Positions 1-64,000 of a stretch of 64,000 nucleotides of DNA are shown in pieces (the first letter of the stretch is position 1; each line of letters opens with the position of its first letter). The notes beneath the pieces are model-generated. The model was not told the DNA's origin. It saw only the letters and a list, made by a program, of their open reading frames with translations, and did not search any database. This DNA is from Bugulina stolonifera (Eukaryota; Bryozoa; Gymnolaemata; Cheilostomatida; Bugulidae). Location of the stretch: the NCBI GenBank assembly GCA_935421135.1, contig OW285188.1, positions 17,833,233-17,897,232 on the forward strand. Reading direction: 5' to 3'. The position numbers and the translations under genes are program-made.

Positions 1-28
1 CACGCTGCAATATACATGTACATGTATA

Positions 29-82
29 TTAACATGTATAGCTAAAATATATACCTTAACATGTATAGCTAAAATATATAAT
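29..82. repeat. Two-copy 27-bp tandem duplication
   Basis: The block beginning TTAACATGTATAGCTAAAAT occurs at 29 and again at 56, back to back with a 27-bp period. Nothing suggests a function. Confidence 0.8.
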
Positions 83-3000
83 TATACAAAGCAATGTATG
101 CACACAGGTCTAGCGCTGTAAAATGCAATCACAGGTCAACAATTCCGTAAACCTAAAAAAACAGTTGTTGATAAGAATTTCAGCAATAATAATAATCTGC
201 CAAAAATCAGACGTCATAATTCTGAAATAGTTCCTTATAGTATTTATCTTTTTATCTTATCATAATGTTTTTGTTATACATAAATACGATGCGGCAGTTT
301 TTTATCAACGAGCTCTGTGACTATTATTATAACATTCTGAGCTATTTCAATGCAGTATTTTCATTTTAAACTTACTAAGTCATGCATTTCATATCATGAC
401 TGGTAACATGTGAACCTTGCTTAGCTTTTAGCTGACGTACTGCACTATATATAACTTTAACTAATAAGTTTGTCCTTCTGGAAATGAATTATAATAATTA
501 TAGAATTTGTAATGCATACTGATCTACTAATTATTTTAAAATGACCCCAATTAACATGTTGATTGATAAATTTCGATAGTTATTACAGATAATTACAAAT
601 AAAGTGGTTAAAATTAGCATAGGGTTGGCAAACCACTGAGATCCACAGCCTTGAGGCAAACGCTATTTCTACCATCAACTAAGCAGACAATGTACTGTAA
701 TATTGGTGCTTTATAATTTATGGAACAAAGGCTAATATACAACAAATATATGAAGGGATATCATAGGTTATAAGTTCACTCACTGACAGTGAACTTCTAG
801 CTACTCAAGTTGTTCATCTGCTGATCAGACTGCGTCATACCGGGTATGAATTATTTAATATTGATTCCCTTGCTATGCAACTTTTGTGTATTATTAATTA
901 GGTTGAGAGTAGATGCTGCCGAGGCAGGCAGCAATATTGTACATGTGTTGTAATTATCATGCCTATTTCAGTAGCGTGTAAATAGCAGTAAGTGTTACTC
1001 GACTGTGGAGAGTAGACGTAGGATTGTGCTTGTTAGCTCTTATTCTAATCTCACACTCTGTATTCATTGCAAGCTCATGAGTGTACTAGATTAGTGGGCA
1101 GCAGCAATGACTATATCGGCAGCACTTGCTAGATTATATTAATTACATGTATATACAGTTCAACTTACTAATAAAATCAACTGAAGAATTTTCTGTAGAC
1201 AAGGGTAAGTCCTCATCGGGACCTATTGTACAATATGTACAGTGGGTTTGTCTGAAATTATGGCAATGCAATTTTTTCTATGTAGAAGTAAATGATATTT
1301 TCATACGAGCTTCTGAGCCTGAACTTGAATACTTATTTTAATACTGGGCATCCCAGTTATGTGAAATATTGAATACCAATTTAAAAACACACGAAACATG
1401 TTTCACAACTGCCCTATTTGGTCAAGTGTTGTAACATTGTAGCTCATTCATGTCATATACTAGAACATTCTACTACCATGTTGTGGTACAGCGTTGTGGG
1501 ATTGAGGTTTGAAGCTACTGGTAGATTAATAATAGATGTGATAATATCTCAGACAAACATGCTGGTATTCTTACATAGTACACATAGTACAGGGCACCTT
1601 GCAAGCAACTGTATTGTTATATAGATATTATACTTTTGTTATAATTATTATCATAGTCTAAAAGGGCATAAAAATTATAAATATATATATCTCTACTCGT
1701 TTATCAGTTATTAGTATCTTGAGGCATGCAAAACTAGCAACAAAAGCTACATGGTTGACAGTTACCTGCAAGGCTGAGCTAAATTAGTTGATAATAACTG
1801 AGATGTGCATGCTACATGGACATATGATTACTTGGTAAATTACCAATTTATGCTAAATTTAGATTATTTTCAGTTGTGACATGACATTTAATCCTTTCTA
1901 AAATAGCAACTATCTACATGTATATCTACAGGCAGATAATTTTCATAGTGCTACCATAATATACTCTATCAATAGATATAAGTACACTGGTATAACCGAT
2001 AGGCTCGTTCTTGGGTACTGATTTTATCTGAACAAATATAGCTAATCATTTGATTAATTAAGTATGAACAATATTGCTGAGCTGATGATGAGCAATCTCC
2101 ACAATACAAAGTGTTCAATAAGAAGGAGTAGAGATGCTATATGCTGTACAGAGGTTGTGCTGCCAGTTATATGTTGTAACACCTATTACATAAGTTAATA
2201 GTATAAAATCAGTTCAATGAACATACAGTAGGCTATATTCACCAAAATTTATTCTCGAAGAATATTTTTTCAGTTTTCTGCGAATGTTTTTACATATACT
2301 AAAATTTTGCAATTCTCAGAAAAACTCATCTAAAAGTGATTGCTTAATATGGTTAACTGTATCATTTTATTATTATTGTTGTATTTTACTATAAGATATA
2401 TGTAAGCATAGATTGCATTAGCAGGCGCCTGGTACACATACTGTTTACTGTATCATACTGTAAACTACAGAATACTGTAGACACCATATCACTCTGTAGT
2501 AGACACAATTTTCTTGGAGAAACTCTAGACAAGCTGGGCTGCTACTCGGCCATAAACCACCACAGAAACATCAGCTGTCAGATATAAAACATAAATTAAT
2601 GTCATTCTATGCTAGAGAAGTAAATGGTGCTACTAACTCCAAAAAAATGGAGCTAGAACAATTAGGCTTTAGGGTATTTGTAGACTGTAATGATTATTGA
2701 TGTACATGCACATGTGTTACTACATCTAAAACTTCTACTTCTACATTGTACTATGCGGTAAATATTGTATAATTCTGTAGCTTAGCGACCAGATACATGT
2801 TGTACATATAGGCCGTTATTCTCAGGTGTGCTGTATGATGACATGTTGTATTAGTGTTGACCCTTTTCCCTAAGCAGATACAATAATGTAGGTAGGAAAC
2901 ACATAGAATGTGTACTTTCCATGACAAACTACAATAAACAGTATATACCTGCGTAGTTGTATTGTAATGACTAATTTCACTAGACATCAAATCGGGTATC

Positions 3001-3216
3001 TGTGGTTACATAAAGCAGCTTGGAGGTAGATTACACAATTAGTATACTGTGATAGCCTAACTAAACAAGCTATTAACCCTGGGTGCATATATTGAGTAAA
3101 CTTACAATTGTATATAATGACTTGTATTATTGTTGCTATTTGTATTATTTACTTTTATGTAATGTTACCAATATGTATTGCTATTCAATAGCCCCATGCA
3201 TACACCGGACATTATG

Positions 3217-3593
3217 TACTCTTTGTAGTATTATACTGTAACATATGGGACATATGTATATACTCTTTGTAACATTATACTGTAACATATGGGTCATATG
3301 TATATACTCTTTGTAACATTATACTGTAACATATGGGTCATATGTATAGACTCTTTGTAACATTATACTGTAACATATGGGTCATATGTATAGACTCTTT
3401 GTAACATTATACTGTAACATATGGGTCATATGTATAGACTCTTTGTAACATTATACTGTAACACATGGGTCATATGTATAGACTCTTTGTAACATTATAC
3501 TGTAACATATGGGTCATATGTATAGACTCTTTGTAACATTATACTGTAACATATGGGTCATATGTATAGACTCTTTATGACATTATAGTGTAA
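3217..3593. repeat. 44-bp tandem repeat, about 8.5 copies
   Basis: A 44-bp unit (ACTCTTTGTAACATTATACT, then TGTAACATATGGGTCATATG and four more bases) is repeated head to tail. The first copy and the last partial copy are the most diverged and the middle copies are nearly identical, as expected when homogenisation is strongest inside an array. Each unit contains the interrupted palindrome CATATGGGTCATATG. No gene overlaps it. Confidence 0.9.
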
Positions 3594-6500
3594 TTTTCTG
3601 CTCTGAAATCACACCTAGACTATACATTTACAGTGTTATAAAATCAAACACAAGCCTCATTGCAGTACAGTACCTGGTATCACAATAAAATTGCATATTC
3701 CGTACGCCATTATTATTACAATAGTTTGCAATAAGCCTACTATAGTTATATAGTAATAGTAAGATGCCAATTTGAAAATTAAACCCGGAACCAAGATATG
3801 AGTTCTAAAATAAATGATTACCTGTTTAATAACATTATGGGATACACATGTCAAATTTAGTTCCGGTTCTACTATTAATATAGTCAGTAGTAATATAATG
3901 CTCCTTTTTCTAGTGAATGTAATGCTTTAGTTGAGGCTGATAAATACAGGTAGCTCAGTTGAATATTCTATAAATAGGAAAATACACGAACATTTATTTG
4001 TATGTATAATATACAGTTTCTATGTACACTATATAAGCACATGATATGGTTACACTAATCAATATATTTGCCACCATGTTATACAATGTACATAGTCAAA
4101 GGGAGAATTACTTTACGTACAGTAAAATGAATATCGTACTTTGGTACTACATGTATATATTGTGTAAAACGAGGCTGAATTCTACATCTATTGCAGCGAT
4201 TGAATTACCTTTAACATTGCTTAATTTTATCGTTTTGGATATAATATATAACCTTGTTGAACCTGAAGGTAGACACCTCTTTATAAATTAGCCCCTTGTT
4301 TAGCCTCAAACAACAATTAACATTAAAAGTTTGTTGACTGGGAAATATAGCTGAAGGAGCATGAATTTAATGATTCTTTCATAATTGATTCTCTTCACTT
4401 GTGAACACACTGAAGGTTGAACTCCTTTAAAAGATTAAAAAATATTGCATTCAAAGATACGGTGTCATATAATAATACATATTAATATAAATATTGTTAA
4501 ACAGCAGGAGTTATATAGATAAGATATTATATTATTCTTGGATGCAGGTTATAGAATAATTGTTATAAAGTGCATGTCTACTGCAATTAGCTGCATCAAA
4601 TTAATTTAATCAATATTTTTAATTAGAACTATTGAAGTATTTCGGTAAAATATCAATTTTAATTTATATAATGTCATTGCCATTGCATGTTAGTGAATTT
4701 CTAACTCTACTTTGCATTTATTAAATATTTACATTTAATTAGATTTTTTGTGTGTGGAGGTAAATAAATACAGGGCTACTGGAAGTGAGATTGCATAATC
4801 TAAATAATTATAATTGTCCGATAAATTGTATTACATGCTTTGCCATGCAGAAATTATTATACGTGTATGCTTATATCTCATTATAGATAAACTAAAATAG
4901 CTAATACCAATAACGATGGAAACGTGATACTTTTTATTGACTCTGTGTACAAAAAATATAGCATTTGACCTCACTTGATAATGTTGTGGTGTACACACAC
5001 TGTACATGTATAATACAGTGTATATACACTGTAACTATATGTATATATTCGTTATACAAAATCACATAAATACATATAAAAATGCATATAAATACATAAA
5101 ATGCAGTGTATATACACTGCACATGTATATAGTTGTTATACAAAATCATATAAAATTTAAATGTAGTTAATACAATGACATAATTATCCAAGTATGTTTT
5201 ACATGGATGTAATGATGCATTGATGTACATACATGTAAGTGTAGGTGCATATACACTAGAGGCCTATTTGTTAGCCTACAGAGCAAAGTACACCAGCATC
5301 GGATAAGCACTTTTATTAGTACATAAGTATAGTATTAGGAAATAACTGTGTTAACATAGTATACCTACAGATTGTATTGTGTTGAATTTTGTTCTGTAAA
5401 CTAGTGGAAAGGTTCCACTGACTCTGCATATTATACAAGGTGCCATTATTATAATAAACAGTATACTTTGCCATTTAAATGCATTCATTAAGGAACTCTG
5501 TATAAAATATAACTTGCACAATTGTGTAAACATGAATAATAGCATTACTGTATATGTAGTGTTTGCAGTGAATACAAGTATATTTACATCTTTACCCCTC
5601 TCAGTCACAGTGACTGTGTTATCTGAATATATACCACTCACTGACATACGTACGTGTGCATTAATCATTGTATTGTATAGTATTAGTAAACAATAGAGGA
5701 ATGAATAGTTTAGTTCATACAGGATGATCATTTACTAGCTAGCTTCACGTGATACAAGACTAGCACAATCATTGTAGCACTTAACGTAGTCGTGACTCCT
5801 AGTCCTTTGGATAAGCCTGAATAACTATTTGAGTTTACAATCTACTCACATTTACTAGGAGTACCAGGGTAAGTCTGTGGTATTTCCTATAAGTAGTTAT
5901 AGTAGATAGATACACAATATAGTTATAGTTGATACAATGTACTAAACAAATTGTTGTTTAATGTTTACTAAAATTTACTACATTCATTAGCAACTTGGCA
6001 TACTGGATTGTTGTAAGGTAATACATTGATATAACGGTAGCTACAGTAGCTAGCTGACTACGTGTATTGATGCAAGATTTCACCCATAGCCTACAAAATG
6101 TATCACTATCTCCAAGGTGTTGTTTATTATTTGGTAGCAATTGTTTTAACCCTGTTGTATTGACGGTTACAGATGCATTGTGGGTTGTGGAGTGTTAGTA
6201 GAAATGTTACCTTTTGGCATACATATCAATAGCTGTTCACAGGGAGAAGCAAAAGTAACTTTGAAACTAGCATTAAATGCGCATTACTTCAGAATTGAGA
6301 TCTTTACAAAATAATAATTAGATTAGGTTTTTACAATTCATAATTCCAGGCACTAGTAAAAGAAATCAATAAACTTAGTTTTGGCAACCACATAACACAC
6401 AGTAGGTCTACCTAATTTCTTTTCCTCACTAATGCGAGTTTCTAAGTAACCCTTCAGAAGTCGGACAACATTAGCTCCAAATCTGATGATCAAAAGGTTA

Positions 6501-9500
6501 TTACATCATGGTATTAGTAGGCGTATCTAGCTGTGTATGTAGGATTATCTATCGAATGAACCTATCAAGTAAGCTGATTCATGTAGTAGAAGCTCTGCAG
6601 GTTCGAACGCTGTAGTTTATCTCATTTTATTTGGAAATTTTTAAACTCGTGAGTCGGGGAAAATCTGTAGATAGCTTTGTAAGCTAAGCAACAAATTCAT
6701 TATCTATGCAACTGATGGTTTTCTCTAGATATTTGTAAGACAAACAGGTTCTTTCATACTTCCACCAACTAATATTAATCATTATTATCATTATAATAAT
6801 CACACATGGGTTCTACATTACGCATAGGAAGTAGAAACTGTGTGGGTTCGGATCTGTTGGGAATTCTCCATACATGTTATACAAACAGTCTTCAGTCTGA
6901 TCCTATACCTACTTCACTTTTTAATATAAAAGTATCATATAGAAATAATTTCTATGGTTAGATATGATAGACTGTATTATTAACAATAATTCCACTGTAA
7001 TATCCACATTGCATCTAAATTTGGACCATAATCTGTGTACATTAAATTAGGCCTATATTATTATCTTATCAACAATGGTAAATGTAAGCATGTCACAGAT
7101 AGGCTACCCATTGTCAGTCTAAACTTCATGTAAAATTAACTATGTGGAGAGATTGTTGAGCTTGACTGCAGCTGACCACATACCTTCTGATAGTCTCTAG
7201 TCTAGCATGGAAGCATGCAAGCCATTTTTATGCTTGCATTTCATTTGCATACACGCAACCTTTAGGAGCCTGGGAACCCATGCTACTGCCACTGTCAAGC
7301 ACTGTCAAGCTCTCAACTAGTGAACGTTAGACTATCAAATACATGACTTGTATTGGCTAAATTTAGAGACAAGACTATAATTATAATAATGCATGTGTGA
7401 TTTAAAATTTAATTGTATCTATTGGTTACACATTGCATGTACAAGTACTATCATAGACGTACTACATGTACATGTGGAAGGCTGTCCCGAGTCAAAATAG
7501 CTCTCTTGAATATAAACAAGCACATGTCTGTGAGTAGATATCTGCAGAAAACAAACAACAAAAATTGGTAGGCTATATAAAGGTGCAATCTGCATAACAT
7601 CAGCACATTATTTAGTAGCAAAGTCCAGCTGACTAAACTAAGTTTAGAACTGACTATCTCAGCGTGACAAATGTCAACCATGTTTACAACTTAGTTGCTA
7701 CTAGATAGATAAGCATCTTATAGATTACCAAATTGTCCTTGACCTTGCAATCTATGGAGAATTTATAATATTTATATTATTATTACTATGTTTATTATAT
7801 TTAGGCCTATACTATTACCTGTAAGTTTTAGGACTAGGGCTATCTAAAAAGCCATCAGACTCATGATGATACGATACTTTATTATATTTCACTTCTAATT
7901 TTCATGGGAAATATTGAATCATTTACACTATTAATGGGTTTACACACTCACTTTCACACTATGTTGTATGGTCTGCATGTACTTTAATTAACAATCATTG
8001 TGATAATCACCGTTTCAGTTCCAACAGGATTTCATGCATATAAGGAATCAAAGTTATTCATAGGTTTTTGCTATGATGTCAATAATGTTACAGTAGCCTA
8101 TGATACAATGTACGATTGCAAGCCTAGTGTAATAACAGTGCTGGTGAAATATATTCTATATTAGAATAATATAACAATCATATGACTATATAATCACTAG
8201 ATTACAATATTATTACACTGCATTATTACAACTGCACTATTATTTAAATTAGAAAAATATAGGCCCAACCCTTCCCTACATATTTATCATGTTATGTTAA
8301 TGTGGTGGAGGCAACTCTAACTAAATAGCTATAATATACCCAATACTCACACATATGGGTACTAATTATTACTAATCACAAGGTTTGTTGACCAGCACTC
8401 CGTCTAGCACATTGCAATAAGCTGCGTCAACGCATTAGTTTGTTTAATTTTTCTTTTCCACAAATAAAAACTAATTGGGAGAAAAGTTGAGTCAAGGAAG
8501 CGATTACAAGTGTAGGATTAGGAGTTCAGTTTCTAATCTTATCAAGGTCACACAGTATGTAAACAAGATGACTGGGTGCATGACTGAGGTGAACTAAGGG
8601 AAAGCCAAATGTCATCAAGTGTTCCAGTTTGGGGCTAATGATATTATACTGATACTAATGGTATTTATAACAAAAGTTGAACATCATCATCATGTGCTAA
8701 TCAGGAAGTTACCTAAATGTTTATCTCTTTGTATATAATGGGCGTCTAAATTTGGTTTCATAGTGTATGGTTTTGCTGCCTCTCTGTTCCCTGTCTGCCA
8801 TTTGTAAGGCTCAAATGCCCAGGTCCAGTGATCATACTAAAATAACTTGCACTAGAGGTAGTAGCATTAGAAAGTTCACTAGCAGTTTTGATTCTCTGAG
8901 AGCTCTTGTTCGGTCATTTAAATTCGGAGACCTAGGCCTAACAATCTAGAATATCATATCGTACTAGTAAGTAAGCAGATATGAATCTCAAGTTCTCATT
9001 TATTAGTATAATCATAAATCAGATGTGACTAAACAGAACACCGTATCTACAATTCAACCTATCTATAGAGCCCTGCGACATTGGTAATCCATCTAACGCA
9101 GCATCCGCTGTTGGTCCGACTAGCTCGTAAAATTCAGAGGCTGTTATACTGTAATGGGGGAAATTACATATAGGTCAGATTTGGTCAGTTAGTATAATTA
9201 CGTTACATTATATGCGAATACAATAAAGACTGTTCGCAGAGTGAGGCAAGAGATGATAGACGTCATCATGTACTATATATTGAATTTGTTAGCTTACCCA
9301 ATCTATCATAATATTATGATTATATATATTATGATATTTATACTTCATTGCAGTAATAATAATGATTATAATATGGTGTTGCCATGCTAAAAGCTCTTCC
9401 CCTGAAATCGTTCAGAGTGTAGATGAAGGGTCATTGCACTGGACACAGTATATACATAAATATGACATTAATATAATGGTTTGATAGATGTGATAATATA

Positions 9501-9992
9501 TAAACATTATTATAATACAGGCAAAATGCTAAAATCAATGGTACATGTTACATGATGGGCATCTAGAGTGGAACATTTTCAATTTGTTATTGATTTCTTA
9601 TAATGTACCTTTTCAATTTAATACAGTAACATTTTATACTTGAGAAAATTTATAATACATAAAAGTATTGAGTCCTATTCTACATCTTTGTGTTTGAAGT
9701 ATTTATAAGTCATTGTACTAGAGGAACTGTTACGGAGAACAGTTACATGTATACATGTATATTAAACTAGCTGTAGTAAAACCTTGTATGTAAGCCTAGA
9801 AAGTCGGATATTTTATAGTAGTGATACTCACCGTGTGGTTTTAGTTGTCTCATGTTTGTCAACACGGATAGTCTAAGTACGATCACAAAATATAGCCTGA
9901 GCAGGAGATTTGAGTATGACATGTACATGTACATTGTATATTCAAAATAAAACTTAAAATTTTTAAATTTCTTTAGATTTACATCAAGAAAG

Positions 9993-12900
9993 ATGATTGT
10001 ATCAAAGGACAAAGCAAGCTGGAAAGTATATAAATTAAGACAGTATACGAGGAGGAAAGCTAGACCTTACTATGTCCTAGCACTAATCATTGCTATTGGT
10101 GTGGGGTGTATCATCACAGTAGCTGACTTTGCATTTCTCCAAGCTGATTCCGCCTCAGAGCTAACTGTACATCATATCTTTAAGAGATCTAGCTCTAATG
10201 ATTCTACTAGTACTACTACTACTACTGCAGGCACTACAATACCTGATATAGGAAACTACCCCAAAGACTTGTTCACCTTGAAGCAATGGAGACAAGGAGC
10301 CGTAATTCTGCACACTATAGGCATGATATACATGTTTATAGCTCTAGCTATAGTCTGTGACGAGTTTTTCGTTCCTGCTCTTGAAGTGATTATAGACAAA
10401 CTGAGTCTGACGGAAGATGTCGCTGGAGCAACATTTATGGCAGCTGGGGGTAGTGCTCCAGAACTATTCACTAGTATCGCTGGCCTCTTTATCAGTCAGA
10501 ACAGTGTCGGTATTAGCACAATCATTGGCTCCGCGGTGTTTAACATCCTCTTCGTTATAGGAGCATGTGCATTGGCTGCTAGAGAATTGCTACATCTAAC
10601 ATGGTGGCCTCTCTTTCGAGACACAATCTTTTACAGCATTAGTCTTGTAGTACTCATTGTCAGCTACTTGGATTGGAAAATCCATATCTATGAGGCGTTA
10701 GCTCTCTTGTTTTGCTATGCAATGTACGTCACATTCATGTACTTCAACGAAAGAATTGAGAAGAAAGTAAAGTCAGCTTTATGTCGGCCCTCTATCCAGA
10801 CATCAAGTGCCGACCTAGTTCCAGTAAGCAGTAATATTAGCTTAATGTTTATGAAAAATGGTGGGGAAAAGCTGAACGTTACCTTTTATGACCAGGTGAG
10901 TGGTATAAAGTTATGTCATTAATATGATATCGTATGAATCCATGTGAGATATAGAATGGTGAGGCTAGTCTCAAGTGCGCTCCATTTTATCATGATAGCT
11001 ATGAGCCGAGAAAACATATTTATCTGGCAATAGTCTCTGTTGTCTCATATTCAAATGTTTGGTAACAATTTAATATCTTTATTTATGCTGTTGTTGTAAT
11101 AACTGTAGATTGTGTATACGTCATGTATTTTACAATCAATATTATTATTACAACATGTAGTAGGCTACAAGTCTGGCCACCAAACTAACATTTTTAATCT
11201 TGCTATTCTTTGTTCTTCTATTAGTCCCACAAAGTAGTTTAATATCAGTTGTTATATCTGTTCTACGCTTATATTGTATATTATTGCCAAGTAAATGTCA
11301 TATAATTATTAGTGCTAGCTGTAATATGGCACATTCTTTGACAGTGCATCCATTCTTTTTTGTAGACTATGCTGTCCCAAAACAAATCATGGGTCACTGT
11401 AAACCTGGTGCAACAAGTGTCTATATTGAAGTCAAGAAAGTCCTTCAATGTCTTTAATTATTTCATTGTTTGTCTGTAGAAAGTCTATTTTTGAAAGAAT
11501 TTTAAAATCAAAAATTCAAAAAGTCATACAGAGGAAACTTTCTTGGCTGCGTTGTAGACTGTATTGTCAGTTTATATTTTGTTACATTTAATCATAATTC
11601 GTTGGAGTGTTTGGTGTGGGTGTGTATACACTAACTACATGTAATACTATGTTATTTGCTGCCACCTGAGCTGCCGACTAGTTTGAAGCTATTATGTTGA
11701 TTAACTCAGAGCTACAAGGTGGTGGGTGCTTTCAGCAACGCTTAGCGATCGCTATTAATCACATGATCCAAAAACCTGAATGATATAACATCACAATCAT
11801 GTACCTCTCAACTATATGTCGGTCAGTTTCTTGGTGAACCAAAAGAATAATATTATATTTGGCCTTTTAGGAGTACAAAATTAGATGTAAATGCAGGGCT
11901 AGTAGTGTTATAGAGCTGCACCTATAGAGCTATAAATATATGTTCAATTATTCGTTAGAGTAGCAATGAAACAATCCATGTGGTGACTTTACCCCAGTCA
12001 GCTGTGTAGGGCACGCCTGCTTAAAATACCTCTAGATATATTGTTTTATATGAATTTAGCGACAAATAGGTCATAGCATTGAATTCCAATATCGTGATTG
12101 TTGATTTGATCGTAAAATTGTTTTAAAATTTTAAAAACTTTATCTGTGTAATAATCTCCTCAGCAAGTGATGCCGATTGCATCTTTCTAATAAGAGTGGA
12201 GAACGCATATACTAATTAATTTGCAGCTCCTATGTTTATTTGATGCTGAACTATAAATTATAATACACAAACACATGTGAAACATCAAGGCCATGGATGG
12301 TTAGACCGTTAATAGCGCATTATCAGCCACTCCTAAAAGTGCTCCCCTTATGAGTCTTCCCAAAGTGCAGCATTATTTGTTTGAACATACGTAATTGGAA
12401 AACTACTGATGTTATGCTGAAGTAGGAAGGCCAGCAATTTAGACTAGTTATTATAATGCTGAGATCTAAGATTTGCTCATCTTCTCACCATTACTAATAT
12501 TTTATTTTATTACTGCTGCTTCCCGCACCACACTGCCTGGTTTCCACCATTTTACTCTGTTTATCCCATTTTACCACGATTCCTTCCGAGAAACCCTCTT
12601 TGATTTCACTATGTAAACTATAAAACTGTGTACTTTTTTTCAGTAGGTTCTTAGGCTACTCCTCATGTTTACATGTTTTCTTGGGTTTGAGGTGAAGGGA
12701 ATAGCTTGGGAACGGAATAAAATTCATCACTGAAAACACTTTACCGTAGAACTGAAAAATTTATAAGTGTAATGATGAAGTACAAGGGAGTGGATCTCAT
12801 CAACCATTTCATAGTACTATGCTTTTAACACTAAAATTGTTTTTTCAAATCAAAAATTTATTGGCAACTTAACCTGACCAACCTCTAGTTTATTATTAGA

Positions 12901-15900
12901 AAAAGTAACCAGAGTTTTACTGTTGTATAACAATAAAATTAAAAAGGAACATTGTTATAAAAAATTTTTATAGTTAATTCAATGAATCCAATTCAATAGA
13001 TGTTATCGGTGTATATGTAGTTCCTCTAGGTCTTGTTACAAATCGACTAAATTTTTGCTGCTTGCCTTTTGCGCTTCAAGAATACTTCTTGGCGAATAAT
13101 ATAAATAGGGTTTGGTTTGAAATAACATTTCCTTTTAGAAAGTGCAGACGTTGGAAAATTGGAAAAGTCTTGGCATGTGCAAAATACTACTTCCTCATTT
13201 TCTATGCTGCTTTTCTAATTTCAACATAAAGTAGGCCATCCTCATTTTCTTTTTCTTCTAGTCTTATAACGCATAGCCTGGCATTTGCTGCACTATGCTT
13301 TTAACGTATAATAATTACACATGCTGTATGTTTCAGTCAAAGTCAAGGCCATCAAGCTCGATGAAGTTCAGAGCTGGGCTCCTACAGCTGATGATTCACA
13401 CAATTGATCCTCTAGCCACAGGTTCATATCTATTTATATTTCAATCTTAATCACATGATTAGGCCTACCTTTTATCTCTCGCATTTCCAACTTGATTTAA
13501 AGTAATTAGGCATGTGCATCACATCCTTTATAGCAGTAGCAGCAGCAGCGGCAGTGAGCCTGATGAATTAACATGTACAATACATCACAGTCCTCCAATA
13601 GAGTGCACTTGTTCACTTATAAGTTATTATGGGGCCTAGCGTATTCCTATACTAGGCCCCATAGTTGCTTCTTAGGTTTATCTTCCCATTGACTCGGCTA
13701 TGGTCACAGACCAATCCATTACTATTATCTCTATGGCCTACAATGTCTACAATGTCCTCAAAGTGAAAATAGAGCGAGACACAAAAACGGCATAGATGTT
13801 ATGTTACTGCCCTGGATATGCCCCACAGTTCATACCCTAACATTCACACTGCAGGTAACATAGAAGATCAGGCTAGTAGACTAAGAACTTTGGCTACACA
13901 AAAGAAAGAATCTATTGACACAAATACTACCTCTGTAGACCAGAACTGTAACAAACAAGGTATAGTAGCTGTGGTATTAGATACGTGTATATCACAAGGT
14001 ACAATACATGTGCATGTACATGTAGTTATGATATGATTTATAAGGTGTAGTATCTATCTAAATGATATACATACATGTATATTAGCGTTTTATAAATGTG
14101 CTTTTGTATCAAATTTGGGATTTTTTGTCTTCTTTTTATATAATAAGTACCATATAAAATCACCATTTAGTTTGTTGCACTAATTTGGTATAATGGTACC
14201 GAGGCAAAATTATTTCTCATGGCTAACTAGCATCTGTTGACGAATATCAACTTTGAAGAGCGAACTCCAATGTTCATGCATGCTTGCAATATGCGTGATT
14301 CAAAAGTATTTTTGTACAACTTATAAAGTTATTGGAATTGTACCAGAGTTAGAGAACAAATCACTATTATTCAGTATAAGCTACTTGGTACTACCGTACA
14401 GTTACTCTCATGCACACTGCACTGTATTATACCAGAATATTAGAAATGCCAGTCGGTTAGTAGTCAGGGTTGAATGCATGACTGCTAGAAATTAACAGTT
14501 ACCAGTTTGGTAAGAGTACAGGTTGGAAAATGCCCCAGTACACAAATTAGTTGTGAAATTCCCTGTTTCCAACCGCTATTAACGCGGAGTATCAGCACAG
14601 AGGCAGAATCAGTAATCAGAGTTGTAGTCGTAACTAATAGTAGTAGTAGTAGTTGTAGCAGTAGTAGGCTACTGGGCAGGTTCATCAATAATAATATAGA
14701 CATTCTATTATCATCAACATAATAGGACAGCTAATGACTTTACGGCAGCACTTTTTAAGGGCTCACTGAACCATACATGGCTACTTTCATTACTGAAAAT
14801 AATTAAATATATTGATTAGTATTCTTCTAATTATTTTTCTGATGGATTATCATGAATCAGCGATTTCAAAACAATCTTGTGGGCCTATTAATTATAGTGT
14901 CATGAACGATATTTCCTAGTACCGTCTGATGGTCATTGACGCTGGGTGGATGTTAGTTCAGTAATACTCGTAGAAAGCCTCGGGAAAGAGACGGTATATG
15001 CGCCATATTGAATAACGGATTTTGCTATTGAAATTATCCTAATGGACACGAGTTTTCATGTCATCAGATCATTTATGTGGTGAGGAATCATTTTTATGGT
15101 TTCGATTTATAAGCCCAACAAGAGCGGATAACTCTGCTCAGTGAGTACAGGAAATTCCAATTTTAGCCTTCAACATTATAACAATGATGTACATTGGGTA
15201 GTTACAGTATATTATTATACATACATGTTATAGAATATGCAATATAGTAAACGTGTAGTAAATACGTATACGTGTACGTGTACGTGCATATATGTAGTGT
15301 ATTGTTGTAGCAGATGTTACTCAACTGGGCTACATGAAAATGACTGCTATACCAGCAAATATTTTTGCCAAACTAATCACATTTCATATCGTTAGCATGT
15401 TTCTAATTCTGAGTATGTGGTAATAATATTGTGTAATATATAATTACAACTACACTGTATATCGGCTGAGGTACATGCAGTATTTTAACAATAATTTACA
15501 AATATATAAACATGCAATGTGTAGGGGAAAAGAGATCAGATATTCGTTATGCATACAGACAATGTATATCGATTACAGCTCAATTTCACTAGCAGAGCAC
15601 AATGTTTACAATTCATATGGTAGGTATATAGTGCATGATTATGCAGCATAAGGTGGGAAGTAACATTTTTATTTGCAGCCCTGTACACCCTATAATCGCC
15701 ATGTTATGTTATATACATGTGTAGCCTATGAGGCCGTAAAGTGGCAATTTGGTATCACTCAGAATGTACCACTGCAATACTGCATTACACTATTACTATA
15801 ATACTGCATTACATTAATACTGTATTACTGTAATACTGTATTACTGTAATACTGTATTACTGTATTACTGTAATACTGTATTACTGTAATACTGTATTAC

Positions 15901-18900
15901 TGTAATGCTGTATTACTGTAATACTGTATTACTGTAATACTGAAATACAGATACGGATACGTGCAGATATACAGTAAGAGGTTATAGATATAGGTGCAGA
16001 TGTACTATTAGATTTGATTTTGCAGACTGTGGGAACGGCACACAGAATGGTGGTTCAAGAGTGCACAGTGCAGTCGGTTCTTCCAACAGCAACCGTAGTT
16101 CGCTGACAGCCGTGGAATCTGTAGAAGATGAAACATCTACGACTAATAGTACTAATAATGTGAGTGTTAGCGACATTCTCGGCTATATGATTGCATGAAA
16201 TGTTTTAAATAGCAGCTCAGTAGTGAAAGTTTTTTAGTCAGAAATGTCATTTCCTAGAACTTACTTTCACGTCAGTCGAGTAGAAAACCAGTAGGTTGCC
16301 AGAGTTCTCAATATTCTGTACATACTCCTATTCTAATCATTAAACTTTCAATGATAATAAATAAATATGGTATTTAATATGGCTTGCAATACATGAATAT
16401 ATGACTTCAGAGTTTGAAAATATATGTTTAGTAAATTTAAAACTCGAACCTACAAATTGTCTTTTTACCAAAAGCTATTTGTGAAAGTCTGTCTACCATT
16501 ATATGCATGCATGTGATACAATTACTGTTTCATCAGTATTACATGTATGTGTTCTACCTTCATGTAGCATTCGCCAGCTAAGCCTGCTAAGGTAGAGACA
16601 ATAGCCGCAACTAATGGCTATGATGTAACAGTGAGGACTACCTCAAGCTCTCCAGCGGTCAGTATAATTATATATTTAACATGTGAATAATTTGTCTATT
16701 ATTGTCTAAGAACATGCTTGTAGATAGATAGGTAAGATAAATAGCATGGTGATAGCTGCTGAAATCAGTGTTGATTGGCCATCATTAATGAATTTTATAA
16801 TACATGTACGTTTACAGTTTCAAGCCTATTGTATAAACGTATCATGTAGATATATAAATAGACTTTTGTAATTTAAAAATCTATAAAGTTTTCCTCAGAG
16901 ATGTGCTTGACCTAATTTAGTAGTCAGACGATTCATCACCTAGATACTCAGTCGTTTAAACTGCTGCCGGCTAAACAACGTGTAGTTTCACATTTCCACA
17001 ATAATATATTTATCCCAAAATGGTGATAAACTTGGAGAATGCCGAGTCATATAGATGATGGGCGTAATATTCTACGAGCTTCAGTTTTATCACTGCCTTT
17101 TAGGGTGGCACAAGTTTGTGGCTACGGCAGTAGCTCTACATTCATTTTTCTGTATTTCTATATAATTATTGTGTATTCTGTAGGTCTATATGTATTCTGT
17201 AGGTCTAGGTATTATGCATTTATGTAGTTTCACATCTTCACAATAATATATTTATCTCAACATGGTGATAAACTTGGATAATGTCGAGTCATATAGATGA
17301 TGGGCGTAATATTCAATGAGCTTCAGTGTCATCACTGCCTTTTAGAGTGGCACGAATTTGTGGCTACGGCAGTAGCCTTAAATTCATTTTTTTGTAGGTC
17401 TATATATTATGCATGGTGTGGCCTATAGTATAATTAATACCCATAGGAGCTCTTGTACTGTACATGTAGACTGTGAACTATAGACTGTCAGGGGACATCA
17501 CTTCTTACTTGTGGGATCTTGTTAGATACATTTTGTATGATGTAATATTTGGGTTAGACGTTATGCAATGTTGGCAATGAGGATACATGCGGTTATACAG
17601 AGTATACCCACCTCCAGACTTGAGCTTCTTACACTGTAATAGCCAGTGCCCTAAGATTGCAGTTACAGTGTACCCACCCCATTTAGTTTCAATTCTGACA
17701 CTGAGTTCTTATGCAACAACCGTATCTACCTCGTATGTGTAACTGCACATCTTGTTTCAAGTAGGGTTGCTGTGCTTTCAGCATTACATTTTTGTGAACC
17801 AAAAGAGCTTCTAAACATTACATTGTTGATATTATTATTGTTAATTTATTAATTGGTTTCTAGGGAATGGAAATGACGCCAAATGGAGGGACTGCGGAAG
17901 CAGAGGAAGAGGAAGATGATGAGAATGCACCTCTAGACATCAGTTGGCCCAAGACTCACAGGAAACGATTCTCATATGTTATGTTAGCTCCAATCATATT
18001 ACTGCTGTGGGTCACTTTACCTGACCCAAGGCGTCCGGTAAGTAGTAGTTGGTCATATCTTAACTGTCCATTAGCGGATATAGCTACAAGACATACATGT
18101 AGTACTATACTATACAACCATGTAGTTAGGAAATTGAAAGAAAATTCACATCAACTCGTTAATGATGCGAAAAGCACTTTACTAAACCGATTCGCCCAGG
18201 AAGTATCAGTAGACCGTTGGTTTATTGTGAAATACCAAGTTTAATAATGATTTTCACTGTATGTTATTCAGTCAGCTGCAATCACTTTGACTTCCCACTA
18301 GGAGATCGTTTCTACGTAATATCTGCCATAATTATCAATCAGAAATCAAACCGGCACTGATCAGCTGATTGGAAAACACAAATATACCATTTTAATTGAG
18401 TACATGCGACTAGGAAGTGATCATAACTGCTTACCACTTTGCAGTACATTATATATTTGGTAGGATGCATAGGTAATAGTTATTTAATTCATTTAATATA
18501 CATTAATTATCTTCCTGTTGTGAAATGGCACAGGTAATGATTTACAAAGAAAAACCATTATCGGTACACTTGCAACTGATTATGCCTTACGGAGGCACAC
18601 CCTTCAAATTCACAAACCTTATTATGCCACTAGGAAGGGTGAAAGCAGATTTTCCTTAGTTCTTATTTTAGCTACTGTCAAATCTTTGGCTAGTTTATTC
18701 AGTGTTGCAATATTCATTGTACTCCTCTCCCATCCTGTTTCTCTAAGGCCTGAGACCTGTGACACAATGATCCACTAATTGGTATATGCCCATCCTAGTA
18801 ACATCACTTCCTACTACTAGAAATAATCTATGAAATGATGTATAATTATGAGGTGGTAATTGCCCACATGGTAATTGCTACCACTTGATGAAATAAGAAA

Positions 18901-20423
18901 CTGTATGAATTATTGATTAAATGCTAAACATTACAGGAAAGAAGAAAGTTCTACATCATAACATTTATCGGCAGCATCCTATGGATTGCATTCTTCTCCA
19001 TTATGATGGTCTGGTGGGCTTCTGTCATATGTGTGGCTATTGGCATGCCTGTAGAGGTAGGTCAAGAATAACATGTTGAATCAATATTACTAACAGTGTT
19101 TGGTAGTTATCCTCTCTTTTCTATCTCCCTTCATTCTCTGCTGTGATAACAAATTAAATTCTAAAATTCTAGGATATCAGAAGTACTTGTTTAAAGTACA
19201 TATAATGATTTACTGGTAGTTTAATATAGAGATTATGTCACAGACTAGAATTACCAGACTTATTGTATCAGAGAGGACAACTCTCAAATAATTAAACATC
19301 AAAGTTTAACTACCACCCCTGGCCATGTATCACTAACTTAATTGCAACAAGTTGAAATAAGTATGTAAAGCTTACCTGCGTAAATGGCTCTTGGTCTTAG
19401 ATCATTGATGCCCCTATGTACAGTATTTGTTATGAGCAAATGTTTAGCAGATGTGTACTAAGTAAGGCCTTCTCTTGTAGATAATTGGTCTGACTGTGCT
19501 AGCTGCTGGTACAAGCGTACCGGACCTCCTCACCTCTGTTATTGTAGCCAGGAAAGGTTTTGGAGACATGGCAATCTCTAGTTCCATCGGAAGTAATATC
19601 TTTGACATCACTGTAGGGTAAGTCTCTTTTCTAGTTACTTATATGTATAAATACAGTTTCTGCCATTTTAGAGACACTTGCGACCTAGCAATTTGCAATA
19701 TCATAACATATTATACAGAATCTATGACTATCCCAAAGTGTTAATCAGGACTCGTGCTAAATGAGGTTATACAACTCCTAATTAATAAATTATACTGTTA
19801 TTATAACCTTGGTTCTTTGGAGTTCACCACCTATTCCAATGGATGAAAACAGTGATGTACAGTTTACAGTTAGGTATATTATGATATGAATTGTACATGA
19901 TTTACCTTATCCTCAGCAGGTATTGAGTAAATTTAGCAGAAGTACATTGGAGTTGTCTAACTCCCTCACTATATTTTGAGCTATGAGAATGACAATAAAC
20001 CCCATTGTAAACATGGAATTTTCTTGTAAAGAGAAATGGTAGCGAATAGCTTCATGTATGATGTTAAAATTTTGTTGCAACTTGTAAGTAGTTTGAAAGA
20101 TTATAAGTGAAATCTAAATAGTAGTATGTAATTATCTACTCATGTTTTGTAGGTTACCTTTGCCATGGTTCATTGGATGTTTAATAGCCATAGGAACTCA
20201 TGGGCCTTTTGTGGCTGTAGATGCTAAAGGGCTGTTGTGCTCTATCATCCTTCTCTTCTGCATGCTGTTGGTGGTTGTAGGAACAATCGCCATCTTTAGA
20301 TGGAGGCTGAATAAGCCCCTAGGAGTAACGTACATTGTTTTATACTTAGCTTTTGTGACTATAAGTGTATTATTGGCCACAGACATAATACCTTGTATCA
20401 AAATAAACTTTGCATCATCATAG
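9993..20423 (+). CDS. SLC24A: K+-dependent Na+/Ca2+ exchanger (NCKX, SLC24 family), nine coding exons
   Basis: The spliced product is 672 residues. Exons: 9993-10895, 13337-13421, 13855-13959, 16026-16159, 16568-16657, 17864-18037, 18937-19056, 19481-19617, 20153-20423; every junction is GT-AG and the phases agree. NCKX proteins extrude Ca2+ (with K+) in exchange for Na+ at the plasma membrane. Visible parts are an N-terminal hydrophobic anchor (about residues 27-48), a Ser/Thr-rich extracellular loop (66-82), the alpha-1 repeat (about 142-193, with [10 protein letters not shown]), a long cytosolic loop built from exons 2-6 with an acidic run near 450-460, and the alpha-2 repeat (about 538-590, with [12 protein letters not shown] and SNIFDITVG). 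Family knowledge: the Glu in SAPEL and the Asp in SVPDL bind cations, and the Asp in SNIFD gives K+ dependence. By my count these are E157, D552 and D579, all conserved, so the protein should be a functional K+-dependent exchanger. The ATG at 9993 is the first before the anchor, giving a usual length. The exact vertebrate paralogue cannot be assigned. The cytosolic loop is poorly conserved, so exons 3-5 rest mainly on splice sites and phase. Confidence 0.95.
10896..13336 (+). other. Intron 1 of the SLC24A gene
   Basis: This 2.4-kb intron has donor GTGAGT and acceptor TTTCAG. I see no second gene, RNA gene or obvious mobile element in it. It is AT-rich unique sequence, and a short open frame at 11200-11457 looks like chance. 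Confidence 0.7.
13628..13663. repeat. Perfect 12-bp inverted repeat (hairpin) in SLC24A intron 2
   Basis: TATGGGGCCTAG at 13628-13639 is followed, after a 12-bp loop, by its exact complement CTAGGCCCCATA at 13652-13663. The GC-rich stem stands out in AT-rich DNA. It may be the remnant of a small palindromic transposon or only a structured RNA segment; no flanking duplication is obvious. Confidence 0.7.
15262..15296. other. 35-bp alternating purine-pyrimidine tract (possible Z-DNA)
   Basis: The stretch ATACGTATACGTGTACGTGT and its continuation alternate purine and pyrimidine without a break for 35 bases, with several CG and TG steps. It lies in SLC24A intron 3. Such tracts can adopt the left-handed Z form under supercoiling; whether this one does is unknown. 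Confidence 0.6.
15773..15948. repeat. 8-bp tandem array (TGTAATAC / TGTATTAC), 22 units
   Basis: Octamers of the form TGYAWTAC run head to tail for 176 bp inside SLC24A intron 3. TGTAATAC and TGTATTAC alternate, so neighbouring units make the palindrome GTATTACTGTAATAC. The first six units are more diverged. It is an ordinary intronic microsatellite-like array. Confidence 0.9.
16981..17440. repeat. Tandem duplication of about 242 bp in SLC24A intron 5
   Basis: The segment starting TGTAGTTTCACATTTCC at 16981 recurs from 17223 with a 242-bp offset. Shared landmarks include GTCATATAGATGATGGGCGT and TGGCTACGGCAGTAGC. The copies differ by scattered substitutions, so the duplication is not very recent. 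There is no open frame of interest. Confidence 0.85.
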
Positions 20424-22138
20424 TAGAGGTAGTTCACAATTTTTGTTAGTAATAATATATATTTTTAATATAATTATTTAATTGTGCAGTGATACATACA
20501 TGTATTAATAGAGCTCAACTTACTGTATATTTAGCTATTGTCATAATTTTTAGTAAATTTATATTTATTGTAACAGTGTTGGGCTCTTTAGAACATAAAT
20601 TACATTGTAATTCTTCTTGAAAGATTTTTTATATATTCGTTGCCAAAGAAATTGTTATCCATATGACGTAAGAAGACATAGTGTACATTATAACGGAAAA
20701 TCTGACTGAAACTGTACTATATACTTATCATAAATTGATAATACAATGTAATACTTTGATTGCCATTCAATATACAAATCTATATTTTCTAGTCAAACAA
20801 TTTGGAAATGCCTAATTTGGTTTGTTTTGCTAAGAACAAAGTGGTTTTGGGTAATTTTTTTATAAAATAAGATTTGATATTTTGTTGGCGTGCATAGAAG
20901 AGATATATTTTACTATTAAGTATTTTGGTCAGTTTTCGTATAATTATTGGCTCAAAAACTCTTCTTTTTAATAAAGTGTTGAAATGCCTATTGCGGTGTT
21001 GTGTCTTTCCCTTTCTGCCTCATTTAGTAAGAAAGATTATCTTAATCACTATGGTAACACATTGTCAATAATACTTGGTCATGCAAGCACATATGCATAT
21101 ATTTTTTCCAAAACGTATGAAGTGAGATAAATGAAGCACAGATTTGTGAAACTGGTATTAGCTCCCTAAATTTTGGAGTTGGCTGAACAGTTTCTTGATA
21201 CAAGGGCGGCATATAGATATTAAATATACATGTACATGTAATAATATTTTGCCGTAGTATTTGGTTGTATTATATCAGGATTGCTTGGCTAGTTAAGAGT
21301 TGTTGCTTACTGATTGCTAATACAATGTAAAGCAGCAGAGTTAGAATATAGTCCTGCCAAAAACATGACCGATAACTCCAAAATAAGTCATAAGATCTTA
21401 AGTATTGAGTAGCATAAGGTCAAGGGCTTCACTCTCACCTGAGAATTACCTCGTTTGACACTATTGTACACACGAGTTAAAGTGAACTGTCTTCTACGGT
21501 AGTTGCATGGGCATAACATCATGTGCTTCTAAACATAACATATATAAACAAAATTTACCGAATACATTATAGTAAATAAGTCTATCTAATATGGTAGCAG
21601 AGGAATAAAGTTTTACAGTCCCTGGAGAATATAAAAATATTGGGAGTTGTTCTCTCTTAAGCACCTCATGGCATACCAAGAATTCCATCTCTGAATTATC
21701 TATAAAATTAATGTGTCATGAGCTGCAGCCTTCACACCCAGATTGACATGGGGCAATTAGTAGGATACCAAGTCTGATCTTGATGTGAAGGTTCATGGGC
21801 AAAGGGCTGCAAATACAACTTGCTATTACATGCAGTTTTTGGCCCTTAGTTGCTAATATAACATAGTTCATAATAATGTTGTACTACTCAGCTCCATAAA
21901 TATTTATTTGTAGCTAATAATCTTTTCCTATTTACTATTATTTTATAAAAAAGTATCTCAATTTAAAATATAATTGAGAAGACATGATGATGTCAAGAAC
22001 GAAGTCTCAGAGCAACATAATATAAAATACTTAACAAAATTAATTATTCTAAAGTCAGCACCAATTCTAAATCTTATAGTCAGTATTGCAAATGAGTATT
22101 TCGCTACAGAATGCAGTCATCTGACATGCTGAAGAATA
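20424..22138. other. Convergent intergenic region with 3' UTRs of SLC24A and the LRR gene
   Basis: The two flanking genes converge here. The 3' UTR of SLC24A should end near the poly(A) signal at 20970. On the opposite strand a TTTATT (AATAAA in reverse) at 21903-21908, about 230 bases past the LRR stop codon, is a possible poly(A) signal for that gene. No further gene is visible. Confidence 0.6.
20970..20975 (+). terminator. Probable poly(A) signal of SLC24A
   Basis: A canonical AATAAA lies about 550 bases after the stop codon and is followed within 30 bases by a GT-rich stretch (GCGGTGTTGTGTCTTT), the usual pairing of cleavage signal and downstream element. Other AATAAA-like hexamers in this AT-rich UTR lack such a downstream element. 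Confidence 0.6.
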
Positions 22139-24501
22139 TTACTGTCTGCAACAGAGCCATTGCTGCTTGGTTTCTTTTGTTGTCTTGTCAATCTTTTGGA
22201 CAAAAAGCTTTGGCTGGCAGTGAACACCATTTCTATGATGCATTAAAATCAGAGTATTGTTGACGTAGAATGTCTCCTCCTCATGCTTGTCAGATATTAC
22301 GTTGTTGTTATTGTATGATAGATCTAATGATTTCAGGCTACTTGTGGGTGCCTTGCACATATCTTCAAGAATCTTTGAACAATCGCCAAGGTTGTTGCAG
22401 CTGAAACTAGCCACCTCCAAACGCTTCAGGTCAGTTAGTATATCTAAACCCCTCAGATTATTATCATTGCATCTTAAAATACAAAGATTGTCCAGGTTCC
22501 GAAACCACGCAGGGATAGACACCATGGCTGTAGAAGAAACATCTAGCTCCATCAAACACGTTCTTGAAGATGATTCTTTCGTAATTGGTTCACTGATAAA
22601 TTCCAGACCTTCATTTCCCGACAAATATAGATATGCTAAGCTCGAGTGAAAGCAAAGTTTCTGAGAAATTACTTTGAGTTTATTGTAAGAGAGATCCAAA
22701 GAACGAAGCTGTGGGAGAGCCATTATAGATGTAATAGGTAGGTTTTCTATTCTATTCCAGGCTAATGAGAGCTCAGTCAAATCAGTTAGTCTACTTATAC
22801 TCTCTGGCACAAATTTTTTTATGCAGTTATGACTTAGACCAAGAAATGTTAAACCTGTCAGTTTTTCTATACTCTCAGGAATAAACGTCAAGGAATTTTC
22901 TGACGCATCCAAGGCAGATAAATTTTTACCCATGGAATCCGTCATCAAACATGAGATGTTCGTAATAACATTGTTTGCTATATTGAGATGAGTCAGCGTT
23001 TGGAGATTATTTACAGTTTGTGGGACAGATACCAAGCCAATACCATATAAGGTGAGTATTTTAATGCTGGGCGGAAGGCTTATAGCACCCCCTAGTGTAA
23101 TGTAGCACTCATCTTTGTAGCGTCTGCTCAATACCAGTTCTTCTAGTGACGAGTATTGATTAAAATTGAACTTCCTGAATAAGTCATATATGCAAATCCT
23201 ACAACCTTCAGGTAGATGTTCCAGTCTTAAAGACTTTAAGGTATGACAACTTCTCGAAAGTAAGGCAAATATTCCTACTGGTAGTTGTCTCCCTTGGCAG
23301 TCGTATGCAAAACTATCATACAGCATCGTCTCATAGTCACTAAATAGTGTTTGGAATGTCGGACGGTAGTTGATGTCAAAGTTGCTATCAGCCGTAAACT
23401 TCACCATACACGTGTCTTCCAATCTATGAAAAGTATATACGTGTACTACCAAATAATTTAATATACACTGGTACATGTAGATGCTACGGAAATTAAAATA
23501 GTATGTTAGGCATATTCAAATCCATAATTCAGGTAGGAGAGACGTGTCAGAATATTATTGTTTGCAATTGAAATGCAGCTGATAGGAATGTTCATTATAA
23601 CAATACATGAACATGCACTGTGTATAACAAATTCAGCATTCCATCATTTCACCAGTGAGACAAACACATAACATATTTTCTTCCTTTTTGGCGTTGAAAA
23701 AATATTTGGTATCAATGGTAGTATGACATGTATATGTATAACAGTTCTGTGCAAAAGTATGGAGATGGTCAGCGATTATAGATTATAAATGATAGAGAAT
23801 AGTTGTTGATAATTTACTTCTTTGTTATTCAATAAACCCCCCCCCCCCCCCCCCCAACAATCACTATATTATATCAAATCAATCAGGAGAGTAAGGAGAA
23901 AATGATGCCAATAAAATTAAAGCTCAGTACGCTATGCAGATCAGCTGACATGATATAATATCATGCTCAAAATTCTGGCTATATTAAAACCGTATCTCAA
24001 TCTAATTATCATTGAACAAACATCTCTCTCACATTATATATTTCTATATATAATGTAGTATGAGTTTATGAGTGGTGGTAAACATGCTAACCCATCAGTT
24101 TTTACATACAGTTACAGTACAATTAGACAAGTACATGATTAAACCCAGAACCATGAGGCCGGTTGATTAGTATGACTAAATTCATGGCAATAACCTAAAC
24201 CAAGATAAAAACATTGCTATGAGCAAATATGTAAAAATCAACACAGTTTGAAAATATAATGTTTGTCAATTTCAAGAATACCAGAGAGTAAAAATTTAAC
24301 AGATTGAATGCGGTGACAATAAAACTATAAACACAAATATTTGGTTCACATTAAATTACTAGACGTAATGAAATTGCAAATAAAACTGTGTATTGTGACT
24401 AACCTTGTTACTTGGCGATGTCTGGTACAGTCTGATGATACGACCCATTCCTCTATTTCCTTAGCACTCCTGGTACGAGGACATGATACATAGGAGCCCA
24501 T
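22139..24501 (-). CDS. Leucine-rich repeat protein, two exons, possible lipid anchors at both ends
   Basis: The exons on the reverse strand are 24501-24404 (start ATG, 98 bp, donor GTTAGT) and 23423-22139 (acceptor CATAG, stop TAA). They join in phase 2 to give 460 residues. The LRRs of about 22-24 residues run from about residue 153 to 405, with repeats such as LTHLNIANNVITNI, LTFLGLSHNCIKKF and LRSLDLSYNKLKVI; they resemble SHOC2/LRRC-type intracellular scaffolds. Residues 34-150 are not recognised. There is no transmembrane segment or signal peptide. The N-terminus MGSYVSC fits the MGxxxS N-myristoylation pattern with a nearby cysteine, and the C-terminus CCRQ resembles a CaaX/CCxx prenylation box, although Arg at the second aliphatic position is unfavourable. 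The start choice rests on the in-frame upstream stop and the splice phase. The second exon alone would give a 445-codon frame, but its first 17 codons are intron. The partner and pathway are unknown. Confidence 0.85.
23837..23855. repeat. 19-bp poly(C) tract in the LRR gene intron
   Basis: Nineteen consecutive C follow AATAAA. On the transcribed sense (reverse) strand this reads as G19, long enough to form G-quadruplexes. Homopolymer length is prone to sequencing error. Confidence 0.9.
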
Positions 24502-26556
24502 TCCTGACCCACTTCTACTCCATGTATCATTGAGTAAACATGTGTGACTTGAAACTACTATACACTAATAAAGCATTCTTTCAGATCGATAGAAAAAATC
24601 TATAATAAATTATAATACAATGTATAGTTGCTAACAATGTTACTTCGCTCAATTTCTAGTTCTGAGAAGAGTTTCTGCATTCAAAGTACAAATCAATTGA
24701 TATGCTTATATCTTATTCTAACTTTCATGACATTTGAAAACAAACTTATCCTAATACAGCAGGAGATAGTTGCATAACTGATAAAGATATAATATATAAT
24801 ACATGTACGATTGTGTGTGTGCATATACAATGTATATGAACTAAATTAAATAAAACACATGATGCTGACTTTGCACAAAGCGAACACTCAATGCTCCAGG
24901 GTTATTACACTAGCAGATATTGATTCTTTCTTGTGATTTGAAAACGGTCGGTAACTACACATGTATAAATGTTATTCTATGTCGGTGACTACACTTATAC
25001 ATGTTATACTACGTCTAGTTTGTAAGTTTTGGTAGATTTTGATTTGAATTCAGTGATTCACATCTGCAACTGCTTGGTCTATGTGGAGCTCCACATCTCC
25101 CAGCTTATATTATACCAGAAACTGATGTATTATTATGAGAGCTCATCACGCTCATTATCAATTTTCCGTAGCATCACTAAAAAGTCCTCCGCAAATTTTA
25201 CCCAGTATTTTTAAAACTAATCCATGCACATAAAAGGAGAGTGCAGTTGTTACTTTATAATATAGACATGTTCTCATAAGCTAGCTGTTCAAAAATATTT
25301 ATAGGATACGCTGTTAGTAGTGTGGGTTTCAAGCTTTGAGCTATTTTCTACTCTACAGAAATGTTTTCCGCATCAGCAGTAATGTACATGCAGAAGTCTA
25401 TCTTTCTATTGTAAATACAAGTGCAGTTAATACTACTAAGGAGCAGCTTTAGAAGCCAGGAACCTCACAAGGGAACGTGTGACAGCGTTTCAATTTTGCT
25501 AGAACGTTGAATCAATGTCACTAATGGGATAATTATAAGACCATTAAGTTTAATCACTTTTCATGTGCATTGAGATGTGTGAATTAATAATCAATATAGC
25601 AACTGTGACACTATGTAAGCCTAATGATAGTATAGTACATGTAAACGTAATTTCTCTAACTTACCTACCACCCCCACATTCAGGTCAAGACCATCCAAAT
25701 CTTATTACCTTTGAATAACATGCAAATATATAATACGTATGTCGCAGTTATTCTAGGGTCGTTTTATTTTGTATAACCAGCTTTCACTTTCAGCTTGTTG
25801 GCAGTTAAGCTAATATTTTTATAATTGTTAGAATGATAAACCAATGTTATATTTTAAAATAAAAAAATTAGCAAAAACTCATTGTAAAACTACTTAGTAA
25901 TTCCGACGAAGCTAGGGGAAACAGCGTGACAATTACAATCGAGCTGGTTTCTACAGACCACATACATGTACCTGTTAGTTATCACACCACAGAAAGGTTC
26001 CAGATCAAGTAATATTTGACTATCAATATGGCTGCTCATGAAAAATTGTAATCTGCAATTTTTTGGGGTACAGTTGTGAGTTCTTAGACTTCTGGAATAA
26101 ACATTATAAACCGTCAAAGTATGACTTATTCTCGCAAACTGTTCCTGTAAGATGTGTGAAAGACTTGGTATAACTGTTTGGCAAAACATATCTGATTAAA
26201 AACCCACAAATCCAGCATTTTGTACATGTTGATTCATCACAACATACTTCTGTGCATGTGCTATGTGGATGCAAAAGGCAAAACTCAGAATGGTGAAGGC
26301 CGTTATTGTAGTTTTAGATACAATTTTGTCAAGCCATAGACAGTGCGCCATGCCTCATTGTTGTCTGTTAAGCAACACACAGCCAGTAAAAGTAGACCAA
26401 CAACTAATGTGTATCTTGAAAAGATAACAAAAGATGAACCTTGTTTTCATTGGAGTAAATTGTTTACATAGAGCTGGTGTCGTGTGGCTAATATGAATGC
26501 ATCTAATATTTTATAAAATGACGATATCTAATAAAAAGTTGCATCATTAAAGGAAA
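24502..26556. other. Divergent intergenic region between the LRR and bHLH genes
   Basis: The two genes point away from each other across about 2 kb, so both promoters should lie here. I see no reliable TATA box or gene. A 99-codon reverse frame at 26189-25890 has no recognisable similarity and I do not call it. Confidence 0.5.
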
Positions 26557-27737
26557 ATGTCTGTAGCTATGCAGATGGACTTTAGTAACTATCAATTCCA
26601 GAATACCTTTCAGCAAAACTGGGATGCAGAATTAGAGTTTCTCAACTGTTGGGTTCAAGGTATGTACTGCATGTCTATACAATGCATAAGTTAGCTAATT
26701 CATAATAATTATATCTGTTTCGGGCTTGAGATTAAAAAGCATATATACATCTGCAAATAATGATTACATGTAGATAAATAAAATAAATATGTTTTAAATG
26801 ATATTAATGTACACTTTTTTTAGATAGTGAATAATGTTGTATTTTTATATATTTCATGTTTAAATTTCCTTATCATTTTAATAACTATAATCATTTTTTG
26901 TAGATGAGGTAACACATGGTGCCACCGATTATAGACTTAGGCCCCAATTTCGTCATGTTAACTATTCCGAAGGAGAGTCGGACGCTTCTAGCTCACCCGT
27001 TGAAGAAAGCCCACCAGTTTGGGGTGATAGCTCCAGCTTAAATTATTCTACAGCACTATATGATGACTACGATACTGATAACACAGTATCCAATAATAGA
27101 AAGAGACCACATAGAACAGCAGCGAACCAACGAGAGAGAAAACGTATGAAATCCATAAATGACGCATTCGATAATCTCAGACAATATATTCCCCTCCCTC
27201 TCAGTGAAAGGAGCAAACTTTCCAAAGTGGATACGTTGAAATACGCCATCATGTACATTGGTAATATGACGGAGACATTACAGCAGTATGAAGACACCTT
27301 ATATTACCGAAAAAAGAAGCATAGTGAAGCACCAAAGAAAGTTGTTCTCAAGTGTAAACAAGGTAAGAGTGGTGATATAATGAATGTTTCGTTATCGTAT
27401 TGATAATACACATATTCCTATTCTATGGTGCACCAAAAGGTATATGCTGAGACTACCATGTATGAACAAAATTCTAATGACCACCTAGCCGCACCAACAA
27501 ATACTGTTACGGTATCAAAATATACAAAATATATTATGTACTTCATTTTTAGAGGGAGACAGTCAGCATGCTCTTTCGTGGAGGAGGCAGAGCAAGGACG
27601 TTACTAGAGAGAGGCTTGACTCGCCCAAGGTCAGAACCCGTCTGTGGATACCTCAGCTACCCACTGTGGACGACGTGATGTTCCTCAACAATTCTGAGCC
27701 CATGGCATACCCAGAGCTTACTGACACCTACTGTTGA
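26557..27737 (+). CDS. PTF1A: PTF1A-like class II bHLH transcription factor, three exons
   Basis: Exons 26557-26659, 26904-27362 and 27553-27737 join in matching phases into 248 residues. The bHLH spans about residues 103-160: a basic part with [10 protein letters not shown], helix 1 [14 protein letters not shown], a loop one residue longer than I recall for PTF1A, and helix 2 [14 protein letters not shown]. The NxRERxRMxSINDAF and LSKVDTLxxAIxYI pattern fits the PTF1A/Fer family best. Exon 3 ends the resemblance not at the bHLH but with HALSW (193-197) and [11 protein letters not shown] (214-224), which match in order and approximate spacing the vertebrate PTF1A C1 (HSLSW) and C2 (KVWTPEDP) motifs. 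From family knowledge, those tryptophans dock RBPJ to form the PTF1 complex with an E-protein. The role is expected to be a nuclear DNA-binding activator of cell-type genes. The N-terminal 100 residues are acidic and Ser-rich and unrecognised. The ATG at 26557 is chosen because it starts the exon's open frame; M5 and M7 are alternatives. Another Fer-type bHLH is the main alternative identity. Confidence 0.85.
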
Positions 27738-30700
27738 CCTTTTGGACACCTGCAGATACCTGCTAGCTATTGCTGACCTGCAGTTGACGTTGTTGATACC
27801 AAAGGCCTATATTGCTGATCTCACTAACACAGATGTTTTTATATATAACATTATTCTAACTTCCGTTTTCTACAGTCTCAAGTAAATTATTTTAGTAATT
27901 GTTCTTACAGCATATTATTTTTCTACAAAATCCAGGCATATACATTGTATACTGTAAGCCTAATTAACACATCACCATACTGGCTACATAGCAATATGTT
28001 GTATTGAACCAGTTTGGATTTCTATCCCAAATTATGCTCTCTGTGTTACTCTTCCAAAATAATTTATTGCAAAGATTATAAATCTGTAATATATTGCTTG
28101 TATTTTATATTAATAATATATTATTAGGAATATTATAACCTGTATATATAAATATTATAATACTATATTATTATGCAACATATCTAATATACATACAATG
28201 TATGAACTTTGAGCGTTATACGAAGCGCCCATCTCCCATCTATCTCCTCACCAGACATAAATGTACACCAAATGTCCTTGTGTTAATAATTCAACAACCC
28301 TTATGTAAACAGTTTTTTGACAAACTAACCAAATTAATAATTTCATTGTTAAGCTACATGTATTTATTATTGTTTACATTTGATAGTGAAAAGGGAAGTT
28401 ATGAATTGAATACATAATGTTGATGCTAATTATAGCCATTATTGTTAAACAGAAGTAAAGATATGTGTAATAACAATTGCTACCTATTTAAGAAAGGATA
28501 AACAAAGAACTTGTGTTATTCCAATTTTTGCATATCTTGTGATCCAGAAGGAGCGTATTTACTATTTATTGTCTTGGATACTGTTATGTTACAAATAAAT
28601 ATTTGTTTACACAGACAAATCGATAAAATAATCAGAAATTTTCTTCCTTTTGTCATTTATACAATTATTAGTATAAGTTTGAAATAACCGCCAAGGGTCA
28701 AAGCATCCAGGTTACTCCAATTTGAGTGCAGTCGGGGGTCAATGGGCAGTAATAATAGTAGATGATACTGTCAAGTGTCAATGCATGAATCTCTGAACTC
28801 TCAAGTCACAGCTACGCGATAGGCCGATTATTCTTATTTTGGACAATATGGAGCCTTGTTCTAGAGCAAATCGGCGCACGGTTAATTTGTCTATGTAAAG
28901 ATGAACGTGTTAGTCTGTTTAGTTGCCAGCGCCATGAAGAGCTGTTGTCATTGGTTAATATTAAATACAACGACTCCAATGATATAACTTGCTTTGATTA
29001 TCGGTTGGATATTAATCAAGGCTACTGGTGAACTGGTACTAAGCTTTGTCTATTCTAGAGCCATGCTAACGAACAACGAAGTTGTGCTGTCGAAGCTCAA
29101 GGCCTTTACTCTACGGTTTAAACATAAACCACGGGTAGACAAGCAAGCTTCTTCAGATGCCAGTGGAAAAAGCAGCTAGTCAGTTTTACTCTTATTTAAA
29201 AGTCAATAGTCTACAATTTTGTGGAAAATAAGGGATGATGCAATTGTACATGAATTTGACATAGCCTGAGTTCTTCATTGAAGTTCAAGATTGAAAAGTC
29301 GTCTTCTCCATTATATATGATGCTGACCGAATTGCCCAGCCACAAACTAAGTTTTAGGGTTGCATGAAATTGTGCAATATTAGTTATGTAACACTGTGAA
29401 GAGCAGACAACTTCGCTGAATGCATGTGAAGCCTGAGTGACCTACAGAGCAGTGGGAGGGTCGGGTTGTGAATGAATAATTGTGAACATTAGCATATTTA
29501 TGTGCTACCACTTATAGTCCCATAAGACAAGGGTCCAGACAGACAGGAGCATTTTATTTTTATCTCAACGCTATTAGTATTAGCATTAGTTACATCCCAT
29601 ATATACTGTATTATACATACACATGCATATGCTTCATAGAAGTGTCAGCAAATATAACACACACAAGTGTAATTATAATATATATGGCTGCCTATTGGCA
29701 GGAAATGGTGTTATTATTGGAATTTTATATTGACTAGTTTTGTCCACTACATGTACTTGTAGAATTAATGTTGGAGTCAATGCAAATTTAATTGTGCAAC
29801 AGTTTGATTTTAAAAAACTGTTTAGTTACTTTTTATTATTCACGTTTGATCAAGTACATAAAAATTGTAATTTTCAACATAATTTATATGACATGTTATT
29901 TCATTTAAATTTCTAATATTTTTGTTTCATTTCTAATATTTGGCTAAATATGTGTGGTAAACAGGAATCATACAATACTGTTACTGTGTTGCAATGTTAA
30001 TAATATTTTGTCATGATTATGTGATACAATTTAACCCAAAATGCAAATACACTAGAGAGATAAGGCTAAGTGGTAAAGTACCCTTATTGGATGGATAAGT
30101 AGCTAAATACACGTTTATTGAGAGGGGAAGTAATCCATGCAGTCCTATCATACAATTTAATTATTAAAATGAAAATAATTATTCCCTTTCATCATTGTGC
30201 TTAAAATTATGACATAGAAATACATTTCAATATCTTATATTTGAACTTTGAATTTTGAACTAAAAATATTGTATTTCAACCACATCTATTTTCTAATGAA
30301 ATTAAAAATCAGTTTAAATATTTGTTGAGAGATTGACAAGTCTGTCACAAATGGCTACTGATTTACTTAGATGGGTAGAATGTAAACTTTACAATCATAT
30401 TATGGCATTTAGATAGAGATAGAACATACACTGTACACAAGTGTGCAGCGTATTACCATGATAAGATAACAACATGGTGAAGCGTGCCTAAAGCCCTTCT
30501 TCAAACATCCCCTTATCATTAAATGGTTCAGAAGACAAAAAGTTTTCATAATTTGTGGAAAATTTATCAATAAAAAATCAGCTGACACGCATTATAAAAC
30601 TTAAAAATAAGTTAATCAGTTAACACACCCATGAAAGTGCCATAAAAATCAGAATTAGGCTCAATAAATCTTTACATATACAGTTTGAAATTCATTCAAT

Positions 30701-31127
30701 GCATATGTGGAAAAACACAAATGCTGATTTTCCATATGGATACACAAAGTTATAAATTAAATACTTTTCACGAAAAATTGTATGAACTAAGGAAGGTGGG
30801 TGACTATTAGATGACATTACAATACTACTACATGTACAGTACCAAAATAGGTTACATGTAATAAGGCATAAACACATATAGTATATTTATGTGAATGTGC
30901 TTGAAGAACTTCATTGAGATAAAAAACAACATTTTTAATCTCATAATGATGAAAGACATGATAAAATTCCGTGCTATAAGAGAATTATGTTTCAGCTGAC
31001 TTTAACGTTTCTCTAATAAAAATGGTGGATAATTCAGAAGTCTATAACTTGGTAATACTACATGTACATCTACCTAGGTGTGATCTCATAACTTATAGGG
31101 CATGTCATACGGTAGTGTTTACCAGTA
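27738..31127. other. Convergent intergenic region between the bHLH gene and HSD17B7
   Basis: This 3.4-kb stretch contains the 3' UTRs of both flanking genes and no supported gene. A possible bHLH poly(A) signal AATAAA is at 28594-28599, and a weaker ATTAAA-type signal for HSD17B7 is near 30935 on the reverse strand. A short GC-richer open frame at about 29061-29179 follows a splice-acceptor-like TCTATTCTAG, but it has no partner exon or known similarity. Confidence 0.5.
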
Positions 31128-31214
31128 TTATCCTTTATTATTCAGATTGTAGCGAGTCAACAACTCTTCCAGTTGCTTATAGCAATCCTCTGCCTCTTCC
31201 ATGTTAATATCCAT
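31128..31214 (-). CDS. HSD17B7: HSD17B7 terminal exon (28 codons plus TAA)
   Basis: The acceptor is TATTATTTAG, and the exon encodes an acidic, helical tail ending RYNLNNKG. Joining TTTSK to MDINMEEAE reproduces the vertebrate order (TQK then MDLDEDTAE), so the simple splice is preferred over inclusion of the two candidate cassette exons in the preceding intron. Confidence 0.85.
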   Translation of the reverse strand: MDINMEEAEDCYKQLEELLTRYNLNNKG

Positions 31215-34200
31215 CTAAATAATAAACAACAGTCACATGACACCAGCGTACATGTACATCTATAATTGCATAGCTATGTACACATGTTACAATTCATTTA
31301 CAAGATTTAACTAAAGGAAAAAAAGAAAACTTTGCAAAACTTACATGAATAAATAACCAGTTGCAGCGATTTATGTATTTGCTATTAGTGAAAAATGTTA
31401 GAGACTATAAAATACACCTCATGTTGGGTACGAACATATGCTCTATATACATATCTAACGGTTCATAGCCACTCTCTGAGATGGGAACAGCACGATGACA
31501 CCATGGTCCCCATGCTGACATGGTTCCCACCAGATTAACCTAGCAGATGATAAATACTGCAGAACATGTGAAATGAAGTGATTTCATTTGTACAAGAATT
31601 GGACTCAATTTCAAATAAAATGAGTAACAAAATAAAAATAAAACTCAGGAAAACAGTGTAGAAAATGACTTTTAATGTGGTGACATGCCACACTACTACA
31701 TGTAATATTAAAAAGTAATGCTGCATGTACTATAGAGGATGGCAACCAGGTACATTGGGGGCCCATTTATGTTAAATGTATGTTGATATTATTTTTCATG
31801 GTATAAAGCGGCCTTTATATATTTTCATGAGGATATGAGTGATTAATCAACATTGACTATGGAATTAAATGGGCCAGGTACTCTCAGGTGCTCTGTGTTA
31901 TCACTTACCTTGCTGGTGGTAGTGTAAGCGTTCCCCAATACAGAGCACATGGAGTAGTATTTATGGAGAGGGTCTAGGGTAGAGGGTTGCTGCATGGTAA
32001 GCCATATCTACAGGGAGAGAGAGAAGAGATAAGCTAACTACATAACATACAATAATCTCTCATGTGAGAGACAACATATTGTATTTATTTATAAGCTATC
32101 AGTCAGATAGTCATTAGGTGACACAGGAAATGACATCAAACCTATGGCCAGATAACCTCACCATCTTAATAATGGTTAATGATATGGAAAACATAAAAAA
32201 ATGGAAATTTTAGTAGCTCAGGGCGGTAATATGCAATGTTCAACTATAAGCATTGGATTAAAATTGAAAACAGCTGCAGTTACCTGCAGGCTTTATATGA
32301 ACAGTAGATGGGAATCATAAGATTGAGAACACAACTCCAACGAAATGCTAAACCAATATAATATACACCATTTTATACACACAGTACCAATGGTAGCTGT
32401 ATATAATATATTAGTTTTCCCCTCCAGGATAAGAAGGAATAGTCAGTTTTACTAAGACAAATAATTACTTAAACTTGAATTGTAGGATACCACTGTCGTG
32501 CGCAAAAGTCAATAATGCACCCAATTTCTAAAGGCATTATTTCATGTAGTATGAGGTAGTAAATATTCATAAGAATATACAGTTATACCATTGAAATTTA
32601 TTTAGGTAGTATATAGTATAGTATATATTAGTGTCTATATGCTGAAAGATAGTCGGTAGTCAAGATAGCCGATAGTCAACCTGTTTTCTCCATTGAAATT
32701 TATTTAGGTAGTATATAGTATAGTATATATTAGTGTCTATATGCTGAAAGATAGTCGGTAGTCAAGATAGCCGATAGTCAACCTGTTTTCTCCATTGAAA
32801 TTTATTTAAGTAGTATATAGTATAGTATATATTAGTGTCTATATGCTGAAAGATAGTCGGTAGTCAAGATAGCCGATAGTCAACCTGTTTTCTCCATTGA
32901 AATTTATTTAGGTAGTATATAGTATAGTATATATTAGTGTCTATATGCTGAAAGATAGTCGGTAGTCAAGATAGCCGATAGTCAACCTGTTTTCGCCATT
33001 GAAATTTATTTAGGTAGTATATAGTATAGTATATATTAGTGTCTATATGCTGAAAAATAGTCGGTAGTCAAGATAGCCGATAGTCAACCTGTTTTCTCCA
33101 TTGAAATTTATTTAGGTAGTATATAGTATAGTATATATTAGTGTCTATATGCTGAAAGATAGTCGGTAGTCAAGATAGCCGATAGTCAACCTGTTTTCTC
33201 CATTGAAATTTATTTAGGTAGTATATAGTATAGTATATTAGTGTCTATATGCTGAAAGATAGTCGGTAGTCAAGATAGCCGATAGTCAACCTATTTTCTC
33301 CATTGAAATTTATTTAGGTAGTATATAGTATAGTATATATTAGTGTCTATATGCTGAAAGATAGTCGGTAGTCAAGATAGCCGATAGTCAACCTGTTTTC
33401 TCCATTGAAATTTATTTAGGTAGTATATAGTATAGTATATATTAGTGTCTATATGCTGAAAGATAGTCGGTAGACAAGATAGCCAATAGTCAACCTGTTT
33501 TCTCCATTGAAATTTAGTTAGGTAGTATATAGTATAGTATATATTAGTGTCTATATGCTGAAAGATAGTCGACAGTCAAGATAGCCGATAGTCAACCTGT
33601 TTTCTCCATTGAAATTTATTTAGGTAGTATATAGTATAGTATATATTAGTGTCAATATGCTGAAAGATAGTCGGTAGTCAAGATAGCCGATAGTCAACCT
33701 GTTTTCTCCATTGAAATTTATTTAGGTAGTATATAGTATAGTATATACTAATGTCTATATGCTGAAAGATAGTCGGTAGTCAAGATAGCCGATAGTCAAC
33801 CTGTTTTCTCCATTGAAATTTATTTAGGTAGTATATAGTATAGTATATATTAGTGTCTATATGCTGAAAGATAGTCGGTAGTCAAGATAGCCGATTGTCA
33901 ACCTGCTTTCTCCATTGAAATTTATTTAGATAGTGTATAGTATAGTAAATATTAGTGTCTGTATGCAGAAAGGTAGTCGATAGTCATGGGTAGATGGTAG
34001 TCAACCAGCTTTCCCCATTGAGATTTATTTAGGTAATATATGGTATAGTATATGTTAGTTTCTATATGCATACAGGTAGTCGATAATCATGGGTAGTTGG
34101 TAGTCAACCAGCTTTCCCCATTGAAATTTATTTAGGTGGTATATAGGACAATATATGTTAGTGTTTATACACGTAAAGGTAATCGGTCTCCCTTGTGTAA

Positions 34201-37200
34201 AGTATACAATGCTATTTTTCCATCTGGTAACCCTTGTCTTCTTCTGTAGCCAGTTCCTTTTCCATCTTGGTTTCGGACAAATAAGGAGGTACAACTGGGC
34301 GTTTGAACTTCGAAAATCTTCTCCGGGCCGGAAATTGGAATACCTTCCAGTGTAAACCTGTCGAGTACATAGGCTGAAATGTATGAATGTAGCTAATAAC
34401 ATCTCGACTCCTAGCACAGCTGAAATCTTGAAATATAACCATTCTGTTTATTTTCAATGTAAAAAAACACTCATCAGATGAACTGGTTTTGTCGTTTACC
34501 ACGAAATATTCAATCATCTGAGGGTAGTTTTACAGCGACAATGAGCGAGAAAATGCGATTTCGCAATAATGTTAGCTTGAGGAAACTTTAAATGCAATTA
34601 CAAAAATCACACGTCATTTCTGTTCTCATAGTACCGAAGGAACCTCCCTTTTTTTAAAGATTTCTAGCACTTGAGGTGCGGCGAAGTATTTTTTTGCATG
34701 AAACTCTTGATCATACATAAATATTTTGATATGCAAATTTCTACACCTCACATAGTGCCAGTATAGTTGTTGTGGTCAATTTATTTATCATACAAGTAAA
34801 AATAACAAACATTTGTCAGATCGCCATTGATAAGCTGGAAAAGATTGGTTTAGTGTTAGTGCTCATGCGTAACGGTAAACACTGTCCAATTAGAAGTGGT
34901 TGTGCCTGCAGGTTTCTATATTAACCACAGTAACAACAGCTGCACATGGCCTAATAGCAGTTACCAGTATTACCAGACATAACTAGTAATACTAGATAGT
35001 TATAATATTGTTGTTTAGGATTGCTATTGCTATGATGCCCTAATGGCTATATGAATTGAGTTGCGGGAGGTTTATAATATGTTAGACTGGGGCAATACAA
35101 CAGCTACAACAATGGATAGCTGTTTGTTTTACTGCTGCAAAAAATATCAAAGACACACCAGTTATTCTCTTTGCCATATTAACCCCCTAAAGTGGGGAAT
35201 ATGTGTGAATGTGTTCTGATGTCCTGCATATAGAAAGTTGATCTCAACATTCACTCAGGGAGAACATGTGTCACTTTTCCTAACAAGTATTCTTCAAAAT
35301 TGATCAACAAACCGGCTCTAGCAACTAAAAGTCACGTTAAAGATCCTCCTCTGCCCTGATTCGCAAAGAGAAGCCAGATTCTGGCGGGGTATGTGACCAC
35401 ATTGGGGTGGCAGGTTGATGTAGTGGTCACTGACCATGCATTCCTGTTGTGGAAGGTGAGCTCTTCCACTCAGAGCCCAGTTCCTGTCGCTCATACAAGC
35501 TTCGAACTTCTGAGGTCCGTTAAATCGGATGGCCAAGTGGCTCGACAGTAACAAAAAAAAAATACTTCATTACTCTAGGTATTTTGGTACATGTAATACA
35601 CTTATATCTATATACACACAGTAGATAATATACCCATACATACATCCTTCTACTATAAAACATAGGCTACTTGCAGTATTAGAGAGCAATATTCAGTGAA
35701 TCATGCTACATGCAATGTCAACAGGAAAGTAGACCAAAAAGTCGTTGGCTCTCAAATTCGCCATGTATGTTCATAAGTAGCGTAATTTATTTATTTGTTG
35801 CTTTTAGTACTGAACATAACTAATAGTGGTAGGTGAAATAAACTACATAATAATGTTACATTTTGGTGTTAAATCGCAAACTATTGATATTTTTGGCTGC
35901 ATCCTAAGATACTTGATGCAACATCTGTAGCTGCATGCATATCTAGTAATACAACCAGAAGTAATGCATTTCAACCAAGTTCTGAAAGCAACTCTGATGG
36001 CAGCATTTGAGTGTTTTTATCAACTTCTAAAAGGCCTCTTAGTCTCCGAGGTCACTTGAATTTGTATAATATTTTCATTAACTGGATTATTATTATTGCT
36101 GCTCACAACTCTTCATGCCTAGCCTATTGGTGTGGGATGTAGACAAGTAGGAAATGTTGATAGAGAGGTTTAGAAACCTATGACTTGTATGTTCATAGGA
36201 ATCTCACACGTTCAGTAGTGGATATTAACAAATATTTTTCAAACTATTCCTAACTTTATGCTATTTTAAAATGACTGTGTTCCTTTGTTGAATGTTACAT
36301 TATGTAATTTAAACAGAGTTTCTCAAACACATTAGAAGTCTGTGATAGTGATGTCCTGGTTATACATAACAATTTTCGAAATCGATAAAAAAATCTGTAC
36401 AATTGTACTAAAATGTGCCATTACACCTAGAACTGGCACTTTAGGAGGTGTAGAAAAGTCATATTTGAAATCTGATCTAGACACATGTTTTTTTATGTGG
36501 CCCATCTTCGATTGCTAGAGTGGCTACTTTTTTTTCACGATATTCAGAGGTTGCTTCTGTACTATCATATGAGTGATCTGTACAGTTTCTAAATAGATGT
36601 TCTCCAATCAGACAGTTTGGCGGAAAAACAGATATTTTCGCTGATCACTTTTATTTCCCCAAAGACTTTTACTGCTTGTTCCAATATTGGCAAGCTCACA
36701 ACACATTCTAGGGTGAGCGATTAATCAGCACTATATGGTTAATCATGATAAAATATTATTTCGACATTTGCTGCCAGAGGTATGATTGTAACATTACTGC
36801 CAGATTAATTCACCAGGAATGCAGAACAGTATCATAGTTGTGTGCATCGTTTGTGCTACACAATGTACATCATGTACACATAGATGTGTGTTTTGTAAAA
36901 GTAGAGTGACCTAGAATAATATGCAAGAGTAGACAATTATATTTGTTCTATAAATACCTGGTTGTGGAGGCAGATACAGCGAGTTTACCTTGAGATCCAG
37001 AGTGGTGTTCATGGCTTGTACATGCAGTTGTAGCAGAGGACTAGTTTAGGAATGAATACCAGTTATACAGACAGTACTTCCATCATAACTGACTAGGTTG
37101 TGCCCATTGTTCATTATGCCCATCTTTCAAGCCACATAATATTCTATAACACAGTTGGTTTGCTTAGTTGTACAGCTGTGTACCCTACCATTAGGTGTTG

Positions 37201-40200
37201 TATTTCATGTACACCCTTTGTATCTAACATATAATTACAGGATTAGTAGTTGTTAGTGAAATACATTATTAGAATTTATCTCTTATCAGTAAACAATCTG
37301 TATTTGTGAGACACCATGTTGTATGGCACTAAATTATCTCATCTGTTTACCTAATACTGGCTTTGCAGCACTGATTTCTGCTATTCTTCGTCCACATACA
37401 TGTATTATGTCTTTAGCAAAGCAGAGATTCAAACAAGACATCAAAGCCTCAACAAATGTTATCAATAAATAATAGCAAAGTAATATGGTTTCAATAAATT
37501 CATTCTTTGGTCCTAAGGTCTGTAACATAGCATTTTACTTTCTGATAATAACTATATGCCTGTATTTTGTGGGAGAGAGGTTTCCACCTCTTATCAGTAA
37601 ACAATCTGTATTTGTGAGACACCATGTTGTATGAAGCTAAATTATCTCATTGGTTTTGTAGCACTGATTTCTGCTATCCTTGGTCCACAGACATGTATTA
37701 TCTCTTTAGTCAGGCAGTTAGTGCTGGGAAGAGCTGCATGTAGTTAAGAAGCTCTGCTTGGCTACTTAACAAGGTGAATACGAAAGGTTTATTGATATTA
37801 CAAATGTGTATGGCATAACATATTAACCATGTACCTGAAAAGCAGATGCTTTCAAAAAGACTTATGTAATTGCTGATTTAAACAGACTGGTACACGCAGC
37901 TGTTTAGCTATATGATACATAGTTGAATATTTGAATGTTTGAATCTCTGCCTGACTGAAGACATAATACACGTATGTGGACCAAGGATAGCTGAAATCAG
38001 TGCTACAAAACCAATATTATGTTAACAGATGAGATAATTTAGTTCCATACAACATGGTGTCTCACAAATACAGATTGTTTACTGATAAGAGATAAATTCT
38101 AATAATGAATTTCACTAACAACTACTAATCCTGTAATTATATGTTAGATACAAAGGGTGTACATGAAATACAACACCTAATGGTAGGGTACACAGCTGTA
38201 CAACTAAGCAAACCAACTGTGTTATAGAGTATTATGTGGCTTGCAAGATGGGCATAATGAACAATGGGCACAGCCTAGTCAGTCATGATGGAAGTACTGT
38301 CTATATAACTGGTATTCATTGCTAAACTATTCCTCTGCTACAACTACATGTACAAGCCATGAACACCACTCTGGATCTCAAGGAAAACTCGCTGTATCTG
38401 CCTCCAACCAGGTATTTATAGAACAAATATAAGTGTCTACTCTTGCATATTACTCTAGGTCACTCTACTTTTACAAAACACACATCTAGGTGTACATGAT
38501 GTACATTGTGTAGCACAAACGATGCACACAACTATGATTCTGTTCCGCATTTCTGGTGTATTAATCTGGCAGTAATGTTACAATCATACCTCTGGCAGCA
38601 AAAGTCGAAAAAATATTTTATCATGATTAACCATAATAAAAATGTGCTGATTAATTGCTTACCCTAGAAAGTGTCGTGAGCTACTTGTTTTAACTGGTAG
38701 TGTTTGTAAGCAACTTTCTAAGTGAGCATGGTTATGGTTTTGTCTGATCATTTTATATAAATTTATTTAGTCTTCAAATTTGCAAATGATGCTTGTCTAT
38801 GGTGAGGTGACACAGGACTTTCAGCATGCACTCTTTCTGATGGACTTGGCGGGTTTATGATTTCTTTTGGTTTACCGAATCTATTGACAATTTGATCACA
38901 CTTTAAATATAGAGCAACAACCACATATTATACTTGTGTAGCATGAACATGTAATTCACTTAAAACAACAAAATGTAACATTATTATGTAGCTTATTTCA
39001 CCTACCATTATTAGTTATGTTCAGTACTAAAAGCAAGCAATAAATAAATTACACTACTTATGAACACACATGGCCAATTTGAGAGCCAACGACTTTTTGG
39101 TCTAGTTCCCCGTTGACATTGCGTGTAGCATGATTCATTGAATATTGCTCTCTAATAATGCAAGTAGCCTATGTTATATAGTAGAAGGATGTATGCATGG
39201 GTATATTATTCTACTGTACATGTATATAAATATAGGTGTATTACATGTACCAAAATACCTAGAGTAATGAAGTATTGATGACTTTTAGTTGCTAGAGCCG
39301 GTTTGTTGATTAATTTTGAAGAATACTAGTTAGGAAAAGTGACACGTGTTCTCCCTGAGTGAATGTTGAGACCAACTTTCTATATGCAGGACATCAGAAC
39401 ACATTCACACATATTCCCCACTTTAGGGGGTTAATATGGCAAAGAGAATAACTGGTGTGTCTTTGATATTTTTTGCAGCAGTAAAACAAACAGCTATCCA
39501 TTGTTGTAGCTGTTTTATTGCCCCAGTCTAACATATTATAAACCTCCCGCAACTCAATTCATATAGCCATTAAGGCATCATAGCAGTAGCAATCCTAAAC
39601 AACAATATTATAACTATCTAGTATTACTAGTTATGTCTAGTAATACTAGCAACTGCTATTTGGCCATGTGCAGCTGTTGTTACTGTGGTTACTATAGAAA
39701 CCCCTAGGCACAACCACTTCTAATCGGACAGTGTTTACCATTACGCATGAGCACTAACACTAAACGAATATTTTCCAGCTTATCAATGGCGATCTGACAA
39801 ATGTTTGTTATTTTTACTTGCACGATAAATCAATTGACCACAAGAACTATAATACTGGCACTATGTGAGGTGTAGAAATGTGCATCAAAATATTTATGTA
39901 TGATCAAGAGTTTCATGCAAAAAATACTTGACCGCACCTCAAGTGCTAGAAATCTTTACAAAAAGGGAGGTTGGTTCTGTACTATGAGAACAGAAATGAC
40001 GTGTGATTTTTATAATTGCATTTAAAGTTTCCTCAAGCTAACATTATTGCGAAGTCGCATTTTCTCGCTCATTGTTGCTTCATTCTGTAAAACTACCCCT
40101 CAAATGATTGACTGTTTCATGGTAAACGACAAAACCAGTTCATCTGACGAGTGTTTTTTTATACAGACAATGAATAGAATGGTTATATTTCAAGATTTCA

Positions 40201-43200
40201 GCTGTGCTAGGAGTAGAGATGTTATTAGCTACATTCATACATTTCAGCCTATGTACTCGACAGGTTTACACTGGAAGGTATTCCAATTACAGCCTGGAGA
40301 AGATTTTCGAAGTTCAAACGCCCAGTTGTACGTCCTTATTTGTCCGGAACCAAGATGGAAAAGGAACTGGCTACAGAAAAAGACAAGGGTTACCAGATGG
40401 AAAATAGCATTTTATACTTTACACAAGGGAGACCGACTCTCTCTACGTGTATAAACACTAACATATACTATACAATATACTACCTAAATAAATTTCAATG
40501 GGGAAAGCTGGTTGACTACCAACTACCCATGACTATCGACTACCTTTCTGCATATAGACACTAAATATACTATACTATACACTACCTAAATAAATTTCAA
40601 TGGAGAAAGCAGGTTGACTATCGGCTATCTTTGACTACCGACTACCTTCCAGCATATAGACACTAATATATACTATACTATATACTACCTAAATAAATTT
40701 CAATGGAGAAAGCAGGTTGACTATCGGCTATCTTGACTACCGACTACCTTTCAGCATATAGACACTAATATATACTATACTATATACTATCTAAATAAAT
40801 TTCAATGGAGAAAACAGGTTGACTATCGGCTATCTTGACTACCGACTACCTTCCAGCATATAGACACTAATTTAAACTATACTATATACTACCTAAATAA
40901 ATTTCAATGGAGAAAACAGGTTGACTATCGGCTATCTTGACTACCGACTATCTTTCAGCATATAGACACTAATATATACTATACTATATACTACCTAAAT
41001 AAATTTCAATGGAGAAAACAGGTTGACTATCGGCTATCTTGACTACCGACTATCTTTCAGCATATAGACACTAATATATACTATACTATATACTACCTAA
41101 ATAAATTTCAATGGAGAAAACAGGTTGACTATCGGCTATCTTGACTACCGACTATCTTTCAGCATATTGACACTAATATATACTATACTATATACTACCT
41201 AAATAAATTTCAATGGAGAAAACAGGTTGACTATCGGCTATCTTGACTACCGACTATCTTTCAGCATATAGACACTAATATATACTATACTATATACTAC
41301 CTAAATAAATTTCAACGGAGAAAACAGGTTGACTATCGGCTATCTTGACTACCGACTATCTTTCAGCATATAGACATTAGTATATACTATACTATATACT
41401 ACCTAAATAAATTTCAATGGAGAAAACAGGTTGACTATCGGCTATCTTGACTACCGACTATCTTTCAGCATATAGACACTAATATATACTATACTATATA
41501 CTACCTAAAAATAAATTTCAATGGAGAAAACAGGTTGACTATCGGCTATCTTGACTACCGACTATCTTTCAGCATATAGACACTAATATATACTATACTA
41601 TATACTACCTAAATAAATCTCAATGGAGAAAACAGGTTGACTATCGGCTATCTTGACTACCGACTATCTTTCAGCATATAGACACTAATATATACTATAC
41701 TATATACTACCTAAATAAATTTCAATGGAGAAAACAAGTTGACTATCGGCTATCTTGACTACCGACTATCTTTCAGCATATAGACACTAATATATACTAT
41801 ACTATATACTACCTAAATAAATTTCAATGGAGAAAACAGGTTGACTATCGGCTATCTTGACTACCGACTACCTTCCAGCATATAGAAACTAATATATACT
41901 ATACTATATACTACCTAAATAAATTTCAATGGAGAAAACAGGTTGACTATCGGCTATCTTGACTACCGACTATCTTTCAGCATATAGACACTAATATATG
42001 CTATACTATATACTACCTAAATAAATTTCAATGGATAAAACAGGTTGACTATCGGCTATCTTGACTACCGACTATCTTTCAGCATATAGACACTAATATA
42101 TACTATACTATATACTACCTAAATAAATTTCAATGGAGAAAACAGGTTGACTATCGGCTATCTTGACTACCGACTATCTTTCAGCATATAGACACCAATA
42201 TATACTATACTATATACTACCTAAATAAATTTCAATGGAGAAAACAGGTTGACTATCGGCTATCTTGACTACCGACTACCTTCCAGCATATAGACACTAA
42301 TATATACTATACTATATACTACCTAAATAAATTTCAATGGAGAAAACAGGTTGACTATCGGCTATCTTGACTACCGACTATCTTTCAGCATATAGACACT
42401 AATATATACTATACTATATACTACCTAAATAAATTTCAATGGAGAAAACAGGTTGACTATCGGCTATCTTGACTACCGACTATCTTTCAGCATATAGACA
42501 CTAATATATACTATACTATATACTACCTAAATAAATTTCAATGGAGAAAACAGGTTGACTATCGGCTATCTTGACTACCGACTATCTTTCAGCATATAGA
42601 CACTAATATATGCTATACTATATACTACCTAAATAAATTTCAATGAAGAAAACAGGTTGACTATCGGCTATCTTGACTACCGGCTATCTTTCAGCATATA
42701 GACACTAATATATACTATACTATATACTACCTAAATAAATTTCAATGGAGAAAACAGGTTGACTATCGACTATCTTGACTACCGACTATCTTTCAGCATA
42801 TAGACACCAATATATACTATACTATATACTACCTAAATAAATTTCAATGGAGAAAACAGGTTGACTATCGGCTATCTTGACTACCGACTACCTTCCAGCA
42901 TATAGACACTAATATATACTATACTATATACTACCTAAATAAATTTCAATGGAGAAAACAAGTTGACTATCGGCTATCTTGACTACCGACTATCTTTCAG
43001 CATATAGACACTAATATATACTATACTATATACTACCTAAATAAATTTCAATGGAGAAAACAGGTTGACTATCGGCTATCTTGACTACCGACTACCTTCC
43101 AGCATATAGAAACTAATATATACTATACTATATACTACCTAAATAAATTTCAATGGAGAAAACAGGTTGACTATCGGCTATCTTGACTACCGACTATCTT

Positions 43201-46200
43201 TCAGCATATAGACACTAATATATGCTATACTATATACTACCTAAATAAATTTCAATGGAGAAAACAGGTTGACTATCGGCTATCTTGACTACCGACTATC
43301 TTTCAGCATATAGACACTAATATATACTATACTATATACTACCTAAATAAATTTCAATGGAGAAAACAGGTTGACTATCGGCTATCTTGACTACCGACTA
43401 TCTTTCAGCATATAGACACCAATATATACTATACTATATACTACCTAAATAAATTTCAATGGAGAAAACAGGTTGACTATCGGCTATCTTGACTACCGAC
43501 TACCTTCCAGCATATAGACACTAATATATACTATACTATATACTACCTAAATAAATTTCAATGGAGAAAACAGGTTGACTATCGGCTATCTTGACTACCG
43601 ACTATCTTTCAGCATATAGACACTAATATATACTATACTATATACTACCTAAATAAATCTCAATGGAGAAAACAGGTTGACTATCGGCTATCTTGACTAC
43701 CGACTATCTTTCAGCATATAGACACTAATATATACTATACTATATACTACCTAAATAAATTTCAATGGAGAAAACAAGTTGACTATCGGCTATCTTGACT
43801 ACCGACTATCTTTCAGCATATAGACACTAATATATACTATACTATATACTACCTAAATAAATTTCAACGGAGAAAACAGGTTGACTATCGGCTATCTTGA
43901 CTACCGACTATCTTTCAGCATATAGACATTAGTATATACTATACTATATACTACCTAAATAAATTTCAATGGAGAAAACAGGTTGACTATCGGCTATCTT
44001 GACTACCGACTATCTTTCAGCATATAGACACTAATATATACTATACTATATACTACCTAAAAATAAATTTCAATGGAGAAAACAGGTTGACTATCGGCTA
44101 TCTTGACTACCGACTATCTTTCAGCATATAGACACTAATATATACTATACTATATACTACCTAAATAAATCTCAATGGAGAAAACAGGTTGACTATCGGC
44201 TATCTTGACTACCGACTATCTTTCAGCATATAGACACTAATATATACTATACTATATACTACCTAAATAAATTTCAATGGAGAAAACAAGTTGACTATCG
44301 GCTATCTTGACTACCGACTATCTTTCAGCATATAGACACTAATATATACTATACTATATACTACCTAAATAAATTTCAATGGAGAAAACAGGTTGACTAT
44401 CGGCTATCTTGACTACCGACTATCTTTCAGCATATAGACACTAATATATACTATACTATATACTACCTAAATAAATTTCAATGGAGAAAACAGGTTGACT
44501 ATCGGCTATCTTGACTACCGACTATCTTTCAGCATATAGACACTAATATATACTATACTATATACTACCTAAATAAATCTCAATGGCGAAAACAGGTTGA
44601 CTATCGGCTATCTTGACTACCGACTATCTTTCAGCATATAGACACTAATATATACTATACTATATACTACCTAAATAAATTTCAATGGAGAAAACAGGTT
44701 GACTATCGGCTATCTTGACTACCGACTATCTTTCAGCATATAGACACTAATATATGCTATACTATATACTACCTAAATAAATTTCAATGGAGAAAACAGG
44801 TTGACTATCGGCTATCTTGACTACCGACTATCTTTCAGCATATAGACACTAATATATACTATACTATATACTACCTAAATAAATTTCAATGGAGAAAACA
44901 GGTTGACTATCGGCTATCTTGACTACCGACTATCTTTCAGCATATAGACACTAATATATACTATACTATATACTACCTAAATAAATTTCAATGGAGAAAA
45001 CAGGTTGACTATCGGCTATCTTGACTACCGACTACCTTCCAGCATATAGACACTAATATATACTATACTATATACTACCTAAATAAATTTCAATGAAGAA
45101 AACAGGTTGACTATCGGCTATCTTGACTACCGGCTATCTTTCAGCATATAGACACTAATATATACTATACTATATACTACCTAAATAAATTTCAATGGAG
45201 AAAACAGGTTGACTATCGACTATCTTGACTACCGACTATCTTTCAGCATATAGACACCAATATATACTATACTATATACTACCTAAATAAATTTCAATGG
45301 AGAAAACAGGTTGACTATCGGCTATCTTGACTACCGACTACCTTCCAGCATATAGACACTAATATATACTATACTATATACTACCTAAATAAATTTCAAT
45401 GGAGAAAACAAGTTGACTATCGGCTATCTTGACTACCGACTATCTTTCAGCATATAGACACTAATATATACTATACTATATACTACCTAAATAAATTTCA
45501 ATGGAGAAAACAGGTTGACTATCGGCTATCTTGACTACCGACTACCTTCCAGCATATAGAAACTAATATATACTATACTATATACTACCTAAATAAATTT
45601 CAATGGAGAAAACAGGTTGACTATCGGCTATCTTGACTACCGACTATCTTTCAGCATATAGACACTAATATATGCTATACTATATACTACCTAAATAAAT
45701 TTCAATGGAGAAAACAGGTTGACTATCGGCTATCTTGACTACCGACTATCTTTCAGCATATAGACACTAATATATACTATACTATATACTACCTAAATAA
45801 ATTTCAATGGAGAAAACAGGTTGACTATCGGCTATCTTGACTACCGACTATCTTTCAGCATATAGACACCAATATATACTATACTATATACTACCTAAAT
45901 AAATTTCAATGGAGAAAACAGGTTGACTATCGGCTATCTTGACTACCGACTACCTTCCAGCATATAGACACTAATATATACTATACTATATACTACCTAA
46001 ATAAATTTCAATGGAGAAAACAGGTTGACTATCGGCTATCTTGACTACCGACTATCTTTCAGCATATAGACACTAATATATACTATACTATATACTACCT
46101 AAATAAATCTCAATGGAGAAAACAGGTTGACTATCGGCTATCTTGACTACCGACTATCTTTCAGCATATAGACACTAATATATACTATACTATATACTAC

Positions 46201-49200
46201 CTAAATAAATTTCAATGGAGAAAACAAGTTGACTATCGGCTATCTTGACTACCGACTATCTTTCAGCATATAGACACTAATATATACTATACTATATACT
46301 ACCTAAATAAATTTCAACGGAGAAAACAGGTTGACTATCGGCTATCTTGACTACCGACTATCTTTCAGCATATAGACATTAGTATATACTATACTATATA
46401 CTACCTAAATAAATTTCAATGGAGAAAACAGGTTGACTATCGGCTATCTTGACTACCGACTATCTTTCAGCATATAGACACTAATATATACTATACTATA
46501 TACTACCTAAATAAATTTCAATGGAGAAAACAGGTTGACTATCGGCTATCTTGACTACCGACTATCTTTCAGCATATAGACACTAATATATACTATACTA
46601 TATACTACCTAAATAAATTTCAATGGAGAAAACAGGTTGACTATCGGCTATCTTGACTACCGACTATCTTTCAGCATATAGACACTAATATATACTATAC
46701 TATATACTACCTAAATAAATCTCAATGGAGAAAACAGGTTGACTATCGGCTATCTTGACTACCGACTATCTTTCAGCATATAGACACTAATATATACTAT
46801 ACTATATACTACCTAAATAAATTTCAATGGAGAAAACAGGTTGACTATCGGCTATCTTGACTACCGACTATCTTTCAGCATATAGACACTAATATATGCT
46901 ATACTATATACTACCTAAATAAATTTCAATGGAGAAAACAGGTTGACTATCGGCTATCTTGACTACCGACTATCTTTCAGCATATAGACACTAATATATA
47001 CTATACTATATACTACCTAAATAAATTTCAATGGAGAAAACAGGTTGACTATCGGCTATCTTGACTACCGACTATCTTTCAGCATATAGACACCAATATA
47101 TACTATACTATATACTACCTAAATAAATTTCAATGGAGAAAACAGGTTGACTATCGGCTATCTTGACTACCGACTACCTTCCAGCATATAGACACTAATA
47201 TATACTATACTATATACTACCTAAATAAATTTCAATGGAGAAAACAGGTTGACTATCGGCTATCTTGACTACCGACTATCTTTCAGCATATAGACATTAG
47301 TATATACTATACTATATACTACCTAAATAAATTTCAATGGAGAAAACAGGTTGACTATCGGCTATCTTGACTACCGACTATCTTTCAGCATATAGACACT
47401 AATATATACTATACTATATACTACCTAAATAAATTTCAATGGAGAAAACAGGTTGACTATCGGCTATCTTGACTACCGACTATCTTTCAGCATATAGACA
47501 CAAATATATACTATACTATATACTACCTAAATAAATTTCAATGAAGAAAACAGGTTGACTATCGGCTATCTTGACTACCGACTATCTTTCAGCATATAGA
47601 CACTAATATATACTATACTATATACTACCTAAATAAATCTCAATGGAGAAAACAGGTTGACTATCGGCTATCTTGACTACCGACTATCTTTCAGCATATA
47701 GACACTAATATATACTATAATATATACTACCTAAATAAATTTCAATGGAGAAAACAGGTTGACTATCGGCTATCTTGACTACCGACTATCTTTCAGCATA
47801 TAGACACTAATATATGCTATACTATATACTACCTAAATAAATTTCAATGGAGAAAACAGGTTGACTATCGGCTATCTTGACTACCGACTATCTTTCAGCA
47901 TATAGACACTAATATATACTATACTATATACTACCTAAATAAATTTCAATGGAGAAAACAGGTTGACTATCGGCTATCTTGACTACCGACTATCTTTCAG
48001 CATATAGACACCAATATATACTATACTATATACTACCTAAATAAATTTCAATGGAGAAAACAGGTTGACTATCGGCTATCTTGACTACCGACTACCTTCC
48101 AGCATATAGACACTAATATATACTATACTATATACTACCTAAATAAATTTCAATGGAGAAAACAGGTTGACTATCGGCTATCTTGACTACCGACTATCTT
48201 TCAGCATATAGACACTAATATATACTATACTATATACTACCTAAATAAATTTCAATGGAGAAAACAGGTTGACTATCGGCTATCTTGACTACCGACTATC
48301 TTTCAGAATATAGACATTAGTATATACTATACTATATACTACCTAAATAAATTTCAATGGAGAAAACAGGTTGACTATCGGCTATCTTGACTACCGACTA
48401 TCTTTCAGCATATAGACACTAATATATACTATACTATATACTACCTAAAAATAAATTTCAATGGAGAAAACAGGTTGACTATCGGCTATCTTGACTACCG
48501 ACTATCTTTCAGCATATAGACACTAATATATACTATACTATATACTACCTAAATAAATCTCAATGGAGAAAACAGGTTGACTATCGGCTATCTTGACTAC
48601 CGACTATCTTTCAGCATATAGACACTAATATATACTATACTATATACTACCTAAATAAATTTCAATGGAGAAAACAAGTTGACTATCGGCTATCTTGACT
48701 ACCGACTATCTTTCAGCATATAGACACTAATATATACTATACTATATACTACCTAAATAAATTTCAATGGAGAAAACAGGTTGACTATCGGCTATCTTGA
48801 CTACCGACTATCTTTCAGCATATAGACACTAATATATACTATACTATATACTACCTAAATAAATTTCAATGGAGAAAACAGGTTGACTATCGGCTATCTT
48901 GACTACCGACTATCTTTCAGCATATAGACACTAATATATACTATACTATATACTACCTAAATAAATCTCAATGGCGAAAACAGGTTGACTATCGGCTATC
49001 TTGACTACCGACTATCTTTCAGCATATAGACACTAATATATACTATACTATATACTACCTAAATAAATTTCAATGGAGAAAACAGGTTGACTATCGGCTA
49101 TCTTGACTACCGACTATCTTTCAGCATATAGACACTAATATATGCTATACTATATACTACCTAAATAAATTTCAATGGAGAAAACAGGTTGACTATCGGC

Positions 49201-52200
49201 TATCTTGACTACCGACTATCTTTCAGCATATAGACACTAATATATACTATACTATATACTACCTAAATAAATTTCAATGGAGAAAACAGGTTGACTATCG
49301 GCTATCTTGACTACCGACTATCTTTCAGCATATAGACACCAATATATACTATACTATATACTACCTAAATAAATTTCAATGGAGAAAACAGGTTGACTAT
49401 CGGCTATCTTGACTACCGACTACCTTCCAGCATATAGACACTAATATATACTATACTATATACTACCTAAATAAATTTCAATGAAGAAAACAGGTTGACT
49501 ATCGGCTATCTTGACTACCGGCTATCTTTCAGCATATAGACACTAATATATACTATACTATATACTACCTAAATAAATTTCAATGGAGAAAACAGGTTGA
49601 CTATCGACTATCTTGACTACCGACTATCTTTCAGCATATAGACACCAATATATACTATACTATATACTACCTAAATAAATTTCAATGGAGAAAACAGGTT
49701 GACTATCGGCTATCTTGACTACCGACTACCTTCCAGCATATAGACACTAATATATACTATACTATATACTACCTAAATAAATTTCAATGGAGAAAACAAG
49801 TTGACTATCGGCTATCTTGACTACCGACTATCTTTCAGCATATAGACACTAATATATACTATACTATATACTACCTAAATAAATTTCAATGGAGAAAACA
49901 GGTTGACTATCGGCTATCTTGACTACCGACTACCTTCCAGCATATAGAAACTAATATATACTATACTATATACTACCTAAATAAATTTCAATGGAGAAAA
50001 CAGGTTGACTATCGGCTATCTTGACTACCGACTATCTTTCAGCATATAGACACTAATATATGCTATACTATATACTACCTAAATAAATTTCAATGGAGAA
50101 AACAGGTTGACTATCGGCTATCTTGACTACCGACTATCTTTCAGCATATAGACACTAATATATACTATACTATATACTACCTAAATAAATTTCAATGGAG
50201 AAAACAGGTTGACTATCGGCTATCTTGACTACCGACTATCTTTCAGCATATAGACACCAATATATACTATACTATATACTACCTAAATAAATTTCAATGG
50301 AGAAAACAGGTTGACTATCGGCTATCTTGACTACCGACTACCTTCCAGCATATAGACACTAATATATACTATACTATATACTACCTAAATAAATTTCAAT
50401 GGAGAAAACAGGTTGACTATCGGCTATCTTGACTACCGACTATCTTTCAGCATATAGACACTAATATATGCTATACTATATACTACCTAAATAAATTTCA
50501 ATGGAGAAAACAGGTTGACTATCGGCTATCTTGACTACCGACTATCTTTCAGCATATAGACACTAATATATACTATACTATATACTACCTAAATAAATTT
50601 CAATGGAGAAAACAGGTTGACTATCGGCTATCTTGACTACCGACTATCTTTCAGCATATAGACACCAATATATACTATACTATATACTACCTAAATAAAT
50701 TTCAATGGAGAAAACAGGTTGACTATCGGCTATCTTGACTACCGACTACCTTCCAGCATATAGACACTAATATATACTATACTATATACTACCTAAATAA
50801 ATTTCAATGGAGAAAACAGGTTGACTATCGGCTATCTTGACTACCGACTATCTTTCAGCATATAGACACTAATATATACTATACTATATACTACCTAAAT
50901 AAATTTCAATGGAGAAAACAGGTTGACTATCGGCTATCTTGACTACCGACTATCTTTCAGAATATAGACATTAGTATATACTATACTATATACTACCTAA
51001 ATAAATTTCAATGGAGAAAACAGGTTGACTATCGGCTATCTTGACTACCGACTATCTTTCAGCATATAGACACTAATATATACTATACTATATACTACCT
51101 AAAAATAAATTTCAATGGAGAAAACAGGTTGACTATCGGCTATCTTGACTACCGACTATCTTTCAGCATATAGACACTAATATATACTATACTATATACT
51201 ACCTAAATAAATCTCAATGGAGAAAACAGGTTGACTATCGGCTATCTTGACTACCGACTATCTTTCAGCATATAGACAGTAATATATACTATACTATATA
51301 CTACCTAAATAAATTTCAATGGAGAAAACAAGTTGACTATCGGCTATCTTGACTACCGACTATCTTTCAGCATATAGACACTAATATATACTATACTATA
51401 TACTACCTAAATAAATTTCAATGGAGAAAACAGGTTGACTATCGGCTATCTTGACTACCGACTATCTTTCAGCATATAGACACTAATATATACTATACTA
51501 TATACTACCTAAATAAATTTCAATGGAGAAAACAGGTTGACTATCGGCTATCTTGACTACCGACTATCTTTCAGCATATAGACACTAATATATACTATAC
51601 TATATACTACCTAAATAAATCTCAATGGCGAAAACAGGTTGACTATCGGCTATCTTGACTACCGACTATCTTTCAGCATATAGACACTAATATATACTAT
51701 ACTATATACTACCTAAATAAATTTCAATGGAGAAAACAGGTTGACTATCGGCTATCTTGACTACCGACTATCTTTCAGCATATAGACACTAATATATGCT
51801 ATACTATATACTACCTAAATAAATTTCAATGGAGAAAACAGGTTGACTATCGGCTATCTTGACTACCGACTATCTTTCAGCATATAGACACTAATATATA
51901 CTATACTATATACTACCTAAATAAATTTCAATGGAGAAAACAGGTTGACTATCGGCTATCTTGACTACCGACTATCTTTCAGCATATAGACACCAATATA
52001 TACTATACTATATACTACCTAAATAAATTTCAATGGAGAAAACAGGTTGACTATCGGCTATCTTGACTACCGACTACCTTCCAGCATATAGACACTAATA
52101 TATACTATACTATATACTACCTAAATAAATTTCAATGAAGAAAACAGGTTGACTATCGGCTATCTTGACTACCGGCTATCTTTCAGCATATAGACACTAA

Positions 52201-55200
52201 TATATACTATACTATATACTACCTAAATAAATTTCAATGGAGAAAACAGGTTGACTATCGACTATCTTGACTACCGACTATCTTTCAGCATATAGACACC
52301 AATATATACTATACTATATACTACCTAAATAAATTTCAATGGAGAAAACAGGTTGACTATCGGCTATCTTGACTACCGACTACCTTCCAGCATATAGACA
52401 CTAATATATACTATACTATATACTACCTAAATAAATTTCAATGGAGAAAACAAGTTGACTATCGGCTATCTTGACTACCGACTATCTTTCAGCATATAGA
52501 CACTAATATATACTATACTATATACTACCTAAATAAATTTCAATGGAGAAAACAGGTTGACTATCGGCTATCTTGACTACCGACTACCTTCCAGCATATA
52601 GAAACTAATATATACTATACTATATACTACCTAAATAAATTTCAATGGAGAAAACAGGTTGACTATCGGCTATCTTGACTACCGACTATCTTTCAGCATA
52701 TAGACACTAATATATGCTATACTATATACTACCTAAATAAATTTCAATGGAGAAAACAGGTTGACTATCGGCTATCTTGACTACCGACTATCTTTCAGCA
52801 TATAGACACTAATATATACTATACTATATACTACCTAAATAAATTTCAATGGAGAAAACAGGTTGACTATCGGCTATCTTGACTACCGACTATCTTTCAG
52901 CATATAGACACCAATATATACTATACTATATACTACCTAAATAAATTTCAATGGAGAAAACAGGTTGACTATCGGCTATCTTGACTACCGACTACCTTCC
53001 AGCATATAGACACTAATATATACTATACTATATACTACCTAAATAAATTTCAATGGAGAAAACAGGTTGACTATCGGCTATCTTGACTACCGACTATCTT
53101 TCAGCATTTAGACACTAATATATACTATACTATATACTACCTAAATAAATCTCAATGGAGAAAACAGGTTGACTATCGGCTATCTTGACTACCGACTATC
53201 TTTCAGCATATAGACACTAATATATACTATACTATATACTACCTAAATAAATTTCAATGGAGAAAACAAGTTGACTATCGGCTATCTTGACTACCGACTA
53301 TCTTTCAGCATATAGACACTAATATATACTATACTATATACTACCTAAATAAATTTCAACGGAGAAAACAGGTTGACTATCGGCTATCTTGACTACCGAC
53401 TATCTTTCAGCATATAGACATTAGTATATACTATACTATATACTACCTAAATAAATTTCAATGGAGAAAACAGGTTGACTATCGGCTATCTTGACTACCG
53501 ACTATCTTTCAGCATATAGACACTAATATATACTATACTATATACTACCTAAAAATAAATTTCAATGGAGAAAACAGGTTGACTATCGGCTATCTTGACT
53601 ACCGACTATCTTTCAGCATATAGACACTAATATATACTATACTATATACTACCTAAATAAATCTCAATGGAGAAAACAGGTTGACTATCGGCTATCTTGA
53701 CTACCGACTATCTTTCAGCATATAGACACTAATATATACTATACTATATACTACCTAAATAAATTTCAATGGAGAAAACAAGTTGACTATCGGCTATCTT
53801 GACTACCGACTATCTTTCAGCATATAGACACTAATATATACTATACTATATACTACCTAAATAAATTTCAATGGAGAAAACAGGTTGACTATCGGCTATC
53901 TTGACTACCGACTATCTTTCAGCATATAGACACTAATATATACTATACTATATACTACCTAAATAAATTTCAATGGAGAAAACAGGTTGACTATCGGCTA
54001 TCTTGACTACCGACTATCTTTCAGCATATAGACACTAATATATACTATACTATATACTACCTAAATAAATCTCAATGGCGAAAACAGGTTGACTATCGGC
54101 TATCTTGACTACCGACTATCTTTCAGCATATAGACACTAATATATACTATACTATATACTACCTAAATAAATTTCAATGGAGAAAACAGGTTGACTATCG
54201 GCTATCTTGACTACCGACTATCTTTCAGCATATAGACACTAATATATGCTATACTATATACTACCTAAATAAATTTCAATGGAGAAAACAGGTTGACTAT
54301 CGGCTATCTTGACTACCGACTATCTTTCAGCATATAGACACTAATATATACTATACTATATACTACCTAAATAAATTTCAATGGAGAAAACAGGTTGACT
54401 ATCGGCTATCTTGACTACCGACTATCTTTCAGCATATAGACACCAATATATACTATACTATATACTACCTAAATAAATTTCAATGGAGAAAACAGGTTGA
54501 CTATCGGCTATCTTGACTACCGACTACCTTCCAGCATATAGACACTAATATATACTATACTATATACTACCTAAATAAATTTCAATGGAGAAAACAGGTT
54601 GACTATCGGCTATCTTGACTACCGACTATCTTTCAGCATATAGACACTAATATATACTATACTATATACTACCTAAATAAATTTCAATGGAGAAAACAGG
54701 TTGACTATCGGCTATCTTGACTACCGACTATCTTTCAGCATATAGACACTAATATATACTATACTATATACTACCTAAATAAATCTCAATGGAGAAAACA
54801 GGTTGACTATCGGCTATCTTGACTACCGACTATCTTTCAGCATATAGACACTAATATATACTATACTATATACTACCTAAATAAATTTCAATGGAGAAAA
54901 CAAGTTGACTATCAGCTATCTTGACTACCGACTAACTTTCAGCATATAGACACTAATATATACTATACTATATACTACCTAAATAAATTTCAATGGAGAA
55001 AACAGGTTGACTATCGGCTATCTTGACTACCGACTACCTTCCAGCATATAGAAACTAATATATACTATACTATATACTACCTAAATAAATTTCAATGGAG
55101 AAAACAGGTTGACTATCGGCTATCTTGACTACCGACTATCTTTCAGCATATAGACACTAATATATACTATACTATATACTACCTAAATAAATTTCAATGG

Positions 55201-58200
55201 AGAAAACAGGTTGACTATCGGCTATCTTGACTACCGACTATCTTTCAGCATATAGACACTAATATATACTATACTATATACTACCTAAATAAATCTCAAT
55301 GGAGAAAACAGGTTGACTATCGGCTATCTTGACTACCGACTATCTTTCAGCATATAGACACTAATATATACTATACTATATACTACCTAAATAAATTTCA
55401 ATGGAGAAAACAGGTTGACTATCGGCTATCTTGACTACCGACTATCTTTCAGCATATAGACACTAATATATACTATACTATATACTACCTAAATAAATTT
55501 CAATGGAGAAAACAGGTTGACTATCGGCTATCTTGACTACCGACTACCTTCCAGCATATAGACACTAATATACAGTGTATACTATACTATATACTACCTA
55601 AATAAATTTCAATGGAGAAAACAGGTTGACTATCGGCTATCTTGACTACCGACTATCTTTCAGCATATAGACACTAATATATACTATACTATATACTACC
55701 TAAATAAATTTCAATGGAGAAAACAGGTTGACTATCGGCTATCTTGACTACCGACTATCTTTCAGCATATAGACACTAATATATACTATACTATATACTA
55801 CCTAAATAAATTTCAATGGAGAAAACAGGTTGACTATCGGCTATCTTGACTACCGACTATCTTTCAGCATATAGACACTAATATATACTATACTATATAC
55901 TACCTAAATAAATCTCAATGGAGAAAACAGGTTGACTATCGGCTATCTTGACTACCGACTATCTTTCAGCATATAGACACTAATATATACTATACTATAT
56001 ACTACCTAAATAAATTTCAATGGAGAAAACAGGTTGACTATCGGCTATCTTGACTACCGACTATCTTTCAGCATATAGACACTAATATATGCTATACTAT
56101 ATACTACCTAAATAAATTTCAATGGAGAAAACAGGTTGACTATCGGCTATCTTGACTACCGACTATCTTTCAGCATATAGACACTAATATATACTATACT
56201 ATATACTACCTAAATAAATTTCAATGGAGAAAACAGGTTGACTATCGGCTATCTTGACTACCGACTATCTTTCAGCATATAGACACCAATATATACTATA
56301 CTATATACTACCTAAATAAATTTCAATGGAGAAAACAGGTTGACTATCGGCTATCTTGACTACCGACTACCTTCCAGCATATAGACACTAATATATACTA
56401 TACTATATACTACCTAAATAAATTTCAATGGAGAAAACAGGTTGACTATCGGCTATCTTGACTACCGACTATCTTTCAGCATATAGACATTAGTATATAC
56501 TATACTATATACTACCTAAATAAATTTCAATGGAGAAAACAGGTTGACTATCGGCTATCTTGACTACCGACTATCTTTCAGCATATAGACACTAATATAT
56601 ACTATACTATATACTACCTAAATAAATTTCAATGGAGAAAACAGGTTGACTATCGGCTATCTTGACTACCGACTATCTTTCAGCATATAGACACAAATAT
56701 ATACTATACTATATACTACCTAAATAAATTTCAATGAAGAAAACAGGTTGACTATCGGCTATCTTGACTACCGACTATCTTTCAGCATATAGACACTAAT
56801 ATATACTATACTATATACTACCTAAATAAATCTCAATGGAGAAAACAGGTTGACTATCGGCTATCTTGACTACCGACTATCTTTCAGCATATAGACACTA
56901 ATATATACTATACTATATACTACCTAAATAAATTTCAATGGAGAAAACAGGTTGACTATCGGCTATCTTGACTACCGACTATCTTTCAGCATATAGACAC
57001 TAATATATGCTATACTATATACTACCTAAATAAATTTCAATGGAGAAAACAGGTTGACTATCGGCTATCTTGACTACCGACTATCTTTCAGCATATAGAC
57101 ACTAATATATACTATACTATATACTACCTAAATAAATTTCAATGGAGAAAACAGGTTGACTATCGGCTATCTTGACTACCGACTATCTTTCAGCATATAG
57201 ACACCAATATATACTATACTATATACTACCTAAATAAATTTCAATGGAGAAAACAGGTTGACTATCGGCTATCTTGACTACCGACTACCTTCCAGCATAT
57301 AGACACTAATATATACTATACTATATACTACCTAAATAAATTTCAATGGAGAAAACAGGTTGACTATCGGCTATCTTGACTACCGACTATCTTTCAGCAT
57401 ATAGACACCAATATATACTATACTATATACTACCTAAATAAATTTCAATGGAGAAAACAGGTTGACTATCGGCTATCTTGACTACCGACTACCTTCCAGC
57501 ATATAGACACTAATATATACTATACTATATACTACCTAAATAAATTTCAATGGAGAAAACAGGTTGACTATCGGCTATCTTGACTACCGACTATCTTTCA
57601 GCATATAGACACTAATATATACTATACTATATACTACCTAAATAAATTTCAATGGAGAAAACAGGTTGACTATCGGCTATCTTGACTACCGACTATCTTT
57701 CAGCATATAGACACTAATATATACTATACTATATACTACCTAAATAAATTTCAATGGAGAAAACAGGTTGACTATCGGCTATCTTGACTACCGACTATCT
57801 TTCAGAATATAGACATTAGTATATACTATACTATATACTACCTAAATAAATTTCAATGGAGAAAACAGGTTGACTATCGGCTATCTTGACTACCGACTAT
57901 CTTTCAGCATATAGACACTAATATATACTATACTATGTACTACCTAAATAAATTTCAATGGAGAAAACAGGTTGACTATCGGCTATCTTGACTACCGACT
58001 ATCTTTCAGCATATAGACACTAATATATACTATACTATATACTACCTAAATAAATTTCAATGGAGAAAACAGGTTGACTATCGGCTATCTTGACTACCGA
58101 CTATCTTTCAGCATATAGACACTAATATATACTATACTATATACTACCTAAATAAATTTCAATGGAGAAAACAGGTTGACTATCGGCTATCTTGACTACC

Positions 58201-61200
58201 GACTATCTTTCAGCATATAGACACTAATATATACTATACTATATACTACCTAAATAAATTTCAATGGAGAAAACAGGTTGACTATCGGCTATCTTGACTA
58301 CCGACTATCTTTCAGCATATGGACATTAGTATATACTATACTATATACTACCTAAATAAATTTCAATGGAGAAAACAGGTTGACTATCGGCTATATTGAC
58401 TACCGACTATCTTTCAGCATATAGACACTAATATATACTATACTATATACTACCTAAATAAATTTCAATGGAGAAAACAGGTTGACTATCGGCTATCTTG
58501 ACTACCGACTATCTTTCAGCATATAGACACTAATATATACTATACTATATACTACCTAAATAAATTTCAATGGAGAAAACAGGTTGACTATCGGCTATCT
58601 TGACTACCGACTATCTTTCAGCATATAGACACTAATATATACTATACTATATACTACCTAAATAAATTTCAATGGAGAAAACAGGTTGACTATCGGCTAT
58701 ATTGACTACCGACTATCTTTCAGCATATAGACACTAATATATACTATACTATATACTACCTAAATAAATTTCAATGGAGAAAACAGGTTGACTATCGGCT
58801 ATCTTGACTACCGACTATCTTTCAGCATATAGACACTAATATATACTATACTATATACTACCTAAATAAATTTCAATGGAGAAAACAGGTTGACTATCGG
58901 CTATCTTGACTACCGACTATCTTTCAGCATATAGACACTAATATATACTATACTATATACTACCTAAATAAATTTCAATGGAGAAAACAGGTTGACTATC
59001 GGCTATCTTGACTACCGACTATCTTTCAGCATATAGACACTAATATATACTATACTATATACTACCTAAATAAATTTCAATGGAGAAAACTGGTTGACTA
59101 TCGGCTATCTTGACTACCGACTATCTTTCAGCATATAGACATTAGTATATACTATACTATATACTACCTAAATAAATTTCAATGGTATAACTGTATATTC
59201 TTATGAATATTTACTACCTCATACTAGATGAAATAATGCCTTTTAGAAATTGGGTGCATTATTGACTTTTGCCTGTCGTGCAGGTAGGGTATTTAAATGC
59301 TCAGGGAGTTGTGCTCTCAGTACAGCAAGTGAAACCATGGCAAGTTAATTCTATGTCATGCAAGGTGTGAAACACCTTTTATCTCGTTAAAGTAGTTGAC
59401 CCAATGATACTACTACACTAAGTAGAAACCTTTCCATAAGACCAAAGTAAAATACTTCTCATCCAATTTCCTTTACATTAGCAAGTAATTTAGCACTCAG
59501 TTAGATTATATCTGTAAGACAAGGTAAGGGTGCAATTAACACATTTTCTAATGTGTCAATTTCAAATTACATCTATTATATAATATATATTAGATAAATG
59601 TGTATACAAGTTGACAGTAAGGTGAATCACCCAGATACTGTTACACATTTCAAGTAAAAATATATATTGACTAAAAGTCATATAAGAGGTGGTGAGAAGA
59701 GAGGTGGTGAGAAGAGAGGTGGGAGAAGAGAGGTGGGAGAAGAGAGGTGGGAGAAGAGAGGTGGGAGAAGAGAGGTGGGAGAAGAGAGGTGGGTGAGAAG
59801 AGAGGTGGTGAGAAGAGAGGTGGTGAGAAGAGAGGTGGTGAGAAGAGAGGTGGGAGAAGAGAGGTGGGAGAAGAGAGGTGGTGAGAAGAGAGGTGGGAGA
59901 AGAGAGGTGGGTGAGAAGAGAGGTGGGAGAAGAGAGGTGGTGAGAAGAGAGGTGGTGAGAAGAGAGGTGGTGAGAAGAGAGGTGGGAGAAGAGAGGTGGG
60001 TGAGAAGAGAGGTGGGAGAAGAGAGGTGGGAGAAGAGAGGTGGGAGAAGAGAGGTGGGAGAAGAGAGGTGGGTGAGAAGAGAGGTGGTGAGAAGAGAGGT
60101 GGTGAGAAGAGAGGTGGTGAGAAGAGAGGTGGGAGAAGAGAGGTGGGAGAAGAGAGGTGGTGAGAAGAGAGGTGGGAGAAGAGAGGTGGGTGAGAAGAGA
60201 GGTGGGAGAAGAGAGGTGGTGAGAAGAGAGGTGGTGAGAAGAGAGGTGGTGAGAAGAGAGGTGGGAGAAGAGAGGTGGGTGAGAAGAGAGGTGGGAGAAG
60301 AGAGGTGGTGAGAAGAGAGGTGGTGAGAAGAGAGGTGGGAAAAGAGAGGTGGGTGAGAAGAGAGGTGGTGAGAAGAGAGGTGGTGAGAAGAGAGGTGGTG
60401 AGAAGAGAGGTGGGAGAAGAGAGGTGGGAGAAGAGAGGTGGTGAGAAGAGAGGTGGGAGAAGAGAGGTGGGTGAGAAGAGAGGTGGGAGAAGAGAGGTGG
60501 TGAGAAGAGAGGTGGTGAGAAGAGAGGTGGGAGAAGAGAGGTGGTGAGAAGAGAGGTGGGAGAAGAGAGGTGGGAGAAGAGAGGTGGGAGAAGAGAGGTG
60601 GTGAGAAGAGAGGTGGTGAGAAGAGAGGTGGTGAGAAGAGAGGTGGGAGAAGAGAGGTGGGAGAAGAGAGGTGGGAGAAGAGAGGTGGTGAGAAGAGAGG
60701 TGGTGAGAAGAGAGGTGGTGAGAAGAGAGGTGGTGAGAAGAGAGGTGGGAGAAGAGAGGTGGGAGAAGAGAGGTGGTGAGAAGAGAGGTGGGAGAAGAGA
60801 GGTGGGAGAAGAGAGGTGGTGAGAAGAGAGGTGGTGAGAAGAGAGGTGGGAGAAGAGAGGTGGGAGAAGAGAGGTGGTGAGAAGAGAGGTGGGAGAAGAG
60901 AGGTGGGAGAAGAGAGGTGGGAGAAGAGAGGTGGTGAGAAGAGAGGTGGGAGAAGAGAGGTGGTGAGAAGAGAGGTGGGAGAAGAGAGGTGGTGAGAAGA
61001 GAGGTGGTGAGAAGAGAGGTGGGAGAAGAGAGGTGGGAGAAGAGAGGTGGTGAGAAGAGAGGTGGGAGAAGAGAGGTGGGAGAAGAGAGGTGGGAGAAGA
61101 GAGGTGGTGAGAAGAGAGGTGGGAGAAGAGAGGTGGTGAGAAGAGAGGTGGGAGAAGAGAGGTGGGAGAAGAGAGGTGGGAGAAGAGAGGTGGTGAGAAG

Positions 61201-63603
61201 AGAGGTGGTGAGAAGAGAGGTGGGAGAAGAGAGGTGGGAGAAGAGAGGTGGTGAGAAGAGAGGTGGGAGAAGAGAGGTGGGAGAAGAGAGGTGGTGAGAA
61301 GAGAGGTGGGAGAAGAGAGGTGGGAGAAGAGAGGTGGGAGAAGAGAGGTGGGAGAAGAGAGGTGGTGAGAAGAGAGGTGGGAGAAGAGAGGTGGGAGAAG
61401 AGAGGTGGGAGAAGAGAGGTGGGAGAGAAAGAGTTTGACAAACTTGAAACATTTTAGCCAATAGCTATTGAATACAATATATAGGCTACATGCATAATTG
61501 CAAAGCAAATATGCAGCAAGGTTAAATGAGTTATACCTCTGAGTAGTCATGTACACGTGTGATGCATACCAATGTATACGATGATAGCACAATCATGTAG
61601 GCCACATATATTTTCTAATCTTTCGTTAGAGTGTGCTAGTGTTGACCTGTTTAGGTGAATAGTGTATCTACATTGTAGGTTTAGTTAAAAATATTTGACA
61701 TGGCAAGTTATATGCTAACTAATACAGTAGTTATATGCTAACTAATACAGTAGTTATATGCTAACTAATACAGTAGTTATATGCTAACTAATACAGTAGT
61801 TATATGCTAACTAATACAGTAGTTATATGCTAACTAATACAGTAGTTATATGCTAACTAATACAGTAGTTATATGCTAACTAATACAGTAGTTATATGCT
61901 AACTAATACAGTAGTTATATGCTAACTAATACAGTAGTTATATGCTAACTAATACAGTAGTTATATGCTAACTAATACAGTAGTTATATGCTAACTAATA
62001 CAGTAGTTATATGCTAACTAATACAGTAGTTATATGCTAACTAATACAGTAGTTATATGCTAACTAATACAGTAGTTATATGCTAACTAATACAGTAGTT
62101 ATATGCTAACTAATACAGTAGTTATATGCTAACTAATACAGTAGTTATATGCTAACTAATACAGTAGTTATATGCTAACTAATACAGTAGTTATATGCTA
62201 ACTAATACAGTAGTTATATGCTAACTAATACAGTAGTTATATGCTAACTAATACAGTAGTTATATGCTAACTAATACAGTAGTTATATGCTAACTAATAC
62301 AGTAGTTATATGCTAACTAATACAGTAGTTATATGCTAACTAATACAGTAGTTATATGCTAACTAATACAGTAGTTATATGCTAACTAATACAGTAGTTA
62401 TATGCTAACTAATACAGTAGTTATATGCTAACTAATACAGTAGCTATATGCTAACTAATACAGTAGTTATATGCTAACTAATACAGTAGTTATATGCTAA
62501 CTAATACAGTAGTTATATGCTAACTAATACAGTAGTTATATGCTAACTAATACAGTAGTTATATGCTAACTAATACAGTAGTTATATGCTAACTAATACA
62601 GTAGTTATATGCTAACTAATACAGTAGTTATATGCTAACTAATACAGTAGTTATATGCTAACTAATACAGTAGTTATATCACAATCAAATCATTACTTGG
62701 AAGTTCAAATAGAAGAGAATACACACAGCTACACTTTACTAATAGCAACCTGGGAGTGATCAAATAGGTAAATTGTTACTTTATTTTAACAATGGGTGTA
62801 AAGATTTAATTTACGGTTTTAATACACAGGTGGTAATAGAAAAATTATGATGAAGAAAGAGAGAGGAAAACTCCAAAATAATATCTAATGTACATGTAAC
62901 TTGAGGCATTAGCAGTAGCTGCTCTATCAATAATATTAAGCTATTTGGGAAAAATTAATTTTTAGAAATGATTCTTTAACCAACTACACATTGTGAGAGT
63001 GTGTACTAAAGTATATGAAATTCCTTTAGTGATGTTTCATGCGGGTTATTTCATGATAACAAAGTATAGGACATACATGTAGCATAATTATAATAACTTA
63101 CCATAGCCTCAGCACCATTGTATGGATCCCAGGTAAATGCCGGCACAAATAACCTCAGCTATATAAATAATCAAATGTACTTTATGAAGGGGTTAGAAAT
63201 TGACATACATATGTATATGTATTTATTTACTACTTGTATATTATTATGATACAACTATGATAGATCAGCCATTTTACAGAAAGTATAGTATATACGATAA
63301 CAGTGTAGAGTTGGAGCATACTATATCAGTGCTATGCATACATTTATGTATAGTCTACCTAAGAGTTAATAAATATCTACAGTTTGTAGGGAGAGTAGTC
63401 AATGGATAGAACTACAATGTATAAACAAAATGTAGCACTCCATATAAATAATATATAATATATATATATTTATATTATATATCTGTTAACTATCTCACCA
63501 GTTTAATGATAGGGGTAAGCAGGTACCATATCCACCATGGAAGTATACCCAGAGAAAGACCAGTCTGTGTCAGTCCAGGACACATAGTATTAGTTGTAAT
63601 ATT
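31128..63603 (-). CDS. HSD17B7: HSD17B7-like 3-keto-steroid reductase, C-terminal four exons (5' part outside window)
   Basis: The reverse-strand exons 63603-63499, 63158-63102, 32007-31909 and 31214-31128 are all phase 0, with GT-AG junctions, and encode the last 115 residues plus TAA. They align colinearly with the C-terminus of vertebrate HSD17B7: CPGLTQTGLSLGILPWWIW against CPGTALTNLTYGILPPFIW, DPYNGAEA against TPYNGTEA, then LDPLHKYYS against LNPLIKYLS, and MDINMEEAEDCYKQLEELL against the acidic tail MDLDEDTAEKFYQKLLELE. From family knowledge, this SDR-fold enzyme reduces the C3 ketone of sterol intermediates after C4 demethylation, at the ER, with NADPH. The Rossmann and YxxxK active-site parts lie beyond position 64000. 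Introns are 340 bp, 31,094 bp and 694 bp; the giant one contains the inverted 102-bp-repeat element and two further satellites. The acceptor of the first listed exon is my best choice and could be off. Confidence 0.85.
31345..31539 (-). other. Possible alternative exon pair in the last HSD17B7 intron
   Basis: The segments 31539-31418 (122 bp, acceptor CTGCTAG, donor GTGTAT) and 31381-31345 (37 bp, acceptor CACTAATAG, donor GTAAGT) are open on the reverse strand. Their phases fit each other and the flanking exons, so both could be spliced in to add 53 residues. The first is clearly GC-richer than its surroundings. Vertebrate HSD17B7 lacks such an insertion, so this is either lineage-specific or chance. 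Confidence 0.3.
31746..31881. mobile_element. Possible small palindromic (MITE-like) insertion
   Basis: CCAGGTAC occurs as an 8-bp direct repeat at 31746-31753 and 31874-31881. The 120 bp between carries imperfect inverted arms: GCCCATTTATG...ATGTTGAT on the left against GCCCATTTAAT...ATGTTGAT on the reverse of the right. The arms do not reach the exact ends on the left side, which weakens the case. An 8-bp duplication would suit an hAT-type element. Confidence 0.35.
31909..32007 (-). CDS. HSD17B7: HSD17B7 exon (33 codons, IWLTMQQP...TTTSK)
   Basis: The exon has acceptor CTCTCCCTGTAG and donor GTAAGT. Only one of the three frames is open across it, and that frame is phase 0 and continues the HSD17B7 alignment directly from the exon 31 kb upstream. 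Confidence 0.85.
32493..32501. repeat. Left 9-bp target-site duplication (CTGTCGTGC)
   Basis: The 9-mer CTGTCGTGC immediately precedes the left end of the giant inverted element and recurs in the same orientation immediately after its right end at 59273-59281. It is the best evidence that the whole structure inserted as one unit. Confidence 0.9.
32502..32587 (+). repeat. Left terminal domain of the inverted element (86 bp)
   Basis: This unique sequence lies between the target-site duplication and the first 102-bp unit. It pairs with 59186-59272 in inverted orientation with one substitution and one single-base indel. It probably includes the transposase-binding end. Confidence 0.9.
32588..34190 (+). 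repeat. Left 102-bp tandem array, about 16 copies
   Basis: Units start CCATTGAAATTTATTTAGGT and repeat every 102 bp. The outer copies are nearly identical. The three innermost ones, from about 33900, are clearly diverged and carry a CATGGGTAG variant that also occurs at the inner edge of the right array, showing a shared origin. Each unit contains short sub-repeats of the TAGTATA and ATAGTC type. There is no coding capacity. Confidence 0.95.
34055..34517 (-). pseudogene. Broken open frame in the left arm, partner of the right-arm frame
   Basis: On the reverse strand the segment encodes VNDKTSSSDECFF, then MVIFQDFSCARSRDVISYIH and YSTGLHWKVFQ, almost identical to the right-arm frame at 40047-40454. 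Just after KVFQ a one-base difference shifts the frame, so the continuation (PGEDFRSSNAQLY) is found in another frame. The protein is not recognised. It may be a remnant of transposon coding sequence or of a captured host exon; a splice-acceptor-like tract precedes the MVIFQ part. Confidence 0.4.
34191..37460 (+). repeat. Left inverted arm of the element
   Basis: The arm pairs with 37911-40430 in reverse orientation. The outer part (34191 to about 35870) and the inner part (about 36700-37460) are homologous to the right arm, at roughly 93-94% in a stretch compared by eye. About 830 bp in between (about 35870-36700) have no counterpart, and a 227-bp insertion at 35335-35561 is specific to this arm. 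Confidence 0.85.
35335..35561. mobile_element. Arm-specific insertion ending in poly(A), SINE-like
   Basis: About 227 bp of GC-richer sequence interrupts the left arm between AACTAAAAGTCA and ATACTTCATTACTC. The right arm is continuous at this point, so this is an insertion made after the arms formed. It ends in about ten A on the forward strand, as retroposons do. An element such as TGGCCAAGTGG resembles a pol III A box, but no well-placed B box follows, so the SINE class is unproven. The reverse strand has a 78-codon open frame of no recognised family. Confidence 0.5.
37461..37910. other. Centre of the inverted element, with a local duplication
   Basis: The symmetry axis of the inner arms is near 37685. 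The centre holds a second, diverged direct copy (about 37587-37715) of the arm-edge block at 37281-37420, sharing TCTTATCAGTAAACAATCTG. It carries no coding sequence. Confidence 0.7.
37911..40430 (-). repeat. Right inverted arm of the element
   Basis: This is the reverse complement of the left arm and about 750 bp shorter. It lacks the poly(A)-tailed insertion and has about 300 bp of different sequence (about 38670-38975) where the left arm has about 830 bp. It ends at ACACAAGGGAGACCGACTCT, where the right 102-bp array begins. Confidence 0.85.
40047..40454 (+). pseudogene. Unrecognised 135-codon open frame in the right arm
   Basis: The frame runs from a possible ATG through DKTSSSDECFF, MVIFQDFSCARSRDVISYIH, GLHWKVFQLQPGEDFRSSNA and PRWKRNWLQKKTRVTRWK, and ends in the innermost array copy. 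The left arm preserves most of the same peptide but with a one-base frame break. It is basic and W-rich in its second half and matches no family I recognise. It could be a remnant of an ancestral transposon gene or a captured exon. Confidence 0.4.
40431..59185 (-). repeat. Right 102-bp tandem array, about 184 copies with higher-order blocks
   Basis: The same 102-bp unit as the left array runs in the opposite orientation, reading CCTAAATAAATTTCAATGG on the forward strand. The period is strict: two copies of one variant at 47539 and 56732 are 9,193 bp apart, 90 units plus 13 bases explained by known small insertions (three of 2 bp and one of 7 bp). Linked variants recur in blocks: CAATGGCG at 44581, 48969, 51623, 54073 and CAATGAAG with its neighbours at 42641, 45091, 49479, 52133, giving repeat steps of 24, 43 and 26 units. 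Inner copies near 40450-40700 are the most diverged. There is no coding capacity. Confidence 0.95.
59186..59272 (-). repeat. Right terminal domain of the inverted element (87 bp)
   Basis: This is the reverse complement of the left terminal domain, ending GGTGCATTATTGACTTTTGC. It joins the 9-bp duplication directly. Confidence 0.9.
59273..59281. repeat. Right 9-bp target-site duplication (CTGTCGTGC)
   Basis: This is identical to 32493-32501 and in the same orientation. The inferred empty site reads ATACCA, CTGTCGTGC, AGGTAGGG. Confidence 0.9.
59282..59684. other. Unique HSD17B7 intron sequence between two repeats
   Basis: About 400 bp of AT-rich unique sequence. I see no exon; the HSD17B7 alignment needs none here. 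Confidence 0.6.
59685..61429. repeat. G-rich 14/15/16-bp minisatellite, about 120 copies
   Basis: Units GGTGGGAGAAGAGA (14), GGTGGTGAGAAGAGA (15) and GGTGGGTGAGAAGAGA (16) are mixed head to tail for 1.75 kb. The forward strand is almost all G and A with one or two T per unit. GG and GGG runs recur every 6-15 bases, so G-quadruplex formation on this strand is plausible. All three reverse frames stay open for hundreds of codons because the unit lacks stop triplets; these are artefacts, not genes. Confidence 0.95.
61430..61705. other. Unique HSD17B7 intron sequence
   Basis: AT-rich sequence separating the G-rich minisatellite from the 23-bp array; nothing recognisable in it. Confidence 0.6.
61706..62679. 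repeat. 23-bp tandem array, about 42 nearly perfect copies
   Basis: The unit (AGTTATATGCTAACTAATAC plus three bases) repeats with a strict 23-bp period. The only interior change I noticed is a T-to-C at 62444. Such uniformity over 974 bp means very recent expansion or strong homogenisation. It is intronic and has no coding frame of note. Confidence 0.97.
62680..63101. other. Unique HSD17B7 intron sequence next to the 63102 exon
   Basis: AT-rich intron containing the 5' splice donor region of the giant intron (transcribed in reverse). I see nothing else. Confidence 0.6.
63102..63158 (-). CDS. HSD17B7: HSD17B7 exon (19 codons, FVPAFTWDPYNGAEAM)
   Basis: This small 57-bp exon has acceptor TTATATAG and donor GTAAGT. 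PYNGAEA is the strongest match to HSD17B7 in the window. Its donor opens the 31-kb intron. Confidence 0.85.
63499..63603 (-). CDS. HSD17B7: HSD17B7 exon (35 codons, CPG...ILPWWIW)
   Basis: The exon lies between acceptor CTATTACAG and donor GTGAGA on the reverse strand and is phase 0. It encodes the CPG motif that follows the SDR catalytic region and the hydrophobic ILPWWIWYLLTPII segment, which corresponds to the membrane-associating part of HSD17B7. Confidence 0.8.
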
Positions 63604-63818
63604 CTGTAATAGTAACTGGTGCAGTGAGTATAACCTAACATTACACATGCATGCAGTATTAGTGTATAACAATCATGATGTATTTTTAAGCAAGTGTATA
63701 ACAGTATATTATATAGTACTACATATAACATATATTTCAGTCGACTAATGAATGACCCTAATCATATTTTAGTTTATTACTCTATCAAGTGTTCAGAGTC
63801 ATGTGGAGATTGTGCCTG
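63604..63818. other. Upstream HSD17B7 intron sequence
   Basis: Sequence before the 63603-63499 exon in the direction of transcription. No further exon is visible here. Confidence 0.5.
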
Positions 63819-64000
63819 AGCTGACATACTAGCTGACATACTAGTTGACATACTAGCTGACATACTAGCTGACATACTAGCTGACACACTAGCTGACACA
63901 CTAGTTGACACACTAGCTGACACACTAGCTGACATACTAGCTGACATACTAGCTGACATACTAGTTGACATACTAGCTGGCATACTAGTTGGCATACTAG
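63819..64000. repeat. 12-bp tandem array (AGCTGACATACT), running off the window
   Basis: At least 15 copies of AGCTGACATACT, with AGTTGACATACT and AGCTGACACACT variants, continue to the right edge. Twelve bases is a codon multiple, so the reverse strand reads as an open Ser/Met/Ala repeat (MSAS). Its place upstream of an HSD17B7 exon and the lack of any such repeat in that family argue for an intronic minisatellite. Confidence 0.9.

Follow-up and report, generated by a model that had tools for sequence, protein, structure and literature searches.

The FB/NOF elements of Drosophila are foldback elements with repeats in their inverted ends, and the known copies of FB/NOF and of FARE are smaller than the element described here, which comes from the bryozoan Bugulina stolonifera. 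FARE, of Arabidopsis, is likewise a foldback element with repeats in its inverted ends (PMC3169594), and giant transposons have been reviewed (PMC6431247). In the portions of the published accounts on which we draw throughout, the structurally closest system is Tetris of Drosophila virilis, followed by Tm1, Galileo and Rehavkus. Tetris has the foldback form, with tandem repeats of about 220 bp within its inverted ends, a middle domain without coding capacity and no autonomous copy found; its target duplications measure 8-10 bp, and within the element its repeats have been amplified to satellite-like arrays of at most 66 copies (PMC4079207). Tm1, from Meloidogyne root-knot nematodes, has composite inverted ends of foldback-like form, in which motifs are internally redundant, includes MITE-like and larger members, makes 9-bp duplications and has a class of copies encoding a Phantom-type Mutator transposase (PMC3169594). 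Galileo of Drosophila belongs to the P-element superfamily and makes 7-bp duplications; its long inverted ends hold internal tandem repeats (two or three in the F group), the number of which is unequal between arms (PMC3573991). Rehavkus is related to Mutator and combines a 9-bp duplication with a minisatellite before its 3' end and a PHD-finger transposase (PMC6446971).

The Bugulina element is unusually large and represents a new family of this already known foldback kind. Likened by structure and not by sequence, the family shares with Tetris the tandem repeats within inverted ends, the middle domain without coding capacity, the lack of a recognised autonomous copy and the amplification of repeats inside the element into satellite-like arrays, whereas its palindromic interior is unlike that of Tetris. 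Its duplications are most often of 10 bp (16 are exact), and its arrays reach 184 assembled units, or about 290 by extrapolation in the copy at C8:3.04. Tetris has three structurally complete copies; the large Bugulina arrays lie inside copies with intact ends and a duplication. Composite inverted ends and a size range that starts with MITE-like members recall Tm1, although no transposase of the Tm1 kind was recognised in the Bugulina copies, and the long arms with unequal repeat numbers recall Galileo. The 9-bp duplication and the minisatellite of the copy studied here are also found in Rehavkus, but the Bugulina arrays stand in both arms and no PHD-finger or other transposase was recognised. 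Among the matches listed in the literature searched, there was no foldback family of a bryozoan, in agreement with the initial annotation, which had taken the family to be probably undescribed.

Architecture of the element

The window, the whole stretch of 64,000 nucleotides that was analysed (C2:17833233-17897232), belongs to a searched genome of 234,951,659 bases in 27 contigs. For a bHLH exon encoded in the window, the top match comes from Bugula neritina (78% identity). Direct reading of the sequence recovered every structural feature of the initial annotation. An element of 26,771 bp (32502-59272) is flanked by a perfect 9-bp direct repeat, CTGTCGTGC, at 32493-32501 and 59273-59281 (both on the forward strand), the pairing of which was tested against mispaired flanks. 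The ends are exact 20-bp inverted copies of GCAAAAGTCAATAATGCACC; they start a left terminal domain of 86 bp (32502-32587, forward strand), common to most aligned copies, and close a right one of 87 bp (59186-59272, reverse strand), identified by direct reading and by the alignment of copies. Inside these domains are two oppositely oriented 102-bp arrays, to which Tandem Repeats Finder assigns, among the rows listed, 15.5 copies with 95% matches on the left (32588-34169, forward strand) and 183.5 copies with 97% matches on the right (40450-59185, reverse strand). Splitting by motif gives 16 units on the left, the innermost ones diverged, and 184 on the right as assembled, a length that is uncertain because this array exceeds typical HiFi reads. 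The assembly was built from PacBio HiFi reads (PMC10213821). Tandem array makes up most of the length of the element, and its long inverted ends hold the internal direct repeats by which foldback elements are recognised.

The interior between the arrays (about 6.3 kb) is mostly an imperfect palindrome, with 24 inverted pairs within 34100-40600, the longest eight of which are 92-96% complementary. The left inner arm (34100-36964, forward strand), also present in other copies, forms inverted pairs with 38405-40519, the main ones 92-96% complementary; this latter interval, delimited by the inverted-pair search, is the right inner arm (reverse strand). In the centre (36965-38406), the inverted segments 36965-37435 and 37936-38406 enclose a 500-bp spacer, which itself contains smaller repeats. 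A palindromic interior of about 6 kb is found in the window copy and in copies E11287, E12328, E12829 and E13964, and the interior is 96.8-99.6% identical among the five large copies aligned. Copy E12445 has part of it, E12081 and E10097 have other content, and it is absent from the seven small copies compared, so that the family shows the variable middle domain of the foldback class.

A search with 573 bp of the arm scored 40 of 85 candidates. Among these, 26 matches fall in 14 family elements, 12 of which have both arms, and the other 14 (92-94%) are situated outside them, with no partner among those listed. One solitary match was read and contains arm sequence in a single orientation (87-92%); because of this one copy, we think that the interior probably arose when a dispersed repeat was duplicated in inverted orientation. 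A coding interior was considered and rejected, since the open frame of the arm is about as variable at one codon position as at another (14/100, 21/101 and 15/102 variable columns at the three positions, in 11 arm sequences from six elements, using columns with at least nine sequences).

A dispersed family with target-site duplications

The terminal 20-mer has 132 matches in the genome at up to two mismatches, and its reversed control has one. Among 100 listed ends of these 132, the neighbours within 60 kb form 23 convergent pairs and 4 same-strand pairs, and never a divergent one; two more pairs, at C8:7.35 and C10:3.70, each have one end beyond the 100 listed. The spans of the pairs go from 243 to 41,730 bp, both extremes being without target duplication, and copy sizes range from MITE-like to giant. 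The 41,730-bp pair showed no 102-bp unit at three sampled points and may be two separate ends. Many of the other inspected ends are truncated or have no nearby partner, and four break off after roughly 22-30 bp. A search for the 102-bp array gave 655 matches (38 of 82 candidates scored), the listed part of which lies at 12 loci, and coordinate comparison places each of these loci at a listed family end. The window copy was rightly described as unusually large, but it is not the largest: the pair at C8:3.04 is 39,541 bp long and has a perfect 10-bp duplication. In B. stolonifera, a heterozygous inversion is reported on chromosome 5 at 7.9-9.1 Mb (PMC10213821), an interval with no family end among the 100 listed of 132.

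Twenty-six pairings were examined for target-site duplications, and one on C1 (28,100 bp) was dropped, its right end having a nearer partner. Of the remaining 25 end pairs, 14 have an exact 10-bp duplication, two an exact 9-bp one (the window copy and C11:7.67), three an imperfect one (1-2 mismatches across 10-11 bp) and six none. The exact duplications enclose spans from 437 bp to 39,541 bp. When flanks were mispaired (n = 650), 645 comparisons shared fewer than 4 bp, four shared 4 bp and a single one 10 bp; this last was a true pair counted via the dropped duplicate row, so that no false pairing reached 5 bp. The control included an incorrect right flank for C6:8.73, which was corrected for the 25-pair tally. 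Some of the six pairs without duplication are not single elements: at C3:16.56, inverted copies of one flank are present, and at C9:11.48, none of three samples held the 102-bp unit. The right part of C9:4.81 was also free of the unit at the three points sampled. The usual duplication of the family is thus 10 bp (14/25) and 9 bp is the minority (2/25); the 9-bp figure of the initial annotation is exact for the window copy and does not hold as the size for the family. The window copy is, in this respect, unlike most of its relatives.

Two copies, E12328 and E12829, are located in tandem DNA. When the element and one duplication are removed from either, the junction matches another part of the flanking DNA at 50 of 50 bases, compared with a best match of 33 of 50 when both copies of the duplication are retained. 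The tandem phase is restored, and these are restored empty sites.

Since tandem array accounts for most of its length, the locus could be suspected to be a satellite that does not move, or an inverted duplication of local origin, next to which the 9-bp repeat would be a coincidence. We find this hardly credible: the listed ends pair convergently and never divergently, dispersed copies have duplications of their own (exact at 9-10 bp in 16 of 25 pairs, when false pairings all stay under 5 bp), and empty sites are restored in two copies. The same evidence bears out the argument of the initial annotation against a chance inverted duplication (together with the 132 matches of the end versus one in the control) and its view of the locus as a single transposition unit of foldback architecture. 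It had also proposed a search for other copies of the end with their own duplications, with the lack of any such copy as a refutation; such copies exist. Cut-and-paste transposition via common ends is well supported, and the dispersed copies with target-site duplications that typify the foldback class are present. We are highly confident that the element is a non-autonomous foldback DNA transposon of a dispersed B. stolonifera family, probably mobilised in trans and with arrays that seem to grow in place.

The source of the transposase

The initial annotation had proposed to look for an autonomous copy encoding a MULE transposase. In the copies read (open frames of at least 110 aa, and Pfam), neither this nor any other DNA-element transposase was recognised. 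These frames were listed in 9 of 15 copies or parts of copies, and Pfam was run on 9 + 10 selected frames. Introns could conceal a transposase gene from a reading of open frames, and an autonomous copy may exist elsewhere in the family. The copy at C2:18917820 (10,097 bp) turned out to be a miniature with a second element nested in it. The nested element has its own 1.2-kb inverted ends, which begin with AGTAGTAATATC, and a duplication of 6 bp (TACATG); four frames were scanned and gave no Pfam family above cut-off, and we presume from the inverted ends and the 6-bp duplication only that the nested element resembles a Polinton. In the copy at C6:16.08 there is a Gypsy-type retrotransposon as well as a further long frame, whose gag match lies right at the cut-off, and part of the additional length of C8:7.35 is a retrotransposon-type integrase frame.

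Mutator-like genes exist in the genome: seven places with PF10551, one with PF00872, and a frame of 802 aa on C2 that has relatives. None of the seven PF10551 places (at least 1.5 kb read on each side) has a family end next to it, and neither does one further Mutator-like place (up to 7 mismatches). Two 6-mismatch matches to the end, in one scanned stretch beside a PF10551 place, were taken for chance, and the nearest PF10551 place is about 71 kb from a family end among the 100 listed of 132.

We suggest that a transposase encoded elsewhere would recognise the ends and excise the element, which would then reinsert with a staggered cut of 10 bp, sometimes 9 bp. A Mutator-like transposase would be the best candidate, the one feature pointing to it being the length of the duplication (10 bp in 14 of 25 pairs and 9 bp in two), which falls within the 8-11 bp of MULEs (PMC6446971). 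The Mutator-like affinity proposed in the initial annotation is compatible with this length, but neither a recognised transposase nor a family end beside the Mutator-type genes read adds to it. The same silence around those genes would fit a foldback element driven by a transposase of another type (P-type in the case of Galileo), which we consider a doubtful possibility. Against it, hAT and P elements make 8-bp duplications, and the family makes duplications of 9-10 bp, neither the 7 bp of Galileo nor the 8 bp of P elements. Its 10-bp duplication is inside the MULE range (PMC6446971) and that of Galileo is of 7 bp (PMC3573991), although the foldback form is convergent, given the P-element transposase of Galileo (PMC3169594, PMC3573991). 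Rehavkus does not match, since its minisatellite before the 3' end and its PHD-finger transposase have no counterpart in a family with arrays in both arms and no recognised transposase.

Proposed growth of the arrays

The right array of the window copy contains duplicated blocks, the longest of which runs over 17 identical units in a row (at most 8 in 200 shuffles), and further blocks of 9-13 units. Across 16 arrays (one partial), the longest block common to different arrays is of 4 units (three pairs), which shuffles equal (30 per pair); the test counts identical units only, and older common blocks would escape it. A few innermost units are common to different copies, as expected if the inner edge were old and the rest of the array turned over. 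The interiors of copies E11287 and E13964 are 99.56% identical, whereas the corresponding arrays have 20 versus about 65 units (the latter derived from coordinates and array-search matches) and 30 versus 10. At C8:3.04, five 250-bp samples of the left arm spread over 23 kb consist entirely of the unit (98.4-100%), from which we extrapolate an array of about 30 kb, or about 290 units. The terminal domain resembles the 102-bp unit only marginally (for the 86 bp, 3.8% of 1000 shuffles do as well), and secondary binding sites in the unit were considered and rejected, the outer 47 and 20 bp being equalled by 94% and 66% of 1000 shuffles.

Because block order differs between copies, the arrays seem to grow where they lie. 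Once an element is inserted, its 102-bp arrays would expand and contract independently in the two arms, possibly by unequal exchange or block duplication, and this would account for most of the size of the element. It is quite unlikely that the arrays are instead cargo, already expanded at transposition and with no growth in place: the perfect duplications around the 26.8-kb and 39.5-kb copies speak for it, but copies share block order no more than by chance, and two copies with nearly identical interiors have very different arrays. Within the preferred reading of growth in place, we lean slightly towards a satellite nursery, in which intact copies would independently grow higher-order arrays of 10-30 kb after insertion, often in one arm, with an interior that stays nearly unchanged.

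The element has the appearance of a transposon inside which satellite DNA is growing. For Tetris, it was argued that foldback elements can give birth to satellites within themselves, and larger arrays were suggested to be possibly disruptive to transposition (PMC4079207). In B. stolonifera, an array of 18.7 kb and a sampled one of about 30 kb lie in copies whose ends and duplications are intact, and the interiors of the many copies show how these are related, so that growth, block structure and asymmetry between arms could be measured. If this reading is true, the birth of satellites would be observable in replicate, within elements that have kept their ends and target duplications.

Tandem DNA and a bHLH exon in the window

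A short way beyond the right end of the foldback transposon copy lies a G-rich tandem stretch of some 1.7 kb (59684-61430), with repeat units AGAGGTGGGAGA and AGAGGTGGTGAGA and a base count, on the strand as given, of G 967, A 604, T 176 and C 0. A highly uniform array of a 23-bp unit, ATGCTAACTAATACAGTAGTTAT, occupies 61712-62677 and includes 41 exact copies. The window also holds a bHLH exon (26891-27403), whose top matches are Bugula neritina Fer1 and a Watersipora subatra PTF1-alpha-like protein.

Nested and Mutator-type repeats

The miniature foldback copy at C2:18.92 Mb is host to a nested element (stretch L039, 661-10000, continuing into L040, 1-270) with 1.2-kb inverted ends of 99% identity and a 6-bp target duplication, which is Polinton-like in these features; a Pfam scan of four of its frames gave no match above the cut-off. 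Another repeat, which carries a Mutator-type frame that is 802 aa long in the L086 copy and also a USP-like frame, is present in two close copies (L086, 3704-8911; L087, 100-6386) that are 97% identical. Inverted ends were not recognised in either copy.

Diverged and solo family ends

Two diverged family ends on C3 (16561441, in L035; 16581620, in L036) lie in inverted orientation, 20 kb apart, and share one outer flank; they look like an inverted duplication rather than a single element. At four solo ends (L020, L091, L093 and L102), the terminal sequence is kept for about 22-30 bp before giving way to unrelated DNA. These are perhaps leftovers of excision or deletion.
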